NCBI RefSeq assembly: GCF_020736365.1
Contig: NZ_CP085988.1
Coordinates: 1-64,000 of the forward strand
Reading direction: 5' to 3'
Source: Clostridium sp. M62/1
GTDB lineage: Bacteria > Bacillota > Clostridia > Lachnospirales > Lachnospiraceae
DNA: 64,000 nucleotides
The position numbers and the translations under genes were made by a program. Below, piece by piece: positions 1-64,000 of this stretch. Each line of letters begins with the position of its first letter. The first letter of the stretch is position 1. The notes beneath the pieces were generated by a model, which saw only the letters and a list, made by a program, of their open reading frames with translations, ran no database searches and was not told where the DNA came from.

Positions 1-49
1 TATGCCTAACAACGAGTGCCCGTTCAGCGTGGCGAAAGTTATCAACTAA
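1..49 (+). CDS. Major capsid protein, 3' end only (copy A)
   Basis: The last 16 codons of the capsid gene that is complete at 47832-48908; the window begins inside it. Confidence 0.9.
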   Translation, partial: MPNNECPFSVAKVIN

Positions 50-76
50 GCGTACCGAGTAGAAAGGAGCAAAACC

Positions 77-482
77 ATGAGAAAAAATCAGGGTAACAGT
101 GGGAACCGTCGGCTATTATGACGCCAAGCACGCCCACAAAAGAATGACAGCAGCGGACGGCCCGTTTGAGTGCGAGGACACTCAGGCGGAGCACTTCGTC
201 TCTGCTGGTGTCGCTGAATACGTCGGCGGCGCAATCGAAGTAGACGAGGCGGACGAGCAGGAAGTGACCGGCCACCTTGCAAAGAGCCAGCTCGAAGAAA
301 TGACGATCCAGCAGCTCCAGAACCTCGCGCGGGATCTCGGCGTTGACGTTACCGGCTGCAAAAAGAAAGCCGATTATGTGGACGCGATCGCAGCCGCAGA
401 AGTAAACGCTGGCGGCATGGTTGACGACGAGGACACAGACGGCGACGATCTCCCGGATCTGAACGCAGCAGATCCGGAATAA
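77..482 (+). pseudogene. FI-like head protein, frameshifted copy A
   Basis: Same gene as 48936-49340. An extra A in the A-run at 82-87 shifts the frame after the third codon, and two substitutions near 335 change one Gly to Arg. It is probably intact in the real genome; see the second copy. Confidence 0.85.
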
Positions 483-495
483 TGGAGGTGAGCAC

Positions 496-822
496 ATGAT
501 CCGAATGATCAAAGGCACCTACGGGCTCGTTAAAAACGGAACCGTGGAACCTATGACGAAACACTCTCCTGCCTTCTCTATCAACGCAGCCCGCGAGGCT
601 GAGCTGGTGGAGGCTGGCGTGGCCGTGTATGAGGCGGAGCCGGAAAGCACTTTCTCAGAATACAACGGTCTGAACATGACAGAGCTCAGAGAAGCTGCAG
701 CAGCGTATGGCGTAGACGCGAGCGCAGTCCGCAGCAAAAAGGAAGTGATCGCCCTGATCGAGGCAGCCAAGGTCAAAGCCGACAGCTCCGCAAAAATCGA
801 GGCGGAACCTTCCGAGGCGTAA
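496..822 (+). CDS. Small SAP/HeH-like head-region protein (copy A)
   Basis: Intact 108-aa copy of the gene described at 49354-49680, with the same ribosome site (GGAGGTGAGCAC before ATG). It is one of the few intact genes in the error-rich first 3.8 kb. Confidence 0.75.
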   Translation: MIRMIKGTYGLVKNGTVEPMTKHSPAFSINAAREAELVEAGVAVYEAEPESTFSEYNGLNMTELREAAAAYGVDASAVRSKKEVIALIEAAKVKADSSAKIEAEPSEA

Positions 823-826
823 GCTC

Positions 827-1153
827 GTGAGCTTCAAAGACCAAATAAAGCAGGATCTCTCGGACATTTTCCTGAATCTGGACGAGTTCGCAGACCTTCA
901 CCGGATCGAAGGAAGGAAGTCCCGGTGGTAATTGTCCAGTGACATAATGGCCAAGCTGAGCAAAATCGGCGACAACCGTATTCATGGAATGGACGAGGCC
1001 GACATGGTGATCATGGGAAAAGCCTCCGACCTTCCAGAAAATCTGGATCCCGGCCGCCTTCTCAATCTGGACGGCCGTGAGGTGATCGTTGTCACTACCA
1101 CGTCGGAAATGGGACTCGTACAGATCGCGGTTCGCCAGAATCGCATGAGCTAA
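827..1153 (+). pseudogene. Head-tail connector, frameshifted copy A
   Basis: Counterpart of 49685-50011. A missing G near 909 puts the frame into a TAA about 20 bases later, and an extra base near 934 restores the original frame downstream. Likely a sequencing error. Confidence 0.8.
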
Positions 1154-1168
1154 GGAGGTGACGGCAGC

Positions 1169-1800
1169 ATGACACTGGTAAACAGTATCGACCAAAATAG
1201 TGAGCTGGCTCACTGAAAACGTATGCAGCAAGATCACCCTCAAACTGCCGGACGACTACCGGAACGACACCGGCTACGACGTCGTTATGGTAAACCCCGC
1301 GGCGTTCCCTTTATACGTTCCGGGAAAGGATCGGCTGCCGCCAAACGTGGCCGCTCCGATCCCTTCCGTCTGCGTGCAGCTCATGGAAGGAAGCGACGAG
1401 CTTATTCAGAAAAAGAGGCAGCTCCAGATCCGGCTCTGCCTCGCCTGCTGGAATCCCGGCCAACACGGCGGGGAGATTTTCAAACCCTCGCGAAAACGCG
1501 AAGGCAACCGGCGGCTACTCCTACTACGTCAATACCGGAGAAGCTGCCAAAACATACTCGCGAAACATGGACGGCTGGCGCGATTGCTACAATCTGGCCG
1601 ACCTCGTACTCCGCGAGATCGAAACTGCGGAATATATCGCAGGCCATAGGCTCGTAAAAGAGCAAGGGATCAAGTTCGGCCCGTTCACAGAGGACGGCAA
1701 TGTCTGGGACTACTACCCGTACTGGCATAGCTGGATCAGCTTCGCGCTGGAAATCGGAACGACTCCGGCGATCCCGAAAGAATACGAAGAATTTTTATAA
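1169..1800 (+). pseudogene. Tail terminator-like protein, frameshifted copy A
   Basis: Counterpart of the 209-aa gene at 50027-50656. An extra C near 1192 and an extra A near 1483 each shift the frame. Start and stop are conserved. Likely a sequencing error. Confidence 0.8.
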
Positions 1801-1813
1801 GGAGGACTAAAAC

Positions 1814-3283
1814 ATGGCATATTTGCATGGCGCATATGGCGAAATCGGCGAAAGCAAAGTGGCTTCCGTCACTCAGGCCGACGTGGTGGCCGCGTATATC
1901 GGCACCGCACCGGTGAACCTGATCAGGGGTTACGCTGACAAAGATCTCGTTAATATGCCGGTAAAAGTAACCAATATGAGCGAAGTCCAGAGCCTCGTCG
2001 GCTACTCCGACGACTGGGAAACATTCACCCTCGGTTCTGCGTTCGCTGAGCACTTCGACAACACCGTCGGAAATGTGGGCCCGATCTATATCGTGAACGT
2101 GCTCGATCCTGCGGTGCATAAATCCGCACAGAAAACCACAAAGGCCCTGACCTTCACAGACGGCAAGGCAGAGTTTGAGAGCGACAAGATCATTCTCGAC
2201 ACCTTCGCGATCGCTGACAAGGCCGAGGGCGTGGACTATGCTCTCTCTTATAGCATGGCAAAGCACACAGTAACCGTGACACTGCTCAAAGAGACTGACG
2301 GGGCCGAACTCTCCGCAACCTTCGACACCGTGGATACTTCCAAGGTGCAGGCGGCCGACATTATCGGTGAGAAAACCGAAACCGGAGAATATACCGGACT
2401 GGCTTCCATGGCTCTACTCTATCAGTACCACAACGCCGTGCTCAATATTCTGGCAGCTCCGGGCTGGAGTCATATCCCGGCGTATACAAGGCCATGGTGA
2501 GCACTATCCAGAAACTCAACGGCCACTGGGACAGCTTCGTTCACGCCGACGTTCCTCTGGAGGACAAAGGAACCAAGATCGACACGCTCGCAAAGGCTCA
2601 GAAATGGGCCATTGACAACGGCTACACCAGCGAGTTCTCGAAGGTATACTGGCCGAAGATTAAGGACGGCAACGGCCGGATCTTCTGGCTGTCCACAGTA
2701 GGCGCCGCCACTATGCAGCGCGTAGACCTGAGCCACGACGGCGTTCCGTTTGAATCTCCGTCCAACAAGGAAATCATGGCCACGAGCCAGTATTTCGGTG
2801 AGGACTCCAAGAACCGCGGCTTCGATCAGGAAACCGCGAACAAGCTCAACGAAAAAGGAATCACAACAGCCTGCTTCTGGGGTGGCCGCTGGGTATTGTG
2901 GGGCCCTCATACTGCTGCGTACAAGTACAACGGCAGCATGGACGCCCGCGCGATCTTCGACGTAAATATCCGTATGCTGGAGCATATCACGAACAGCTTC
3001 CAGAAGGATCACGGAACTGAGATCGACAGCCCCTATGACTCCGCAGGACAAGGACAGCGTGCTGAATTTTGAAAAGGAAAAGCTCGACACCCTTCTGGGA
3101 ATCGGTGCCCTGATCGGTACCCCGTCCGTGGAATTTGTGGAGAGCGCGAACCCTACCAGCAACATGCTGAACGGCGACTTCGTTTGGGACTTCTCCGTAA
3201 CTAACACGCCTCCGTTCAAGTCTGGCACCGCTCGCGTATGCTACACAGACGAAGGCTTCCAGTCCTTTTTTGCTACTGAATAA
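1814..3283 (+). pseudogene. Tail sheath protein, frameshifted copy A
   Basis: Counterpart of the 489-aa sheath at 50670-52139. A missing C after 2480 and an extra C near 3031 split it into three reading-frame pieces whose ends match the intact copy. Confidence 0.85.
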
Positions 3284-3297
3284 GGAGGTGCAGAACA

Positions 3298-3808
3298 ATG
3301 GCAAAATGGCTCGATATTAAAGGCCCGGTAGTGGCCGACACTGTATACGCGGACAGCACTCTGGTGGCGAAGGACGTCGCCTTCACTCTGCCCGGTATTG
3401 AATTTTTAACCGCTGACGTGCAGGCCATGGGTAACATGACCGTGCCACTGATCGGACTTCTGGAGAACATGGAGCTCTCCATTACAAAGATCGGCGTAGA
3501 CAACGGCCTGCGCCGCATGAACCGCCTCAAAAAGCAGAGCTTCGAGTTCCGCTGGGTTCAGAATGTCGTAAAATCCGACGGATCCACCGCAACCGAAGGC
3601 TGCAAGGCTTTTGTGCGTACTATGCCGGGCTCATTCCCTGAGCTGGGCGTCGAAGTCGGCAGCGCAACCGAAGCCGAGAACACTTACAACGTGACAAGGC
3701 TCCAGATCTACGCAAATGGCGTCGAGATCTGCTGCGTCTGACCGTTTGGCTCAGATCCTCCGTATCAACGGCGAGGACTACATGAGCCAGATCAACAACC
3801 TGCTTTAA
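3298..3808 (+). pseudogene. Tail tube protein, frameshifted copy A
   Basis: Counterpart of the 169-aa tube at 52154-52663. An extra C at about 3738 causes early termination at 3741, losing the last 23 residues. This is the last indel found in copy A. Confidence 0.85.
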
Positions 3809-3832
3809 TGCAGTAATCAAAAAATAACCACG

Positions 3833-3867
3833 GCCCGCCGGTCAAGTCACTGGCGGGCTCTTTTTTT
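3833..3867 (+). terminator. Rho-independent terminator after the tail tube
   Basis: GCCCGCC (3833-3839) pairs with GGCGGGC (3852-3858) and is followed by CT and seven T. It lies between the tube gene and the tail chaperone gene, so it may lower expression of chaperone and tape measure relative to the abundant sheath and tube. Repeated at 52688-52722. Confidence 0.8.
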
Positions 3868-3885
3868 GTTTGAAAGGAGAACAAA

Positions 3886-4293
3886 ATGAACGGAACCCTC
3901 ACTCTGAAAAATCCCGTAATGATCAACGGGGACAAAATCACAGAAATGAAGTACGACACGAACGAGATCGACGGCGTGCTTTTCGCAACTGCTGAGGCAA
4001 AGAGAAAAGCGGCCGCAGGTATGAAGAATCTGTCCGTGTCCGCAGCGGCAGAGTTCGACTTCGGCCTCCACCTCTACCTCGGCTATGCTGCGATCGTGGC
4101 CGTGAATCCGACTTATGACTTTTCCGATCTGGAGCGCATGAAGGGCGCGGACGTTGTGGAGGTAATGGCCCTCGGCCGAAATTTTATGCTGAAATCGGAG
4201 CCGGAACCACAGGAAAACGACTCCGCAGAGCCTACCGCGACTACGCCAGAGTCTACCACACCAGCACGACAGAGCTCGAAAAAAAGCGAGTAA
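3886..4293 (+). CDS. Tail assembly chaperone, short form (gpG-like)
   Basis: 135 aa, with ATG after GAAAGGAGAACAAA. It sits between tail tube and tape measure, the canonical place of the tail assembly chaperone, which coats the tape measure during tail assembly. The N-terminal 100 residues look like a folded domain. The end is Thr/Pro/Ser-rich and finishes at a run of seven A just before the stop. The family call rests on gene order, length and the frameshift signal, not on a recognised motif. Identical at 52741-53148. Confidence 0.75.
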   Translation: MNGTLTLKNPVMINGDKITEMKYDTNEIDGVLFATAEAKRKAAAGMKNLSVSAAAEFDFGLHLYLGYAAIVAVNPTYDFSDLERMKGADVVEVMALGRNFMLKSEPEPQENDSAEPTATTPESTTPARQSSKKSE

Positions 4294-4406
4294 CTGACTT
4301 CATCATAGAGTATGCAGAAGCGGCCGAGGATCTCGCAGCCGAAAAAAAACGCGCTGAGAAAAATCGGCCGCTAAACATAAGGAGGCCAAAGCACACAAGG
4401 AGGTGA
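3886..4406 (+). CDS. Tail chaperone, -1 frameshift product (gpGT-like)
   Basis: At the A7 run 4279-4285, the 0-frame codons are TCG AAA AAA AGC GAG TAA. Slipping back one base gives AAG at 4284 and continues through 40 open codons to TGA at 4404-4406, five bases before the tape measure start. The extension is rich in Glu, Ala, Lys and Arg. A G form plus a longer GT form made by programmed frameshifting is well known for tail chaperones of long-tailed phages. The slip itself is inferred from sequence only. Confidence 0.6.
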
Positions 4407-4410
4407 GGAC

Positions 4411-7400
4411 GTGGCAGACCATACTCTACAATCTACGATAGAGATCGCCGGATCCCTCAGCCCCTCCCTTCAATCGGCCATAAACGCGGCCGTCTCTCGT
4501 CTGGAGGAAATGAGCAAAGAAACGCTCGAAGCCGCCGGTGCCTCCGCACAGTTAGCGGCAAAGATCAGCACGCAGGAGACAGTCCTCAAAAATCTGGAAC
4601 AAGGCTACGCCGACTACATTGTGACCGGCCAAGAAGGAACCGAGGAAGCCGAACAGCTCGCGAGTACAATCCAAGAACTGTCCGGTGAACTGACGGAAAA
4701 TCGCGGCACGTTGGACGCGGCAGAGAAAGCCGCCCGTGCCCTGTCCGAAACCATGGACGACGCAGGCGGAGAAGCTGAAACGCTGCGCTCTACAATCTCC
4801 AAACAGGAGGACACCCTCCAACAGTTAAAACAGCGATACGTTGACGTTGCAACCGAACAAGGGGAAACCAGCGACGAAGCGCGGGAACTCGCTCGACAGA
4901 TCCAAGACCTATCCAGCGAACTGCACGAGAACAAAACCAAGCTCTCGGACGCAGAGTACGCAGCGGACAAGTTGGACAATTCTCTGGAGGAAGTCGAAAG
5001 CTCGGCCAAAAAGGCAGACGACGGCTTCACCATGTTTAAGGCTACGTTGGCAAATCTCGCAGCCGACGCGATCATGCGAGCGGTGGATGGTATCAAAAAT
5101 CTGGTTGGAAACGTCATAGAGTTGGGCCAAAACTTCACCAGCACCATGTCCGAGGTATCGGCAATCAGTGGCGCAACCGGTGAGGACTTCGAGAAACTGG
5201 AAGCCTGCGCCAGAGAATACGGCGCCACCACGGTTTTCTCGGCCAGCAATGCAGCCGAGGCCCTCAAATACATGAGCCTCGCCGGGTGGGACGCCGATCA
5301 GTCCACAAGTGCGCTGGGTGGCGTTCTGAATCTGGCCGCCGCTTCCGGCATGGAACTGGGAGCGGCTTCCGATATGGTAACGGACTACCTGAGCGCCTTC
5401 GCCATGGAGGCCGGAGACGCCGCATACTTCGCAGATCTGCTCTCCTACGCGCAAAGCCACAGCAACACCACGGCCGAAGCACTGGGCGAAGCCTACAAGA
5501 ACTGCGCAGCCAACTTAAATGCAGCCGGGCAGGACGTCGAAACCGTCACCTCGCTGCTCGAAGGAATGGCAAACCAAGGTTACAAAGGATCCGAAGCCGG
5601 AACCGCCATGGCCGCGATTATGCGAGACATAACCAACGGAATGAAGGACGGCGCGATCAAGATCGGAGAAACCTCCGTGGCCGTAATGGACGCACAGGGC
5701 AACTTCCGAGATCTCACCGACATTCTCACAGAAGTGGAAGCCGCCACAAATGGAATGGGCGACGCAGAACGAGCCGTCGCGCTATCTTCCACTTTTACCG
5801 CAGACTCCACCAAGGGCCTGAACCTGATCCTCAACGAAGGCATGGACAATATCGCCGGGTACGAGGAAGAACTCCGCGGAGCTTCTGGATCCGCTGAGGA
5901 AATGGCCAATATTATGAACGACAACCTCAGCGGCGACGTGGCGGCAATGAACAGCGCCTTCGAGGAACTGGGGCTCAAAATTTACGACGCGCTGGAAAGT
6001 AAGCTACGAGCAGGTGTGCAGTTTATCACTAACGGCGTGATCCCGGCGATCGAATGGCTCGGCGGACATATCCCAGAAGTGACCATAGCGGTGAGCGGCC
6101 TCGGTGCCGTTATCGCGGCTATGAACTGGGGAACCATATCGAGCAAGATCGCAATGGTGAAGGGCGCACTGGTAAAACTCGCTGCAGCACTGGGAGGCGT
6201 ATCGCTTCCGGCTATTGCTATTATCGCAGTGATCACGGCCGTGGCTCTCGCCTTTACGAATTTATGGAAAAACAACGAAGAATTTAGGAACAAGATCACA
6301 GCGATCTGGGACGGAATCAAGGCCAAGTTCGACGAGTTCGGGCAAGGAATTGTGGACAGGCTCAACGCGCTGGGGTTCGAGTTCGAGGACATAACCGAAG
6401 TAATGAAGGCAGTCTGGGACGGCTTCTGCGAGGTGCTCGCTCCGATTTTCGAGGGCGTATTCCAGCAGATCAGCAATATTCTGAACGAGGCCCTCGACAT
6501 TCTGACCGGCCTGTTTGACATCTTCGCCGGAATTTTTACCGGTGACTGGGACATGGTATGGCAGGGCGTCCAAGAAGTTTTCGGCGCAGTCTGGGACTTC
6601 GTTGTGGCAACCTTCGAGAACTGGATCAGCACGTTCACCTCTCTGGCGGACACCGTTCTGGGCTGGTTCGGCACCGACTGGGAAACCGTCTGGACGAATG
6701 TTAAAACATTTTTCTCAGACACATGGAACGCGATCTCGTCGTTTTTCTCCGGAATCCTGACGGGAATCAAAACATTTTTCACGGACACATGGAACGCGAT
6801 CGTCTCGTTTTTCTCCGGAATTTTATCCGGAATTTATTCGAGCGTTACCGGAACCATGACCGAGATCCACGACACCTTCACGAATATCTGGGACTCAATC
6901 ACCGGATTTTTGTCCGGAGCATGGGAAACAATTAAAAACATTGTGACCGTCGGGATCATGGCCGTGAAGGAAATTATCAGCGCAGCCTTCCAGATCATCA
7001 CGCTGCCGTTTCGGTTTATCTGGGAAAACTGCAAGGACACGGTGCTCTCTATCTGGGAGACTATCAAGAGCGTGATCGGCGAAAAAATCGACGCCGTAAA
7101 AGAAAAGATCACCACGGTGACGACTGCGATCTCCAACGTAGCAAGTGCAGCATGGAACGCGATCAGCTCCACGGCTTCCTCCCTCTGGGAAGGAATCAAA
7201 GGCACGATCGGTTCCAAAATCGACGCAGCCAAGGAGAAAGTAAGCACCGCGACGAGCACGATCACCAGCGTGGCGAGTTCCGCATGGTCAAGCGTAAGCT
7301 CCACGGCTTCCTCTCTCTGGAGCACAATCAGCTCCACAGTGAGCAGCAAGATCTCGGCGGCCAGTTCCGCCGTAAGCTCGGCAACGAGTACGATCACCAG

Positions 7401-8202
7401 CGTGGCAAGTTCCGCATGGTCAAGCGTAAGCTCTGCCGCTTCCTCCAAATGGGAAAGCGTCCGGAGTACGATCAGCAGCAAGCTGAGCAGCGCGCAGTCT
7501 ACCGTTTCCAGCTTAATGAGTGGAATCACTTCCACCATGAGTTCGGGACTCAGCTCCGCACTCAGCACAGTGTCGGGTAAGTTCTCCAGTATTTACTCGA
7601 CGATCAGCAGCAAAATGTCGGCAGCAAGGGACGCCGTAGGAAACGCGATCAGCGCCCTAAAATCAAAGTTTAATTTCTCGTGGAGCCTGCCACACCTGAA
7701 ACTCCCTCATGTGAGTATCAGCGGCAGCTTCTCGATCAACCCGCCAAGCGTACCACACTTCGGTATTTCATGGTACAAGGACGGCGGTATTCTGACGCGC
7801 CCGACTATTTTCGGCGCAGCAGGTAACAATCTTCTGGCTGGTGGTGAAGCTGGCGCCGAGGCGGTGGTTCCTCTTGCAACCCTCTGGGATAAGTTGGAAA
7901 CCATGATCACCTCAGTGTTCAACACTGCAAGCACAACCGGCGGATCTTCTGGCGAAGGACTCACAAGCACGGCCGGAAGGCTTCTGACTCTGGACGACTT
8001 CTCTCTCGGAAGTCTGGCAGACAGTGGCGGCGTGGTAGTTTACTACGACTTCTCCGGCTTCACATGGAGCCCACAGATCCAGACAGAAGGAACCGGCGAC
8101 GACGCGGACGACTTCATGGCGAAGCTCAAAGCCCACGAGGCCGAGTTCTTCGACTGGCTGGAAGAATTTATAAAAATGCGGGAGGTGGCTCAATATGCGT
8201 AG
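4411..8202 (+). CDS. Tape measure protein
   Basis: 1263 aa, GTG start after AAGGAGGTGAGGAC. It sets tail length and is probably delivered into the cell envelope. Residues about 1-210 are coiled-coil (Glu/Leu/Ala-rich). A TP901-type tape measure core follows (Ser/Ala/Gly-rich, residues about 210-520), then hydrophobic segments around 560-615 (one reads AIAIIAVITAVALAF). A Trp-rich region has repeated DTWNAI and SFFSGIL units at about 770-820, and a long Ser/Ala repeat (SSAWSSVSS and similar) runs over about 910-1060. The Trp/Ser repeats fit the periodicity of a rod around which the tube assembles. Identical at 53266-57057. Confidence 0.92.
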   Translation: MADHTLQSTIEIAGSLSPSLQSAINAAVSRLEEMSKETLEAAGASAQLAAKISTQETVLKNLEQGYADYIVTGQEGTEEAEQLASTIQELSGELTENRGTLDAAEKAARALSETMDDAGGEAETLRSTISKQEDTLQQLKQRYVDVATEQGETSDEARELARQIQDLSSELHENKTKLSDAEYAADKLDNSLEEVESSAKKADDGFTMFKATLANLAADAIMRAVDGIKNLVGNVIELGQNFTSTMSEVSAISGATGEDFEKLEACAREYGATTVFSASNAAEALKYMSLAGWDADQSTSALGGVLNLAAASGMELGAASDMVTDYLSAFAMEAGDAAYFADLLSYAQSHSNTTAEALGEAYKNCAANLNAAGQDVETVTSLLEGMANQGYKGSEAGTAMAAIMRDITNGMKDGAIKIGETSVAVMDAQGNFRDLTDILTEVEAATNGMGDAERAVALSSTFTADSTKGLNLILNEGMDNIAGYEEELRGASGSAEEMANIMNDNLSGDVAAMNSAFEELGLKIYDALESKLRAGVQFITNGVIPAIEWLGGHIPEVTIAVSGLGAVIAAMNWGTISSKIAMVKGALVKLAAALGGVSLPAIAIIAVITAVALAFTNLWKNNEEFRNKITAIWDGIKAKFDEFGQGIVDRLNALGFEFEDITEVMKAVWDGFCEVLAPIFEGVFQQISNILNEALDILTGLFDIFAGIFTGDWDMVWQGVQEVFGAVWDFVVATFENWISTFTSLADTVLGWFGTDWETVWTNVKTFFSDTWNAISSFFSGILTGIKTFFTDTWNAIVSFFSGILSGIYSSVTGTMTEIHDTFTNIWDSITGFLSGAWETIKNIVTVGIMAVKEIISAAFQIITLPFRFIWENCKDTVLSIWETIKSVIGEKIDAVKEKITTVTTAISNVASAAWNAISSTASSLWEGIKGTIGSKIDAAKEKVSTATSTITSVASSAWSSVSSTASSLWSTISSTVSSKISAASSAVSSATSTITSVASSAWSSVSSAASSKWESVRSTISSKLSSAQSTVSSLMSGITSTMSSGLSSALSTVSGKFSSIYSTISSKMSAARDAVGNAISALKSKFNFSWSLPHLKLPHVSISGSFSINPPSVPHFGISWYKDGGILTRPTIFGAAGNNLLAGGEAGAEAVVPLATLWDKLETMITSVFNTASTTGGSSGEGLTSTAGRLLTLDDFSLGSLADSGGVVVYYDFSGFTWSPQIQTEGTGDDADDFMAKLKAHEAEFFDWLEEFIKMREVAQYA

Positions 8203-8443
8203 AGTAACAGGCTACAAAGACTACACGACACGCGAAGGGGACACCTTCGACGCGCTGGCCCTCGAAATGTACGGGGAGGAAATGCTGGCGCACTATATCG
8301 CAGAATTTAACCCCGACTATGCGGACGTGCTGATCTTCGACGCGAACGTGGCCCTCCGGCTGCCGATCGTCGAAGGTGCAGAGACGCCGGAAACTCTGCC
8401 GCCGTGGCGTCGGGACTCTGAGGACGAGGACGACAGCGCGTGA
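8195..8443 (+). CDS. LysM-like tail protein (P2 gpX type)
   Basis: 82 aa, ATG overlapping the tape measure end by 8 bases, after GGGAGGTGGCTCAAT. The pattern YTTREGDTFDALALEMYG near the N-terminus, followed by 'HYIAEFNPDYADVLIF', is the LysM-like fold of tail protein X, which links tape measure to hub. Its place directly before the hub gene supports this. Confidence 0.85.
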   Translation: MRRVTGYKDYTTREGDTFDALALEMYGEEMLAHYIAEFNPDYADVLIFDANVALRLPIVEGAETPETLPPWRRDSEDEDDSA

Positions 8444-9357
8444 ACCTCTACTACAACGGGGTGGATATATACGGGGACGTGTCGGTGAACTACTGCGTGC
8501 ACGAAATGTTCGCAGAAAAGCAAGCCGACACCCTCGTGATCCGCTTCAATGACACCAAGGGAACATGGAGCAAGTGGCAACCGGCCGAAGGTGACACCGT
8601 GCAATTCAAAGAAGGCGCGAGTGATACCGGGAAAATGTTCGTGCACTCCATGAAACCAGAAAACGGGCTTTTTACGATCCGAGCCATGTCCATGCCGAAA
8701 AGCGGCAAGACAAAAAAGAGTAAAAGCTGGGAGGGCGTCCGGTTCCTACAACTGGCGAATGAGTTCGCAGGAAATCACGGGCTAACATTCCAGAACTACG
8801 GCTGCACGGATCAGGTTTACCCGTATATCAAACAGGACAGCGAGACAGACTTCGCCCTATTCCACCGGCTCTGCACTCTGGAAGGCTGCCAAATGCTTAT
8901 ATTTGACGGCAAGCTGCTGGCGTATAACGAGCAGTACATAGAGGGGCAGACTCCAGCCGGTAGTCTCTCCGTAGATGAAAACGGCGTTTTCTCCTATGAG
9001 GACAACCGGGGCGGAATGTACGGATCCTGCGAAATTGCAAGCGGAAGCTACTCCGGAAAATTTATAGCCAACAGCTCCAACAGCTCAGTGCTCCGCCCTG
9101 CGGTGCCTATTCAGGTAACCAGCAATGCAGAGGCGGCACGCTTCGCCAAGGGGCTGCTGCGGAACGCGAACAAGTTCGCCCGATCCGGATACTTTTCCAA
9201 GTCACTTATGACCGGATATGCAGCCGCCAGCATTTTGACACTATCAACACCAAGGGCAACCATGTGGGACGGTACCGTTTTTGTGTATAAAGTCCGGCAT
9301 GATTTTGTCGGAAATAAATCCACGATCTACTTCCGACACATTCTGGAGGGCTACTAA
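8440..9357 (+). CDS. Baseplate hub protein (P2 gpD / late control D type)
   Basis: 305 aa, GTG start overlapping the previous stop (GTGA). It follows the LysM protein and precedes a spike-like protein, the standard order for the hub ring through which the tube and spike pass. The N-terminal region (YYNGVDIYGDVSVNYCVHEM) and the 'DFALFHRLCTLEGCQ' segment near 145-160 fit the gpD/gp27-like hub fold. Confidence 0.8.
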   Translation: MNLYYNGVDIYGDVSVNYCVHEMFAEKQADTLVIRFNDTKGTWSKWQPAEGDTVQFKEGASDTGKMFVHSMKPENGLFTIRAMSMPKSGKTKKSKSWEGVRFLQLANEFAGNHGLTFQNYGCTDQVYPYIKQDSETDFALFHRLCTLEGCQMLIFDGKLLAYNEQYIEGQTPAGSLSVDENGVFSYEDNRGGMYGSCEIASGSYSGKFIANSSNSSVLRPAVPIQVTSNAEAARFAKGLLRNANKFARSGYFSKSLMTGYAAASILTLSTPRATMWDGTVFVYKVRHDFVGNKSTIYFRHILEGY

Positions 9358-9707
9358 TGGGAAACATCAATAAAGGCACGATCGCCAGCATATCAGGAAA
9401 CACGGCCCGCGTTGTACCGTCTGACGCCGGGGCTAAGCCAACCGCAAAGATCACGATCCCGTGGCACCTCCGCGGATCCACCGGAAACCTCTCAAAAGGC
9501 ACGGCGGTGGTTTATGTGGAGTTTGACGACTCCACCGGGCTGCTGCTGGGCCGGGCGGACGGTGAATGGGGGTGCTACCTGCCGAGCCTCTCGGCCGGTA
9601 ATATCAACGTACCGAAGGGCGACGTCACAGCTCGCGGCATAAGCCTGAGCGGGCACACCCACGGAGGCGTCGAAACGGGCAGCGGATCCACTAAAAAACC
9701 AAACTAA
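9357..9707 (+). CDS. Baseplate spike / puncturing protein
   Basis: 116 aa, ATG touching the hub stop codon. An OB-like N-terminal half (NKGTIASISGNTARVVP) is followed by a Gly-rich end carrying LSGHTHGG. Paired HTH motifs of this kind bind a metal ion at the tip of contractile-tail spikes in the gpV family. The very short length suggests a minimal spike. Confidence 0.75.
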   Translation: MGNINKGTIASISGNTARVVPSDAGAKPTAKITIPWHLRGSTGNLSKGTAVVYVEFDDSTGLLLGRADGEWGCYLPSLSAGNINVPKGDVTARGISLSGHTHGGVETGSGSTKKPN

Positions 9708-9719
9708 GGAGGTACAGCC

Positions 9720-10406
9720 ATGCCAACAATGGCACAGTGGGGCTCAAAAAAATGGGCCGTATCATCAAAGCAAGTCGTCGCGCTGGAGGGGCTGGCCTTT
9801 TCCTACGAGCAGGTGGCCGACGAAAACACCAGCACCGAGGACAAAAAGACGACTAACGAACGAGGCACCGAGCTTTTCCCCCTCTCATTCACCACCGTGC
9901 TACACTCAGGCGCAGGCGTTGACGTATGGGCGGAGATCCAGAGCTGGAAGGCTCTCGTCACAAAAGTGAATTATTTCTATCTCGGCGGCAAGAAGCTGGG
10001 GCCGAAGCTCCAGCTCCGAAAAGTCGCGGTAAGCAACACAAAGGTGGACGGCAAGGGGCGGCTACTTCTGGCCACTCTTTCCTTCACATTCAAGGAATAC
10101 GATCCGGCCACCACCAGCGTGAAGGTAAGCACCACCGCGCTGAATGTGAAAGCGAGCACCGCCTCGAAGTCCGTCAAGAAAACAACCAACACAGCGGCCA
10201 AAAAGGCCGCAAAGAAAACGATCAAAGTCGGCGACTATGTGAAGCCGACCGGCAGCAGGTACGCAACCGGCCAGAAGATACCAAACTGGGTAAAACAACG
10301 AAAGCATAGGGTGAGCCAGATCAAGAGCAGCCAAAACAAGGTGCTACTGGGCCACCCTAACGGGATCAATAGCTGGGTGTATCTGTCCGAAGTAACTCTC
10401 GCATAA
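9720..10406 (+). CDS. Baseplate-associated protein with SH3-like C-terminus
   Basis: 228 aa, ATG after AAGGAGGTACAGCC. Residues 1-135 form a beta-rich domain starting MAQWGSKKWAVSS, loosely like small P2 gpU-type tail proteins. A Lys/Ala/Thr linker (135-165) leads to a C-terminal module with GDYVKPTGSRYATGQKIP and WVYLSEV, the pattern seen in cell-wall-binding SH3-like ends of Bacillota phage lysins. It may help the baseplate grip peptidoglycan. No catalytic motif is visible. Confidence 0.55.
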   Translation: MPTMAQWGSKKWAVSSKQVVALEGLAFSYEQVADENTSTEDKKTTNERGTELFPLSFTTVLHSGAGVDVWAEIQSWKALVTKVNYFYLGGKKLGPKLQLRKVAVSNTKVDGKGRLLLATLSFTFKEYDPATTSVKVSTTALNVKASTASKSVKKTTNTAAKKAAKKTIKVGDYVKPTGSRYATGQKIPNWVKQRKHRVSQIKSSQNKVLLGHPNGINSWVYLSEVTLA

Positions 10407-10418
10407 GGAGGTGACGCC

Positions 10419-10700
10419 ATGATAGCAAGCGGAAACGGGAGCCCGGAAGTGTGCGCCGCCAATCTGCTGAGGATCGTCCGCGGTGAAGTCGCATACGATC
10501 GCGTGCGCGGCGTTGACGGGACTCTGATCGACAAACCGAACGCGACCAACGAGGCCGTGGCTGACGCGGAGTGGGTTCTGGAAACCTTCGAGCCCCGCGT
10601 GGAGTCTGACAGTATCGCCTCAGATCCGGCGGCTGCCTTCTCTGGCGACTTCGGCATGATCGTGAACATTATCCAAAGAAAGGAGGACGAGGATGCATGA
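10419..10700 (+). CDS. Baseplate wedge protein (gpW / gp25 type)
   Basis: 93 aa, ATG after AAGGAGGTGACGCC. It contains VRGVDGTLIDKPN and FEPRVESDSI, resembling the 'R..G.D...IDKP' and 'EPR' patterns of gp25-like wedge proteins. It lies directly upstream of the J-like protein, with which gp25-type proteins form the wedge. Confidence 0.75.
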   Translation: MIASGNGSPEVCAANLLRIVRGEVAYDRVRGVDGTLIDKPNATNEAVADAEWVLETFEPRVESDSIASDPAAAFSGDFGMIVNIIQRKEDEDA

Positions 10701-12043
10701 GCGAGCTCAAATTCATAGAGACAACCGACGAAACAATCTACACCGACATACTGGAAGAATTAGAGAACGGCGTCGGCGAGCCTCTCTACCCCGGTGACGA
10801 GCGCCGAATCTTCGGCGACACCATGGCGAAGGTGATCGTCACTGTTTACAACACAGTAAACGACGCCTGCCGCCAGAAAATGCTCCGATATGCAAGGGGC
10901 ACTGTTCTGGACGCTCTGGGAGAAAACAGAGACGTGATCCGTCTCGATCCTACCTATGCCACTACCACCCTACGGTTCACAGTTACCGAAGCGGTGGGCT
11001 CTAATATCATTATACCGGCCGGACTTCGAGTAACAGGTGACTTCGTTCACTATTTCCTGACAGACACCACAGCCGTGCTTTATGCAGGTAGCCTCTATGT
11101 GGACGTGGCAGCAACCGCCGAGGAAGGCGGCACGGACTACAACAACATAGACGAGGGCGAGATCTCCGAGATCGTGGACGTCTCCGACGTTCCACTGCTC
11201 GACGGAGTAACAAACCTGACCATAACAGAAGGCGGAGGCGACCGTGAGGAGGACGAACCGTACCGTGAGAGAATCCGAGAGGCTGAGAACAAACTCAGCA
11301 CCGCAGGCCCGGCCAAAGCCTACAAATACTGGGCGCTGTCCGCGAACTCTCTCGTCACGGACGCAGTGGTGGAATCCGAAAAGGAAACGATCACCAGAAC
11401 ACTGAAAACATACGCCGGGCACGCCTTCCAAGGTGGCGCCAATCTCCTGCCGGACACTCTGGTGGTTTTCCTGAGTGACGGATCCGAAGCCACAGCAGGG
11501 GCCGACTATACGGCCGAGTATGCAGACGAGCTTCTGACTCTCTCACTCTCCGGATCTCTCGCTGGAGCCGAGGCGGTAAAGATCCAGATCGGCCGCAATA
11601 TGTACGGCCGCGTCAAGATCGTGCCGATCTGCGCCGGAGGACAGATTCCGAGCGAGGAAGTGCTGGCCGACGTGCTGGCTGCCTGCTCTGCGGACGACGT
11701 TCGCCCTCTCACTGACATGGTAACGGTGGAAGCTCCGGAAACTCACGAGTATGACATAGAGCTCACCTATTACACCACTAAAGCCAACGAGTCAGAAGTA
11801 GTGCAGAACGTGGAAGGATCCGGCGGGGCTATTGATCAGTATATCAACTGGCAGGGCTCCACACTGAATCAGGACATAAACCCAGACGAGCTCCGGAAGC
11901 GGATCCTCTGCCCTGACTGGGCCGACGATCTGATCGGAGCCACCCGTGTGCAGATCATCAAACCGGAATACACCGAGCTCAACAGCACGACCGTGGCCAA
12001 GTTCTCCGGTAAAAAGATCGTGAAGCATATCGTCAGAGGATAA
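10697..12043 (+). CDS. Baseplate J-like protein
   Basis: 448 aa, ATG overlapping the preceding stop by four bases. It has the J-like order: an N-terminal helical part (about 1-95), then the EEGGTDYNNIDEGEI and GGGDREEDEPYRERI segments (about 137-195). The latter is a clear baseplate J hallmark. It forms the wedge arms around the hub. Confidence 0.88.
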   Translation: MSELKFIETTDETIYTDILEELENGVGEPLYPGDERRIFGDTMAKVIVTVYNTVNDACRQKMLRYARGTVLDALGENRDVIRLDPTYATTTLRFTVTEAVGSNIIIPAGLRVTGDFVHYFLTDTTAVLYAGSLYVDVAATAEEGGTDYNNIDEGEISEIVDVSDVPLLDGVTNLTITEGGGDREEDEPYRERIREAENKLSTAGPAKAYKYWALSANSLVTDAVVESEKETITRTLKTYAGHAFQGGANLLPDTLVVFLSDGSEATAGADYTAEYADELLTLSLSGSLAGAEAVKIQIGRNMYGRVKIVPICAGGQIPSEEVLADVLAACSADDVRPLTDMVTVEAPETHEYDIELTYYTTKANESEVVQNVEGSGGAIDQYINWQGSTLNQDINPDELRKRILCPDWADDLIGATRVQIIKPEYTELNSTTVAKFSGKKIVKHIVRG

Positions 12044-12057
12044 AGGAGGTGGACAGC

Positions 12058-12963
12058 ATGGGCGGCATGAAAGTGTCAAACATGGATTTTATAAAACTGC
12101 TGCCCGCCTTCATGCAGGACGACGAGGCAGCGATCGCACTCAGCAAGGCCGTGAACAAGCTCATAGGTGAGCCGGGCAAACGTCTGGCCACAATCCGCAC
12201 ATGGGACAAGGTAGACGAGCTCACAGAGGCGGAGTGCAACGAAATGGCGTGGGAGCTGGACATTGACTGGTACGACTCCGAAGGCATGAGCCTGACAGAG
12301 AAGCGGAACACAATCAAGCTCGCGCAGCAGATCAAAAGAAAACGCGGTACCAAGTGGGCCGTTGAGCGTCTGATCGGCGCATACTTCGGCGAGGGCTATG
12401 TCATGGAGTGGTTCGAGATGGACGACTCCCCGTACACCTTCGCGGCTCTAACCACAAACGCGAACACCGACGGCGAAAATTTTAATAAATTTGTTGACGC
12501 CGTTCAGGCTGCCAAAAATGTGCGCTCGCATATCGCGGGCGTTTTCTATTACTGGCAGCAGGGGCCGGATCCCGGTATTGAGTGTGCGCTGAACACGGAG
12601 CTGCACCGTTATGATTTTGTAAAATGCGGTACCAACCCGCGAACGGCCACGATCGGCTTCGTGATAAAGCCGAGCATTGAAACAGATCCGGAAGTGAAGC
12701 CGTACCTATACGACTACACTCACGCCGGAACTACAACCTGCGGAACATATCCGCAGCCCGGAACACTCGGCGCCGTCGTAAAGCAAGCGGCTGCAGCCGA
12801 GCCTGACACCGAGGCGTTCCGTTACAACTACCCTGAATGTGGAATAACTCCACGGCCGGGGACGTTGGGCTCAGTTATAAAACGCGCAGCAGCCACGAAC
12901 GAAAAGGCGGCCCTGTTCTGCTATCCGTTCGTAAAATGCGGAACTAAGCGCTGCGGGGAATAA
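12058..12963 (+). CDS. Tail protein I-like with Cys repeat tail
   Basis: 301 aa. I chose ATG 12058, eight bases after the GGAGG core, over the GTG at 12049 that lies inside the ribosome site. Residues about 5-160 match P2 gpI-type proteins (LLPAFMQDD, a helical bundle, RGTKWAVERLIGAYFG). The last 120 residues hold repeat units of about 35-40 residues, each carrying a Cys-Gly and a 'TxGxVxK' core (KCGTNPRTATIGFV, TCGTYPQPGTLGAV, ECGITPRPGTLGSV, KCGTKRCGE). These could attach fibres or bind metal. Confidence 0.8.
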   Translation: MGGMKVSNMDFIKLLPAFMQDDEAAIALSKAVNKLIGEPGKRLATIRTWDKVDELTEAECNEMAWELDIDWYDSEGMSLTEKRNTIKLAQQIKRKRGTKWAVERLIGAYFGEGYVMEWFEMDDSPYTFAALTTNANTDGENFNKFVDAVQAAKNVRSHIAGVFYYWQQGPDPGIECALNTELHRYDFVKCGTNPRTATIGFVIKPSIETDPEVKPYLYDYTHAGTTTCGTYPQPGTLGAVVKQAAAAEPDTEAFRYNYPECGITPRPGTLGSVIKRAAATNEKAALFCYPFVKCGTKRCGE

Positions 12964-12982
12964 ACCGAAAGGAGGGCACAAA

Positions 12983-13294
12983 ATGGCATACTTCGGCGAA
13001 GCCTACATGGGACGAAGGCGGCAGCAGTGGCTCCGCTCTCTCGCCTATGTCGAGGCTCAGACAAACGGCACATGGCACCGCGGAACGATCAACCAGAAAA
13101 AGATCGAAGGCGAAAACGTGGTAGTTATGGCGACGTTCCCGACGCTGGACTCTATCGCCTGCACGATCAACGCCTCCCGTCTGATCGACACCTACGGGGA
13201 GCAGGCAGCATACCAGCAGAGAACTATCAACAAAGTGGCCGGACAGGGAACCATGATCAAGATCACGATCCCGATATATGAAGTCACAGCATAA
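12983..13294 (+). CDS. Small tail-region protein of unknown function
   Basis: 103 aa, ATG after GAAAGGAGGGCACAAA. It is basic at the N-terminus (MGRRRQQWLR), then beta-rich. It lies between the I-like protein and the fibre/target genes, so it is probably a virion or tail-fibre component. I do not recognise a family. Identical at 61838-62149. Confidence 0.65.
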   Translation: MAYFGEAYMGRRRQQWLRSLAYVEAQTNGTWHRGTINQKKIEGENVVVMATFPTLDSIACTINASRLIDTYGEQAAYQQRTINKVAGQGTMIKITIPIYEVTA

Positions 13295-13314
13295 AGGAAG
13301 GAGGAAGCAGACAC

Positions 13315-13740
13315 ATGTATAACGCAACAAAATGGCTCGACAAAGTGGTAGACGTCGATAGCGGCGAGGTCATTCAGGCCGGAACCGATCAGAGCGCCGC
13401 CCACTTCAACAACATGGAGAGCGGGATCACAGACGCCAGCGTGGCCGCTGCCATGCTCCTGATCGCAGCCGGAGAGCTCCAGTCTCAGACAGAGATCGAG
13501 CGCCACGTCGTAGAACTGAAAAACACGGCGAGCTATCCGTTCAACAACTCCACTAAGACCGTGAGCCTTGCGATCACTCGCGACAACACAGACTACACCG
13601 TGGACGCGGATATTCAGGCCCACACCGGAAATGTCGGCGAGATCCAGATCTACGACAAGCAGCTCAACGGCTTCAAGGTCAAGTACGACGGAAGCGCCGA
13701 GAGCGCCACCCTTATTTTAAGAATCAAAGGAGGTAAATAA
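13315..13740 (+). CDS. Tail fibre-like structural protein
   Basis: 141 aa, ATG after AAGGAAGGAGGAAGCAGACAC. The N-terminus (NATKWLDKVVDVDSGEVIQAG) resembles collar or fibre-attachment segments of Bacillota tail proteins. The C-terminus is a predicted beta sandwich. Stop and next start are three bases apart, and the same operon carries the DGR target. Function is inferred from position. Confidence 0.55.
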   Translation: MYNATKWLDKVVDVDSGEVIQAGTDQSAAHFNNMESGITDASVAAAMLLIAAGELQSQTEIERHVVELKNTASYPFNNSTKTVSLAITRDNTDYTVDADIQAHTGNVGEIQIYDKQLNGFKVKYDGSAESATLILRIKGGK

Positions 13741-13743
13741 ACC

Positions 13744-14112
13744 ATGGCAAAAATCAACGACGTGCAGGTGATCGAGAAGAACACCGGCGAAAAGATCCAG
13801 TGGGAGCAGGACGGCTACCGTCTCAGCTTCGACGACGACGCGCTCAGCGTCAAGGTTACCAAGTATCAGGGCGACGAGGCCCGCACCCTCGACGTGTGCA
13901 TGGATCGCGGCGGTGATCTCATGCTCGGCACCCAGCCCGGCGGCCGCTATGTGGCCCAGATCGAGATCCCGGCCGCAACCTATACCGAGACACCGATCGA
14001 ACCGCAGGAAGGCGCCGACGAGTCCGGCGATACCAACCGCCAGACCGTAGAGCACACAAAGAACCCGCTCGACATGGCAGAGGTGAAGCTGATCCTCTGG
14101 AGCATTGAATAA
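13744..14112 (+). CDS. Small virion-region protein upstream of DGR target
   Basis: 122 aa. An acidic beta-rich half (about 1-75) is followed by an acidic Glu/Thr linker. The ribosome site is the AAAGGAGGTAAATAAACC that overlaps the previous gene's end. Position suggests an adaptor between baseplate and the variable target protein. No family recognised. Confidence 0.6.
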   Translation: MAKINDVQVIEKNTGEKIQWEQDGYRLSFDDDALSVKVTKYQGDEARTLDVCMDRGGDLMLGTQPGGRYVAQIEIPAATYTETPIEPQEGADESGDTNRQTVEHTKNPLDMAEVKLILWSIE

Positions 14113-14132
14113 GCAGAAAGGAGCACAAGAAA

Positions 14133-15230
14133 ATGGCAAATTTTGACCTCACCAATCTGGCAGTAAAAATGATCTGCCCGAACAACGTCGTCAAGACAGA
14201 CGACACCGATCTCCCTTCCGTTCTGGTGTATATCCCGAAGTTTAAGAACTCGGACGTACTCACCGGCGGAAATGACAGCACCCACCCGGCCTTTATCGTC
14301 AACGGCGTGGAAATCCCCGGCTTTTACTACGGCAAGTATCAGGCCAAGGTTTACAACTCCGTAGCGTACAGCCTGCCGGGCGAAGATCCGACCGCAAGTA
14401 TCAACTTCGACACCGCACGCGCACGCTGCGAGGCCAAGGGCGCAGGCTGGCACCTGAGCACTAACGCAGAATGGGCCGCGATCGCTCTCTGGTGCAAGAA
14501 AAACGGCTTCCTCCCGTATGGTAACAACAACTACGGCAAAGACAGCCGCGAAAGTAATTACAAAGCCGCGCCGAGCTACTACGAAAGCGGCAAGATCGCG
14601 AGAGTTGCAACTGGTACCGGCCCGATCTCATGGAGCCACGACAAGACCATGGCTGGTATCTGGGATCTGAACGGCAACGTGTGGGAATGGCAGGGAGGAA
14701 TCCGCCTTGTTTGGGGTGAGCTTCAGATCCTCGCAAACAACGACGCAGCCGATCCGGACAACCCTCAGAACGCAACGAGCACATGCTGGAAGGCTATCAA
14801 CGCCGCAGACGGCGCCCTCGTGGATCCTGAGAGCAAGACGACCGACAGCTCCGCCCATGTTTCCGGTAAAACCGTAAAACTGGACTATGTGAACAACAAG
14901 TGGACGTACTCTACTTCGATCACCAACGCCAAAGATGAAAGCCGAAGCTGCGCCTTTTATCAGGTTGCTGCCGACAGCTCGATCGGAGACGCTGCCAAGG
15001 TTATGCTGCGCGCTCTCGCCCTTCTCCCGGACTCTGACGTCACTACTGACGTATACGAGGGCGACTACATGTGGTGGAATAACGGCGTAGCCGAGCGCTG
15101 CGTGTTTCGCGGGGGCCGCTGGTACTCCGGTGCGAGCGCTGGTGTGTTCTACCTCGGCGGCCACAACTCCCGCGGCGGTGTGGGCACGGGCCTCGGCTTC
15201 CGTGCCGCTTATATCCCGGAAATCCGGTAA
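14133..15230 (+). CDS. DGR target 1: C-type lectin / FGE-sulfatase-like variable protein
   Basis: 365 aa, ATG after AGAAAGGAGCACAAGAAA. Residues about 50-190 show the formylglycine-generating-enzyme-like lectin fold used by many DGR targets: GFYYGKYQA, 'CEAKGAGWHLSTNAEWAAIA', 'GIWDLNGNVWEW'. The last ~45 residues are the variable repeat (FRGGRWYSGASAGVFYL ... GFRAAY) and end 7 codons after it. As the last tail gene it is probably the receptor-binding tip of the tail fibre. Diversification of its surface residues would alter host recognition. Confidence 0.92.
   Translation: MANFDLTNLAVKMICPNNVVKTDDTDLPSVLVYIPKFKNSDVLTGGNDSTHPAFIVNGVEIPGFYYGKYQAKVYNSVAYSLPGEDPTASINFDTARARCEAKGAGWHLSTNAEWAAIALWCKKNGFLPYGNNNYGKDSRESNYKAAPSYYESGKIARVATGTGPISWSHDKTMAGIWDLNGNVWEWQGGIRLVWGELQILANNDAADPDNPQNATSTCWKAINAADGALVDPESKTTDSSAHVSGKTVKLDYVNNKWTYSTSITNAKDESRSCAFYQVAADSSIGDAAKVMLRALALLPDSDVTTDVYEGDYMWWNNGVAERCVFRGGRWYSGASAGVFYLGGHNSRGGVGTGLGFRAAYIPEIR
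15095..15209 (+). other. DGR variable repeat 1 (VR1)
   Basis: 115 bp aligned without gaps to the template at 16261-16375. It has 18 differences, all at the 25 template adenines (A to G, C or T), by hand count. Both ends of the block are A-free and identical to the template, including the last 15 bases, where homing would start. Confidence 0.95.
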
Positions 15231-15254
15231 TCTGGCAATCTGAAAATCTGGCAT

Positions 15255-15279
15255 GAGGGTGGCCCACCAAGCCACCCTC
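15255..15279 (+). promoter_or_regulatory. Hairpin downstream of VR1
   Basis: GAGGGTGGC (15255-15263) pairs with GCCACCCTC (15271-15279), a 9-bp perfect stem with a 7-base loop, 45 bases after the VR. Hairpins just downstream of VRs are known to promote target recognition in DGRs. It could also act as a weak terminator (CTACCCTTTT follows). Confidence 0.6.
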
Positions 15280-15301
15280 TACCCTTTTAAGGAGTAACAA
15301 C

Positions 15302-15646
15302 ATGGACAACTTACAACTGCGGCAGCGTATCGTTCGGAGCATGATCCGGGTGAGCGAACGCACCGCAAATATGAGAAAACCCGAAAAATTCGAGTATCGC
15401 AAGCACATGACGGCGGCGTTCATGGATATGCTGGAGCTCTGCATTGAGGCCAACCGGGCCAGAGGCTCGCGCCGGGTAGAACTCCAGAACAAAATGGACA
15501 CCAAGCTGGACGTGCTGCGCTCTCTCGTAGACACGGCAGTTTCTCCGGAGGATCGCCTGATCTCTCCGGGGCTCCACGAAATATGGAGCAAGGAGCTGAA
15601 CGAAATCGGGCGTATGCTCGGCGGCTGGAAAAAGTCGAACGAGTAA
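15302..15646 (+). CDS. avd: DGR accessory variability determinant, copy 1
   Basis: 114 aa, ATG after AAGGAGTAACAAC. Basic, all-helical protein (RQRIVRSMIRVSERTANM, KLDVLRSLVDTAVS) of the length and location typical of Avd, the pentameric RNA-binding partner of the DGR reverse transcriptase that is needed for template-RNA-primed cDNA synthesis. Identical in sequence to copy 2; two avd copies in one cassette are unusual. Confidence 0.88.
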   Translation: MDNLQLRQRIVRSMIRVSERTANMRKPEKFEYRKHMTAAFMDMLELCIEANRARGSRRVELQNKMDTKLDVLRSLVDTAVSPEDRLISPGLHEIWSKELNEIGRMLGGWKKSNE

Positions 15647-15677
15647 AGCCCGTGGGGAATGTGTCGAGATAAAGGAG

Positions 15678-15792
15678 GCGCTGCGTGTTTCGCGGGGGCC
15701 TCTGGCCCAACGGTGCGTCCGCTGGTGTGTTCTGCCTCAGCGGCATCGACTCCCGCAGCTGTGTGGGCACGTACCTCGGCTTCCGTGCCGCT
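15678..15792 (+). other. Stranded variable repeat (VR/TR hybrid locus)
   Basis: 115 bp in register with the template, with 17 differences, all at template adenines. It also differs from VR1 at many of these sites. The left flank (GAATGTGTCGAGATAAAGGAG and upstream) is that of the template; the right flank is that of VR1 to the base. It is not attached to a target gene. Confidence 0.92.
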
Positions 15793-15813
15793 TATATCCC
15801 GGAAATCCGGTAA
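15685..15813 (+). CDS. Possible 42-aa mini-target ORF from the stranded VR
   Basis: GTG six bases after AAAGGAGG opens a frame equal to the C-terminus of target 1 (MFRGGLWPNGASAGVF ... AAYIPEIR) and ends at the same TAA. The ribosome site comes from the template's left flank. If translated, it would be a free variable lectin tail. It may equally be untranslated debris of the duplication. Confidence 0.3.
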   Translation: MFRGGLWPNGASAGVFCLSGIDSRSCVGTYLGFRAAYIPEIR

Positions 15814-15837
15814 TCTGGCAATCTGAAAATCTGGCAT

Positions 15838-15862
15838 GAGGGTGGCCCACCAAGCCACCCTC
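15838..15862 (+). promoter_or_regulatory. Hairpin downstream of the stranded VR
   Basis: Exact copy, 583 bp on, of the hairpin at 15255-15279. The stranded VR therefore keeps both the A-free 3' end and the downstream hairpin of a homing target. Confidence 0.6.
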
Positions 15863-15884
15863 TACCCTTTTAAGGAGTAACAAC

Positions 15885-16229
15885 ATGGACAACTTACAAC
15901 TGCGGCAGCGTATCGTTCGGAGCATGATCCGGGTGAGCGAACGCACCGCAAATATGAGAAAACCCGAAAAATTCGAGTATCGCAAGCACATGACGGCGGC
16001 GTTCATGGATATGCTGGAGCTCTGCATTGAGGCCAACCGGGCCAGAGGCTCGCGCCGGGTAGAACTCCAGAACAAAATGGACACCAAGCTGGACGTGCTG
16101 CGCTCTCTCGTAGACACGGCAGTTTCTCCGGAGGATCGCCTGATCTCTCCGGGGCTCCACGAAATATGGAGCAAGGAGCTGAACGAAATCGGGCGTATGC
16201 TCGGCGGCTGGAAAAAGTCGAACGAGTAA
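15885..16229 (+). CDS. avd: DGR accessory variability determinant, copy 2
   Basis: 114 aa, identical to the protein at 15302-15646 with the same ribosome site. It directly precedes the template repeat, the usual target-avd-TR-RT order, so this is the ancestral avd position and copy 1 is the product of the duplication. Confidence 0.88.
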   Translation: MDNLQLRQRIVRSMIRVSERTANMRKPEKFEYRKHMTAAFMDMLELCIEANRARGSRRVELQNKMDTKLDVLRSLVDTAVSPEDRLISPGLHEIWSKELNEIGRMLGGWKKSNE

Positions 16230-16260
16230 AGCCCGTGGGGAATGTGTCGAGATAAAGGAG

Positions 16261-16375
16261 GCGCTGCGTGTATCGCGGGGGCAACTGGAACAACGGTGCG
16301 AACGCTGGTGTGTTCTACCTCAACGGCAACAACTCCCGCAGCAATGTGAACACGAACATCGGCTTCCGTGCCGCT
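16261..16375 (+). ncRNA. DGR template repeat (TR)
   Basis: 115 bp containing 25 adenines, arranged mostly as AAC codons in the target frame (for example GGCAACTGGAACAACGGTG). This is the classic template design, because adenine mutagenesis of AAC reaches many residues without making stops. It is transcribed toward the reverse transcriptase. AAAGGAGG lies just upstream, with a GTG at 16268 that opens a 165-codon frame through the template. Confidence 0.95.
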
Positions 16376-16656
16376 CTTGCCTTATTTGTTTATTTTCTGA
16401 GGGCCAAGGCCCAGCAGAAACACCAAGGCAAAAGGGATGCATTTCCCGGCCGACAAGGCCAAAGATACACGCTCGTGCTGCTCTGCCGGTGGAGGCCGCC
16501 GGGGACACCGAGCAAACCGCGCAGGCTGGCCGTTGTCTGCTATGCGGGCAGAAGGGGGATCCGGATCCTGCGGCGTGGCGACCGCAGAGGAAAGATCTCG
16601 CCGAGGAATGTCACAACGCGGGCCATAATTATGACAACACAAGGAGGAACGAGGAC
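16376..16656 (+). ncRNA. TR-RT spacer, likely structured part of the template RNA
   Basis: 281 bases with no convincing gene. Short GC stems are visible (GGGCC-AA-GGCCC near 16401; GGCC-GACAA-GGCC near 16448). In studied DGRs the RNA downstream of TR binds RT and Avd and primes cDNA synthesis. The assignment here rests on position. Confidence 0.55.
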
Positions 16657-17802
16657 ATGGATCCAAGAAACCAGCCCTCCCTTCTGGAGAGAATATACTC
16701 GTGGGAGAATCTTCTGGACGCATACCACGAGGCAGCAAGCGAGAAGTGGTACCGCAACGACGTGACCGCCTTCGCGGCGAATCTGGAGGAAAACCTGATC
16801 AGTATACAAAACGACCTGATCTGGCACACCTACAAAGTGGGCCGGTACCGGCAGTTCTACGTCCATGAACCGAAGAAACGGCTCGTCATGGCTCTGGGCT
16901 TCCGGGATCGTGTCGTGCAGTGGGCGATCTACCTCCAGACAAACCAACACCTCGACAATGGCATGATATACCACAGCTACGGGTGCAGGGTGGGAAAAGG
17001 AACCACCAGAGCAGCCGACCGGCTTCAATACTGGTGCACACTCGTGGATCGGAAGCCGGGCAAATGGTACTACCTGAAACTGGACGTATCAAAGTATTTT
17101 TACCGGGTGGATCACCGGGTACTGCTCGACATACTCCGCCGGAAGTTCCCGAACGAGGACGGCTACCTCTGGCTTATGGAAACAATTATAAATTGCGACC
17201 ATACACCCTTTGGACTGCCTCCGGGAAAGTCCGCCGACGAGATCCCACCGTCTGAAAGACTGTTCGAGGTAGGTATGCCGATCGGAAACCTCACGAGCCA
17301 GCTACTCGCGAACGTCTGCCTCAATGAGCTGGATCAGTATATCAAGCACGAGCTGAAAGCCCATTTTTACGACAGATACATGGACGACATGGCGCTGCTC
17401 TATCCTGACGCGGCCACACTGAACCGGTGGAGGGTTGCGATCGAGAAGTATCTGAACGAAGTCCTGCACCTCGAATTGAACAGCAAAACCACGATCGGAC
17501 TCGTCAAGCACGGGATCACCTTCGTGGGCTGCCGAATCTATCCGGGGTACCGCAAACCGACAGCTCAGTCGGTCAAGAAAATGAAGGCACGTATGCGCTA
17601 CATAGCGAAAGAGTACGAGGCCGGGCTGATCGACTTCGACGCGGTAGACGCGACCATGCAGAGCTACTTCGGACTTATGGGCCACTGCTCCACTCACGGG
17701 CTCCAGAAATGGATCGAGAAAAATATTATTTTCAAACGCAAAGAAATGGCAGACATAGAGCTGCCGCAGGAGGTGACACAATGGGAATTGAATCAGTTTT
17801 GA
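16657..17802 (+). CDS. DGR reverse transcriptase
   Basis: 381 aa. Start is ATG 16657, seven bases after the GGAGG-containing site AAGGAGGAACGAGGAC. The frame is open further upstream, but that part overlaps the TR spacer. Motifs: LDVSKYFYRVDHRVL (about 142-156, catalytic Asp143), GMPIGNLTSQ (206-215, the DGR-type form of RT motif 4), and YMDD (241-244) with the two catalytic Asp. It copies the TR RNA with adenine infidelity; the cDNA replaces VR sequence. Its end overlaps the next gene by 22 bases. Confidence 0.96.
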   Translation: MDPRNQPSLLERIYSWENLLDAYHEAASEKWYRNDVTAFAANLEENLISIQNDLIWHTYKVGRYRQFYVHEPKKRLVMALGFRDRVVQWAIYLQTNQHLDNGMIYHSYGCRVGKGTTRAADRLQYWCTLVDRKPGKWYYLKLDVSKYFYRVDHRVLLDILRRKFPNEDGYLWLMETIINCDHTPFGLPPGKSADEIPPSERLFEVGMPIGNLTSQLLANVCLNELDQYIKHELKAHFYDRYMDDMALLYPDAATLNRWRVAIEKYLNEVLHLELNSKTTIGLVKHGITFVGCRIYPGYRKPTAQSVKKMKARMRYIAKEYEAGLIDFDAVDATMQSYFGLMGHCSTHGLQKWIEKNIIFKRKEMADIELPQEVTQWELNQF

Positions 17803-18137
17803 TCGCCTGCCTTCCTTCGGCGATCACTGGGTTCTGCTTCTGGTGTATCGAGCAGAAAATCCAGAAACAGAGCAAGAAACTGGAGAAGGAAGAAAAACAA
17901 CGACGAGAAGCTCAGGACAAGCGCGAAAAGCTCCACGAACAGCAGGAGCTTTTTTTAGTGCAGGGAGTAAACGCCGCGATCGCCCTCGGAGAAGCCACGG
18001 CCAGAGCCGTGCAGCGGATCCCGGACGCGAACTGCAACGGTGATATGCACGCGGCCCTCGACTATGCCGCCAAGGTCAAACATGATCAGAAGGACTTCCT
18101 GACGAGGCAGGGGATCGAATCTATTTATGAAAGCTAA
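17781..18137 (+). CDS. Membrane-anchored coiled-coil protein next to lysis genes
   Basis: 118 aa, ATG after GCAGGAGGTGACACA, inside the RT 3' end. A hydrophobic N-terminus (VLIACLPSAITGFCFWCI) is followed by a charged coiled coil (about 25-55) and a helical tail. Similar small proteins precede holins in Bacillota prophages, so a lysis accessory role is possible. No firm family. Confidence 0.6.
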   Translation: MGIESVLIACLPSAITGFCFWCIEQKIQKQSKKLEKEEKQRREAQDKREKLHEQQELFLVQGVNAAIALGEATARAVQRIPDANCNGDMHAALDYAAKVKHDQKDFLTRQGIESIYES

Positions 18138-18149
18138 GGAGGTGACACC

Positions 18150-18530
18150 ATGACTGAGGAAACGCTGGAACCGGTAGAAACCGAAACAGATCCGGAGGAA
18201 CGGATCCGAGAGCTGACAGCCGAAAACCGTCGGCTCCGGAAGCAGATCAAACGAATGAGAGAGGCTGCAGCCACCAGCAAAAAGGTGGAATTTTCAAAAA
18301 TTATTTTCTGCGGCGCTTCAATCGTGACGATCTTAATTACCGTCTTTTCCTGCTGGATTATTTACTCCACCATGGACACCTCAGCCCTCGCCTACCTGAT
18401 CCCGGCCGTGTTCGCTGAAATGGCGAGCGCGACCGGTTTTTACTACACGAAGGCCAAGGCTGAAAACAAAATCAAATTGATGAACGCCAACGGCGTGCAG
18501 CCAGAGGCGGACAACTTCAACGACTTCTAA
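18150..18530 (+). CDS. Two-helix membrane protein, possible lysis accessory
   Basis: 126 aa, ATG after AAGGAGGTGACACC. An acidic N-terminus and short coiled coil (about 15-45) are followed by two hydrophobic segments, about 53-72 and 79-95. It is directly upstream of the endolysin. Topology and position fit a holin or antiholin, but the LLH-type protein at 20282 is the better holin candidate. Confidence 0.6.
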   Translation: MTEETLEPVETETDPEERIRELTAENRRLRKQIKRMREAAATSKKVEFSKIIFCGASIVTILITVFSCWIIYSTMDTSALAYLIPAVFAEMASATGFYYTKAKAENKIKLMNANGVQPEADNFNDF

Positions 18531-18541
18531 GGAGGTGGAAC

Positions 18542-20125
18542 ATGTCACTCATTGGAAAAAACAACGAGGAAAAGATCTGGAATTTCCTCACCGGCAAGGG
18601 CCTGAACTCATACGGGGCCGCCGGACTCATGGGAAACCTGTTCGCGGAGAGCGGGCTCAACCCTCACAACCTCCAGAACACCTACGAGAAAAAGCTCGGC
18701 TATACAGACGACGACTACACCGACGCGGTGGACTCCGGAAAGTATACCGGCTTCGTGCATGACTCCGCAGGCTACGGCCTCGCGCAGTGGACATTCTGGA
18801 GCCGCAAGGAGGCGCTCCTGAATTATGTCAAGGCTGCCGGTGCCTCGATCGGAGATCTGGAAACTCAGCTCGGCTTCCTCTGGAAAGAACTCGCCGAAAG
18901 CTACACCGCGGTGCTGGCCGTGCTGAAAAAAGCCACCAGCGTGAGACAGGCTTCCGACGCCGTGCTGCTCAAATATGAACAGCCAAAGGATCAGAGCGCC
19001 AGCGTCCAGACGAAGCGGGCCAGCTACGGGCAGACCTACTTCGACAAATACGCAACCAAGACAACCAACGACACACAAGGAGGTAAAACCATGAGCAATA
19101 GTTCATTAGTGGACTGCACAGTTTACAGCCCTAACCACAGCGGAAAGAGAACCCACTCGATCGACCGTCTGACACCGCACTGCGTAGTCGGCCAGTTATC
19201 TGCCGAAACGATCGGCGCCTGCTTCCCTAAAGGCAGGGACGCAAGCTGCAACTACGGGATCGGGTACGACGGCCGCGTCTGCCTGATCGTGGACGAGTGC
19301 AACCGGAGCTGGTGCAGCTCCAGCAACGCAAACGACCAGCGAGCGATCACGATCGAGTGCGCCAGCGATAAGGCCGAACCATACGCCATGAAATCCGCAG
19401 TTTACGAGAAATTGATCAAGCTCTGCGCTGACATCTGCAAGAGAAACGGAAAAACGAAGGTGCTCTGGCTCGGCAGCAAGGAGAAGGCTCTCGCATACGA
19501 GCCGAAGGCGAACGAGATCGTCCTCACCGCGCACCGCTGGTTCGCGAATAAATCGTGCCCCGGCGACTGGCTTTATTCCAGATATGGGGAGCTCGCCGAC
19601 AGAATCAACGCACTGCTCGGCTCTACTGACTCCGGCAACTCCGGCGGAAATAATACCCCGTCCGGCGGTTCCGGCGTGAAATACTACGTCCAGACCGGCG
19701 CCTATAAGCAGAAAGCAAACGCCGACGCTCAGCTCAAAAAGGTGAAGGCTGCCGGTTTTGACGCCATTCTCAAACAGTCCGGCGGCTTCTACAAGGTACA
19801 GACCGGCGCCTACTCCAAGAAAGAAAACGCCGACGCCGAAGTCAAAAAGCTGAAAGCGAAGGGCTTCGACGCAATCGTAACGACCGACGGCGGAAACGCT
19901 GCCGGATCTGCAAGCTCTGAGATCAAAGTCGGCGACGTGGTTCAGTTCTCTGGTGGCCCTCACTACGGAAGCACTGCAGCTTCGACTGCTGCCGGATCTC
20001 CGAAAGCTGGCCCGGCCAAAGTCACCAGAATTGTGAAGGGCGCAAAGCACCCGTACCATATCGTACACACTGACAGCCAGTCCAATGTCTACGGCTGGGT
20101 GGACGCGGCCAACGTCTCAAAATGA
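18542..20125 (+). CDS. Modular endolysin: lysozyme-like, amidase, SPOR, SH3-like
   Basis: 527 aa, ATG after AAGGAGGTGGAAC. Residues 1-170: phage tail-lysozyme domain with GNLFAESGLNP (likely catalytic Glu36) and GYGLAQWT. Residues 185-365: amidase_2-type domain (LTPHCVVGQ, CNYGIGYDG, TAHRWFANKSCPGDW) that cuts the glycan-peptide bond and binds zinc through His/Cys. Residues about 378-450: two SPOR-like repeats (YYVQTGAYKQKANADAQL and FYKVQTGAYSKKENADAE), a denuded-glycan-binding fold. Residues 460-527: SH3-like end. Degrades host peptidoglycan at lysis. Confidence 0.93.
   Translation: MSLIGKNNEEKIWNFLTGKGLNSYGAAGLMGNLFAESGLNPHNLQNTYEKKLGYTDDDYTDAVDSGKYTGFVHDSAGYGLAQWTFWSRKEALLNYVKAAGASIGDLETQLGFLWKELAESYTAVLAVLKKATSVRQASDAVLLKYEQPKDQSASVQTKRASYGQTYFDKYATKTTNDTQGGKTMSNSSLVDCTVYSPNHSGKRTHSIDRLTPHCVVGQLSAETIGACFPKGRDASCNYGIGYDGRVCLIVDECNRSWCSSSNANDQRAITIECASDKAEPYAMKSAVYEKLIKLCADICKRNGKTKVLWLGSKEKALAYEPKANEIVLTAHRWFANKSCPGDWLYSRYGELADRINALLGSTDSGNSGGNNTPSGGSGVKYYVQTGAYKQKANADAQLKKVKAAGFDAILKQSGGFYKVQTGAYSKKENADAEVKKLKAKGFDAIVTTDGGNAAGSASSEIKVGDVVQFSGGPHYGSTAASTAAGSPKAGPAKVTRIVKGAKHPYHIVHTDSQSNVYGWVDAANVSK
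19091..20125 (+). CDS. Internal-start endolysin form (amidase-SPOR-SH3)
   Basis: A full ribosome site (CAAGGAGGTAAAACC) stands before ATG 19091, exactly in frame (codon 184) and exactly at the lysozyme-amidase junction. It would give a 344-aa amidase with its binding modules. Secondary in-frame starts are known in several endolysins, usually releasing a binding domain; here a catalytic domain would be released. Confidence 0.65.
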   Translation: MSNSSLVDCTVYSPNHSGKRTHSIDRLTPHCVVGQLSAETIGACFPKGRDASCNYGIGYDGRVCLIVDECNRSWCSSSNANDQRAITIECASDKAEPYAMKSAVYEKLIKLCADICKRNGKTKVLWLGSKEKALAYEPKANEIVLTAHRWFANKSCPGDWLYSRYGELADRINALLGSTDSGNSGGNNTPSGGSGVKYYVQTGAYKQKANADAQLKKVKAAGFDAILKQSGGFYKVQTGAYSKKENADAEVKKLKAKGFDAIVTTDGGNAAGSASSEIKVGDVVQFSGGPHYGSTAASTAAGSPKAGPAKVTRIVKGAKHPYHIVHTDSQSNVYGWVDAANVSK

Positions 20126-20415
20126 GCACGGCTGCCAGTGTCCTGCTGCTGATCGTGGCCGTGGCCGTCCATGCGATCTGGATCCGCTCCCTCGTGGAGT
20201 GGGACGGCTCACCGTGCGACGCAGCAGACTGTAAAAACTGCCCGTACTATCCGGGAGAAAACAGAAAGGAGAACCAACACCATGAACGAAGCTATGACTC
20301 AGATCCTCAACGCAGCGACGCCGATCCTCTGCCTGCTCATTACTGCCGGTGGCGCCTACCTCGTGGCGCTGCTCAAACGCCAGACAGCCCAGATCGAGAA
20401 AGATCTGGACAATGA
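20122..20415 (+). CDS. Small one-helix protein with Cys motif (overlaps holin)
   Basis: 97 aa by open frame, ATG overlapping the endolysin stop (ATGA). The first 50 residues look real: a membrane helix (VLLLIVAVAVHAIWI) then CDAADCKNCPYYPGE. The rest overlaps the holin gene by 134 bases and reads like out-of-frame sequence. The true end may differ if there is an indel error. Function unknown. Confidence 0.45.
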   Translation: MSTAASVLLLIVAVAVHAIWIRSLVEWDGSPCDAADCKNCPYYPGENRKENQHHERSYDSDPQRSDADPLPAHYCRWRLPRGAAQTPDSPDRERSGQ

Positions 20416-20809
20416 GACAGCCACCAAATACATGAACATGGCAGTGGACGCCGTAGCTCAGGCCGTGGCCTACACGGCCCAGACGTTCGCGGACTCACTG
20501 AAAGCCGAGGGCAAATTCACCAAAGAGAAGCAGCTCGAAGCCTTCGAGAAGTCCAAAAACAAGACACTGGAGATCCTCGGCGACACAACCGTGGCCGCCC
20601 TCCGTGAGATTTACGGCGACTTCGACGCATGGCTCGAAACCAAGATCGAGCAGGTATGCAGAGAAACCAAGGCCGCCAGCGAGTCCCAGATCAAGGCAGC
20701 AACGGCCGACGCAGCAACAACCGCGGCAAGCGTAGCGGCAACGATCGCCACCACTGCGGTGCAGCAGCTCGCAGCCGAAGCTCCGGCCGCTGAATCTAAA
20801 ACAGAATAG
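20282..20809 (+). CDS. Holin, LLH type
   Basis: 175 aa, ATG after GAAAGGAGAACCAACACC. One N-terminal membrane helix (ILCLLITAGGAYLVALL), then a long Ala-rich amphipathic helical domain with KFTKEKQLEAFEK. This is the plan of phage_holin_LLH proteins. It would permeabilise the membrane to release the endolysin. It is the last gene before the terminator, closing the late operon. Confidence 0.78.
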   Translation: MNEAMTQILNAATPILCLLITAGGAYLVALLKRQTAQIEKDLDNETATKYMNMAVDAVAQAVAYTAQTFADSLKAEGKFTKEKQLEAFEKSKNKTLEILGDTTVAALREIYGDFDAWLETKIEQVCRETKAASESQIKAATADAATTAASVAATIATTAVQQLAAEAPAAESKTE

Positions 20810-20837
20810 GCCCCTGACATGTTCAGGACATAAAGAA

Positions 20838-20876
20838 AGCCCGGCGGGAGTGTTATCTCCTACCGGGCTATTTTTT
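20838..20876. terminator. Bidirectional terminator closing the late operon
   Basis: AGCCCGG..GGGAG (20838-20850) pairs with CTCC..CCGGGCT (20857-20869), with six T on the + side and an A-rich stretch on the other. It separates the + strand lysis genes from the converging minus-strand gene. Confidence 0.85.
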
Positions 20877-21513
20877 ATAAGCAGGCCAGCGCCGCCTTGT
20901 ATGCCTTCGATCTCGTGTTTGGCTTCTGGAAGTCGTAGCGATCGCGGCCCTCCACCGACTTCGCAAGAGCGGGATCCGCCGCCACCTGATCGGCAAACTG
21001 GCAAAACTTCAAATACTGCGGAGCTTTTCGAGGATCCGCCAGACCGGAACTGGCCACACTGGCAGCAACTGCATGGGCGAAAAGGATCGCCTTCTCCCTG
21101 ATCGGAAGTTGGCAAACCATACAGTCAAGCAAGCCACCCTCTCCGGCCAGCGTAGAAAAGCAAACGCCGCAGCTCTGAGCATACTCTACAAGACCGGGAG
21201 CGGGATCCTGATCGTCTCCGATCTCTGCCCTGCTGATCAACGCGGTGGCGTCCACAACCGTGCAGCCTTCCGGCAGACGAACACCAAGATCTGCGGCGTA
21301 CCGCTGCTGCTTTTCAGACGGCGGGAGGAACGGGATCACCTCAACGCTCTGCGGATCCACACAGCCAAGAGCTGCCGCCTTCTCTACTGCTGCCGCTTCT
21401 GAAATGGCGTCCACCTTTTTGTACTTTTTCTTTCCTGTCCCCGGATCTTTTCCCCAGATCCCAAAAATTCCATAATTACAAAACCCGCCGAACGGGCCCT
21501 TCTTTCCAACCAT
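20875..21513 (-). CDS. Hypothetical protein, only minus-strand gene
   Basis: 212 aa, ATG at 21513 seven bases after AGGAGG on the minus strand. The N-terminus is Gly/aromatic/Lys-rich (GPFGGFCNYGIFGIWGKD). A central motif EKQQRYAADLGVRLPEGCT ... ALISR occurs in many phage and mobile-element proteins. The C-terminal half is helical with paired Cys. It has its own strong promoter and lies next to the repressor, the usual place for lysogenic-conversion or superinfection-related genes. Function unknown. Confidence 0.75.
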   Translation of the reverse strand: MVGKKGPFGGFCNYGIFGIWGKDPGTGKKKYKKVDAISEAAAVEKAAALGCVDPQSVEVIPFLPPSEKQQRYAADLGVRLPEGCTVVDATALISRAEIGDDQDPAPGLVEYAQSCGVCFSTLAGEGGLLDCMVCQLPIREKAILFAHAVAASVASSGLADPRKAPQYLKFCQFADQVAADPALAKSVEGRDRYDFQKPNTRSKAYKAALACL

Positions 21514-21553
21514 GCCATGCCCTCCTAATTCTTTTTTGCGTTTATTCGCTTTT

Positions 21554-21625
21554 AGTCATGTTTGGGATAATTATAGGCGCCCGGCCATGGTAAAGTCAAG
21601 AAGCTATCAGTCATGTTTGGGATAA
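21554..21625. promoter_or_regulatory. Paired 17-bp operator-like direct repeats
   Basis: AGTCATGTTTGGGATAA occurs exactly twice, at 21554-21570 and 21609-21625. One copy touches the -10 box of the minus-strand promoter, and the other lies just outside its -35 box and ends at the ribosome site of the + strand repressor gene. This arrangement suits autoregulated control of both genes. Confidence 0.7.
21570..21599 (-). promoter_or_regulatory. Promoter of the minus-strand gene
   Basis: On the minus strand: TTGACT (21599-21594), an 18-base spacer, then a perfect TATAAT (21575-21570). It drives the gene starting at 21513. Confidence 0.8.
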
Positions 21626-21639
21626 AGGAGGGTGAAAGG

Positions 21640-21888
21640 TTGAAACTCTACAAGCACACGAATGGAACGTGCAACGCCTCCGGCCCTGCGATCCGGGCCC
21701 TCCGCGAAAGGGCGGGAATATCTCAGGAACAGCTCGCCGCCAAGTTGCAACTGGCTGGGCTGAATCTGAATCAGAAAGCAGTGAGCCGGATCGAAACCGG
21801 CGACCGCGTGGTGCCGGACTTCGAGCTAAACTATTTTGCGACAGTGCTCGGCGTGCCAGTTTGCACACTGCTGGAATATGAAAAATGA
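21640..21888 (+). CDS. XRE-type repressor, small
   Basis: 82 aa from TTG 21640, chosen because AAAGGAGG stands eight bases upstream. ATG 21613 in the same frame lies inside the operator repeat and has no ribosome site. An HTH_3 domain fills the protein (RALRERAGISQEQLAAKL, then NQKAVSRIETGDRVV). With no cleavage domain it resembles compact phage repressors or Cro-like proteins. It is a candidate binder of the flanking 17-bp repeats. Confidence 0.82.
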   Translation: MKLYKHTNGTCNASGPAIRALRERAGISQEQLAAKLQLAGLNLNQKAVSRIETGDRVVPDFELNYFATVLGVPVCTLLEYEK

Positions 21889-21911
21889 GGCGGGAAACCG
21901 TCTCTTTTTTT
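21887..21911 (+). terminator. Terminator after the XRE repressor
   Basis: GAGGCGG-GAAA-CCGTCTC with one G-T pair and then a run of T. The stem starts within the stop codon. Confidence 0.75.
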
Positions 21912-21912
21912 A

Positions 21913-21973
21913 TGCGAAAAAGTGCGAAAATGCAGGAAATGAGCTTGACTATATACACCCGTAGGTGTATAAT
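21913..21973 (+). promoter_or_regulatory. Strong promoter with operator in its spacer
   Basis: TTGACT (21945-21950), a 17-base spacer and TATAAT (21968-21973). The spacer holds the perfect palindrome TATACACC-CGTA-GGTGTATA (21952-21971), which overlaps the -10 box. A bound repressor would block polymerase. Two copies of TGCGAAAA lie 10 bases apart just upstream (21913, 21923). Confidence 0.85.
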
Positions 21974-22047
21974 AATATTACAAGGTAAGGGAAAACCTGA
22001 GTAAGAAAAAAGGAGGAAAACAGAACAAGCGAAAGGAGGACACAACG

Positions 22048-22173
22048 GTGGACGAACAGAAAGAAAAGCAAACAAAAGAACTGCTCGAAGTTCTCGAAAA
22101 GGCTTTAAGAAGTGAAGCGGTGGAACGGATCACGATAACAATAAAGCCAAATCAAAAACCTAAGCAGTCCTAA
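22048..22173 (+). CDS. 41-aa peptide, unknown
   Basis: GTG after GAAAGGAGGACACAAC; Lys/Glu-rich helix then a short beta end (ERITITIKP). It is the first gene after the regulated promoter and is followed by a terminator, so it forms its own short transcript. It may be a small regulator such as an antirepressor. Confidence 0.55.
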   Translation: MDEQKEKQTKELLEVLEKALRSEAVERITITIKPNQKPKQS

Positions 22174-22179
22174 AGGCTC

Positions 22180-22212
22180 GGCGGTGGGAAATTCCCACCC
22201 ACCGCCTTTATT
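22180..22212 (+). terminator. Terminator after the 41-aa gene
   Basis: GGCGGTGGG (22180-22188) pairs with CCCACCGCC (22198-22206), followed by TTTATT. Confidence 0.75.
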
Positions 22213-22253
22213 ATATCCACCGGCTACAACAAAGTCAAGAAGGAGGCCGACAC

Positions 22254-22514
22254 ATGGAAATCACGGTAAAGGTAAATTATAAAAACGAAAAACTGCAAAA
22301 GCTCAGACAGGCCGCTGGCCTCTCCCAGTCGCAGCTCGCGGAAGCCGCCGGGGTAAACGTCCGAATGTATCAGAAATATGAACAGGGCGACCGGGATATA
22401 AGCAAGGCGCAGCTCTCCACGCTGCTGCGGATCTGTAAAGCACTGAGTTGTAAACTCTCAGATATAGTGACAGACGCGGAAACGTCCGAGCTTTTAGCAG
22501 AGTATGAGAAATAA
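22254..22514 (+). CDS. XRE-family regulator 2
   Basis: 86 aa, ATG after AAGGAGGCCGACAC. Classic HTH_3 (LRQAAGLSQSQLAEAAGVNVRMYQKYEQGD, residues about 17-46), then ISKAQLSTLLRICKALSC. Second of two repressor-like proteins in this control region. It may read the palindromic operators at 21952 or 23659. Confidence 0.85.
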   Translation: MEITVKVNYKNEKLQKLRQAAGLSQSQLAEAAGVNVRMYQKYEQGDRDISKAQLSTLLRICKALSCKLSDIVTDAETSELLAEYEK

Positions 22515-22530
22515 GCACCACACATTCAAG

Positions 22531-22559
22531 GGGGCGGCTTCGGCTGCCCCTCATTTTTT
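22531..22559 (+). terminator. Terminator with TTCG tetraloop before the transposase
   Basis: GGGGCGGC-TTCG-GCTGCCCC then TCATTTTTT. It isolates the transposase gene, which starts 20 bases later, from upstream transcription; no promoter is visible in between. Confidence 0.8.
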
Positions 22560-22578
22560 GTATATTGGAGGTAAACCC

Positions 22579-23622
22579 ATGAGAAGATTCAAACACCTGA
22601 GCAAATCCGACAGGATCCGGATCGAAACCCTGAACAATGACGGCAAGACTCCGAAAGAAATCGCGGAAGTTGTCGGCGTGCATATTAGCACAATATACCG
22701 CGAGCTGCAGCGTGGACAGTACACGCACCGGAATAGTGACTGGACAGAGGAAACCCGATACAGTTCAGACCTCAGCGAAATGAAATACCGGGCCAACCTT
22801 GCGGCCAAAGGCGCCGACCTGAAAATCGGAAACGATCGCCGCCTCGCTGAATATATAGAAACCAAGATCGCAGACGAAAAGTACAGCCCGGAGGCCGTGC
22901 TGGGAGAAATCAAGGCGCAAGGGCTCCGGTTCAACATAGAGATCAAGAGCAAAAACACCATTTACAGTTATATCGAGAAGGGGATCTTCCTCAGACTCAC
23001 AAACAAAGACCTCCCGGTCAAGGGTGACAAGAAGCGCAGCTACCACAAGGTACAGACTCAGAAACGCGCACCGAAGGGCGAAAGCATAGAAAAGCGCCCG
23101 GATATAATCGGCGAGCGCTCCACCTTCGGGCACTGGGAAATGGACACCGTAGTGAGTGCCAGACCGGGAAAGGCTGCGATCCTCGTCCTGACCGAGAGAC
23201 TCACCCGGAATGAGATCACGGCCAAACTCCCGGACAAAAGCGCGGCCAGCGTGGTGCAGGCCCTCGACGATCTGGAAAAAGAATGGGGTGAGCTTTTCCC
23301 TCGCGTGTTCCAAACAATCACCGTAGACAACGGCAGCGAGTTTGCGGACTGCCCCGGCATAGAGCGCAGCATACTGGCGGAGGGATCCCGGACGAAGTGC
23401 TACTACTGCCACCCGTACAGCTCATACGAGCGCGGAAGTAACGAGAACCTCAACAAGATGATCCGCCGCTGGCTGCCAAAGGGGACGAACTTCGACGAGA
23501 TCGGCGCCGAAGTGATCCAGACAATAACAAACTGGCTGAACAACTACCCGCGGAAGATCCTCGGATTTTTGCCAGCCAGTGCAGTATTTCAAGAGCAAAT
23601 GGACGCCCTTTTGGGGGCCTGA
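22579..23622 (+). CDS. IS30-family DDE transposase, possible phage integration enzyme
   Basis: 347 aa; start ATG 22579 has TTGGAGGTAAACCC upstream. N-terminal HTH (TPKEIAEVVGVHISTIYREL, about 24-43). Catalytic core: FGHWEMDTV (Asp189), ITVDNGSEF (Asp250) and SYERGSNEN (Glu284), giving the DD(33)E spacing of IS30. The gene is full length. No terminal inverted repeats are visible around it, so it does not look like a simple insertion sequence. No other recombinase exists in the 48.9-kb unit, so it may integrate the phage. That role is inference. Confidence 0.88.
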   Translation: MRRFKHLSKSDRIRIETLNNDGKTPKEIAEVVGVHISTIYRELQRGQYTHRNSDWTEETRYSSDLSEMKYRANLAAKGADLKIGNDRRLAEYIETKIADEKYSPEAVLGEIKAQGLRFNIEIKSKNTIYSYIEKGIFLRLTNKDLPVKGDKKRSYHKVQTQKRAPKGESIEKRPDIIGERSTFGHWEMDTVVSARPGKAAILVLTERLTRNEITAKLPDKSAASVVQALDDLEKEWGELFPRVFQTITVDNGSEFADCPGIERSILAEGSRTKCYYCHPYSSYERGSNENLNKMIRRWLPKGTNFDEIGAEVIQTITNWLNNYPRKILGFLPASAVFQEQMDALLGA

Positions 23623-23640
23623 TAAAATTTATTTAATTTT

Positions 23641-23694
23641 TTTCGCATTTACTCTTGACTTTTCCCTTCGGAAAAGATAATATTAAATGCGAAA
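23641..23694 (+). promoter_or_regulatory. Promoter nested in two palindromes
   Basis: Outer perfect inverted repeat TTTCGCATTTA (23641-23651) / TAAATGCGAAA (23684-23694). Inside it: TTGACT (23655-23660), 17 bases, TAATAT (23678-23683). Inside the spacer is a second palindrome, CTTTTCC-CTTC-GGAAAAG (23659-23676). It precedes the separate HTH gene and follows the transposase. IS30 transposases favour palindromic targets, so it could be an operator, an attachment site or both. Confidence 0.7.
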
Positions 23695-23758
23695 GGAAGC
23701 GAAAGCCTCCGGACGCATTATTTTTTTACCTGAAAAGCACAGAAAGAGAGGTGAGAAC

Positions 23759-24007
23759 GTGCGAAACTACCGATATTTGACATTCGGCGACCGCGAGAAA
23801 ATCGAGACGGAATACGCAGCCGGAGGACGTCCGGCCGACATTGCGATCGACCTCGGCGTCCATGTGGCGACTATCTATAAAGAACTGAAAAGAGGCGACA
23901 CCGGCCAGCTCGACAAGAACATGCGCCGAGAGTATAGCGCCGAACTCGCCCAGCGCCGACTCATTGAGAGCTTTAAGTGCCGCGGGCGAAAATCCCCCAC
24001 TATATAA
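23759..24007 (+). CDS. Stand-alone IS30-type HTH protein
   Basis: 82 aa from GTG 23759 after AGAGAGGTGAGAAC. It aligns with the N-terminus of the transposase: YRYLTFGDREKIETEY ... IAIDLGVHVATIYKELKRG against FKHLSKSDRIRIETLN ... IAEVVGVHISTIYRELQRG. There is no catalytic domain. It probably binds related DNA and regulates transposase or the early promoter. Origin by duplication of the DNA-binding domain is inferred. Confidence 0.75.
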   Translation: MRNYRYLTFGDREKIETEYAAGGRPADIAIDLGVHVATIYKELKRGDTGQLDKNMRREYSAELAQRRLIESFKCRGRKSPTI

Positions 24008-24026
24008 AAAAGAAAGGAGCGACAAC

Positions 24027-24842
24027 ATGGCAGCATTACACGAAATAGCTCGGCAGTACGCCGAAGAAATCCGCGACGGTATAGCGTGGGTGATTATATG
24101 GAAAACTGGCCGAAGCTGGCACGCGGAAAGCGTCTGGCTCAACCAAGACTCTGACACCTTCGAGCTGGAGGATCTGAGCACTGCCACCGAAATTTTGGAA
24201 CAGGATCCGAACGCTGTCATGGTGAACGGCTACTACTGCGGGCACTTCGGCGAGAACATGACGATCGCAGAACTGGAGGCCGGTATTCTCTGGCACTACG
24301 AAGGCGGCTGCAATCTCCTGAAAAACTCGACGGCCTTCCCTCCTGAGCCGATACCACGCCCGGAAAATCTCCCGGCAGATATGCCATGGTACGGCAAGGA
24401 AACCACCGAGGAACCGGATCCATATATATTCGACGGCTACATGAGCGTCGAGGACTACGAGAAACGCCAGCAGCTCATAGCTGCGGATCAGGCGCGAAGC
24501 GATCCACTCCCGGACGAGTCGCCACCAGAACCTCAGCACACAGAGCTCACGATCCAGATCGGCCCACCTGCCGCCACTGCCCTGCTCGACGCTCTCGCCG
24601 ACGCAATGAAGGCAGCAGCTCGCGCAGTCCGACAACTCATGGACGAGCTCGCGGATCGGTTCCAGAAGTTCCAGCAATACGCGCGAAAAGCCGTGGACAC
24701 TTTTGTGGACTCCCTACTATATAGAGCCAACACCCACCCGAAATGGTGGCACCTATACAAACACGCACGGAAATGGAGAACCCGGAAGAAATACAAGCGA
24801 CTACTTATGAGGCAGCTATGCAGCAGGCTGGCCGCTGGATAG
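24027..24842 (+). CDS. Hypothetical early protein
   Basis: 271 aa, ATG after AGAAAGGAGCGACAAC. An N-terminal acidic domain (about 1-110, with WVIIWKTGRSWHAESVWL and VMVNGYYCGHFGE) is followed by a Pro/Glu linker, then a helical basic C-terminus ending in RTRKKYKRLLMRQLC. First gene of the long early operon. I do not recognise a family. Confidence 0.7.
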   Translation: MAALHEIARQYAEEIRDGIAWVIIWKTGRSWHAESVWLNQDSDTFELEDLSTATEILEQDPNAVMVNGYYCGHFGENMTIAELEAGILWHYEGGCNLLKNSTAFPPEPIPRPENLPADMPWYGKETTEEPDPYIFDGYMSVEDYEKRQQLIAADQARSDPLPDESPPEPQHTELTIQIGPPAATALLDALADAMKAAARAVRQLMDELADRFQKFQQYARKAVDTFVDSLLYRANTHPKWWHLYKHARKWRTRKKYKRLLMRQLCSRLAAG

Positions 24843-24853
24843 GAGGTGATCCC

Positions 24854-24952
24854 ATGAACGACTCGCGAAACCTAAGCGGGCCCGTACTCATGCCCGGCGC
24901 GACGGCTGCCGCTATGAAGTATGCCAAGAGTGCGGGCTGGACTGGAATGTAA
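24854..24952 (+). CDS. 32-aa ORF, probably the start of a zinc-ribbon gene
   Basis: ATG after ATAGGAGGTGATCCC, a strong site, but the frame closes after 32 codons with no recognisable fold. One extra base in the GGG at 24878-24880 would join it to the zinc-ribbon frame below and give a 59-aa protein. It may therefore be the intact N-terminus of a gene split by an indel error. Confidence 0.4.
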   Translation: MNDSRNLSGPVLMPGATAAAMKYAKSAGWTGM

Positions 24953-25032
24953 GCAAGCAGGCGGTGATCCCGTGGTACGGCTACAAGTGCCCGATCTGCC
25001 GCAGCAAATACAGAAAAGGAGCAAAACCATGA
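24856..25032 (+). pseudogene. Zinc-ribbon ORF without a start codon
   Basis: Open from 24856 to TGA 25030-25032 with no ATG, GTG or TTG. It encodes YEVCQECGLDWNVS ... GYKCPICRSKY, two CxxC pairs typical of a zinc ribbon, and its stop overlaps the next gene's ATG (ATGA), as in truly coupled genes. Most likely a real gene with a sequencing or natural frameshift near 24879. Confidence 0.5.
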
Positions 25033-26291
25033 GAAACGAAGTAATTTACGACAAAAACGGGCGCCCGGACATTATGGTGGTTTTTACCCCGTCCGAGCTG
25101 GGACTCCCTGACACCCTGAGAGGCCGCAAGGTTAAGGAATACGCGATCAGCAAGTACCAGAACACATTGATCGACGGCGTTCCGTACTCTCTCCCATTTA
25201 TGAAACCGGCTGTGAATATCAGCCACGACGAAGCAATCCGCCTCTGCGAGAGCAAGGGTGAAGGCTGGCACCTGATCACTAACGACGAGTGGGTGGCTCT
25301 CGGCTTCTGGAGCTGGGACAACGACACCATGCCGACCGGAAACACCGCAAGCGGCAAGAGTCACAGCCACCCGGAGCAGACCGGCACTACATACGAAGGA
25401 GGCTGCGGCAAGACCTTGACCGGATCCGGCCCGGTTCAGTGGAACCATGACGGCACGGCCTACGGTGTAGCTGACATGTGCGGTAACATCTGGGAACACG
25501 TCGGCGGCGTTCGATTTATGGACGGTATGCCGCAGGTGATCCCGAACAACGGCGCAGCCTATGGCGCGGATCAGTCCAAAGACTCGCCGGAGTGGGAGGC
25601 AATCTACACCGAGGACGGCGATCCGGTTTACTACAACGTACACGACGGAGAGATCACCCTCCAGCCGGTACACCCGGACGGCACCGACTACGACGGCGTA
25701 AAGTTCACGGATCTGGAAGCTCGCAGCGACATGGACGTGCCGGACAAGCTGAAAGATCTCGGCCTCTATCCTGCCGACGGCTACGAAAGCGACGAATACT
25801 TCTGGCTCGACTCTAACGGCGAGCGGGTTATTTTTCGCGGGGGCGACTGGAGCGACGGTGCGAACGCTGGTGTGTTCTCCCTCTACGGCAACGGCTCCCG
25901 CGGCCTTGTGGGCACGGGCCTCGGCTTCCGTGCCGCTTGCGTTCGGTTTATCTGCGACTCTGACACTCTGGACGATCTGGACTCTGATAAGAAGCAGCCA
26001 GAACCGAAAAAGCGTAGCATTTTAGCTCCGGACTTTATCGGACGGATCAAGCAGGCACTCGCCCGGCAGTTTCAGAAGCTCTACGAAGCCGCGCACGGCG
26101 AGGATCCGGAAGGCTTCACTGAACTGGCCGAGAAGGCAACAGACGAAGAACTTGCCAAGGCTGCAAAACTCAGCGCCACACTGGCTCAGGTGAACGCAGC
26201 CGTGGACATGTACGAGCTGACCGCTAAGCAGTTAAAGCTCGCAGCCACAACCTCGATCACAATCAAAACGGAGGTGAACGACCATGAATGA
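25029..26291 (+). CDS. DGR target 2: variable lectin-fold protein in the early operon
   Basis: 420 aa, ATG after AAAAGGAGCAAAACC. Same fold as target 1: YAISKYQNT, CESKGEGWHLITNDEW, VADMCGNIWEHVGGVRF. The variable repeat (FRGGDWSDGANAGVFSLYGNGS ...) lies at residues about 269-303 and is followed by a further 117 residues (charged linker, then helices 'FIGRIKQALARQFQKLYEAAHG' and 'LAQVNAAVDMYELTAKQL'). The helical tail may anchor or oligomerise it. It sits among replication genes, not tail genes, so it may not be a virion protein. Confidence 0.88.
   Translation: MRNEVIYDKNGRPDIMVVFTPSELGLPDTLRGRKVKEYAISKYQNTLIDGVPYSLPFMKPAVNISHDEAIRLCESKGEGWHLITNDEWVALGFWSWDNDTMPTGNTASGKSHSHPEQTGTTYEGGCGKTLTGSGPVQWNHDGTAYGVADMCGNIWEHVGGVRFMDGMPQVIPNNGAAYGADQSKDSPEWEAIYTEDGDPVYYNVHDGEITLQPVHPDGTDYDGVKFTDLEARSDMDVPDKLKDLGLYPADGYESDEYFWLDSNGERVIFRGGDWSDGANAGVFSLYGNGSRGLVGTGLGFRAACVRFICDSDTLDDLDSDKKQPEPKKRSILAPDFIGRIKQALARQFQKLYEAAHGEDPEGFTELAEKATDEELAKAAKLSATLAQVNAAVDMYELTAKQLKLAATTSITIKTEVNDHE
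25833..25937 (+). other. DGR variable repeat 2 (VR2)
   Basis: 105 bp aligned gap-free with template bases 16271-16375. It has 16 differences, all at template adenines. It lacks the first 10 bases of similarity seen in VR1. It keeps the same A-free 3' block (CTCGGCTTCCGTGCCGCT). No strong hairpin is evident just downstream. Confidence 0.93.
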
Positions 26292-27018
26292 GCTCCGGGA
26301 CATATTCGCGAAATACAAAGCAGTCGTATTTTTTGACACTGAGACAACCGGGCTCGAAGCTGAAAGCTGCCAGATCATTGAACTGGCAGCAATCAGAGTC
26401 GAGAAAACCGAACGGGGCACCCTCCGCATGGCCGACAGCGCCGACGTGTTCGTGAAACTGCCGGAAGGTGAGCGGATCCCTCAGAAGATCGTCGAGCTAA
26501 CAGGGATCACAGACGAGCAGCTCGAAAACGAAGGAATTACCGAGACTGAGGCTGCCGCTCGCTTCACTGAGTTGATCGGCGGCGGCCGCGTCCTTCTGGT
26601 AGCCCACAATGCACAGTTTGATCTCCTGTTTACTGCTGAAATGCTCCGGAGACACGGAAACGGTGGCCCGGAAGTCCTGAAAGCTGCCGACTATCTGGAC
26701 AGCCTAACCGTTTACAAAGACCGCCGGGCATATCCTCACAAGCTGGCGAACGCGATCCTCACCTATAAGCTGGAGGACAAGGTTCAGAACTCCCACAGAG
26801 CGATCGACGACGTGGCGGCACTGTTTGAGGTGTGCAAGGCCATGGACGCGGAACGCTCCGATCTTCTCAGCTATGTGAACGTGTTCGGATATAACCCGAA
26901 GTATGGAGTAAGTGGGAAACGGATCGAAAAGGTGGCCTACTGGCCACAGAATTTCAACAAATACATGCAGGCTCCGAGCTATACGCTCCCGGCCAAACTC
27001 AGACAAAGAAGGAGGTAA
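26284..27018 (+). CDS. DnaQ-like 3'-5' exonuclease
   Basis: 244 aa, ATG overlapping target 2's end by eight bases. DEDDh exonuclease motifs: VVFFDTETTGLE (residues about 14-25), VAHNAQFDLLF (about 107-117), HRAIDDVAAL (about 170-179). Likely proofreading or end processing during phage replication or recombination. Confidence 0.92.
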   Translation: MNELRDIFAKYKAVVFFDTETTGLEAESCQIIELAAIRVEKTERGTLRMADSADVFVKLPEGERIPQKIVELTGITDEQLENEGITETEAAARFTELIGGGRVLLVAHNAQFDLLFTAEMLRRHGNGGPEVLKAADYLDSLTVYKDRRAYPHKLANAILTYKLEDKVQNSHRAIDDVAALFEVCKAMDAERSDLLSYVNVFGYNPKYGVSGKRIEKVAYWPQNFNKYMQAPSYTLPAKLRQRRR

Positions 27019-27023
27019 CAGAA

Positions 27024-27779
27024 ATGCGAAGCAGCTCGCTGAAAGTATACAGCCCGGTGGAATACACCGGGTACAAAGAAAAAAGAAGCGGCCACCCGTC
27101 GGAACCGGGAAGCCGCACAGGCAATCGAAAAACCACGCGAAAGCCTAAGCCTATTTTATACCGGCTGCGCCGTTTTTGCAAGCGCCTGAACTGGAAAGGG
27201 ATCGGCGGGCTGGCAGTCACCACAGTGGTGATCGTGTTCGCAGTGCGCGGCGTCGTGGGTATGTTCTCAGAACACACCCAGACAAAAACAGCCCCGATCA
27301 CAACCAGCAGCCCGGCGGCCGAGGAATCTCAGCCCTACGTTTTTTACTACAAGGACGGGCAAGCCGTAAGCTGGGAGGACGTCACAGACGCATGGGCCGA
27401 AGAGGCAGGGATCCAGAAGCGCTACGCTCTCACTGACGCCGAGCGACTGGAGATCGCTCAGGTGCTCACGGCCGAAGCTGGAGGCGAACCCTTCGCCGGA
27501 AAGATCGCAGTAGCTCAGTGTATTCTCCAGACCTGCGAGGACGAAGGGATCCGACCGGACGAAGTGCTGCGCGTGTACGCATATAGCAAGCGCCGCCCGG
27601 AACCGACTCAGGAAGCCCTCGAAGCCGTGCAGGACGTGTTCGACTTCGGGATCGTGGCAACGACCGAGCCGATCAAATACTTTTACGCTCCCGCTCTCAC
27701 GGACAGCGAGTGGCACGAGTCCCAGATCTATGTAATGACCATTAACGGACACCGATTTTTTAAGGAGGCAACCGAATGA
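27024..27779 (+). CDS. Membrane-anchored SleB-like cell wall hydrolase
   Basis: 251 aa, ATG after AAGGAGGTAACAGAA. Basic N-terminus, one membrane helix (GIGGLAVTTVVIVFAVRGVVGMF, about 52-74), then an extracytoplasmic SleB/hydrolase_2-type domain (LEIAQVLTAEAGGEPFAGK, with likely catalytic Glu in TAEAGGE, about 145-165; IKYFYAP near the end). Unusual among early genes; it may alter the wall of the infected cell or lysogen. Confidence 0.78.
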   Translation: MRSSSLKVYSPVEYTGYKEKRSGHPSEPGSRTGNRKTTRKPKPILYRLRRFCKRLNWKGIGGLAVTTVVIVFAVRGVVGMFSEHTQTKTAPITTSSPAAEESQPYVFYYKDGQAVSWEDVTDAWAEEAGIQKRYALTDAERLEIAQVLTAEAGGEPFAGKIAVAQCILQTCEDEGIRPDEVLRVYAYSKRRPEPTQEALEAVQDVFDFGIVATTEPIKYFYAPALTDSEWHESQIYVMTINGHRFFKEATE

Positions 27780-28027
27780 ATAACGAAAACAAGCCAAGCG
27801 TGATCGCAGAGCTCACGGCTGCACTTGCCAGCATGGCGGAACGCGCCGCCGCTGCTGAGGCCGAAGCCGAGCAGTACAAGAAAAGCTCAGGCGAGTGGTA
27901 CCAGTTTTTCACCAGCAAGGACAAGGAACTGAGAGACACGCAGGCAGAACTCCAGAAAGCCCGCAAGGCTCTGGAAGCAAAGGAAGGAGAACAGAACCAT
28001 GGCAACGACAAAGAAAGCAATAGCTGA
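27776..28027 (+). CDS. Small coiled-coil protein
   Basis: 83 aa, ATGA overlap with the previous gene and 29-base overlap with the next. Ala/Glu-rich coiled coil through most of its length, with WYQFFTSKDKELRD in the middle. No family recognised. Confidence 0.6.
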   Translation: MNNENKPSVIAELTAALASMAERAAAAEAEAEQYKKSSGEWYQFFTSKDKELRDTQAELQKARKALEAKEGEQNHGNDKESNS

Positions 28028-28655
28028 GGCTGAGCAGGCCGCAGAAATCAAAGAAGCAATCGCAGCACCCACCACAGAGCCGGAAACTCCGGCCGTAACA
28101 CTGGACGAGCTGGAAAACATGGACATGAACATGTTCGACGCAGAGGAAACCGAAAGCGCTCCGCGCCCGGCATGGCGTATCACTGACGACGGCTGCGCCG
28201 ACTGGGCCTGCCGAAAAATCGCAGAAGAAAAGACCGAGCTCGACCGAATCACCGCACTGGGCGAAAGCCAGATCGAGAAGATCCAGCAGAGAATCGACGC
28301 TGCTCAGCGCAGATATGAAAACGGCACCCGTTTTCTCACCGGAAAGCTCGCGGAATACTTCGAGACAGTCCCACACAAGACAACCAAGACAAAACACAGC
28401 TACCGCCTTCTCTCCGGCACTCTGGTGAAGAAACTCGGCGGCAGCACCATGAAACAGGACGACGACACACTGCTGGCCTATCTGAAAGCCTCCGGCAATG
28501 AGGATATGATCCAGAACACTGAAAAGCCGAAGTGGGGCGAGTTCAAGAAACGCCTCGAAATTGTAGGCGGCCAGATCGTAGACAAAACCACCGGCGAGCT
28601 GGTGGAGGGCGTGCAGATCATTGAGAAACCGGACACCTTCACGGTGGACGTGTAA
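27999..28655 (+). CDS. Gam-like host-nuclease inhibitor
   Basis: 218 aa, ATG after AAGGAGAACAGAACC. An acidic 60-residue lead is followed by WRITDDGCADWACRKIAEEK, a long coiled coil (about 65-110) and a beta-rich end. This is the plan of Mu Gam / Gp157-type proteins that coat DNA ends against RecBCD/AddAB nucleases. It is next to ERF and SSB, which supports a recombination role. Confidence 0.7.
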   Translation: MATTKKAIAEAEQAAEIKEAIAAPTTEPETPAVTLDELENMDMNMFDAEETESAPRPAWRITDDGCADWACRKIAEEKTELDRITALGESQIEKIQQRIDAAQRRYENGTRFLTGKLAEYFETVPHKTTKTKHSYRLLSGTLVKKLGGSTMKQDDDTLLAYLKASGNEDMIQNTEKPKWGEFKKRLEIVGGQIVDKTTGELVEGVQIIEKPDTFTVDV

Positions 28656-28666
28656 GGAGGTAGCAC

Positions 28667-29497
28667 ATGGCAACAACCAAGGAAACGGCGGCCGCAAAGG
28701 CGGCCACCACCCCACCGGTACCGCTGACGCTGCAGCAGAAGTTCATCAAGTTGCGCGAAGCCGTTCCCTCTATCACCCAGAAGGCCCACAGCGACGGCGT
28801 AAAGTACAAGTTCGCGAAGATCTTCGACGTGTACCAGCTTCTCACTCCAGCCATGAATGAGTTCGGCGTCAATTTTGACATTGTAGGCGAGCAGGCCACC
28901 CGGCACAGTGAAAACGGGGATCCGATCTACTACTCCAACTTCACGCAGCACACCAGAAACGGCGACCGCATTGTCTGGGTGTACGAGGCCGACCTCACGA
29001 TCCGCTGGACAAACGCAGACAACCCGGACGAGACTCTGGAAGTTACTCTCCACGCAATCGGAACGAACGACGGAGGCCCGGACAAGGCCAAAGGCTCCGC
29101 GTGGACGTACTGCCTCAAATACTACCTGTTTGAGAAGTTCGGCATTGATCAGGGCGACGACGATCCAGACATGAGCGACCACAGCAGCGAACCCCCTCAG
29201 CAGAGCCAGAAACAGCACACAGGAGCTCAGAACGGGAACCGGCAGGGAAACACCCAGCCGCAGGCACAAAATGGCCAGACGGGGCGCTCAGGCGCCGCAC
29301 GACCACTCTCAGACGCTCAGCTCTCCCACCTCTACCGTAAAGGCGAGGACGCCGGGTACTCTCAGCAGTCGATCAACGAATGGATCCTGAAAAAATACGG
29401 ACAGCAGGATCCACATAACCTGACGCGGGCCCAGTACGACGAAGCCTGCGCCGCTATGGACAACGCAAAGCAGCAAGGAGGACAAAACAATGCTTAA
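28667..29497 (+). CDS. erf: ERF-family single-strand annealing protein
   Basis: 276 aa, ATG after AAGGAGGTAGCAC. Core (about 20-165): FIKLREAVPSITQKAHSD, YKFAKIFDVYQLLTPAMNEF, then KAKGSAWTYCLKYYLFEKFGI, the ERF signature. A Gln-rich linker and a C-terminal helical domain (LSHLYRKGEDAGYSQQSI) follow. It anneals single strands in phage recombination. Confidence 0.9.
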   Translation: MATTKETAAAKAATTPPVPLTLQQKFIKLREAVPSITQKAHSDGVKYKFAKIFDVYQLLTPAMNEFGVNFDIVGEQATRHSENGDPIYYSNFTQHTRNGDRIVWVYEADLTIRWTNADNPDETLEVTLHAIGTNDGGPDKAKGSAWTYCLKYYLFEKFGIDQGDDDPDMSDHSSEPPQQSQKQHTGAQNGNRQGNTQPQAQNGQTGRSGAARPLSDAQLSHLYRKGEDAGYSQQSINEWILKKYGQQDPHNLTRAQYDEACAAMDNAKQQGGQNNA

Positions 29498-29891
29498 TCA
29501 TGTGGAGCTTCTGGGCCGTCTGGCTCAGGAGCCTGAAATCAGATACACACAGAGCGGCACACCAGTGGCGAGCTTCGACCTCGCCGTGCAGGTACCGAGT
29601 AAGAACAAAGACGCCGCTCCGGACTATATCCCGATCGTGTGCTGGAGAGAACGCGCCGAGTTTTGCGGCCGCTACCTCTCCAAAGGCCGCCAGATCGTAG
29701 TTGAGGGCCGGATCTCCACCCGTAAATGGAAGGACGAGAAAACCGGGCAGAACCGCAAGGCCGTGGAAGTTGTGGCCTCAAACATTTACTTCGCAGACAG
29801 CAACGGAGGCAACGCAAATGGCAATCCTCAGCCCGCCAACAACGACGGATTCATGGACATACCGGACGACGGACAGCTTCCTTTTAACTAA
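29490..29891 (+). CDS. ssb: Single-stranded DNA-binding protein
   Basis: 133 aa, ATG after CAAGGAGGACAAAACA, overlapping ERF. OB fold: MLNHVELLGRLAQEPEIRYT, then PIVCWRERAEFCGRYLSKG and VEGRISTRKWKD. Ends in MDIPDDGQLPFN, an acidic tip ending in a PF pair as in bacterial SSBs that recruit partners. Confidence 0.95.
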   Translation: MLNHVELLGRLAQEPEIRYTQSGTPVASFDLAVQVPSKNKDAAPDYIPIVCWRERAEFCGRYLSKGRQIVVEGRISTRKWKDEKTGQNRKAVEVVASNIYFADSNGGNANGNPQPANNDGFMDIPDDGQLPFN

Positions 29892-29905
29892 TAACACCGA
29901 CCGAA

Positions 29906-29930
29906 GGACGACCGCCGGACAGACCGGCGG
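29906..29930. repeat. REP-like dispersed repeat, copy 1
   Basis: GGACGACCGCCGGACAG at 29906-29922, inside the hairpin CCGCCGG-ACAGA-CCGGCGG. It lies in the 86-base gap between ssb and the replication gene. Related copies at 30351-30367 (identical 17-mer), 35610-35633 and 38208-38224 (one to two changes) lie inside genes, each near a low-complexity segment or a gene end. Confidence 0.6.
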
Positions 29931-29977
29931 AACTCTACGGCCAAACCAGAAACAAACCACGAAAGGAGGTGCCGACA

Positions 29978-30844
29978 GTGGCATGGATCCAAATTCACCA
30001 ACAACTGAAAGACCACCGCAAGGTGCTGGCTGCTGCTGACGAGCTCGACATTGAACCGGCTCACATGCTCGGCCTGCTGATCTCGTTCTGGCTCTGGGCC
30101 ATTGATAACGCACCGGACGGATCCCTCGCTGGAATATCCGACAGAATGATCGCAAGAGCGGCCCAGTGGGACAAAGATCCGGAGGAATTTGTGGCCGCCC
30201 TGACCTCTGCGTCTCTGCTGGACGTAACGGAGGACGGCGTTCTGGAGATCCACGACTGGAGCGAGTACACCGGAAAGCTGATCGAACAACGAGAAAATGA
30301 GAAAAACCGTTCGAGAGCCCGCCGCGCTGCTGCTAAGTCAAACGACCGGAGGACGACCGCCGGACAGTCTGCGGACGCAAGCAAGAGCGACCAGAAAAAG
30401 ACCGCAGGTAGAGTAGACCAGACCAGAGTAGACCAGAGTAGACCAGAAAATAAGGGGGATACCCCCATAACCCCCGCAGCCGAGAAGCAGCCAAGCGCTC
30501 AGGAACGACGTTTCGCAGAGTTCTGGACTGCATACCCGAAGAAAGTCGGCAAGAAAGCAGCACAGAAGGCATGGGAAAAGGCAAAGCCCGACGCTGAACT
30601 GTTCGAGAAGATCATGCAGGCAGTGGCAACAGCTAAAACCTCGGAACAATGGCTGCGAGAAGGTGGCCGCTTCATTCCCAACCCGTCAACATGGATCAAT
30701 CAGGGACGCTGGGACGACGAACCTCTCCCACCTGCCGGATCCGGAAGCTATCAACAGCGACCGGGTGGAAATTGTGGAAAACCTGACACCATGGACGTGC
30801 TCGCGGGGATAATCGCAAACGAGGAAGGAGGCTTCGAGATATGA
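29978..30844 (+). CDS. Replication initiation protein (DnaD / replisome-organizer type)
   Basis: 288 aa from GTG 29978, seven bases after AAAGGAGG; GTG 29969 lies inside the ribosome site. N-terminus (AWIQIHQQLKDHRKVLAAADELD) is a winged-helix replisome-organizer start. A basic Gln/Thr linker (about 105-165) contains a dispersed repeat. The C-terminus has FAEFWTAYPKKVGKKAAQKAWEK and FIPNPSTWINQGRWDDE, common in phage initiators. Probably loads helicase at the origin with the next gene. Confidence 0.82.
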   Translation: MAWIQIHQQLKDHRKVLAAADELDIEPAHMLGLLISFWLWAIDNAPDGSLAGISDRMIARAAQWDKDPEEFVAALTSASLLDVTEDGVLEIHDWSEYTGKLIEQRENEKNRSRARRAAAKSNDRRTTAGQSADASKSDQKKTAGRVDQTRVDQSRPENKGDTPITPAAEKQPSAQERRFAEFWTAYPKKVGKKAAQKAWEKAKPDAELFEKIMQAVATAKTSEQWLREGGRFIPNPSTWINQGRWDDEPLPPAGSGSYQQRPGGNCGKPDTMDVLAGIIANEEGGFEI

Positions 30845-31524
30845 CAAAAGCAGACGCGGCTCGACTGGTGGCGATCGTCGTCACCGCCTACCCGAATTTT
30901 GACAAGTTCAAGGACGCGAAAGCAATCGAGGCCACGGTGAATCTCTGGGCCATGATGTTTGAGCAAGACGAATCCGGGATCGTAGCGCTGGCAGTAAAAA
31001 AACACATTGCAACAAACAAATGGCCGCCGAGTGTGGCCGAAGTCCGGGAGATCATGCTGGAGATCCAGCACCCGGAACTCATAGAGCCGGACAAGGCATG
31101 GCTGGCCGTGAGCGACCTCATGTACAGCGCCGGACAATTCAACCACGGAGATCTCTCCCGCCAGCTCCCGCCTCTGGTGGCGCGGGCCGTTGAGTCAATC
31201 GGCTGGACTTCCCTCTGGGAAATGCACCGCAGCGCATACATAGGCGGCAAGCCCGGCATGGATCGGGTAGCCTTCATGCAACAGTACACGCCAATGTACG
31301 AACGGGAAAAGTCTCGCAGCATGACACCGGCACAATTAACCGAGAAGATCGACAACGCGGCCGGATCCCTTCCGGACAAAGGCCAACGCCTGATAGAGTA
31401 CAGGGAAAGCGAACGCCGCAGGAAAGAGCAGGAAATGGAGGCTATCACCCGCGGTGCCCTCCGACTGGAGAGCCAGATCGTCGAACAAACGAAGCTCGAA
31501 CTCAGAGGGGAGGTGCTAGGATGA
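30841..31524 (+). CDS. Putative helicase loader/regulator (G39P-like N-terminus)
   Basis: 227 aa, ATGA overlap with the initiator. The N-terminal 75 residues (LVAIVVTAYPNFDKFKD ... ALAVKKHIATNKWPPSVAEV) resemble the helical domain of G39P-type replicative helicase inhibitors/loaders. The rest is helical and charged. Position directly after the initiator fits a loader. Confidence 0.65.
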   Translation: MTKADAARLVAIVVTAYPNFDKFKDAKAIEATVNLWAMMFEQDESGIVALAVKKHIATNKWPPSVAEVREIMLEIQHPELIEPDKAWLAVSDLMYSAGQFNHGDLSRQLPPLVARAVESIGWTSLWEMHRSAYIGGKPGMDRVAFMQQYTPMYEREKSRSMTPAQLTEKIDNAAGSLPDKGQRLIEYRESERRRKEQEMEAITRGALRLESQIVEQTKLELRGEVLG

Positions 31525-32411
31525 TCCTACAAGGTGACGCACTGGAGGAACTCAGAAAGCTGCCGGACAAATGCTGCAGCGTCTGCGTAACTTCACCACC
31601 CTACTACAACGCCAGAGACTACGGAGCTGCCGATCAGCTCGGAACCGAAAGCTCTCCGGAGGAATACACCCGCAAGCTGGTGGAAGCCTTCCGGGAAGTC
31701 GCCAGAGTCCTGAAAGACGACGGCACCCTCTGGCTGAATATCGGCGACAGCTACGCGAGGCATATCGAGGACGGAGGGATCAAGCGCAAGGATCTGATCG
31801 GGATCCCGTGGCTGCTGGCTCTGGCTCTCAGAAGTGACGGCTGGTACCTCCGGGCGGACATTATCTGGAACAAGCCCAACGCCATGCCAGAAAGCGCCAA
31901 AGACAGACCGGCAAGATCTCACGAGTATGTTTTTTTACTCAGCAAAGCGGCCGCCTATTACTACGACGCCGAGGCCGTCAAGGAGCTGGCCGTCGGGTAC
32001 GATCCGAAAAAGCCCGGCCGGAAGCGCGGCAACGCGAAAACCTTCCGCGGCGGCACTGCCTACACTCACGATCAGGCCAAAGCCAACAGCGCCGAGGTGG
32101 ATCGAGGCAGCCACGGGCTCCAGAGAAATGAAACCGGCAAACGAAACCGCCGGGACGTCTGGACGATCGCCACACGGCCATATAAGGGCGCCCACCTCTC
32201 CACGTTCCCGGAGGAACTGGCCAAGATCTGCATACTGGCCGGGAGCAAACCGGGCGACACGGTTCTGGATCCATTCTCAGGAAGTGGAACCACAGGAGCC
32301 GCAGCCCTCAAAGAAGGGCGGAACTATATCGGGATAGAGATTAACCCCGACACCTGCAAAATACAAGAGCAGCGACTCGCTGAGGCTGCTCAGGAAGGAG
32401 CCAAACCATGA
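31521..32411 (+). CDS. DNA methyltransferase (beta class, N4-C or N6-A)
   Basis: 296 aa, ATGA overlap. The N-terminal catalytic motif IV is TSPPYYNARD (about 28-37), and the C-terminal AdoMet motif I is VLDPFSGSGTTGAAAL (about 249-264). This order is that of the beta class, and SPPY suggests N4-cytosine modification. No restriction enzyme is adjacent, so it is an orphan that would protect phage DNA. Confidence 0.88.
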   Translation: MILQGDALEELRKLPDKCCSVCVTSPPYYNARDYGAADQLGTESSPEEYTRKLVEAFREVARVLKDDGTLWLNIGDSYARHIEDGGIKRKDLIGIPWLLALALRSDGWYLRADIIWNKPNAMPESAKDRPARSHEYVFLLSKAAAYYYDAEAVKELAVGYDPKKPGRKRGNAKTFRGGTAYTHDQAKANSAEVDRGSHGLQRNETGKRNRRDVWTIATRPYKGAHLSTFPEELAKICILAGSKPGDTVLDPFSGSGTTGAAALKEGRNYIGIEINPDTCKIQEQRLAEAAQEGAKP

Positions 32412-32917
32412 AACGCGGTGAAATTTATTATATCGAAAGCACATACCGGGAAACCGGAAGCGAGCAGAGAGGCGGCCGTCCTGCGGTGATCGTCTCCAAT
32501 GACAAGAACAACGAAAACAGCGAGGTTGTGGAAGTGGTATACATGACCACCAAACCAAAAAACGACCTCCCAACTCATGTATTTATCCGGAGCGCACTCT
32601 CCCCTTCTACCGTCTTATGCGAACAGGTAAACAGCGTAAGCGTGAAAAGGATCGGGACGCTGATCGGAAAATTGACAAAGAGCGAGCTCACAGCCGTGGA
32701 CTCTGCTCTGGCAATCTCTCTGGGGATCGACTTCATGGATCCGAAGCCCGCAGCCAAAGAAGCGGAGCATTTACTGGAAGAAATAAGCAAGCAGCCACTC
32801 CGGATCGTCCAGCAGGATCCAGACGTTGAAAAGATCAAGCTCGAAACTGAGCGCGATCTCTACCGGAATTTATACAATGAGCTGCTGAGCAAAACCATGA
32901 AAGGAGCAAGTGCATGA
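32408..32917 (+). CDS. PemK/MazF-type endoribonuclease toxin, no antitoxin
   Basis: 169 aa, ATGA overlap. KRGEIYYIES ... GGRPAVIVSNDKNN (residues 2-40), then VEVVYMTTKPKNDLPTHV and CEQVNSVSVKRIG match the PemK/MazF barrel. The C-terminal 60 residues are an added helical extension. No antitoxin-sized gene precedes it; both neighbours overlap it by four bases. It may attack host mRNA during infection or be held by an unlinked antitoxin. Confidence 0.82.
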   Translation: MKRGEIYYIESTYRETGSEQRGGRPAVIVSNDKNNENSEVVEVVYMTTKPKNDLPTHVFIRSALSPSTVLCEQVNSVSVKRIGTLIGKLTKSELTAVDSALAISLGIDFMDPKPAAKEAEHLLEEISKQPLRIVQQDPDVEKIKLETERDLYRNLYNELLSKTMKGASA

Positions 32918-33453
32918 GAAAAAAACTGGTTTACATCTGCTCCCCGTGCCGCGGGGACGTTGAAAAGAACATAGAAAAAGCCCAGCGCTACTGTCGCGAA
33001 GCCGTCGAGCTCTGGGACGACGTGATCCCGATCGCGCCTCATGTATATTTTACCCAGTTTCTTGACGACACCAAGCAGGAGGAACGCGCCGCGGGCATGG
33101 ACATGGGCCTCTCACTTCTGGCCATGTGTGACGAGCTCTGGGTTTACGGTATCGAGAATCCGAGTGAGGGCATGAGGAGCGAGATCGAATACGCAAAGCA
33201 GCACCAGATCCCGATCCGGGACGCTGCCGAGCTTTACAGAAACCGCGAAGCCGAAACACTTCCGATCGGTGACGCACTGATCGTTCTCCCTTCTCACGTC
33301 GGGCACCTGAACGGCGTCGCCGCGATTGAATCCACCACCGTGCGGATCAATGGCGAAATGATCTTAGACCTTGCGATCGAGCTCAGACGACACCCCGGCC
33401 ACGACATCACGCTGGAGGCCGACAAAGGCGCAGACTCGGAGGTAGATCAATGA
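32914..33453 (+). CDS. DUF4406-like nucleotide-binding protein
   Basis: 179 aa, ATGA overlap. Begins KKLVYICSPCRGDVEKNIEKA, then AGMDMGLSLLAMCDELWVYG. This is the Rossmann-like pattern of DUF4406 proteins, related to nucleoside 2-deoxyribosyltransferases. A role in base or nucleotide salvage is possible. The last ~60 residues are a separate beta-rich region. Confidence 0.7.
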   Translation: MRKKLVYICSPCRGDVEKNIEKAQRYCREAVELWDDVIPIAPHVYFTQFLDDTKQEERAAGMDMGLSLLAMCDELWVYGIENPSEGMRSEIEYAKQHQIPIRDAAELYRNREAETLPIGDALIVLPSHVGHLNGVAAIESTTVRINGEMILDLAIELRRHPGHDITLEADKGADSEVDQ

Positions 33454-34058
33454 GCTGGGACACGGTTCCGGGAAGAAATGGCGAAGGCTACCCGGATCCA
33501 ACAGCAAGCACCGCCCTTGCACGGGTGCAGCATAGCCAGAAAGGACTCCAGAGCAAGCGAGCCGGTGAACACTTCGAGAATATGATCACCGCAAGCCTGA
33601 ACTGGTACTGCGACAAGGGCGTGGCCTTCGTTGAAAAGACTCCGGAGCCCATGAAGCCACTCAGGAAGCCAGACCGACAGGGCCGTTTCCTTGCTTGCTA
33701 CACCAAAGCCGGACAGCCGGACTTCAAGGGAACGCTCACCGGTGGCCGGGCCGTGGTATTTGAGGCGAAACACACCGACAGCGACAAGATCGACCAGAGC
33801 CGCCTCACTCCTGAGCAGGTGGAAAGTCTGACACTGCACCACAAGCTCGGAGCTGCTGCCTTCATCATGGTGAGCGTGGGGCTGGAAAACTTCTACCGGG
33901 TACCGTGGGAAGTATGGCGAGACATGAAGCAGATCTACGGGCGCAAACACATGAAGCTCGAAGATCTGGAACCGTACCGCGTGCAATATATCGCCGGGAT
34001 CCTCAAACTGCTGGAAGGTGTGGAGATCGACTACACCGAGGAAGGAGGCACGCCATGA
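33450..34058 (+). CDS. recU: RecU-like Holliday junction resolvase
   Basis: 202 aa, ATGA overlap. Core: KRAGEHFENMITASLNWYC, AGQPDFKGTL (catalytic Asp), RAVVFEAKHT (catalytic Glu-x-Lys) and LTPEQVESLTLHHKLGAAAF. These are the nuclease motifs of RecU-family resolvases of Bacillota. It resolves recombination and replication junctions before packaging. Confidence 0.88.
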   Translation: MSWDTVPGRNGEGYPDPTASTALARVQHSQKGLQSKRAGEHFENMITASLNWYCDKGVAFVEKTPEPMKPLRKPDRQGRFLACYTKAGQPDFKGTLTGGRAVVFEAKHTDSDKIDQSRLTPEQVESLTLHHKLGAAAFIMVSVGLENFYRVPWEVWRDMKQIYGRKHMKLEDLEPYRVQYIAGILKLLEGVEIDYTEEGGTP

Positions 34059-34282
34059 AATGCGAATACTGCGAGCTCCGCAGAGTCGGGCCTTTTGTAA
34101 TTTCAAAAGCCTGCGCCATGCTGAGCGGAAAGCTCATAAACAAACAGACGGGCGAACCGTTAAAAATTTGTATGCACCACATGGCCTCCCCGGATCCGTG
34201 TATGAACAACGGGAACGGCTGCGGGCTCTACAAATCACAGAAAGGAGATCAAGCCAATGAACGACGCACTGCTGAGCAGTAA
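34055..34282 (+). CDS. Small zinc-ribbon-like protein
   Basis: 75 aa, ATGA overlap with recU and 26-base overlap with the next gene. Starts MKCEYCELRR and has further Cys/His (ICMHHMASPDPCMNN, GCGLYK), six Cys in all. It probably binds zinc; function unknown. Confidence 0.65.
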   Translation: MKCEYCELRRVGPFVISKACAMLSGKLINKQTGEPLKICMHHMASPDPCMNNGNGCGLYKSQKGDQANERRTAEQ

Positions 34283-34733
34283 AAACATGTGCTGGTGCAC
34301 TCCGCCGGATTTTTTCGCGGAACTGGATCGCGAGTTTCATTTTGAACTGGATCCGGCCAGCACCGACAAAAGCGCCAAGTGCGCGAAACACTTCACGCCG
34401 GACGACGACGGCCTAAAGCAAGACTGGGGGGGGTATTGCGTGTTTTGCAATCCGCCATACGGCCGAGCAATCGCCGACTGGGTACGCAAAGGCTACGAAG
34501 AAAGCCGGAAGCCCGGCACCACCGTGGTTATGCTCATTCCTTCGCGGACTGACACGGCATATTTTCACGACTGGATCTTCGGCAAGGCCAGCGAGGTGAG
34601 ATTCCTCCGCGGCCGCCTGAAATTCACCGACGAGGACGGAAACGGCGAGGACGCAGCTCCGTTTCCTTCTGCCGTCATAGTGTGGCGGAGTCCGGAAAGC
34701 ACCGGGCGCGAGTTTGCCACATGGCACATATAA
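34257..34733 (+). CDS. Phage Dam-type DNA N6-adenine methyltransferase
   Basis: 158 aa, ATG after GAAAGGAGATCAAGCCA. CTPPDFFAELDREFHFELDP then VFCNPPYGRAI, with NPPY the adenine methyltransferase active site. The short length is that of the phage Dam family. Second of three methyltransferases in this operon. Confidence 0.9.
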   Translation: MNDALLSSKNMCWCTPPDFFAELDREFHFELDPASTDKSAKCAKHFTPDDDGLKQDWGGYCVFCNPPYGRAIADWVRKGYEESRKPGTTVVMLIPSRTDTAYFHDWIFGKASEVRFLRGRLKFTDEDGNGEDAAPFPSAVIVWRSPESTGREFATWHI

Positions 34734-34787
34734 AAGCACCAGAGCCAGCGGGGCCACTGCTCCGCCGGTTCAGATAAGGAGGAAACC

Positions 34788-35075
34788 ATGAACGGGATTA
34801 CTAAACAGACACGCCGCCAAAGTTACGACGGCATACGAACACGCAGCGGCGAGCGTTGCAAGCTAATACTGGAAACCCTCGGAAATCGGTCAATGACCGT
34901 GGAAGAAATCACCGACGAGCTGGTGGCTGCTGGCCACCTGAAATACTACGACCGCAACTTCGTGGCGCCGAGACTCACAGAGCTGAAAGGCGCCGGAGTT
35001 CTGGAAGTCGTCGGAAAGAAACCGAGCAAAAGAACCGGAAAAAATACAGCCGTATGGGCTGCGGTAAGGAGGTAA
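34788..35075 (+). CDS. Winged-helix-like small protein
   Basis: 95 aa, ATG after AAGGAGGAAACC. Helix-turn-helix-like pattern in MTVEEITDELVAAGHLKYYDRNFVAPRLTEL (middle), then KGAGVLEVVGKKPSK, a typical wing. Probably binds DNA; target unknown. Confidence 0.6.
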   Translation: MNGITKQTRRQSYDGIRTRSGERCKLILETLGNRSMTVEEITDELVAAGHLKYYDRNFVAPRLTELKGAGVLEVVGKKPSKRTGKNTAVWAAVRR

Positions 35076-35079
35076 GCAC

Positions 35080-35682
35080 ATGAAAAAGCAGAAAGTACAG
35101 GCAAAGATCAACCTCGAAGCTCTCGCAGGCGGAGCCTTCGCCGAGAAACTCAACGAGGCGCTCATGCAGGTGGCTGAAAATATTCAGAATCCGAACACAG
35201 AAGCAACCACTAAGCGCCAGATCACGGTAAATATTAAATTTACGCCGAACAAAACCCGCCAAATGGTAGGAACCCAGATTGCTGTCACGACCAAGCTCGC
35301 AGCTACCGAAGCAATCGACACGCAAATGGTGATGGGCGTCAATATGAGAACCGGCCAGATCGAGATCGCCGAATACGACGGGCAGATCCGTGGACAGATG
35401 GATCTCTCCGACTTCACGGACGCCGATCAGGATCAGGAATCAGAGGAAACACAAGCTGCAGCTCCTACACCGGGACAGAATCCGACCGGCAAGCCTCTGG
35501 ATCTTAAAAACAGGGGAAAACAGGCACCTGCTGCCGCTACTGAATTAGTTCCGGGCCGTGACTACGATCCGGACACCGGCGAGGTATACGAAACCGCCGG
35601 ACAGCCTACGGACGACCGCCAGACAACCGGCGGACGCAATAACATGAAGGTGGTAAAAATCGCACCAGCAAAAGAAGCATAA
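35080..35682 (+). CDS. Conserved-looking phage early protein, unknown
   Basis: 200 aa, ATG after AAGGAGGTAAGCAC. N-terminal 115 residues mixed alpha/beta (ITVNIKFTPNKTRQMV, then VMGVNMRTGQIEIAEYDG). An Ala/Pro/Gln linker and a C-terminal segment contain one dispersed repeat (QPTDDRQTTGG). Similar proteins accompany the next gene in Bacillota phages, sometimes labelled replication terminator. I assign no function. Confidence 0.6.
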   Translation: MKKQKVQAKINLEALAGGAFAEKLNEALMQVAENIQNPNTEATTKRQITVNIKFTPNKTRQMVGTQIAVTTKLAATEAIDTQMVMGVNMRTGQIEIAEYDGQIRGQMDLSDFTDADQDQESEETQAAAPTPGQNPTGKPLDLKNRGKQAPAAATELVPGRDYDPDTGEVYETAGQPTDDRQTTGGRNNMKVVKIAPAKEA

Positions 35683-35695
35683 GGAGGTCAATAAA

Positions 35696-36439
35696 ATGGA
35701 AGGAATCAAAGAAGCAATCGCATATATCACAGGGCTGGCCGTAAAGGCTGAGAAGCCAGAAACAATCGAGATCAACGGCCGGACATACTGCACGAAGGAT
35801 CTCAGACGCTACGACGCAGCCGACAAGGCCGAGCCGATCAAAGCGACCACTCTCACCTCTCTGGTGGACTATATCAAGGAAAGCCGCGAGGAACTCCGCG
35901 ACAGAATGATCATTCAGGTGGTAAGCGCCACAAAGGTGCTGCTCTACTCCGGGCTGCTGGCCGAGCGTGACCGTGAGACTCTGTTCGAGGTCAACGCCCT
36001 GCTGCCGCAGTTTGAATACGGCCGCGAATATGATCAGGAGAGCTTCCTCGTGGCCATGCAGTCATGCTTCCAGAAAACAGACGACCGCGAAGCCGTCACC
36101 ATTATGGCGAGCAATATCGTGAACACACAGCAGGGAACCTTCTCAGACGACGGCGTAAGTCAACAGGCAATCATCAAAACCGGAGTAACCACGAAGGACG
36201 CCGCCTTCGTTCCTAATCCGGTGAGCCTGATCCCGTACCGCACATTTTTGGAAGTTCCGCAGCCCGCGAGTGACTTCGTGTTCAGAATCAGCGAGGGACG
36301 CGGCGGAGCCCCTGCCTTCAAGCTGGTGGCTGCTGACGGTGGCCTCTGGAAGTCTCAGGCGGTGGACAACGTGAAGAACTACCTCGTCAAAGCACTGGCA
36401 GACGTTCCGGAACGTGAAAGGATCACGATCATTGCATAA
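35696..36439 (+). CDS. DUF2303-like early protein, unknown
   Basis: 247 aa, ATG after AAGGAGGTCAATAAA. TLTSLVDYIKESREELRDRM, then LLPQFEYGREYDQESFLVAMQS and PVSLIPYRTFLEVPQPASDFVFR. Length and layout resemble the YfdQ/DUF2303 family of phage early genes, function unknown. Confidence 0.65.
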   Translation: MEGIKEAIAYITGLAVKAEKPETIEINGRTYCTKDLRRYDAADKAEPIKATTLTSLVDYIKESREELRDRMIIQVVSATKVLLYSGLLAERDRETLFEVNALLPQFEYGREYDQESFLVAMQSCFQKTDDREAVTIMASNIVNTQQGTFSDDGVSQQAIIKTGVTTKDAAFVPNPVSLIPYRTFLEVPQPASDFVFRISEGRGGAPAFKLVAADGGLWKSQAVDNVKNYLVKALADVPERERITIIA

Positions 36440-36444
36440 TGTGG

Positions 36445-36490
36445 CCGACATAAATGTCGGGAACATACCGGGAGGGCCAAGCTCTCCCGG
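36445..36490 (+). promoter_or_regulatory. Two hairpins between early genes
   Basis: CCGACA-TAAA-TGTCGG (36445-36460) and CCGGGAG ... CTCCCGG (36468-36474 with 36484-36490). Neither has a T run, so they are not standard terminators. They may stabilise or process mRNA. Confidence 0.5.
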
Positions 36491-36512
36491 CAAACCAAAG
36501 GAGGACAAGAAC

Positions 36513-36662
36513 ATGCTGATCATAAACATAGTGCTGGCCCTCGTGGCTGCTCTCCTGCTTTTTGGAGTTATTGGAGAAAAGGACGGGCTCAGACAGCAGA
36601 ACATCACGATCGCCTTCGTGGCCGTGATCGTGCTCATTATCGCATTAAATAGATTTTTCTAA
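36513..36662 (+). CDS. 49-aa two-helix membrane peptide
   Basis: ATG after AAAGGAGGACAAGAAC. Two hydrophobic segments (INIVLALVAALLLFGVIG and ITIAFVAVIVLIIALN) joined by a charged turn. Small early membrane proteins can affect superinfection or host physiology; no family recognised. Confidence 0.65.
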   Translation: MLIINIVLALVAALLLFGVIGEKDGLRQQNITIAFVAVIVLIIALNRFF

Positions 36663-36676
36663 GGGAGGACAAAACC

Positions 36677-37318
36677 ATGGAATATAAACCGAAAGTTATC
36701 ACCGGAAAAGTGACCGGCACCGGCTGGCCGATCGACGGCCATGTGCTCTGGTTCTCACAGTGGGACTACGACAACCGCGAGAGCTGGCACCTCTACGGCT
36801 GGGAGGACTCAGAGGACGAGGCAGTCATGCAGACCGTATTCCAGACCGAAACCGAGGCTGGCCTCTGCCTGTTCGATACGCTGGAGAAGTTCGCAGAGAA
36901 TTGGAAGGCAAAGAAATGGGAGCCGCAGGGCTTGTTCTGCCTGCCATTGGACAAGGTGGAAGTGCTGGAGGTAAAGCAGGAAGAAAGCACCAACAACACC
37001 CGCGAACAGCTCCGGGCCCACGGCTTCGATCTGACACCGAGAAAGCAGACTGACAGGGGCGGGATCATCTGCCTACCACTGGACAAGAACCTGAACGGCG
37101 ACGTGCAGGCCAAGCACCCGGACTGGAAGCCAGTCGAGTGCCCGACATGCGGCCGGAAATGCTGGAAACACCCGGAAGCTGACCGCCTCGCCAAAGAACA
37201 GGACGCGAAAATGCTCTGTACTGAGTGCGCGATCAAAGCCGGGCTTCTGTCACCGTTCCGAAAGGAAGGCCCAAACCGCGCGCAGCGAAGGAGGGCAAAG
37301 CGTGAAAGAAGAAAATAA
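36677..37318 (+). CDS. Zinc-ribbon protein, unknown role
   Basis: 213 aa, ATG after AAGGGAGGACAAAACC. Trp-rich N-terminal half, then a Cys motif (VECPTCGRKCWKHPE ... MLCTECAIKAG) and a very basic end (RAQRRRAKRERRK). Likely nucleic-acid binding. It overlaps the next gene by 17 bases. Confidence 0.6.
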   Translation: MEYKPKVITGKVTGTGWPIDGHVLWFSQWDYDNRESWHLYGWEDSEDEAVMQTVFQTETEAGLCLFDTLEKFAENWKAKKWEPQGLFCLPLDKVEVLEVKQEESTNNTREQLRAHGFDLTPRKQTDRGGIICLPLDKNLNGDVQAKHPDWKPVECPTCGRKCWKHPEADRLAKEQDAKMLCTECAIKAGLLSPFRKEGPNRAQRRRAKRERRK

Positions 37319-37664
37319 CACAGATGGGCTCTACTACCTCAAAATAGACGCGAGGCACTACTTCCCCGACGGAAAAATAGCAAGGGACGTGCTGGAGGCG
37401 CTCAGGTGCAGGCAATACGCCGAAGTGCTGGCCTTCTATCTGGAGTGTGACCTCGACGACATAGAAAAACAAGCTCGCAGACTCGCGGAAAGCACCGCGC
37501 TGAGCTACTCGGAAGCGCTCCACAAGATCGGCGGAGATATGCTGCGGAACAAGCAGGAAAAACCGGCCCCACTCTCCCTCTGGCCTATCAGACAAGAACC
37601 GGTGCGGCCGAACCGTGCAGCCAGACGAGCAGCTAAAAGAAAAGGAGGACGAAATGGACGATAA
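37302..37664 (+). CDS. Small basic-tailed early protein
   Basis: 120 aa, GTG eight bases after AAGGAGG. Helical core (VLEALRCRQYAEVLAFYLECD) and a basic end (RPNRAARRAAKRKGG) like the previous protein's. No family recognised. Confidence 0.6.
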   Translation: MKEENNTDGLYYLKIDARHYFPDGKIARDVLEALRCRQYAEVLAFYLECDLDDIEKQARRLAESTALSYSEALHKIGGDMLRNKQEKPAPLSLWPIRQEPVRPNRAARRAAKRKGGRNGR

Positions 37665-38238
37665 CAAGAACAAGCCTATGGGCTGGCCGTTACTCTACAC
37701 ACTGGCAACACTCGCAGGCGTGGCCATGCTGGCAATCCTGAAAGCCTGCGGCATTATATCAATGAGCTGGCCGGTGGTGATCGCCGGGCTCGTGTGGGTA
37801 CCCACCGCGCTGCTGCTGATCACTCTCTGGGTGGCCACTCTCCTGATCTGGATCGGGCGAACCGGGAAAAAGATCAGGGAATACAATCGCAGGAGAAAGA
37901 TCTCCCGCACTCTGGACGAATCCATGAAAGGGCTCACGCTAAACGGCGTCGGCCCCATTTATGGTATTAGAAGAAATAAAGGCGAAAACAACACCGACTA
38001 CGAGAAAAGGATCCGCGAAAAGCTGGGGGTTTTCCCGCGCAGTCTGCCGAAATACGAAACCATGGAACAGCTCACCCTCTCCAATGTGGGCCCGATCTAT
38101 GGCGTCGTAAAGAAACAGGACGAAAGCTGGAAGCACTACCGCCGCAGAATCCTGAAAGCAGCCCAAACTATTGATACCGTACAGCTACCAACCGGCAAGT
38201 GCGCACCGGACAACCGCCGGACAGAGGGCAAAAAGTGA
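37654..38238 (+). CDS. Membrane protein with internal repeat
   Basis: 194 aa from ATG 37654 after AAAAGGAGGACGAA. Two membrane helices (about 10-28 and 35-62), then a cytoplasmic part with two copies of a ~45-residue unit, each containing L-x-VGPIYG (LNGVGPIYGIRRNKGEN and LSNVGPIYGVVKKQDES). Unknown function. A dispersed repeat copy lies at its 3' end. Confidence 0.6.
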   Translation: MDDNKNKPMGWPLLYTLATLAGVAMLAILKACGIISMSWPVVIAGLVWVPTALLLITLWVATLLIWIGRTGKKIREYNRRRKISRTLDESMKGLTLNGVGPIYGIRRNKGENNTDYEKRIREKLGVFPRSLPKYETMEQLTLSNVGPIYGVVKKQDESWKHYRRRILKAAQTIDTVQLPTGKCAPDNRRTEGKK

Positions 38239-38429
38239 GCTGGCCAAGCAAAGAGACCGGCGCCTGCTCATGGGTGCCGGGGCTCGGCTTTAAAGAGTGG
38301 TACTCAACGAGCTGCCACATGTACTACGAGATCGCGAGCGCGGTCACAAAGAAGAATATCAAAGCCGGGACGTGCCCGTATTGCCACCGGCCTATCAAAA
38401 TAAAGGAGGAACGAAAACATGGACTATAA
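38235..38429 (+). CDS. Small Cys-containing protein
   Basis: 64 aa from GTG 38235, overlapping the previous stop (GTGA). GFKEWYSTSCHMYYEIASA ... GTCPYCHRPIK gives one CxxC and nearby His/Cys, a probable zinc site. GTG 38199 in frame is possible but lacks a ribosome site. Confidence 0.5.
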   Translation: MSWPSKETGACSWVPGLGFKEWYSTSCHMYYEIASAVTKKNIKAGTCPYCHRPIKIKEERKHGL

Positions 38430-39756
38430 AACAGAAGCACAGCCAAAAGCAACCGCTGGAGGGGTACCGGTATTCTGCGCCCATGACGCGATCGTGGCCA
38501 TTGAGAAGCTGATCCCCAACCCGAAGAACCCGAACACACACCCGGACGCACAGATCCAAGCACTCGGCCGCATTATCCGCCAGACCGGGTGGAGGGCGCC
38601 GATCACAGTGTCGAAGCGCTCCGGCTTCATAGTAAAGGGCCACGGCCGTCTCGCTGCTGCCAAGCTCGAAGGACTCAACGAAGTGCCGGTGGACTACCAG
38701 AACTACACGAACGAGGCCGAGGAATACGCCGATCTGGTGGCCGACAACCGGATCGCAGAGCTGGCAGAGATCGACAACAAGCTGCTGGCTGACATTTTCG
38801 CCGACATTGACACTGGCGAGATCCCCATGGAGCTGACCGGCTACACCGACAAGGAAGTGGAAAGCCTCGTCACTGGACTGGCCGAAGCCCTGCACAATGA
38901 CCTCACAGAGCCGGACGAGATCCCAGAGCTTCCGGAGGAAGATCAGACAATCACGCAACGCGGCGATCTCTGGATTCTCGGAAACCACCGCCTCGTGTGC
39001 GGAGACAGTACAAACGAAGCCGATCGCGCTCTCCTACTCGACGGAGCCGAGCCTCAGATCCTTCTCATGGATCCGCCGTACTGCTCCGGAGGTTTTCAGG
39101 AATCCGGACGCAGCACCGGAAGTATCGGAACCAAACGCTACGACGCAAACGGGAAGGAAATCAAAGTGACGATCGCGAACGATACCCTCAGCACTCGCGG
39201 ATACCAGCAGCTCATGCGCTCGATCCTGAAACAGTTCACCGGTACCGTGGTTTATTGCTTCACCGACTGGAGAATGTGGCTCTATCTCTACGACGTAATG
39301 GAGGAAAGCGGGTTCGGCGTCAAGAATATGATCGTCTGGAATAAGAAAACGCCGGGCATGGGTATGGGCTGGAGAACTCAGCACGAGCTGATAATGTTCG
39401 CACACCGTACAAAGCCAGCATGGGACAACCACAAGGGCTACGGGAACGTGATCGAAGCCACCCGCTCCGGAAATGAGCTCCACCCGACGCAAAAGCCGGT
39501 GGAGATACTGGAGAAACTGCTGGACAATACACAGTGGGCCGAGGGAGTCATGGACGCCTTCGGAGGATCTGGCACGACTCTGATCGCTGCGGAAAGTATA
39601 GGCCAGAAGTCGTACCTCATGGAGCTGAGTCCTCAGTTTGTTGATACAATCGTAAAACGCTACATAAGGACAACTGGCAAGACGACCGGGATCCGACTGT
39701 TCAGGAAGGGCAAAGAGCTGGGCCGCGAGCACTTCGAGAGAATGTTCACGGAATAA
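38419..39756 (+). CDS. ParB-like domain plus DNA methyltransferase
   Basis: 445 aa, ATG after AAAGGAGGAACGAAAAC. Residues about 25-110 are a ParB/sulfiredoxin-like domain (LIPNPKNPNTHPDAQI, FIVKGHGRLAAAKLEG). The rest is an adenine/cytosine methyltransferase (LLMDPPYCSGG, then HPTQKPVEIL and DAFGGSGTTLIAAE). Such fusions are common in phages of Bacillota; third methyltransferase here. Confidence 0.9.
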   Translation: MDYKTEAQPKATAGGVPVFCAHDAIVAIEKLIPNPKNPNTHPDAQIQALGRIIRQTGWRAPITVSKRSGFIVKGHGRLAAAKLEGLNEVPVDYQNYTNEAEEYADLVADNRIAELAEIDNKLLADIFADIDTGEIPMELTGYTDKEVESLVTGLAEALHNDLTEPDEIPELPEEDQTITQRGDLWILGNHRLVCGDSTNEADRALLLDGAEPQILLMDPPYCSGGFQESGRSTGSIGTKRYDANGKEIKVTIANDTLSTRGYQQLMRSILKQFTGTVVYCFTDWRMWLYLYDVMEESGFGVKNMIVWNKKTPGMGMGWRTQHELIMFAHRTKPAWDNHKGYGNVIEATRSGNELHPTQKPVEILEKLLDNTQWAEGVMDAFGGSGTTLIAAESIGQKSYLMELSPQFVDTIVKRYIRTTGKTTGIRLFRKGKELGREHFERMFTE

Positions 39757-39779
39757 GCCAGCGAAAGGAGGTGGAACCC

Positions 39780-40283
39780 ATGCACCAGAACAGTGAGGCA
39801 AAACAGCCGAAGGAAACCGACGAGATCAAGAAAAAGCTGGAAAGCTACGCAGCACTCCACCGCAGGATCGACAACCAGATCGAACGGCTGGAGAATCTGG
39901 AGGCCGTCATGGGCTCCATATCCTCGCCGAGCTTCGACGGAATATCCGGAGGCGGTGGCGACGGAACAAGCAAACAAGAACGGCAAGTGATCCAGAAGGT
40001 AACACTGGAGGAAACGATCCGCCGCATGATCGCAGACGAGGATCAGGAACGCAGCGAACTGGAGGCCCTGATCTCCGAAATGGAAAAGCCAGACGAGCAG
40101 ACCGTGTTAGAAATGCACTACTTCGACGCAGCGAACTGGTGGACAGTATGTGCCGCCCTTCATGGTAGCCGGGAGGACTACGACGAACACGAGCAACGCT
40201 ACCTCAAAAGAACATTCAAGCTACACGGCTCGGCGCTTCAATCGCTGGCCAAAATATACAGAGCAAAACAAGAACAGGGATAA
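39780..40283 (+). CDS. Putative late transcription regulator (ArpU/sigma-like)
   Basis: 167 aa from ATG 39780 after AAAGGAGGTGGAACCC. Coiled-coil N-terminus, Gly-rich break (FDGISGGGGDG), then a helical domain ending with an HTH-like stretch (WWTVCAALHGSREDYDEHEQRYLKRTFK). It is the last early gene before the packaging genes, where ArpU/RinA-type activators of late genes usually lie. Confidence 0.6.
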   Translation: MHQNSEAKQPKETDEIKKKLESYAALHRRIDNQIERLENLEAVMGSISSPSFDGISGGGGDGTSKQERQVIQKVTLEETIRRMIADEDQERSELEALISEMEKPDEQTVLEMHYFDAANWWTVCAALHGSREDYDEHEQRYLKRTFKLHGSALQSLAKIYRAKQEQG

Positions 40284-40287
40284 CAAC

Positions 40288-40328
40288 GCCCGCCAGAAGC
40301 CACAGGAAGGCCGACGGCGGGCTTTTTT
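40288..40328 (+). terminator. Terminator at end of early operon
   Basis: GCCCGCC (40288-40294) pairs with GGCGGGC (40316-40322), then six T. Confidence 0.8.
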
Positions 40329-40392
40329 GCGCGCCCGAAGAAATACGCACACACTCAGGAGAAAGCCGCAGACGGAACGCTCACGAGCACAC

Positions 40393-40434
40393 AGGGGGGA
40401 TAAAAAGGGACAAAAAGGGATAAAAGGGGATAAA
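40393..40434. repeat. 10-bp phased A-tract/G-tract repeat
   Basis: (T/C)AAAAAGGGA-type units start at 40401, 40411, 40421 and, partially, 40431, preceded by GGGGGGA. A 10-bp period puts the A-tracts on one helix face, which bends DNA. It lies between two terminators in the 283-base gap before the packaging genes. Confidence 0.7.
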
Positions 40435-40464
40435 CCACCGTGCTACTCTGTATAACAGCGAAAG

Positions 40465-40500
40465 CCGTCCGGGGACATGATAAAGATCCGGGCGGTTTTT
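40465..40500 (+). terminator. Second terminator before the packaging genes
   Basis: CCGTCCGG pairs with CCGGGCGG (one G-T pair) across a 15-base loop, followed by five T. No convincing late promoter is visible in 40501-40566. Confidence 0.65.
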
Positions 40501-40566
40501 CCTATGTGCCTACCCTCAGAAAAGAACTGGGAGGGGTGCAAATTTTCCACAGGAAGGAGCAAACAC

Positions 40567-41259
40567 ATGGGCGGTCTATTCTATACCGGCCAAAGCCGCC
40601 GAACCTCTGGCAGCTTCACCGTGACATGCTCCGGAGCTAAGGATATTGTGAAGCGACTCAACAAACTGGAGAACGGCGGGCAGACGGCAATCAAGAAAAC
40701 CGTCAACGACTTTATGAGCCGTGCGCCTGCGTGGGTATCGAAGGGGATCCGCGAACACTACGGGGTAGACACTGCCGCAATCAACGAGGCCAAACAACAA
40801 CCTCGGAGGGGGCAGAGCTCAATCCAAGTGGCGGGGGTTCAAGTTGATAGTGCCTCCCTCATTTATAAGGGGCGGACACTGACGCCGACGCATTTCAAAA
40901 TGAGCCCGAAGTCCAGACCAAGCGCTCAGCAAAAGAAGCCGATCAGAATCCCCGGCCAACTGATCGCCGGAGCTGGTGACGTTGCAATGGTTCGACCACC
41001 GCGGCCGTACCAAGTCAAGGCGACGATCATTAAGGGATCCCGTGTGAGCCTCGGCTCGAACGTGTTCCTCACTGGCGGAAACGGCGGCTCCATGCTTCCG
41101 TTTCAAAAGACTGGGAGGGGGCGCTCCCCGATCGAGGCCGTGCGTACTCTGTCCGTGCCTCAGATGATCGACGGCAAAGCACGCCAAACCATTGAGACAA
41201 CAATCTCCGAGAAGCTCGGCGAACGTTTCAACCATTACATAGATCAAGTAATGAAATAG
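40567..41259 (+). CDS. Tail completion protein, lambda gpZ-like
   Basis: 230 aa from ATG 40567 after GGAAGGAGCAAACAC. ALFA-like helix (KDIVKRLNKLENGGQTAIKKTVNDF), then WVSKGIREHYGVD and a long beta region, C-terminus RQTIETTISEKLGERFNHYID. This matches minor tail protein Z, which joins tail to head. In lambda it lies after the head genes; here it lies before the terminase. Confidence 0.72.
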   Translation: MGGLFYTGQSRRTSGSFTVTCSGAKDIVKRLNKLENGGQTAIKKTVNDFMSRAPAWVSKGIREHYGVDTAAINEAKQQPRRGQSSIQVAGVQVDSASLIYKGRTLTPTHFKMSPKSRPSAQQKKPIRIPGQLIAGAGDVAMVRPPRPYQVKATIIKGSRVSLGSNVFLTGGNGGSMLPFQKTGRGRSPIEAVRTLSVPQMIDGKARQTIETTISEKLGERFNHYIDQVMK

Positions 41260-41582
41260 CCAAACGCTCCGAGCTACGAGCCAAAGCCAAGCCAACGAAC
41301 ACGCGCCAAGCAGCAAGCCAAGCGCGAAGCAATCGAACAGCAAAGCCAAAGCGAAACCAAAAGCAACAGCAACAAAGAACAGCGAAACAAAGCGACCAAA
41401 GCAAAGAAGCAAAAGGCAAAGCAACTCGACCGAGCAACCGCGCCGAAATTTTTCCGCAGCCCGAAGGTACTGTCCGGGCCGCCAAACGCCTGCGGTGCTG
41501 GCGAGCCCAAAACACGCGCAGACTCAGAAAAATTTTTTCAGGCCGTTTCGTTTCGTTTGTCTCAAAGAAAGGAGGTGGCGCC
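41260..41582. other. T-poor region upstream of terminase, candidate cos/cosB
   Basis: 323 bases with no start codon for any convincing gene. The first 160 bases are almost free of T on the + strand and carry many CAAAGC/CCAAGC/AAAGC motifs (for example near 41283, 41339, 41392). In lambda, cosN and the gpNu1-binding R sites lie directly upstream of Nu1, so repeated motifs here may be the terminase binding sites. A cut site is not identifiable by eye. Confidence 0.45.
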
Positions 41583-42161
41583 ATGGCGGAGGGCAAGCAG
41601 AATCTCCAAAACGCTGCCATTATTGCGAAGCTGTTCGGCGTCACCGACCGCCGGATCCAGCAGCTCGCAAAAGATGGAATTATTCCAGCCGCCCAGAAGC
41701 GGCCGTATATGTTCGACCTGCTTCCGACGGTGCAATCTTACATCCGTTACCTGAGTGACAAAGCCAACGGCCGAGAGGCCAAAAGCGCCGACACCGCTCA
41801 GGTTGAAATGGAGAAGCTGCGGGCTGAGGCTGACATGAAACGCAGTAAGGCAGACATGGCAGCCATGCAACTGAAAGAGCTCGAAGGCAAAATGCACCGC
41901 AGCGAGGACGTGGAGGCCGTGACGAATGACCTCGTTTACACTGTCCGCAGCATGATAATGGCACTCCCCGGACGTTTGGCCATGGACGTTGTGCAGGTGG
42001 CAAGCGCCAACGAAGCCTCGGCACTGATCCGGGCGGAGTGCTACAAAATTCTGAACGAGCTCGCAAACTACAACTACGATCCGGCGGTATATCAGCGGCG
42101 GGTGCGGGATCGTGAAGGCTGGAGCGACGTTATAGTGGCCGCTGATGAAGCCGACGACTAA
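41583..42161 (+). CDS. Terminase small subunit, Nu1-like
   Basis: 192 aa, ATG after GAAAGGAGGTGGCGCC. N-terminal winged helix (LQNAAIIAKLFGVTDRRIQQLAKDGII) as in gpNu1, then a long helical oligomerisation region (KLRAEADMKRSKADMAAMQ). Recognises phage DNA for packaging. Overlaps the large subunit by 17 bases. Confidence 0.85.
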   Translation: MAEGKQNLQNAAIIAKLFGVTDRRIQQLAKDGIIPAAQKRPYMFDLLPTVQSYIRYLSDKANGREAKSADTAQVEMEKLRAEADMKRSKADMAAMQLKELEGKMHRSEDVEAVTNDLVYTVRSMIMALPGRLAMDVVQVASANEASALIRAECYKILNELANYNYDPAVYQRRVRDREGWSDVIVAADEADD

Positions 42162-44067
42162 AAAATCCACCGCGAAACTCAACGCAGCCATAGCACCGGC
42201 CATTCGCAACTTTAAGCCACCCGAAGATCTGACGGTGGCCGAATGGGCCGATAGACACCGCCGCCTATCCCCGGAGAACTCCGCGGAGTCTGGCCCGTGG
42301 CGCACTTCGCGCACGCCGTACCTGCGGGAACCTATGGAAGCGTTCACGGATCCGAAGATCCGTAAGATCGTAATGGTGGCAGCGTCTCAGGTGGGAAAAT
42401 CTGAGCTGGAGCTGAACATAATCGGCTACATTATTGACCAAGATCCCGGCTCGATCCTGTTCGTCCAGCCTTCCCTCGACGACGCCCGAAAGTTCTCACG
42501 CCTCCGTATCGCTCCAATGATACGAGACAGCAAGGTGCTGAGGGCGAAAGTTTCCGACGTCAAAAGCAAAGACTCCGGGAACACAATCCTCCAGAAGTCA
42601 TTCCCCGGCGGTATGCTCACGATCACAGGATCCAACAGCGCCTCCGCTCTGGCTTCCACTCCCGCCCGCTACATTCTCGGCGACGAGCGCGACCGCTGGG
42701 CCGTGTCTGCCGGTGCTGAGGGTGATCCGTGGGCTCTGGCCGAAGCCAGACAGGCCACGTTCTACAATGCGAAGGCCGTCGAGGTATCAACTCCGACCAT
42801 AAAAGGCGCTTCAAATATCGAAAGCAGCTACTACCTCGGAACACAGGAACGCTGGTGCCACCAGTGCCCTGAGTGTGGAGAGTACGGCGAGATCACCTTC
42901 GACCGCGTACACTTCGATCATACAGTGGCCAAAGTCCGCGGGAAAAAGGCGTACAAGATCGTGGGCCCGATTACATGGTGCTGCCCCTCCTGCGGCTGCA
43001 TAGTACCGGAGGAGAAAATGCGGAAGCAGCCTGCAAAGTGGATCGCCGAGAACCCGGCGGCCTACGACGAGGGCGTCCGCTCCTTCTGGCTGAACGCTTT
43101 TTCTTCTCCATGGACTCCATGGGAAAAGATCGCGCTCAAATTCCTGCAAGCCAAGGACGATCCTCAGAAGCTCAAAGTAGTTTATAACACGCTGCTGGGT
43201 GAGCTCTGGGAGGATCGCGGCGACATAGCAGACGAGGACACCATGCTGGCCCGGCGCGAGGACTACGGTACCAATGCCGACGGCTCTCCCGTCGAAGTTC
43301 CGGAGGGCGTTCTCGTTCTCACCTGCGGCGTAGATACTCAGGACAACCGTTTGGAGTACGAAGTCGTGGGCCATGGCTTCTACGGTGAAACGTGGGGTAT
43401 AAAAAAGGGCTACATCATGGGAAAACCCGACACCGACGAGGTATGGCAGCAGCTCGACGACGTGATCGACCACGTTTACCGCTTCAAGGACGGAAAAGGG
43501 CTGCGGATCTCAATCACCTGCGTGGACTCCGGCGGCCATTACACCCAAGAGGTATACACTCGCTGCCGTGAGCGTAAGAACAAGCGCGTTTTTGCTATCA
43601 AGGGCAAGGGCGGCGACGGGATCCCGTTCGTGACGCCTCCGTCAAAGGTTCCGATCAAGGACAACAAGCGGATCACCTGCTGGCTCTACACACTCGGCGT
43701 TGACGCCGGAAAGGAAACGATCATGTCGAGCCTGAAAGTTCAGGAGGCTGGCCCAAAATATTGCCATTTTCCGATCCACGAGTCCTGCGGCTACGACACC
43801 TACTATTTCAACGGCCTGCTCTCCGAGCGTCTGGAGCTCACGCAAACAAAGCGCGGCAACCAGTGGCACTGGGTAAAAATCCCCGGACACAACCGGAACG
43901 AGGCCCTCGACTGCCGAAACTATGCGAACGCCGGGCTAAAAATCATAGATCCGGACATGTTCGCGGTGGAGCGACGTCTGAAAAATGTCCAAGAAACACC
44001 GCAGGCCAAACCGGCGCAGCGCCGAAAACCGAAACCGGCAGCCCGGAACTACTTCGACGAGTGGTAA
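42145..44067 (+). CDS. Terminase large subunit, lambda gpA type
   Basis: 640 aa. ATPase: AASQVGKSELE (Walker A-like, about 79-89) and YILGDERDRW (Walker B, 176-185). Cys-rich insert (CHQCPECGEYG, CCPSCGC) and nuclease part (CGVDTQDNRLEYEVVGHG). This is the GpA family, which makes cohesive ends in its best-known members. Drives DNA into the prohead. Confidence 0.95.
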   Translation: MKPTTKKSTAKLNAAIAPAIRNFKPPEDLTVAEWADRHRRLSPENSAESGPWRTSRTPYLREPMEAFTDPKIRKIVMVAASQVGKSELELNIIGYIIDQDPGSILFVQPSLDDARKFSRLRIAPMIRDSKVLRAKVSDVKSKDSGNTILQKSFPGGMLTITGSNSASALASTPARYILGDERDRWAVSAGAEGDPWALAEARQATFYNAKAVEVSTPTIKGASNIESSYYLGTQERWCHQCPECGEYGEITFDRVHFDHTVAKVRGKKAYKIVGPITWCCPSCGCIVPEEKMRKQPAKWIAENPAAYDEGVRSFWLNAFSSPWTPWEKIALKFLQAKDDPQKLKVVYNTLLGELWEDRGDIADEDTMLARREDYGTNADGSPVEVPEGVLVLTCGVDTQDNRLEYEVVGHGFYGETWGIKKGYIMGKPDTDEVWQQLDDVIDHVYRFKDGKGLRISITCVDSGGHYTQEVYTRCRERKNKRVFAIKGKGGDGIPFVTPPSKVPIKDNKRITCWLYTLGVDAGKETIMSSLKVQEAGPKYCHFPIHESCGYDTYYFNGLLSERLELTQTKRGNQWHWVKIPGHNRNEALDCRNYANAGLKIIDPDMFAVERRLKNVQETPQAKPAQRRKPKPAARNYFDEW

Positions 44068-44079
44068 GGAGGTGAACCC

Positions 44080-44346
44080 ATGAGATCAAAAGAAACCATA
44101 CAGCAAGAGCTCACAGAAACGAGGACGCGACTCAGTGCGTATCTGGCCCGTGAGGCTGACATGCTCAGCAAGGACGGGGTGCAGCTCTACACAATCGGCT
44201 CCAGAAACCTGCAACGGTACCAGACTTCGCTCGCTTCCGTTCAGGACATGATCGCGAAGCTGCAAAAGCGAGTCCGCGAGCTGGAGGCCGAACTGGCGGG
44301 CGGATCTGCTCGCCGCGCCGTGGGGGTAGTCCCCCGCGACTGGTAA
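44080..44346 (+). CDS. Small head-tail joining protein, gpW-like position
   Basis: 88 aa, ATG after AAGGAGGTGAACCC. Coiled-coil ends flank QLYTIGSRNLQRYQTSL, typical of DUF6148 proteins found between terminase and portal in this kind of head module. Confidence 0.75.
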   Translation: MRSKETIQQELTETRTRLSAYLAREADMLSKDGVQLYTIGSRNLQRYQTSLASVQDMIAKLQKRVRELEAELAGGSARRAVGVVPRDW

Positions 44347-44454
44347 ATGGGTAAACGCTGGCCGATCGGCTGGCTTTACTACGGCGACGACTGCGGGACA
44401 TTTTCGCTCCTTTAGATACCGCGGCCGCTGCCGTTTTTAATTACTTGCAAGGAG

Positions 44455-46149
44455 GTGAGAAAAACGAAGTACGACCAAACGAGGGGGCTATATCTCCCGG
44501 ATAACGTACGCCCTCAGAATAAGGGCTACGGAGAGGCGGGCGCAAGCTGGAGAAAAAAAGCCGTTAAAGGTTTTAATGCTCCCAGCGGATCCGCTCACGA
44601 GGACATAGACTTCAACAACTACACCATGCGACAGCGTGCCCGCATGTTATACATGGCCGCGCCGATCGCTACCTCGGCGATCAAAACCAACCGCACAAAC
44701 GTGGTAGGCGTCGGGCTCAGGCTTAAAAGCCGGATCGACCGCGAAGTGCTCGGACTCTCACCGGATCAGGCAGAACGGTGGCAGAAAGAAACAGAGCGAG
44801 AGTTTTCCCTCTGGGCCAGCAACAAGAGAGCCTGCGACGCCACCGGCATGAATAACTTCTACGGGCTCCAGCAGCTCGCGCTGATCTCGTGGCTGCTCTC
44901 CGGCGACTGCATAGGGTTAATCAAGCAGTACGAAACCACTCGGCTGCTCCCCTACTCTCTCCGCGTCCACCTGATCGAGTCCGACAGAATCGCAACACCG
45001 AACAACTACGGGGCCGGGACTACGCTCTACTACACAACCGGTAAGAACCCAGAAACGGGCAACACCATATACGACGGCGTGGAAGTAGACAAGAACGGCA
45101 TGGTGGTAGCGTATCACATACGCAGCAACTACCCGTATGAGCTCGGCGCTCCGGTTACTGAATGGGCCCGCGTTCTGGCATACCAGCAAAGCACCGGCCT
45201 TCCGAATGTGCTCCACGTCATTGACACAGAGCGCCCGGATCAGTACCGCGGCGTGAGTTATCTCGCGCAGGTGATCGAGCCACTGCTGCAGCTTCGTAGG
45301 TATACCGAGTCCGAACTCATGGCCGCAGTCGTCGAGAGCTTTTACACTGCCTTCATTAAGACAGAAGCCCCGACTGATGAAATGCCATTCAATGAGGTGG
45401 ATCCGGTACCACCCGGAGAAATGCGGAACCCGAACGAGTACAGCATGGGGCCGGGCCAGATCAATGTCATGGGGCCGGGTGAAAGCGTAGAATTTGCAAA
45501 CCCGACGCACCCGAACGGCAGCTTCGACAAGTTCGCCGTAGCGATCAGTGCACAAGTAGGCGCCGCGCTGGAAATTCCCAGCGATCTGCTCCTGAAATCC
45601 TTCAACGCCTCATACAGTGCGAGCCGTGCTGCTCTGCTGGAAGCGTGGAAGGCGTTCAAAATGCGCCGCGAATGGCTAGCGGACGACTTCTGCCGCCCGT
45701 GCTATGAAGTGTGGATGAGTGAAGCCGTGGCCCGTGGCCGCATATATGCGCCGGGCTTTTTCCAGAATCCAGCGATCCGCGCCGCGTATCTCGGCAGCGA
45801 ATGGCTCGGCCCGTCTCAGGGACAGCTCGATCCGGTGAAGGAAATCACGGCCGAGATCCTCGCGTGCAGTGAAGGCTTCTCCACTCACGAGCAGAGCACG
45901 ATCCGCCTCAACGGTGGCCAATGGGACAGCAACGTGGAACAGCTCAGACGTGAAAACGAAAAGCTCGGAGGCAATCCGCCAGATCCGCACCAGAGCGGCA
46001 CCGGAACAGCAGCACCGGACGGTGAACAGGATCCGCCAGAAGGCGACGACAATCCGCACAACCCTGAAACAGCTCGCGAGAGGGGCACGGTGGCTCTCCG
46101 CAGCCTCGTGATCGGCGAGCAGATAAAGCAAACCATACAAGGAGGATAA
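44455..46149 (+). CDS. Portal protein, lambda gpB type
   Basis: 564 aa if GTG 44455 is used; that GTG lies inside the only ribosome site (AAGGAGGTGAG). The frame holds ACG, not ATG, at 44464, eight bases after AGGAGG, which would be the natural start position. Core features: NNYTMRQRARMLYMAAPIA, LSGDCIGLIKQYE, VLHVIDTERPDQYRGVSYLA, SASRAALLEAWKAFKMRREW. Forms the dodecameric DNA gate of the head. Confidence 0.93.
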   Translation: MRKTKYDQTRGLYLPDNVRPQNKGYGEAGASWRKKAVKGFNAPSGSAHEDIDFNNYTMRQRARMLYMAAPIATSAIKTNRTNVVGVGLRLKSRIDREVLGLSPDQAERWQKETEREFSLWASNKRACDATGMNNFYGLQQLALISWLLSGDCIGLIKQYETTRLLPYSLRVHLIESDRIATPNNYGAGTTLYYTTGKNPETGNTIYDGVEVDKNGMVVAYHIRSNYPYELGAPVTEWARVLAYQQSTGLPNVLHVIDTERPDQYRGVSYLAQVIEPLLQLRRYTESELMAAVVESFYTAFIKTEAPTDEMPFNEVDPVPPGEMRNPNEYSMGPGQINVMGPGESVEFANPTHPNGSFDKFAVAISAQVGAALEIPSDLLLKSFNASYSASRAALLEAWKAFKMRREWLADDFCRPCYEVWMSEAVARGRIYAPGFFQNPAIRAAYLGSEWLGPSQGQLDPVKEITAEILACSEGFSTHEQSTIRLNGGQWDSNVEQLRRENEKLGGNPPDPHQSGTGTAAPDGEQDPPEGDDNPHNPETARERGTVALRSLVIGEQIKQTIQGG

Positions 46150-46153
46150 GCCA

Positions 46154-47404
46154 ATGAAAACCAAACATAGCGGCCTAATCATGGGCCCGGCTGCTGCTCC
46201 ACAAGCTCCCACGGCGACAAAGTTCTGGAATATGGCCAGCACCGGCGACGACGAGGGAGAAATCACTCTCTACGGCGACGTTATGAGCCAGCAGCCCGTT
46301 GACTGGTGGACAGGCGAACCGGAGCCCGGCCTTTTCATCACACCGGAGGGCTTCATGGAGGATCTGGCAGCAGTCAAAGACAAGGGGCACATCACCGTCA
46401 AGCTCAATAGCTGCGGCGGCGATCTCTACACCGGGATCGCAATCCACAACGCGCTGAAAGCTCTCAGCGGTGAGGTGAACGTCATTGTCGAGGGAATCGC
46501 GGCCAGCGCTGCGAGCGTTATCATGTGCGCGGGTGATACCGTGACCGTGTACCCCGGTTCCCTAATTATGATCCACGGCGTAAGCGTTATGCTCTGGGAC
46601 TACATGAACATGCAGGACATGAAGCAGCTTATGAAAGGCATGGACGCCAGCGAGCGGGCCGTGGCCGAGATTTACAACAGCAAGACAGGGATCGAAGTCG
46701 ATACTCTCCGCAGCATGATGACCAAGGAGACGTGGTTCACCGGCCGCGAAGCTCTGGAGAAGGGATTCGCTGACGCGATCAAAGAGGACGAGGACGATCC
46801 AGAAATGAGCATGAGCGCCGACAGAAAGGTGCTTTTTGTTAATGGAGTACGCCACAATGTTGACGGGCTCCAGCATGTGCCGGGCACTATCCCGGTGAAA
46901 GCAATCGCGACTCCACCGGCTGCAAAGCCCGGAGCAAATAAAAAGAAGCCGACCACAAAGGCGGCAAAAAAAGAAGGAGGTAACAAACCTATGGACGAGA
47001 AGGAACTGAGAGCAGCATACCCGGAGATCGTGGCCCAGATTGAGGCCAACGCAAGAACCGAAGCGCAGAACACTTCCAGCGAGGCTGTGGCGGCAGAGCG
47101 CCAGAGAATCGAGCAGATCGACTCGATCGCCGCCTCTATCCCGGATCAGCAGCTCGTACACGACGCCAAGTACGGCGACAACCCTTGCACAGCTCAGGAG
47201 CTTTGCTTCCGTGTTATGCAGGCCAGCGCAGCGTCAGGCCAGAATTTCCTCGCAGCATATCAGGCAGAGGGAGCAAAATCCGGAGCCGCAGACGTAGGCG
47301 CAGCACCTAACGGCGGCACGCCTGCAAGCGCTCAGGAACAGGACGCAGCAGACATTCAGGCGGTAGTTTCCGCCTATAACCAGACCAAAGGAGGTATGAA
47401 GTAA
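46154..47404 (+). CDS. ClpP-like prohead protease fused to scaffold
   Basis: 416 aa, ATG after AAGGAGGATAAGCCA. Protease part 25-215: VKLNSCGGDLYTGIAIHNAL, GIAASAASVIMCAGD (likely nucleophile Ser118), LIMIHGVSVM (His141). A Lys/Pro/Ala linker (about 245-278) leads to a helical scaffold domain. Same plan as lambda gpC; it matures the capsid. Confidence 0.93.
   Translation: MKTKHSGLIMGPAAAPQAPTATKFWNMASTGDDEGEITLYGDVMSQQPVDWWTGEPEPGLFITPEGFMEDLAAVKDKGHITVKLNSCGGDLYTGIAIHNALKALSGEVNVIVEGIAASAASVIMCAGDTVTVYPGSLIMIHGVSVMLWDYMNMQDMKQLMKGMDASERAVAEIYNSKTGIEVDTLRSMMTKETWFTGREALEKGFADAIKEDEDDPEMSMSADRKVLFVNGVRHNVDGLQHVPGTIPVKAIATPPAAKPGANKKKPTTKAAKKEGGNKPMDEKELRAAYPEIVAQIEANARTEAQNTSSEAVAAERQRIEQIDSIAASIPDQQLVHDAKYGDNPCTAQELCFRVMQASAASGQNFLAAYQAEGAKSGAADVGAAPNGGTPASAQEQDAADIQAVVSAYNQTKGGMK
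46991..47404 (+). CDS. Nested scaffold protein (Nu3-like internal start)
   Basis: An in-frame ATG at 46991 (codon 280) follows GAAGGAGGTAACAAACCT, a full ribosome site. It would give the 137-residue helical scaffold alone (MDEKELRAAYPEIVAQIEAN ...). This is the lambda C/Nu3 arrangement, where the scaffold is made in excess from an internal start. Confidence 0.75.
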   Translation: MDEKELRAAYPEIVAQIEANARTEAQNTSSEAVAAERQRIEQIDSIAASIPDQQLVHDAKYGDNPCTAQELCFRVMQASAASGQNFLAAYQAEGAKSGAADVGAAPNGGTPASAQEQDAADIQAVVSAYNQTKGGMK

Positions 47405-47811
47405 TGAGTAAAAGACTCGACGAGACGATCGGGGCCGTAGGCTTCGACAACCTGATCAATGGCCAGTACCCGCCCGCAGAGGTTTTCACTGTGAAGATCC
47501 GCAAGGAAGCCACAGAAGCCAAAATCTACAAGCGCGGCACTGTTCTGGCACTCTCCGCCGGTACAGCAGGCGACGGCTTGCGTGTAATTCTCGGTACCAC
47601 TGCGAAAAGCAACGAGACGCTGACGGCCAACTGCGTGCTGGCTGACGACGTGGAAGTCGGAACGGCTTCCGACGCGGTGGCGACTGCATACCGTACCGGC
47701 CATTTTAACGAGAACAGCCTGATCACTGACAACAGCCATGCGATCAGCGAAACGGACAAGGAAGCGCTCCGCTCTGCCGGAATCCTGCTCTCTGACGCCG
47801 TAGCATACTAA
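47404..47811 (+). CDS. Head decoration protein, lambda gpD-like
   Basis: 135 aa, ATG overlapping the protease stop (TAATG). Beta-rich with AKIYKRGTVLALSAGTAGDGL and DVEVGTASDAVATAYRTGHF, as in gpD. Trimers stabilise the expanded capsid. Confidence 0.85.
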   Translation: MSKRLDETIGAVGFDNLINGQYPPAEVFTVKIRKEATEAKIYKRGTVLALSAGTAGDGLRVILGTTAKSNETLTANCVLADDVEVGTASDAVATAYRTGHFNENSLITDNSHAISETDKEALRSAGILLSDAVAY

Positions 47812-47831
47812 AAAACAAGGAGGACAGACAA

Positions 47832-48908
47832 ATGGCTTTTAATTTTTATGATACCCACACACTGCTCGCCTCCGTGCAGCAGCTCCCGCCGCTTCACTCT
47901 TTCCTTTTGGATCGCTATTTCCCTACTAACGCCGCCTCTGACGTGTTCGCCACTGACGACGTGCTGGTGGAATACCGCAAGGGATCCAAGAAAGCGGCAC
48001 CTTTTGTAGCACCTCGCAAGGGCGGGATCACGATCCTGCGCGAAGGCTACACCATGAAGCGCTTCACTCCGGCGCATATGGCACCGAAGCGCCCACTCTC
48101 CATTGACGACCTGAAAAAGAGAGGCTTCGGGGAGGCTCTTTATACTAACCTGACTCCGGCCCAGAGGCAGGGCGTGATCATGCTCGGAGATCTCGACGAA
48201 CTCCGCGACATGAACACCCGCAGAAAAGAGGCCATGGCTGCCGAGGTAATCTTCACCAACGGCTGCATTATGCACGAGTACACGGACGACCTCGGCACTT
48301 ACGAGGAAAAGGAAGTCCGTTACTATGACGGCACCAGCAACCCGGCAAAATATACCCCTTCCGCAGACTGGGCCGACACTGAGGCAGGCGGCAAGCAGAT
48401 GATCGACGACGTGGCCGCCATGATCTCCATGTTGAGTAAAAGAGGGCTCCCTGCGACCGAGTGCCTCATGGCTCCAGACGTTGCGGATCTTTTCCTCCGC
48501 AATCCGTGGATCCTGAAACTGCTCGACAACCGCAACTACAATATCGGAGGCGTAGATCCTGAGACTCTGCCTGCCGGTGCTTCCAAGATCGCCCGCCTGA
48601 ATATCAAGGGCCGAATGATCGACTTCCTCACTTATGAGGACACATACACCGAGCTGGACGGAACTGTAAAGCAGTATATCCCGCAGGGCATGATCGCGGT
48701 AGGCGCTCCGGCTGCTGGCCGTACTGTTTACGGCGCGATCACTCAGGTGGAGCAGACCGACGGCGAGTTCCATACTTACACCGGCGTGAACGTGCCGAAG
48801 TATATCAGCGACGCTGCTCACAACATCCGCGAGCTCACTCTCAGCTCTGCACCGCTGCCTATGCCTAACAACGAGTGCCCGTTCAGCGTGGCGAAAGTTA
48901 TCAACTAA
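47832..48908 (+). CDS. Major capsid protein, lambda gpE-like
   Basis: 358 aa, ATG after AAGGAGGACAGACAA. SFLLDRYFPTNAASDVFATDDV near the start and 'FLTYEDTYTELDGTVKQYIPQG' near 265-290 are characteristic of the capsid protein E family. Follows protease, scaffold and decoration as in lambda. Confidence 0.95.
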   Translation: MAFNFYDTHTLLASVQQLPPLHSFLLDRYFPTNAASDVFATDDVLVEYRKGSKKAAPFVAPRKGGITILREGYTMKRFTPAHMAPKRPLSIDDLKKRGFGEALYTNLTPAQRQGVIMLGDLDELRDMNTRRKEAMAAEVIFTNGCIMHEYTDDLGTYEEKEVRYYDGTSNPAKYTPSADWADTEAGGKQMIDDVAAMISMLSKRGLPATECLMAPDVADLFLRNPWILKLLDNRNYNIGGVDPETLPAGASKIARLNIKGRMIDFLTYEDTYTELDGTVKQYIPQGMIAVGAPAAGRTVYGAITQVEQTDGEFHTYTGVNVPKYISDAAHNIRELTLSSAPLPMPNNECPFSVAKVIN

Positions 48909-48935
48909 GCGTACCGAGTAGAAAGGAGCAAAACC

Positions 48936-49340
48936 ATGAGAAAAATCAGGGTAACAGTGGGAACCGTCGGCTATTATGACGCCAAGCACGCCCACAAAAG
49001 AATGACAGCAGCGGACGGCCCGTTTGAGTGCGAGGACACTCAGGCGGAGCACTTCGTCTCTGCTGGTGTCGCTGAATACGTCGGCGGCGCAATCGAAGTA
49101 GACGAGGCGGACGAGCAGGAAGTGACCGGCCACCTTGCAAAGAGCCAGCTCGAAGAAATGACGATCCAGCAGCTCCAGAACCTCGCCGGGGATCTCGGCG
49201 TTGACGTTACCGGCTGCAAAAAGAAAGCCGATTATGTGGACGCGATCGCAGCCGCAGAAGTAAACGCTGGCGGCATGGTTGACGACGAGGACACAGACGG
49301 CGACGATCTCCCGGATCTGAACGCAGCAGATCCGGAATAA
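48936..49340 (+). CDS. Head protein with HeH/LEM-like domain (FI-like position)
   Basis: 134 aa, ATG after GAAAGGAGCAAAACC. N-terminal beta part (KIRVTVGTVGYYDAKHAHKRM), then a LEM/HeH/Rho-N-like helix pair (MTIQQLQNLAGDLGVDVTG ... KKADYVDAI), then an acidic tail. Located where lambda has FI. Role in head completion is inferred. Confidence 0.7.
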   Translation: MRKIRVTVGTVGYYDAKHAHKRMTAADGPFECEDTQAEHFVSAGVAEYVGGAIEVDEADEQEVTGHLAKSQLEEMTIQQLQNLAGDLGVDVTGCKKKADYVDAIAAAEVNAGGMVDDEDTDGDDLPDLNAADPE

Positions 49341-49353
49341 TGGAGGTGAGCAC

Positions 49354-49680
49354 ATGATCCGAATGATCAAAGGCACCTACGGGCTCGTTAAAAACGGAAC
49401 CGTGGAACCTATGACGAAACACTCTCCTGCCTTCTCTATCAACGCAGCCCGCGAGGCTGAGCTGGTGGAGGCTGGCGTGGCCGTGTATGAGGCGGAGCCG
49501 GAAAGCACTTTCTCAGAATACAACGGTCTGAACATGACAGAGCTCAGAGAAGCTGCAGCAGCGTATGGCGTAGACGCGAGCGCAGTCCGCAGCAAAAAGG
49601 AAGTGATCGCCCTGATCGAGGCAGCCAAGGTCAAAGCCGACAGCTCCGCAAAAATCGAGGCGGAACCTTCCGAGGCGTAA
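49354..49680 (+). CDS. Second HeH/SAP-like head-region protein
   Basis: 108 aa, ATG after TGGAGGTGAGCAC. Same layout as its neighbour: N-terminal beta segment (IKGTYGLVKNGTVEPMTKHS), then LNMTELREAAAAYGVDASAVRSKKEV, a SAP/HeH-like pair of helices. Probably diverged from its neighbour by duplication. Confidence 0.7.
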   Translation: MIRMIKGTYGLVKNGTVEPMTKHSPAFSINAAREAELVEAGVAVYEAEPESTFSEYNGLNMTELREAAAAYGVDASAVRSKKEVIALIEAAKVKADSSAKIEAEPSEA

Positions 49681-49684
49681 GCTC

Positions 49685-50011
49685 GTGAGCTTCAAAGACC
49701 AAATAAAGCAGGATCTCTCGGACATTTTCCTGAATCTGGACGAGTTCGCAGACCTTCACCGGATCGAAGGGAAGGAAGTCCCGGTGGTAATTGACAGTGA
49801 CATAATGGCCAAGCTGAGCAAAATCGGCGACAACCGTATTCATGGAATGGACGAGGCCGACATGGTGATCATGGGAAAAGCCTCCGACCTTCCAGAAAAT
49901 CTGGATCCCGGCCGCCTTCTCAATCTGGACGGCCGTGAGGTGATCGTTGTCACTACCACGTCGGAAATGGGACTCGTACAGATCGCGGTTCGCCAGAATC
50001 GCATGAGCTAA
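49685..50011 (+). CDS. Head-tail connector (FII-like)
   Basis: 108 aa from GTG 49685, four bases after the previous stop. Helical N-terminus (FKDQIKQDLSDIFLNLDEFAD) then a compact beta fold (DADMVIMGKASDLP type strands, VIVVTTTSEMGLVQIAVRQ). Length and order fit the FII/gp6-type connector. Broken in copy A. Confidence 0.7.
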   Translation: MSFKDQIKQDLSDIFLNLDEFADLHRIEGKEVPVVIDSDIMAKLSKIGDNRIHGMDEADMVIMGKASDLPENLDPGRLLNLDGREVIVVTTTSEMGLVQIAVRQNRMS

Positions 50012-50026
50012 GGAGGTGACGGCAGC

Positions 50027-50656
50027 ATGACACTGGTAAACAGTATCGACAAAATAGTGAGCTGGCTCACTGAAAACGTATGCAGCAAGATCACCCTCAA
50101 ACTGCCGGACGACTACCGGAACGACACCGGCTACGACGTCGTTATGGTAAACCCCGCGGCGTTCCCTTTATACGTTCCGGGAAAGGATCGGCTGCCGCCA
50201 AACGTGGCCGCTCCGATCCCTTCCGTCTGCGTGCAGCTCATGGAAGGAAGCGACGAGCTTATTCAGAAAAAGAGGCAGCTCCAGATCCGGCTCTGCCTCG
50301 CCTGCTGGAATCCCGGCCAACACGGCGGGGAGATTTTCAACCCTCGCGAAAACGCGAAGGCAACCGGCGGCTACTCCTACTACGTCAATACCGGAGAAGC
50401 TGCCAAAACATACTCGCGAAACATGGACGGCTGGCGCGATTGCTACAATCTGGCCGACCTCGTACTCCGCGAGATCGAAACTGCGGAATATATCGCAGGC
50501 CATAGGCTCGTAAAAGAGCAAGGGATCAAGTTCGGCCCGTTCACAGAGGACGGCAATGTCTGGGACTACTACCCGTACTGGCATAGCTGGATCAGCTTCG
50601 CGCTGGAAATCGGAACGACTCCGGCGATCCCGAAAGAATACGAAGAATTTTTATAA
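50027..50656 (+). CDS. Tail terminator-like protein
   Basis: 209 aa, ATG after AAGGAGGTGACGGCAGC. ASIPSVCVQLMEGSDELI-type strands and QLQIRLCLACWNPGQHGGEI resemble proteins that cap the tail beneath the connector. It lies directly before the sheath gene. Broken in copy A. Confidence 0.6.
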   Translation: MTLVNSIDKIVSWLTENVCSKITLKLPDDYRNDTGYDVVMVNPAAFPLYVPGKDRLPPNVAAPIPSVCVQLMEGSDELIQKKRQLQIRLCLACWNPGQHGGEIFNPRENAKATGGYSYYVNTGEAAKTYSRNMDGWRDCYNLADLVLREIETAEYIAGHRLVKEQGIKFGPFTEDGNVWDYYPYWHSWISFALEIGTTPAIPKEYEEFL

Positions 50657-50669
50657 GGAGGACTAAAAC

Positions 50670-52139
50670 ATGGCATATTTGCATGGCGCATATGGCGAAA
50701 TCGGCGAAAGCAAAGTGGCTTCCGTCACTCAGGCCGACGTGGTGGCCGCGTATATCGGCACCGCACCGGTGAACCTGATCAGGGGTTACGCTGACAAAGA
50801 TCTCGTTAATATGCCGGTAAAAGTAACCAATATGAGCGAAGTCCAGAGCCTCGTCGGCTACTCCGACGACTGGGAAACATTCACCCTCGGTTCTGCGTTC
50901 GCTGAGCACTTCGACAACACCGTCGGAAATGTGGGCCCGATCTATATCGTGAACGTGCTCGATCCTGCGGTGCATAAATCCGCACAGAAAACCACAAAGG
51001 CCCTGACCTTCACAGACGGCAAGGCAGAGTTTGAGAGCGACAAGATCATTCTCGACACCTTCGCGATCGCTGACAAGGCCGAGGGCGTGGACTATGCTCT
51101 CTCTTATAGCATGGCAAAGCACACAGTAACCGTGACACTGCTCAAAGAGACTGACGGGGCCGAACTCTCCGCAACCTTCGACACCGTGGATACTTCCAAG
51201 GTGCAGGCGGCCGACATTATCGGTGAGAAAACCGAAACCGGAGAATATACCGGACTGGCTTCCATGGCTCTACTCTATCAGTACCACAACGCCGTGCTCA
51301 ATATTCTGGCAGCTCCGGGCTGGAGTCATATCCCGGCCGTATACAAGGCCATGGTGAGCACTATCCAGAAACTCAACGGCCACTGGGACAGCTTCGTTCA
51401 CGCCGACGTTCCTCTGGAGGACAAAGGAACCAAGATCGACACGCTCGCAAAGGCTCAGAAATGGGCCATTGACAACGGCTACACCAGCGAGTTCTCGAAG
51501 GTATACTGGCCGAAGATTAAGGACGGCAACGGCCGGATCTTCTGGCTGTCCACAGTAGGCGCCGCCACTATGCAGCGCGTAGACCTGAGCCACGACGGCG
51601 TTCCGTTTGAATCTCCGTCCAACAAGGAAATCATGGCCACGAGCCAGTATTTCGGTGAGGACTCCAAGAACCGCGGCTTCGATCAGGAAACCGCGAACAA
51701 GCTCAACGAAAAAGGAATCACAACAGCCTGCTTCTGGGGTGGCCGCTGGGTATTGTGGGGCCCTCATACTGCTGCGTACAAGTACAACGGCAGCATGGAC
51801 GCCCGCGCGATCTTCGACGTAAATATCCGTATGCTGGAGCATATCACGAACAGCTTCCAGAAGGATCACGGAACTGAGATCGACAGCCCTATGACTCCGC
51901 AGGACAAGGACAGCGTGCTGAATTTTGAAAAGGAAAAGCTCGACACCCTTCTGGGAATCGGTGCCCTGATCGGTACCCCGTCCGTGGAATTTGTGGAGAG
52001 CGCGAACCCTACCAGCAACATGCTGAACGGCGACTTCGTTTGGGACTTCTCCGTAACTAACACGCCTCCGTTCAAGTCTGGCACCGCTCGCGTATGCTAC
52101 ACAGACGAAGGCTTCCAGTCCTTTTTTGCTACTGAATAA
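50670..52139 (+). CDS. Contractile tail sheath protein
   Basis: 489 aa, ATG after AAGGAGGACTAAAAC. Sheath features: N-terminal AYLHGAYGEIGESKVAS ... VVAAYIGTAPV; ALLYQYHNAVLNILAAPGW in the middle; 'GITTACFWGGRWVLWGPHTA' and 'RMLEHITNSFQKDHG' near the C-terminus, where the sheath core inserts. Shows the phage is a myovirus. Broken in copy A. Confidence 0.92.
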   Translation: MAYLHGAYGEIGESKVASVTQADVVAAYIGTAPVNLIRGYADKDLVNMPVKVTNMSEVQSLVGYSDDWETFTLGSAFAEHFDNTVGNVGPIYIVNVLDPAVHKSAQKTTKALTFTDGKAEFESDKIILDTFAIADKAEGVDYALSYSMAKHTVTVTLLKETDGAELSATFDTVDTSKVQAADIIGEKTETGEYTGLASMALLYQYHNAVLNILAAPGWSHIPAVYKAMVSTIQKLNGHWDSFVHADVPLEDKGTKIDTLAKAQKWAIDNGYTSEFSKVYWPKIKDGNGRIFWLSTVGAATMQRVDLSHDGVPFESPSNKEIMATSQYFGEDSKNRGFDQETANKLNEKGITTACFWGGRWVLWGPHTAAYKYNGSMDARAIFDVNIRMLEHITNSFQKDHGTEIDSPMTPQDKDSVLNFEKEKLDTLLGIGALIGTPSVEFVESANPTSNMLNGDFVWDFSVTNTPPFKSGTARVCYTDEGFQSFFATE

Positions 52140-52153
52140 GGAGGTGCAGAACA

Positions 52154-52663
52154 ATGGCAAAATGGCTCGATATTAAAGGCCCGGTAGTGGCCGACACTGT
52201 ATACGCGGACAGCACTCTGGTGGCGAAGGACGTCGCCTTCACTCTGCCCGGTATTGAATTTTTAACCGCTGACGTGCAGGCCATGGGTAACATGACCGTG
52301 CCACTGATCGGACTTCTGGAGAACATGGAGCTCTCCATTACAAAGATCGGCGTAGACAACGGCCTGCGCCGCATGAACCGCCTCAAAAAGCAGAGCTTCG
52401 AGTTCCGCTGGGTTCAGAATGTCGTAAAATCCGACGGATCCACCGCAACCGAAGGCTGCAAGGCTTTTGTGCGTACTATGCCGGGCTCATTCCCTGAGCT
52501 GGGCGTCGAAGTCGGCAGCGCAACCGAAGCCGAGAACACTTACAACGTGACAAGGCTCCAGATCTACGCAAATGGCGTCGAGATCTGCTGCGTTGACCGT
52601 TTGGCTCAGATCCTCCGTATCAACGGCGAGGACTACATGAGCCAGATCAACAACCTGCTTTAA
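52154..52663 (+). CDS. Tail tube protein
   Basis: 169 aa, ATG after AAGGAGGTGCAGAACA. KWLDIKGPVVADTVYADST, 'VALPGIEFLTADVQAMG'-like strands and MELSITKIGVDNGLRRM are typical of P2 FII-type major tube proteins that follow the sheath. Broken in copy A. Confidence 0.88.
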   Translation: MAKWLDIKGPVVADTVYADSTLVAKDVAFTLPGIEFLTADVQAMGNMTVPLIGLLENMELSITKIGVDNGLRRMNRLKKQSFEFRWVQNVVKSDGSTATEGCKAFVRTMPGSFPELGVEVGSATEAENTYNVTRLQIYANGVEICCVDRLAQILRINGEDYMSQINNLL

Positions 52664-52687
52664 TGCAGTAATCAAAAAATAACCACG

Positions 52688-52722
52688 GCCCGCCGGTCAA
52701 GTCACTGGCGGGCTCTTTTTTT
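52688..52722 (+). terminator. Terminator after the tail tube (copy B)
   Basis: Same stem and T run as 3833-3867. Confidence 0.8.
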
Positions 52723-52740
52723 GTTTGAAAGGAGAACAAA

Positions 52741-53148
52741 ATGAACGGAACCCTCACTCTGAAAAATCCCGTAATGATCAACGGGGACAAAATCACAGAA
52801 ATGAAGTACGACACGAACGAGATCGACGGCGTGCTTTTCGCAACTGCTGAGGCAAAGAGAAAAGCGGCCGCAGGTATGAAGAATCTGTCCGTGTCCGCAG
52901 CGGCAGAGTTCGACTTCGGCCTCCACCTCTACCTCGGCTATGCTGCGATCGTGGCCGTGAATCCGACTTATGACTTTTCCGATCTGGAGCGCATGAAGGG
53001 CGCGGACGTTGTGGAGGTAATGGCCCTCGGCCGAAATTTTATGCTGAAATCGGAGCCGGAACCACAGGAAAACGACTCCGCAGAGCCTACCGCGACTACG
53101 CCAGAGTCTACCACACCAGCACGACAGAGCTCGAAAAAAAGCGAGTAA
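52741..53148 (+). CDS. Tail assembly chaperone, short form (copy B)
   Basis: Identical to 3886-4293; see there. Confidence 0.75.
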   Translation: MNGTLTLKNPVMINGDKITEMKYDTNEIDGVLFATAEAKRKAAAGMKNLSVSAAAEFDFGLHLYLGYAAIVAVNPTYDFSDLERMKGADVVEVMALGRNFMLKSEPEPQENDSAEPTATTPESTTPARQSSKKSE

Positions 53149-53261
53149 CTGACTTCATCATAGAGTATGCAGAAGCGGCCGAGGATCTCGCAGCCGAAAA
53201 AAAACGCGCTGAGAAAAATCGGCCGCTAAACATAAGGAGGCCAAAGCACACAAGGAGGTGA
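52741..53261 (+). CDS. Tail chaperone, -1 frameshift product (copy B)
   Basis: The A7 slip site is at 53134-53140; the frame extends to TGA 53259-53261. Unlike the first 3.8 kb, this region is the same in both copies, so the A7 length is supported twice. Confidence 0.6.
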
Positions 53262-53265
53262 GGAC

Positions 53266-56200
53266 GTGGCAGACCATACTCTACAATCTACGATAGAGAT
53301 CGCCGGATCCCTCAGCCCCTCCCTTCAATCGGCCATAAACGCGGCCGTCTCTCGTCTGGAGGAAATGAGCAAAGAAACGCTCGAAGCCGCCGGTGCCTCC
53401 GCACAGTTAGCGGCAAAGATCAGCACGCAGGAGACAGTCCTCAAAAATCTGGAACAAGGCTACGCCGACTACATTGTGACCGGCCAAGAAGGAACCGAGG
53501 AAGCCGAACAGCTCGCGAGTACAATCCAAGAACTGTCCGGTGAACTGACGGAAAATCGCGGCACGTTGGACGCGGCAGAGAAAGCCGCCCGTGCCCTGTC
53601 CGAAACCATGGACGACGCAGGCGGAGAAGCTGAAACGCTGCGCTCTACAATCTCCAAACAGGAGGACACCCTCCAACAGTTAAAACAGCGATACGTTGAC
53701 GTTGCAACCGAACAAGGGGAAACCAGCGACGAAGCGCGGGAACTCGCTCGACAGATCCAAGACCTATCCAGCGAACTGCACGAGAACAAAACCAAGCTCT
53801 CGGACGCAGAGTACGCAGCGGACAAGTTGGACAATTCTCTGGAGGAAGTCGAAAGCTCGGCCAAAAAGGCAGACGACGGCTTCACCATGTTTAAGGCTAC
53901 GTTGGCAAATCTCGCAGCCGACGCGATCATGCGAGCGGTGGATGGTATCAAAAATCTGGTTGGAAACGTCATAGAGTTGGGCCAAAACTTCACCAGCACC
54001 ATGTCCGAGGTATCGGCAATCAGTGGCGCAACCGGTGAGGACTTCGAGAAACTGGAAGCCTGCGCCAGAGAATACGGCGCCACCACGGTTTTCTCGGCCA
54101 GCAATGCAGCCGAGGCCCTCAAATACATGAGCCTCGCCGGGTGGGACGCCGATCAGTCCACAAGTGCGCTGGGTGGCGTTCTGAATCTGGCCGCCGCTTC
54201 CGGCATGGAACTGGGAGCGGCTTCCGATATGGTAACGGACTACCTGAGCGCCTTCGCCATGGAGGCCGGAGACGCCGCATACTTCGCAGATCTGCTCTCC
54301 TACGCGCAAAGCCACAGCAACACCACGGCCGAAGCACTGGGCGAAGCCTACAAGAACTGCGCAGCCAACTTAAATGCAGCCGGGCAGGACGTCGAAACCG
54401 TCACCTCGCTGCTCGAAGGAATGGCAAACCAAGGTTACAAAGGATCCGAAGCCGGAACCGCCATGGCCGCGATTATGCGAGACATAACCAACGGAATGAA
54501 GGACGGCGCGATCAAGATCGGAGAAACCTCCGTGGCCGTAATGGACGCACAGGGCAACTTCCGAGATCTCACCGACATTCTCACAGAAGTGGAAGCCGCC
54601 ACAAATGGAATGGGCGACGCAGAACGAGCCGTCGCGCTATCTTCCACTTTTACCGCAGACTCCACCAAGGGCCTGAACCTGATCCTCAACGAAGGCATGG
54701 ACAATATCGCCGGGTACGAGGAAGAACTCCGCGGAGCTTCTGGATCCGCTGAGGAAATGGCCAATATTATGAACGACAACCTCAGCGGCGACGTGGCGGC
54801 AATGAACAGCGCCTTCGAGGAACTGGGGCTCAAAATTTACGACGCGCTGGAAAGTAAGCTACGAGCAGGTGTGCAGTTTATCACTAACGGCGTGATCCCG
54901 GCGATCGAATGGCTCGGCGGACATATCCCAGAAGTGACCATAGCGGTGAGCGGCCTCGGTGCCGTTATCGCGGCTATGAACTGGGGAACCATATCGAGCA
55001 AGATCGCAATGGTGAAGGGCGCACTGGTAAAACTCGCTGCAGCACTGGGAGGCGTATCGCTTCCGGCTATTGCTATTATCGCAGTGATCACGGCCGTGGC
55101 TCTCGCCTTTACGAATTTATGGAAAAACAACGAAGAATTTAGGAACAAGATCACAGCGATCTGGGACGGAATCAAGGCCAAGTTCGACGAGTTCGGGCAA
55201 GGAATTGTGGACAGGCTCAACGCGCTGGGGTTCGAGTTCGAGGACATAACCGAAGTAATGAAGGCAGTCTGGGACGGCTTCTGCGAGGTGCTCGCTCCGA
55301 TTTTCGAGGGCGTATTCCAGCAGATCAGCAATATTCTGAACGAGGCCCTCGACATTCTGACCGGCCTGTTTGACATCTTCGCCGGAATTTTTACCGGTGA
55401 CTGGGACATGGTATGGCAGGGCGTCCAAGAAGTTTTCGGCGCAGTCTGGGACTTCGTTGTGGCAACCTTCGAGAACTGGATCAGCACGTTCACCTCTCTG
55501 GCGGACACCGTTCTGGGCTGGTTCGGCACCGACTGGGAAACCGTCTGGACGAATGTTAAAACATTTTTCTCAGACACATGGAACGCGATCTCGTCGTTTT
55601 TCTCCGGAATCCTGACGGGAATCAAAACATTTTTCACGGACACATGGAACGCGATCGTCTCGTTTTTCTCCGGAATTTTATCCGGAATTTATTCGAGCGT
55701 TACCGGAACCATGACCGAGATCCACGACACCTTCACGAATATCTGGGACTCAATCACCGGATTTTTGTCCGGAGCATGGGAAACAATTAAAAACATTGTG
55801 ACCGTCGGGATCATGGCCGTGAAGGAAATTATCAGCGCAGCCTTCCAGATCATCACGCTGCCGTTTCGGTTTATCTGGGAAAACTGCAAGGACACGGTGC
55901 TCTCTATCTGGGAGACTATCAAGAGCGTGATCGGCGAAAAAATCGACGCCGTAAAAGAAAAGATCACCACGGTGACGACTGCGATCTCCAACGTAGCAAG
56001 TGCAGCATGGAACGCGATCAGCTCCACGGCTTCCTCCCTCTGGGAAGGAATCAAAGGCACGATCGGTTCCAAAATCGACGCAGCCAAGGAGAAAGTAAGC
56101 ACCGCGACGAGCACGATCACCAGCGTGGCGAGTTCCGCATGGTCAAGCGTAAGCTCCACGGCTTCCTCTCTCTGGAGCACAATCAGCTCCACAGTGAGCA

Positions 56201-57057
56201 GCAAGATCTCGGCGGCCAGTTCCGCCGTAAGCTCGGCAACGAGTACGATCACCAGCGTGGCAAGTTCCGCATGGTCAAGCGTAAGCTCTGCCGCTTCCTC
56301 CAAATGGGAAAGCGTCCGGAGTACGATCAGCAGCAAGCTGAGCAGCGCGCAGTCTACCGTTTCCAGCTTAATGAGTGGAATCACTTCCACCATGAGTTCG
56401 GGACTCAGCTCCGCACTCAGCACAGTGTCGGGTAAGTTCTCCAGTATTTACTCGACGATCAGCAGCAAAATGTCGGCAGCAAGGGACGCCGTAGGAAACG
56501 CGATCAGCGCCCTAAAATCAAAGTTTAATTTCTCGTGGAGCCTGCCACACCTGAAACTCCCTCATGTGAGTATCAGCGGCAGCTTCTCGATCAACCCGCC
56601 AAGCGTACCACACTTCGGTATTTCATGGTACAAGGACGGCGGTATTCTGACGCGCCCGACTATTTTCGGCGCAGCAGGTAACAATCTTCTGGCTGGTGGT
56701 GAAGCTGGCGCCGAGGCGGTGGTTCCTCTTGCAACCCTCTGGGATAAGTTGGAAACCATGATCACCTCAGTGTTCAACACTGCAAGCACAACCGGCGGAT
56801 CTTCTGGCGAAGGACTCACAAGCACGGCCGGAAGGCTTCTGACTCTGGACGACTTCTCTCTCGGAAGTCTGGCAGACAGTGGCGGCGTGGTAGTTTACTA
56901 CGACTTCTCCGGCTTCACATGGAGCCCACAGATCCAGACAGAAGGAACCGGCGACGACGCGGACGACTTCATGGCGAAGCTCAAAGCCCACGAGGCCGAG
57001 TTCTTCGACTGGCTGGAAGAATTTATAAAAATGCGGGAGGTGGCTCAATATGCGTAG
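53266..57057 (+). CDS. Tape measure protein (copy B)
   Basis: 1263 aa, identical protein to 4411-8202. Confidence 0.92.
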   Translation: MADHTLQSTIEIAGSLSPSLQSAINAAVSRLEEMSKETLEAAGASAQLAAKISTQETVLKNLEQGYADYIVTGQEGTEEAEQLASTIQELSGELTENRGTLDAAEKAARALSETMDDAGGEAETLRSTISKQEDTLQQLKQRYVDVATEQGETSDEARELARQIQDLSSELHENKTKLSDAEYAADKLDNSLEEVESSAKKADDGFTMFKATLANLAADAIMRAVDGIKNLVGNVIELGQNFTSTMSEVSAISGATGEDFEKLEACAREYGATTVFSASNAAEALKYMSLAGWDADQSTSALGGVLNLAAASGMELGAASDMVTDYLSAFAMEAGDAAYFADLLSYAQSHSNTTAEALGEAYKNCAANLNAAGQDVETVTSLLEGMANQGYKGSEAGTAMAAIMRDITNGMKDGAIKIGETSVAVMDAQGNFRDLTDILTEVEAATNGMGDAERAVALSSTFTADSTKGLNLILNEGMDNIAGYEEELRGASGSAEEMANIMNDNLSGDVAAMNSAFEELGLKIYDALESKLRAGVQFITNGVIPAIEWLGGHIPEVTIAVSGLGAVIAAMNWGTISSKIAMVKGALVKLAAALGGVSLPAIAIIAVITAVALAFTNLWKNNEEFRNKITAIWDGIKAKFDEFGQGIVDRLNALGFEFEDITEVMKAVWDGFCEVLAPIFEGVFQQISNILNEALDILTGLFDIFAGIFTGDWDMVWQGVQEVFGAVWDFVVATFENWISTFTSLADTVLGWFGTDWETVWTNVKTFFSDTWNAISSFFSGILTGIKTFFTDTWNAIVSFFSGILSGIYSSVTGTMTEIHDTFTNIWDSITGFLSGAWETIKNIVTVGIMAVKEIISAAFQIITLPFRFIWENCKDTVLSIWETIKSVIGEKIDAVKEKITTVTTAISNVASAAWNAISSTASSLWEGIKGTIGSKIDAAKEKVSTATSTITSVASSAWSSVSSTASSLWSTISSTVSSKISAASSAVSSATSTITSVASSAWSSVSSAASSKWESVRSTISSKLSSAQSTVSSLMSGITSTMSSGLSSALSTVSGKFSSIYSTISSKMSAARDAVGNAISALKSKFNFSWSLPHLKLPHVSISGSFSINPPSVPHFGISWYKDGGILTRPTIFGAAGNNLLAGGEAGAEAVVPLATLWDKLETMITSVFNTASTTGGSSGEGLTSTAGRLLTLDDFSLGSLADSGGVVVYYDFSGFTWSPQIQTEGTGDDADDFMAKLKAHEAEFFDWLEEFIKMREVAQYA

Positions 57058-57298
57058 AGTAACAGGCTACAAAGACTACACGACACGCGAAGGGGACACC
57101 TTCGACGCGCTGGCCCTCGAAATGTACGGGGAGGAAATGCTGGCGCACTATATCGCAGAATTTAACCCCGACTATGCGGACGTGCTGATCTTCGACGCGA
57201 ACGTGGCCCTCCGGCTGCCGATCGTCGAAGGTGCAGAGACGCCGGAAACTCTGCCGCCGTGGCGTCGGGACTCTGAGGACGAGGACGACAGCGCGTGA
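57050..57298 (+). CDS. LysM-like tail protein X (copy B)
   Basis: Identical to 8195-8443. Confidence 0.85.
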   Translation: MRRVTGYKDYTTREGDTFDALALEMYGEEMLAHYIAEFNPDYADVLIFDANVALRLPIVEGAETPETLPPWRRDSEDEDDSA

Positions 57299-58212
57299 AC
57301 CTCTACTACAACGGGGTGGATATATACGGGGACGTGTCGGTGAACTACTGCGTGCACGAAATGTTCGCAGAAAAGCAAGCCGACACCCTCGTGATCCGCT
57401 TCAATGACACCAAGGGAACATGGAGCAAGTGGCAACCGGCCGAAGGTGACACCGTGCAATTCAAAGAAGGCGCGAGTGATACCGGGAAAATGTTCGTGCA
57501 CTCCATGAAACCAGAAAACGGGCTTTTTACGATCCGAGCCATGTCCATGCCGAAAAGCGGCAAGACAAAAAAGAGTAAAAGCTGGGAGGGCGTCCGGTTC
57601 CTACAACTGGCGAATGAGTTCGCAGGAAATCACGGGCTAACATTCCAGAACTACGGCTGCACGGATCAGGTTTACCCGTATATCAAACAGGACAGCGAGA
57701 CAGACTTCGCCCTATTCCACCGGCTCTGCACTCTGGAAGGCTGCCAAATGCTTATATTTGACGGCAAGCTGCTGGCGTATAACGAGCAGTACATAGAGGG
57801 GCAGACTCCAGCCGGTAGTCTCTCCGTAGATGAAAACGGCGTTTTCTCCTATGAGGACAACCGGGGCGGAATGTACGGATCCTGCGAAATTGCAAGCGGA
57901 AGCTACTCCGGAAAATTTATAGCCAACAGCTCCAACAGCTCAGTGCTCCGCCCTGCGGTGCCTATTCAGGTAACCAGCAATGCAGAGGCGGCACGCTTCG
58001 CCAAGGGGCTGCTGCGGAACGCGAACAAGTTCGCCCGATCCGGATACTTTTCCAAGTCACTTATGACCGGATATGCAGCCGCCAGCATTTTGACACTATC
58101 AACACCAAGGGCAACCATGTGGGACGGTACCGTTTTTGTGTATAAAGTCCGGCATGATTTTGTCGGAAATAAATCCACGATCTACTTCCGACACATTCTG
58201 GAGGGCTACTAA
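57295..58212 (+). CDS. Baseplate hub protein (copy B)
   Basis: Identical to 8440-9357; GTG start. Confidence 0.8.
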   Translation: MNLYYNGVDIYGDVSVNYCVHEMFAEKQADTLVIRFNDTKGTWSKWQPAEGDTVQFKEGASDTGKMFVHSMKPENGLFTIRAMSMPKSGKTKKSKSWEGVRFLQLANEFAGNHGLTFQNYGCTDQVYPYIKQDSETDFALFHRLCTLEGCQMLIFDGKLLAYNEQYIEGQTPAGSLSVDENGVFSYEDNRGGMYGSCEIASGSYSGKFIANSSNSSVLRPAVPIQVTSNAEAARFAKGLLRNANKFARSGYFSKSLMTGYAAASILTLSTPRATMWDGTVFVYKVRHDFVGNKSTIYFRHILEGY

Positions 58213-58562
58213 TGGGAAACATCAATAAAGGCACGATCGCCAGCATATCAGGAAACACGGCCCGCGTTGTACCGTCTGACGCCGGGGCTAAGCCAACCGC
58301 AAAGATCACGATCCCGTGGCACCTCCGCGGATCCACCGGAAACCTCTCAAAAGGCACGGCGGTGGTTTATGTGGAGTTTGACGACTCCACCGGGCTGCTG
58401 CTGGGCCGGGCGGACGGTGAATGGGGGTGCTACCTGCCGAGCCTCTCGGCCGGTAATATCAACGTACCGAAGGGCGACGTCACAGCTCGCGGCATAAGCC
58501 TGAGCGGGCACACCCACGGAGGCGTCGAAACGGGCAGCGGATCCACTAAAAAACCAAACTAA
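58212..58562 (+). CDS. Baseplate spike protein (copy B)
   Basis: Identical to 9357-9707. Confidence 0.75.
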   Translation: MGNINKGTIASISGNTARVVPSDAGAKPTAKITIPWHLRGSTGNLSKGTAVVYVEFDDSTGLLLGRADGEWGCYLPSLSAGNINVPKGDVTARGISLSGHTHGGVETGSGSTKKPN

Positions 58563-58574
58563 GGAGGTACAGCC

Positions 58575-59261
58575 ATGCCAACAATGGCACAGTGGGGCTC
58601 AAAAAAATGGGCCGTATCATCAAAGCAAGTCGTCGCGCTGGAGGGGCTGGCCTTTTCCTACGAGCAGGTGGCCGACGAAAACACCAGCACCGAGGACAAA
58701 AAGACGACTAACGAACGAGGCACCGAGCTTTTCCCCCTCTCATTCACCACCGTGCTACACTCAGGCGCAGGCGTTGACGTATGGGCGGAGATCCAGAGCT
58801 GGAAGGCTCTCGTCACAAAAGTGAATTATTTCTATCTCGGCGGCAAGAAGCTGGGGCCGAAGCTCCAGCTCCGAAAAGTCGCGGTAAGCAACACAAAGGT
58901 GGACGGCAAGGGGCGGCTACTTCTGGCCACTCTTTCCTTCACATTCAAGGAATACGATCCGGCCACCACCAGCGTGAAGGTAAGCACCACCGCGCTGAAT
59001 GTGAAAGCGAGCACCGCCTCGAAGTCCGTCAAGAAAACAACCAACACAGCGGCCAAAAAGGCCGCAAAGAAAACGATCAAAGTCGGCGACTATGTGAAGC
59101 CGACCGGCAGCAGGTACGCAACCGGCCAGAAGATACCAAACTGGGTAAAACAACGAAAGCATAGGGTGAGCCAGATCAAGAGCAGCCAAAACAAGGTGCT
59201 ACTGGGCCACCCTAACGGGATCAATAGCTGGGTGTATCTGTCCGAAGTAACTCTCGCATAA
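58575..59261 (+). CDS. Baseplate-associated SH3-like protein (copy B)
   Basis: Identical to 9720-10406. Confidence 0.55.
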   Translation: MPTMAQWGSKKWAVSSKQVVALEGLAFSYEQVADENTSTEDKKTTNERGTELFPLSFTTVLHSGAGVDVWAEIQSWKALVTKVNYFYLGGKKLGPKLQLRKVAVSNTKVDGKGRLLLATLSFTFKEYDPATTSVKVSTTALNVKASTASKSVKKTTNTAAKKAAKKTIKVGDYVKPTGSRYATGQKIPNWVKQRKHRVSQIKSSQNKVLLGHPNGINSWVYLSEVTLA

Positions 59262-59273
59262 GGAGGTGACGCC

Positions 59274-59555
59274 ATGATAGCAAGCGGAAACGGGAGCCCG
59301 GAAGTGTGCGCCGCCAATCTGCTGAGGATCGTCCGCGGTGAAGTCGCATACGATCGCGTGCGCGGCGTTGACGGGACTCTGATCGACAAACCGAACGCGA
59401 CCAACGAGGCCGTGGCTGACGCGGAGTGGGTTCTGGAAACCTTCGAGCCCCGCGTGGAGTCTGACAGTATCGCCTCAGATCCGGCGGCTGCCTTCTCTGG
59501 CGACTTCGGCATGATCGTGAACATTATCCAAAGAAAGGAGGACGAGGATGCATGA
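59274..59555 (+). CDS. Baseplate wedge gpW/gp25-like (copy B)
   Basis: Identical to 10419-10700. Confidence 0.75.
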   Translation: MIASGNGSPEVCAANLLRIVRGEVAYDRVRGVDGTLIDKPNATNEAVADAEWVLETFEPRVESDSIASDPAAAFSGDFGMIVNIIQRKEDEDA

Positions 59556-60898
59556 GCGAGCTCAAATTCATAGAGACAACCGACGAAACAATCTACACCG
59601 ACATACTGGAAGAATTAGAGAACGGCGTCGGCGAGCCTCTCTACCCCGGTGACGAGCGCCGAATCTTCGGCGACACCATGGCGAAGGTGATCGTCACTGT
59701 TTACAACACAGTAAACGACGCCTGCCGCCAGAAAATGCTCCGATATGCAAGGGGCACTGTTCTGGACGCTCTGGGAGAAAACAGAGACGTGATCCGTCTC
59801 GATCCTACCTATGCCACTACCACCCTACGGTTCACAGTTACCGAAGCGGTGGGCTCTAATATCATTATACCGGCCGGACTTCGAGTAACAGGTGACTTCG
59901 TTCACTATTTCCTGACAGACACCACAGCCGTGCTTTATGCAGGTAGCCTCTATGTGGACGTGGCAGCAACCGCCGAGGAAGGCGGCACGGACTACAACAA
60001 CATAGACGAGGGCGAGATCTCCGAGATCGTGGACGTCTCCGACGTTCCACTGCTCGACGGAGTAACAAACCTGACCATAACAGAAGGCGGAGGCGACCGT
60101 GAGGAGGACGAACCGTACCGTGAGAGAATCCGAGAGGCTGAGAACAAACTCAGCACCGCAGGCCCGGCCAAAGCCTACAAATACTGGGCGCTGTCCGCGA
60201 ACTCTCTCGTCACGGACGCAGTGGTGGAATCCGAAAAGGAAACGATCACCAGAACACTGAAAACATACGCCGGGCACGCCTTCCAAGGTGGCGCCAATCT
60301 CCTGCCGGACACTCTGGTGGTTTTCCTGAGTGACGGATCCGAAGCCACAGCAGGGGCCGACTATACGGCCGAGTATGCAGACGAGCTTCTGACTCTCTCA
60401 CTCTCCGGATCTCTCGCTGGAGCCGAGGCGGTAAAGATCCAGATCGGCCGCAATATGTACGGCCGCGTCAAGATCGTGCCGATCTGCGCCGGAGGACAGA
60501 TTCCGAGCGAGGAAGTGCTGGCCGACGTGCTGGCTGCCTGCTCTGCGGACGACGTTCGCCCTCTCACTGACATGGTAACGGTGGAAGCTCCGGAAACTCA
60601 CGAGTATGACATAGAGCTCACCTATTACACCACTAAAGCCAACGAGTCAGAAGTAGTGCAGAACGTGGAAGGATCCGGCGGGGCTATTGATCAGTATATC
60701 AACTGGCAGGGCTCCACACTGAATCAGGACATAAACCCAGACGAGCTCCGGAAGCGGATCCTCTGCCCTGACTGGGCCGACGATCTGATCGGAGCCACCC
60801 GTGTGCAGATCATCAAACCGGAATACACCGAGCTCAACAGCACGACCGTGGCCAAGTTCTCCGGTAAAAAGATCGTGAAGCATATCGTCAGAGGATAA
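59552..60898 (+). CDS. Baseplate J-like protein (copy B)
   Basis: Identical to 10697-12043. Confidence 0.88.
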   Translation: MSELKFIETTDETIYTDILEELENGVGEPLYPGDERRIFGDTMAKVIVTVYNTVNDACRQKMLRYARGTVLDALGENRDVIRLDPTYATTTLRFTVTEAVGSNIIIPAGLRVTGDFVHYFLTDTTAVLYAGSLYVDVAATAEEGGTDYNNIDEGEISEIVDVSDVPLLDGVTNLTITEGGGDREEDEPYRERIREAENKLSTAGPAKAYKYWALSANSLVTDAVVESEKETITRTLKTYAGHAFQGGANLLPDTLVVFLSDGSEATAGADYTAEYADELLTLSLSGSLAGAEAVKIQIGRNMYGRVKIVPICAGGQIPSEEVLADVLAACSADDVRPLTDMVTVEAPETHEYDIELTYYTTKANESEVVQNVEGSGGAIDQYINWQGSTLNQDINPDELRKRILCPDWADDLIGATRVQIIKPEYTELNSTTVAKFSGKKIVKHIVRG

Positions 60899-60912
60899 AG
60901 GAGGTGGACAGC

Positions 60913-61818
60913 ATGGGCGGCATGAAAGTGTCAAACATGGATTTTATAAAACTGCTGCCCGCCTTCATGCAGGACGACGAGGCAGCGATCGCACTCAGCA
61001 AGGCCGTGAACAAGCTCATAGGTGAGCCGGGCAAACGTCTGGCCACAATCCGCACATGGGACAAGGTAGACGAGCTCACAGAGGCGGAGTGCAACGAAAT
61101 GGCGTGGGAGCTGGACATTGACTGGTACGACTCCGAAGGCATGAGCCTGACAGAGAAGCGGAACACAATCAAGCTCGCGCAGCAGATCAAAAGAAAACGC
61201 GGTACCAAGTGGGCCGTTGAGCGTCTGATCGGCGCATACTTCGGCGAGGGCTATGTCATGGAGTGGTTCGAGATGGACGACTCCCCGTACACCTTCGCGG
61301 CTCTAACCACAAACGCGAACACCGACGGCGAAAATTTTAATAAATTTGTTGACGCCGTTCAGGCTGCCAAAAATGTGCGCTCGCATATCGCGGGCGTTTT
61401 CTATTACTGGCAGCAGGGGCCGGATCCCGGTATTGAGTGTGCGCTGAACACGGAGCTGCACCGTTATGATTTTGTAAAATGCGGTACCAACCCGCGAACG
61501 GCCACGATCGGCTTCGTGATAAAGCCGAGCATTGAAACAGATCCGGAAGTGAAGCCGTACCTATACGACTACACTCACGCCGGAACTACAACCTGCGGAA
61601 CATATCCGCAGCCCGGAACACTCGGCGCCGTCGTAAAGCAAGCGGCTGCAGCCGAGCCTGACACCGAGGCGTTCCGTTACAACTACCCTGAATGTGGAAT
61701 AACTCCACGGCCGGGGACGTTGGGCTCAGTTATAAAACGCGCAGCAGCCACGAACGAAAAGGCGGCCCTGTTCTGCTATCCGTTCGTAAAATGCGGAACT
61801 AAGCGCTGCGGGGAATAA
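60913..61818 (+). CDS. Tail protein I-like (copy B)
   Basis: Identical to 12058-12963, with the same start choice. Confidence 0.8.
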   Translation: MGGMKVSNMDFIKLLPAFMQDDEAAIALSKAVNKLIGEPGKRLATIRTWDKVDELTEAECNEMAWELDIDWYDSEGMSLTEKRNTIKLAQQIKRKRGTKWAVERLIGAYFGEGYVMEWFEMDDSPYTFAALTTNANTDGENFNKFVDAVQAAKNVRSHIAGVFYYWQQGPDPGIECALNTELHRYDFVKCGTNPRTATIGFVIKPSIETDPEVKPYLYDYTHAGTTTCGTYPQPGTLGAVVKQAAAAEPDTEAFRYNYPECGITPRPGTLGSVIKRAAATNEKAALFCYPFVKCGTKRCGE

Positions 61819-61837
61819 ACCGAAAGGAGGGCACAAA

Positions 61838-62149
61838 ATGGCATACTTCGGCGAAGCCTACATGGGACGAAGGCGGCAGCAGTGGCTCCGCTCTCTCGCC
61901 TATGTCGAGGCTCAGACAAACGGCACATGGCACCGCGGAACGATCAACCAGAAAAAGATCGAAGGCGAAAACGTGGTAGTTATGGCGACGTTCCCGACGC
62001 TGGACTCTATCGCCTGCACGATCAACGCCTCCCGTCTGATCGACACCTACGGGGAGCAGGCAGCATACCAGCAGAGAACTATCAACAAAGTGGCCGGACA
62101 GGGAACCATGATCAAGATCACGATCCCGATATATGAAGTCACAGCATAA
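61838..62149 (+). CDS. Small tail-region protein (copy B)
   Basis: Identical to 12983-13294. Confidence 0.65.
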   Translation: MAYFGEAYMGRRRQQWLRSLAYVEAQTNGTWHRGTINQKKIEGENVVVMATFPTLDSIACTINASRLIDTYGEQAAYQQRTINKVAGQGTMIKITIPIYEVTA

Positions 62150-62169
62150 AGGAAGGAGGAAGCAGACAC

Positions 62170-62595
62170 ATGTATAACGCAACAAAATGGCTCGACAAAG
62201 TGGTAGACGTCGATAGCGGCGAGGTCATTCAGGCCGGAACCGATCAGAGCGCCGCCCACTTCAACAACATGGAGAGCGGGATCACAGACGCCAGCGTGGC
62301 CGCTGCCATGCTCCTGATCGCAGCCGGAGAGCTCCAGTCTCAGACAGAGATCGAGCGCCACGTCGTAGAACTGAAAAACACGGCGAGCTATCCGTTCAAC
62401 AACTCCACTAAGACCGTGAGCCTTGCGATCACTCGCGACAACACAGACTACACCGTGGACGCGGATATTCAGGCCCACACCGGAAATGTCGGCGAGATCC
62501 AGATCTACGACAAGCAGCTCAACGGCTTCAAGGTCAAGTACGACGGAAGCGCCGAGAGCGCCACCCTTATTTTAAGAATCAAAGGAGGTAAATAA
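62170..62595 (+). CDS. Tail fibre-like protein (copy B)
   Basis: Identical to 13315-13740. Confidence 0.55.
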   Translation: MYNATKWLDKVVDVDSGEVIQAGTDQSAAHFNNMESGITDASVAAAMLLIAAGELQSQTEIERHVVELKNTASYPFNNSTKTVSLAITRDNTDYTVDADIQAHTGNVGEIQIYDKQLNGFKVKYDGSAESATLILRIKGGK

Positions 62596-62598
62596 ACC

Positions 62599-62967
62599 AT
62601 GGCAAAAATCAACGACGTGCAGGTGATCGAGAAGAACACCGGCGAAAAGATCCAGTGGGAGCAGGACGGCTACCGTCTCAGCTTCGACGACGACGCGCTC
62701 AGCGTCAAGGTTACCAAGTATCAGGGCGACGAGGCCCGCACCCTCGACGTGTGCATGGATCGCGGCGGTGATCTCATGCTCGGCACCCAGCCCGGCGGCC
62801 GCTATGTGGCCCAGATCGAGATCCCGGCCGCAACCTATACCGAGACACCGATCGAACCGCAGGAAGGCGCCGACGAGTCCGGCGATACCAACCGCCAGAC
62901 CGTAGAGCACACAAAGAACCCGCTCGACATGGCAGAGGTGAAGCTGATCCTCTGGAGCATTGAATAA
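62599..62967 (+). CDS. Small virion-region protein (copy B)
   Basis: Identical to 13744-14112. Confidence 0.6.
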   Translation: MAKINDVQVIEKNTGEKIQWEQDGYRLSFDDDALSVKVTKYQGDEARTLDVCMDRGGDLMLGTQPGGRYVAQIEIPAATYTETPIEPQEGADESGDTNRQTVEHTKNPLDMAEVKLILWSIE

Positions 62968-62987
62968 GCAGAAAGGAGCACAAGAAA

Positions 62988-64000
62988 ATGGCAAATTTTG
63001 ACCTCACCAATCTGGCAGTAAAAATGATCTGCCCGAACAACGTCGTCAAGACAGACGACACCGATCTCCCTTCCGTTCTGGTGTATATCCCGAAGTTTAA
63101 GAACTCGGACGTACTCACCGGCGGAAATGACAGCACCCACCCGGCCTTTATCGTCAACGGCGTGGAAATCCCCGGCTTTTACTACGGCAAGTATCAGGCC
63201 AAGGTTTACAACTCCGTAGCGTACAGCCTGCCGGGCGAAGATCCGACCGCAAGTATCAACTTCGACACCGCACGCGCACGCTGCGAGGCCAAGGGCGCAG
63301 GCTGGCACCTGAGCACTAACGCAGAATGGGCCGCGATCGCTCTCTGGTGCAAGAAAAACGGCTTCCTCCCGTATGGTAACAACAACTACGGCAAAGACAG
63401 CCGCGAAAGTAATTACAAAGCCGCGCCGAGCTACTACGAAAGCGGCAAGATCGCGAGAGTTGCAACTGGTACCGGCCCGATCTCATGGAGCCACGACAAG
63501 ACCATGGCTGGTATCTGGGATCTGAACGGCAACGTGTGGGAATGGCAGGGAGGAATCCGCCTTGTTTGGGGTGAGCTTCAGATCCTCGCAAACAACGACG
63601 CAGCCGATCCGGACAACCCTCAGAACGCAACGAGCACATGCTGGAAGGCTATCAACGCCGCAGACGGCGCCCTCGTGGATCCTGAGAGCAAGACGACCGA
63701 CAGCTCCGCCCATGTTTCCGGTAAAACCGTAAAACTGGACTATGTGAACAACAAGTGGACGTACTCTACTTCGATCACCAACGCCAAAGATGAAAGCCGA
63801 AGCTGCGCCTTTTATCAGGTTGCTGCCGACAGCTCGATCGGAGACGCTGCCAAGGTTATGCTGCGCGCTCTCGCCCTTCTCCCGGACTCTGACGTCACTA
63901 CTGACGTATACGAGGGCGACTACATGTGGTGGAATAACGGCGTAGCCGAGCGCTGCGTGTTTCGCGGGGGCCGCTGGTACTCCGGTGCGAGCGCTGGTGT
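62988..64000 (+). CDS. DGR target 1, truncated by the window end (copy B)
   Basis: Same as 14133-15145; the window stops inside VR1 (VR starts at 63950). Confidence 0.9.
   Translation, partial: MANFDLTNLAVKMICPNNVVKTDDTDLPSVLVYIPKFKNSDVLTGGNDSTHPAFIVNGVEIPGFYYGKYQAKVYNSVAYSLPGEDPTASINFDTARARCEAKGAGWHLSTNAEWAAIALWCKKNGFLPYGNNNYGKDSRESNYKAAPSYYESGKIARVATGTGPISWSHDKTMAGIWDLNGNVWEWQGGIRLVWGELQILANNDAADPDNPQNATSTCWKAINAADGALVDPESKTTDSSAHVSGKTVKLDYVNNKWTYSTSITNAKDESRSCAFYQVAADSSIGDAAKVMLRALALLPDSDVTTDVYEGDYMWWNNGVAERCVFRGGRWYSGASAG

Follow-up and report, generated by a model that had tools for sequence, protein, structure and literature searches.

A prophage DGR with two identical avd blocks

The window analysed here, 64,000 nucleotides of a gut bacterium at the start of a 3.89-Mb contig (in an assembly of 3.92 Mb and two contigs), carries a prophage whose DGR has the order VR1-avd-sVR-avd-TR-RT, where sVR is a stranded variable repeat (Table 1). 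The cassette holds a DGR-type reverse transcriptase (RT), a template repeat (TR) and variable repeats (VRs) that differ from it solely at TR adenines, an accessory Avd, and a VR inside a target gene of receptor-binding type. Three 115-bp repeats (VR1, sVR and TR) recur with a period of exactly 583 bp, forming two tandem 583-bp units (15210-15792 and 15793-16375), and the 468-bp avd-bearing blocks of these units show no difference between them. The flanks of sVR are hybrid, of TR type on the left and of VR1 type on the right. Repeat spacing and block identity thus confirmed the two 583-bp units ending at VR and TR limits that the initial annotation had described, and sequence comparison confirmed its junction of the TR left flank with the VR1 right flank. 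By its sequence, sVR appears non-coding except for a possible frame of 42 codons, and no full-length target ORF surrounds it. Its right flank is of target type: the sequence, with its TCTG array (of putative function), is the one that also follows VR1.

Table 1. Features of the prophage DGR and related genes (window coordinates)
Feature	Position	Strand	Evidence or remark
Target gene 1, FGE/C-type-lectin-type variable protein, 365 aa, VR1 at its end	14133..15230	+	PF03781 2.3e-6 (FGE-sulfatase fold, hmmscan); counterpart Lagaffe gp26
VR1, coding	15095..15209	+	18/25 TR adenines changed, 0 other changes
First 468-bp block, made up of the VR1 right flank, avd copy 1 and a left flank of TR type	15210..15677	+	identical to 15793-16260; 130 adenines
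avd copy 1, 114 aa	15302..15646	+	bAvd PF22296, 1e-13 (hmmscan)
sVR: TR left flank, VR1 right flank	15678..15792	+	17/25 TR adenines changed, 0 other changes
Possible frame of 42 codons spanning sVR, GTG preceded by AGGAGG, putative expression	15685..15813	+	sequence reading
468-bp block copy 2, holds avd copy 2	15793..16260	+	identical to copy 1
Three TCTG, 8-bp spacing, right of sVR; putative target mark	15814..15833	+	sequence reading; same right of VR1, 15231-15250
Inverted repeat right of sVR, GC-rich with a stem of 9 bp; putative terminator or hairpin of the target	15838..15862	+	sequence reading; same right of VR1
avd copy 2, 114 aa, without difference from copy 1	15885..16229	+	bAvd 1e-13 (hmmscan)
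Template repeat TR	16261..16375	+	99% identical to Lagaffe TR
DGR reverse transcriptase; likelier start ATG at 16657	16489..17802	+	RVT_1 2.2e-19; translation
Target gene 2, 456 aa, internal VR2 25833-25938	24921..26291	+	counterpart Lagaffe gp40
ERF-family recombinase, candidate agent of exchange	28667..29497	+	PF04404 9.1e-14

The segment 15000-17800 recurs with 100% identity (2801 bp) at 63855-66655 of the same contig, and both copies of the cassette, one in a partial prophage copy at the contig start and the other in a full copy, carry the duplication. The contig starts and ends within the prophage: positions 1-23666 match 48860-72521, and the last 17.3 kb match 23665-40978. The prophage copies differ at 11 alignment columns in the first 3.8 kb and by one indel near the other end. 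Such contig ends would fit either a tandem prophage pair with a stretch missing between them, or a single prophage together with phage DNA in circular form. The phage end is fused directly to the phage start at window position 23665; the joins with the host lie at 3874602 and 72521, with a common AGTTTTTCCCG beside them. Adjoining this arrangement is an integrase gene that is labelled IS30-type in the Lagaffe record. The duplication is real as far as the assembly goes, and the two copies in it may both rest on the same reads.

Comparison with phage FP_Lagaffe

The prophage is 97.2-98.4% identical to Faecalibacterium phage FP_Lagaffe (NC_047911) in the three longest matches, in a comparison covering 42,177 of the 48,211 bp of that record, and has the near-collinear genome and high identity expected of a Lagaffevirus. 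Save for the duplication, the DGR of FP_Lagaffe has the same gene order, with two VRs at corresponding positions, avd and TR 99% identical to those of the window and an annotated RT 98.6% identical. It differs in having VR1-avd-TR-RT once, with a single avd and no stranded VR, and the comparison indicates that the duplication is derived relative to FP_Lagaffe. The Lagaffe block differs at 7 of 468 positions from the identical blocks of the window, so the duplication is probably recent, or its blocks were homogenised. At repeat position 87, TR and both VRs of Lagaffe have C, whereas TR and the three VRs of the window have T; we dropped this marker as a date of rewriting, its polarity against other relatives being ambiguous.

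The family of the window's host (at least 298 genera in the genome set), probably Lachnospiraceae, differs from that of Faecalibacterium. A Lagaffe-type phage outside the latter family fits a finding in the available part of PMC5883640, where cultures of Blautia hansenii are reported to contain Lagaffe virions. The same excerpt reports variable reads at the VR of FP_Lagaffe, and for Lagaffe_CP the portion of PMC11792537 at hand gives no variation signal in limited data.

Base changes in the variable repeats

TR contains 25 adenines in its 115 bp. Across this length VR1 is 84% identical to TR, from which it differs at 18 positions, and sVR differs from TR at 17, in both cases at TR adenines throughout (18/18 and 17/17); for sVR the probability of such a placement by chance is ~1e-14. 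VR1 and sVR differ from each other at 16 positions, again all of them TR-adenine sites (random chance of all 16 falling on those 25 sites, ~3e-25), and the rest of the 583-bp unit is without difference. These counts bear out the 17 adenine-site changes, in a set unlike that of VR1, that had been noted from the sequence at the outset. The alterations of sVR run from the first to the last adenine (repeat positions 12-98), and its 90 non-adenine repeat sites are all as in TR. In the 34 bp left of sVR all 11 adenines match the other copy. The 130 adenines of the 468-bp block are likewise the same in both copies, whereas sVR is altered at 17 of the 25 TR adenines.

At the 25 adenine sites, VR1 and sVR agree in 9. 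VRs of different genomes agree on average in 8.7 of 25 (range 2-15, 76 pairs). This baseline comes from 21 TR/VR pairs, sVR excluded, from which we retained the 13 VRs that have 22 or more of these adenines in their TR. Simulated at the base frequencies observed, the expected number of agreeing sites was 7.4, with a probability of 0.32 for 9 or more. By this measure VR1 and sVR resemble each other no more than unrelated VRs do, as if each had been written independently.

The initial annotation had concluded that one or both repeats were rewritten after the duplication, and had called the stranded repeat still mutating. The second statement says more than the data show: the cassette copies in the assembly are without variation, and the chance-level similarity of VR1 and sVR fits rewriting and inherited alleles alike. 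The first found no support as it was worded, since a crossover between two phage genomes with different, pre-existing VR1 alleles would suffice and would make later rewriting unnecessary. The left end of sVR mildly favours later homing to sVR, or its birth from mutated cDNA. Because sVR departs from TR at the first adenine, position 12, a plain crossover without rewriting would be confined to the first 11 bp, a placement expected in 11/115 of cases (about 10%, an estimate that assumes uniform crossover), and heteroduplex repair towards VR1 would weaken this argument. The adenine-site letters of sVR may thus stem either from DGR homing after the duplication or from the VR1 of the partner phage by inheritance.

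Flank signatures of variable and template repeats

Right of both VR1 and sVR we found three TCTG at 8-bp spacing followed by a GC-rich inverted repeat; the right flank of TR has one TCTG and no array. Phased CTG also occurs right of VR2 (window 25951-25986). The pattern extends to other loci, in a set from which minus-strand pairs and short flanks were excluded and in which TR and VR, assigned automatically, may be misassigned in a few cases: at least three TCTG were present in 71 of 120 distinct VR flanks, and the matching TR flanks had none (106/120) or one (14/120). TCTG was the top 4-mer of VR right flanks, with a mean of 2.07 vs 0.13 in TR flanks (54 representatives). At least three CTG were found in 43 of 51 representative VR flanks vs 0 of 51 TR flanks, where shuffles, which preserve base composition only, expect 2.4; in the VR flanks of these 51 representatives, 114 of 129 CTG spacings were 7 or 8 bp. 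Conversely, CAGA was found in 37/51 TR right flanks (9.7 in shuffled TR flanks) and 2/51 VR flanks. The loci were gathered by their likeness to the present cassette, for the most part to its avd, so we claim the CTG motif for the avd-type group alone. Among the ten entries listed by a literature search, no DGR paper contained TCTG. Phased CTG, mostly as TCTG, is a possible target-recognition element, and its presence gives sVR the look of a target instead of a template.

The BPP-1 DGR has a single avd. It resembles the present cassette in its avd-TR-brt order and in having target determinants just downstream of VR, and differs in that the hairpin lies within 24 bp of VR and that no CTG array is described in the available text (PMC3240598).

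Frequency of duplicated avd among related loci

Among the 200 loci listed (repeat fetches included), avd was present in 189, and two avd were found in the window's own alone. Collapsing loci by exact 120-nt avd cores left 148 distinct ones, 147 of them other than the window's. A second avd, and with it the avd-VR-avd-TR order that the initial annotation had suggested looking for in related phage contigs, was found in 0 of these 147 other distinct avd loci among those listed, some of which are ~3 kb long or end near the cassette, where a neighbouring avd could be missed. A bAvd profile search covered 391 genomes of the class, 33 of which had matches, with no neighbouring full-length bAvd pairs among the 45 matches listed beyond those of the window genome itself. 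The hybrid junction had 0 matches in an exact search of viral contigs, a collection that may omit very near relatives, and a genus search (8 genomes) found the whole cassette in the window's own genome alone. The duplication is rare in the surveyed loci. A full bAvd with an adjacent bAvd fragment in one genome (G579, locus L233) was dropped as a second case: the locus has no TR/VR pair, and we take it to resemble an unrelated four-helix gene.

The survey also returned other unusual arrangements. A genome of the window host's genus (G299:C3:51112-52840; L043, L247-L251) has a DGR with four differing tandem TR+spacer units before RT. Its VR has 7 mismatches to the second template, 6 of them at template adenines, and 21-25 to the other three, as if one template were chosen among several; the available text of PMC6642488 already describes DGRs that have two or more TRs. 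At L082:4353-5222 (IMGVR_UViG_2588253772_000001), three tandem TR-like units with a period of ~304 bp lie between avd and RT; units 2 and 3 are near-identical, unit 1 is different, and the upstream VR matches none cleanly (24-26 mismatches). At L058:6187-6420 (IMGVR_UViG_3300010163_001206), avd is fused in frame to the C-terminal end of RT, most of RT is missing, no TR was found, and a VR-type repeat is left at 5979.

In multi-VR DGRs one TR likewise serves several VRs, and gene duplication, cDNA insertion or transposon-aided recombination have been proposed as their source, according to the excerpts available (PMC3521204, PMC6642488, PMC10907252). Their target genes, as described there, are duplicated or separate; a tandem VR x TR unit that includes avd, with a VR lying outside any full-length gene, is not among the arrangements in these excerpts.

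Origin of the duplication

The account that we consider reasonably probable is that unequal TR x VR1 exchange in a Lagaffe-type DGR gave the order VR1-avd-sVR-avd-TR-RT, most likely as a neutral, unstable by-product. TR of one phage DNA copy would have recombined with VR1 of another, duplicating the 583-bp segment and producing sVR with its hybrid flanks. This may have happened in lytic or tandem phage DNA, aided by the ERF-type recombinase of the phage. sVR lacks an upstream target gene, but because the VR-marking right flank is present and the TR right flank absent, it would then receive homing instead of serving as a template. The arrangement should be unstable, since perfect repeats of 468 bp are expected to recombine away. 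VR x TR recombination had already been proposed in the initial annotation, and the VR/TR junctions and the state derived relative to one-avd FP_Lagaffe agree with it; the part that found no support as worded is rewriting after the duplication.

The phage has several recombination-type genes (ERF, SSB, RecU and Gam-like). Host RecA is expected to be poor on 115-bp repeats that are 84% identical. In the available portion of PMC3945230, which deals with Rad52-like phage recombinases, an Erf/Exo pair performed on a par with lambda Red whether the substrates were 100% or 78% identical, and was ~100-fold above the RecA pathway on diverged ones. The same portion gives a 100-fold reduction of phage recombination at 12% divergence (on substrates unlike a 115-bp repeat), which counts against plain exchange, as does the description of TR-VR recombination without a working RT as rare for the BPP-1 system in E. 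coli (PMC12875486, in part). The lack of a second example in the 147 other distinct avd loci listed also counts against the exchange account.

Rather unlikely, in our judgement, though a serious rival, is a cDNA-splinted birth, in which mutated TR cDNA would have bridged VR1 of one phage copy (at its IMH end) and the TR left flank or avd of another copy, one aberrant retrohoming event yielding both the duplication and a fully mutated sVR. This would account for the changes from the first through the last adenine and for the right junction at the VR 3' end; target-type flank features are present at VR1, and an origin of multiple VRs from TR cDNA inserted at several positions has been suggested in the accessible text of PMC6642488. 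Against it, the unchanged adenines left of sVR (0/11) and in the block (0/130) imply that the mutated cDNA must have ended precisely at the border of TR. The scenario also calls for two DNA copies and an uncommon result, and no described case of such a duplication was found in the parts of the literature searched. The same 130 unchanged block adenines led us to reject the idea that the whole unit came from a mutagenic cDNA extended through VR1-avd-TR. Quite unlikely, too, is a self-enlarging DGR, in which mutated cDNA or VR x TR exchange in phage DNA would copy avd in tandem and deposit, outside the gene, a VR already mutated and target-marked, a silent cassette that a single loop-out would install in the receptor-binding-type gene.

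We find it improbable that the structure is an assembly artefact, with two VR1 haplotypes of a mixed phage population wrongly chained. DGR populations can hold many VR alleles, the contig ends lie inside the prophage, and the first 3.8 kb differs from the other copy at 11 columns, all of which favour this reading. A false join would, however, be needed within the first 11 bp of the repeat, the length of the contig (3.9 Mb) suggests long reads, and the structure is identical in both cassette copies, though maybe from the same reads. Least probable of all is a selected arrangement, valued for extra avd dosage or as a decoy or reserve VR swappable by looping out a 583-bp unit: a VR1 x sVR crossover, with 468 bp of perfect identity alongside, would install the sVR letters in the target gene, and the non-adenine sites of sVR are unchanged (0/90), but the arrangement is absent from the 147 other distinct avd loci listed and perfect block identity indicates youth, not maintenance.

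Biological meaning

The duplication is probably ordinary in mechanism, a rearrangement of a known system. It also offers a natural experiment: sVR and TR have 468 bp of left-hand homology in common, yet there are 0 adenine differences left of the repeat. If sVR was truly written by homing, it would be the template or cDNA, instead of the point at which homology stops, that sets the left edge of mutagenesis. The initial annotation had further proposed that DGRs could gain VRs and avd copies in this manner, an idea that may hold and against which stands the count of 0 in the 147 other distinct avd loci listed. The locus looks like a natural trace of TR-VR recombination, a risk inherent in any DGR, and it points to one way in which VRs and accessory genes could increase in number.
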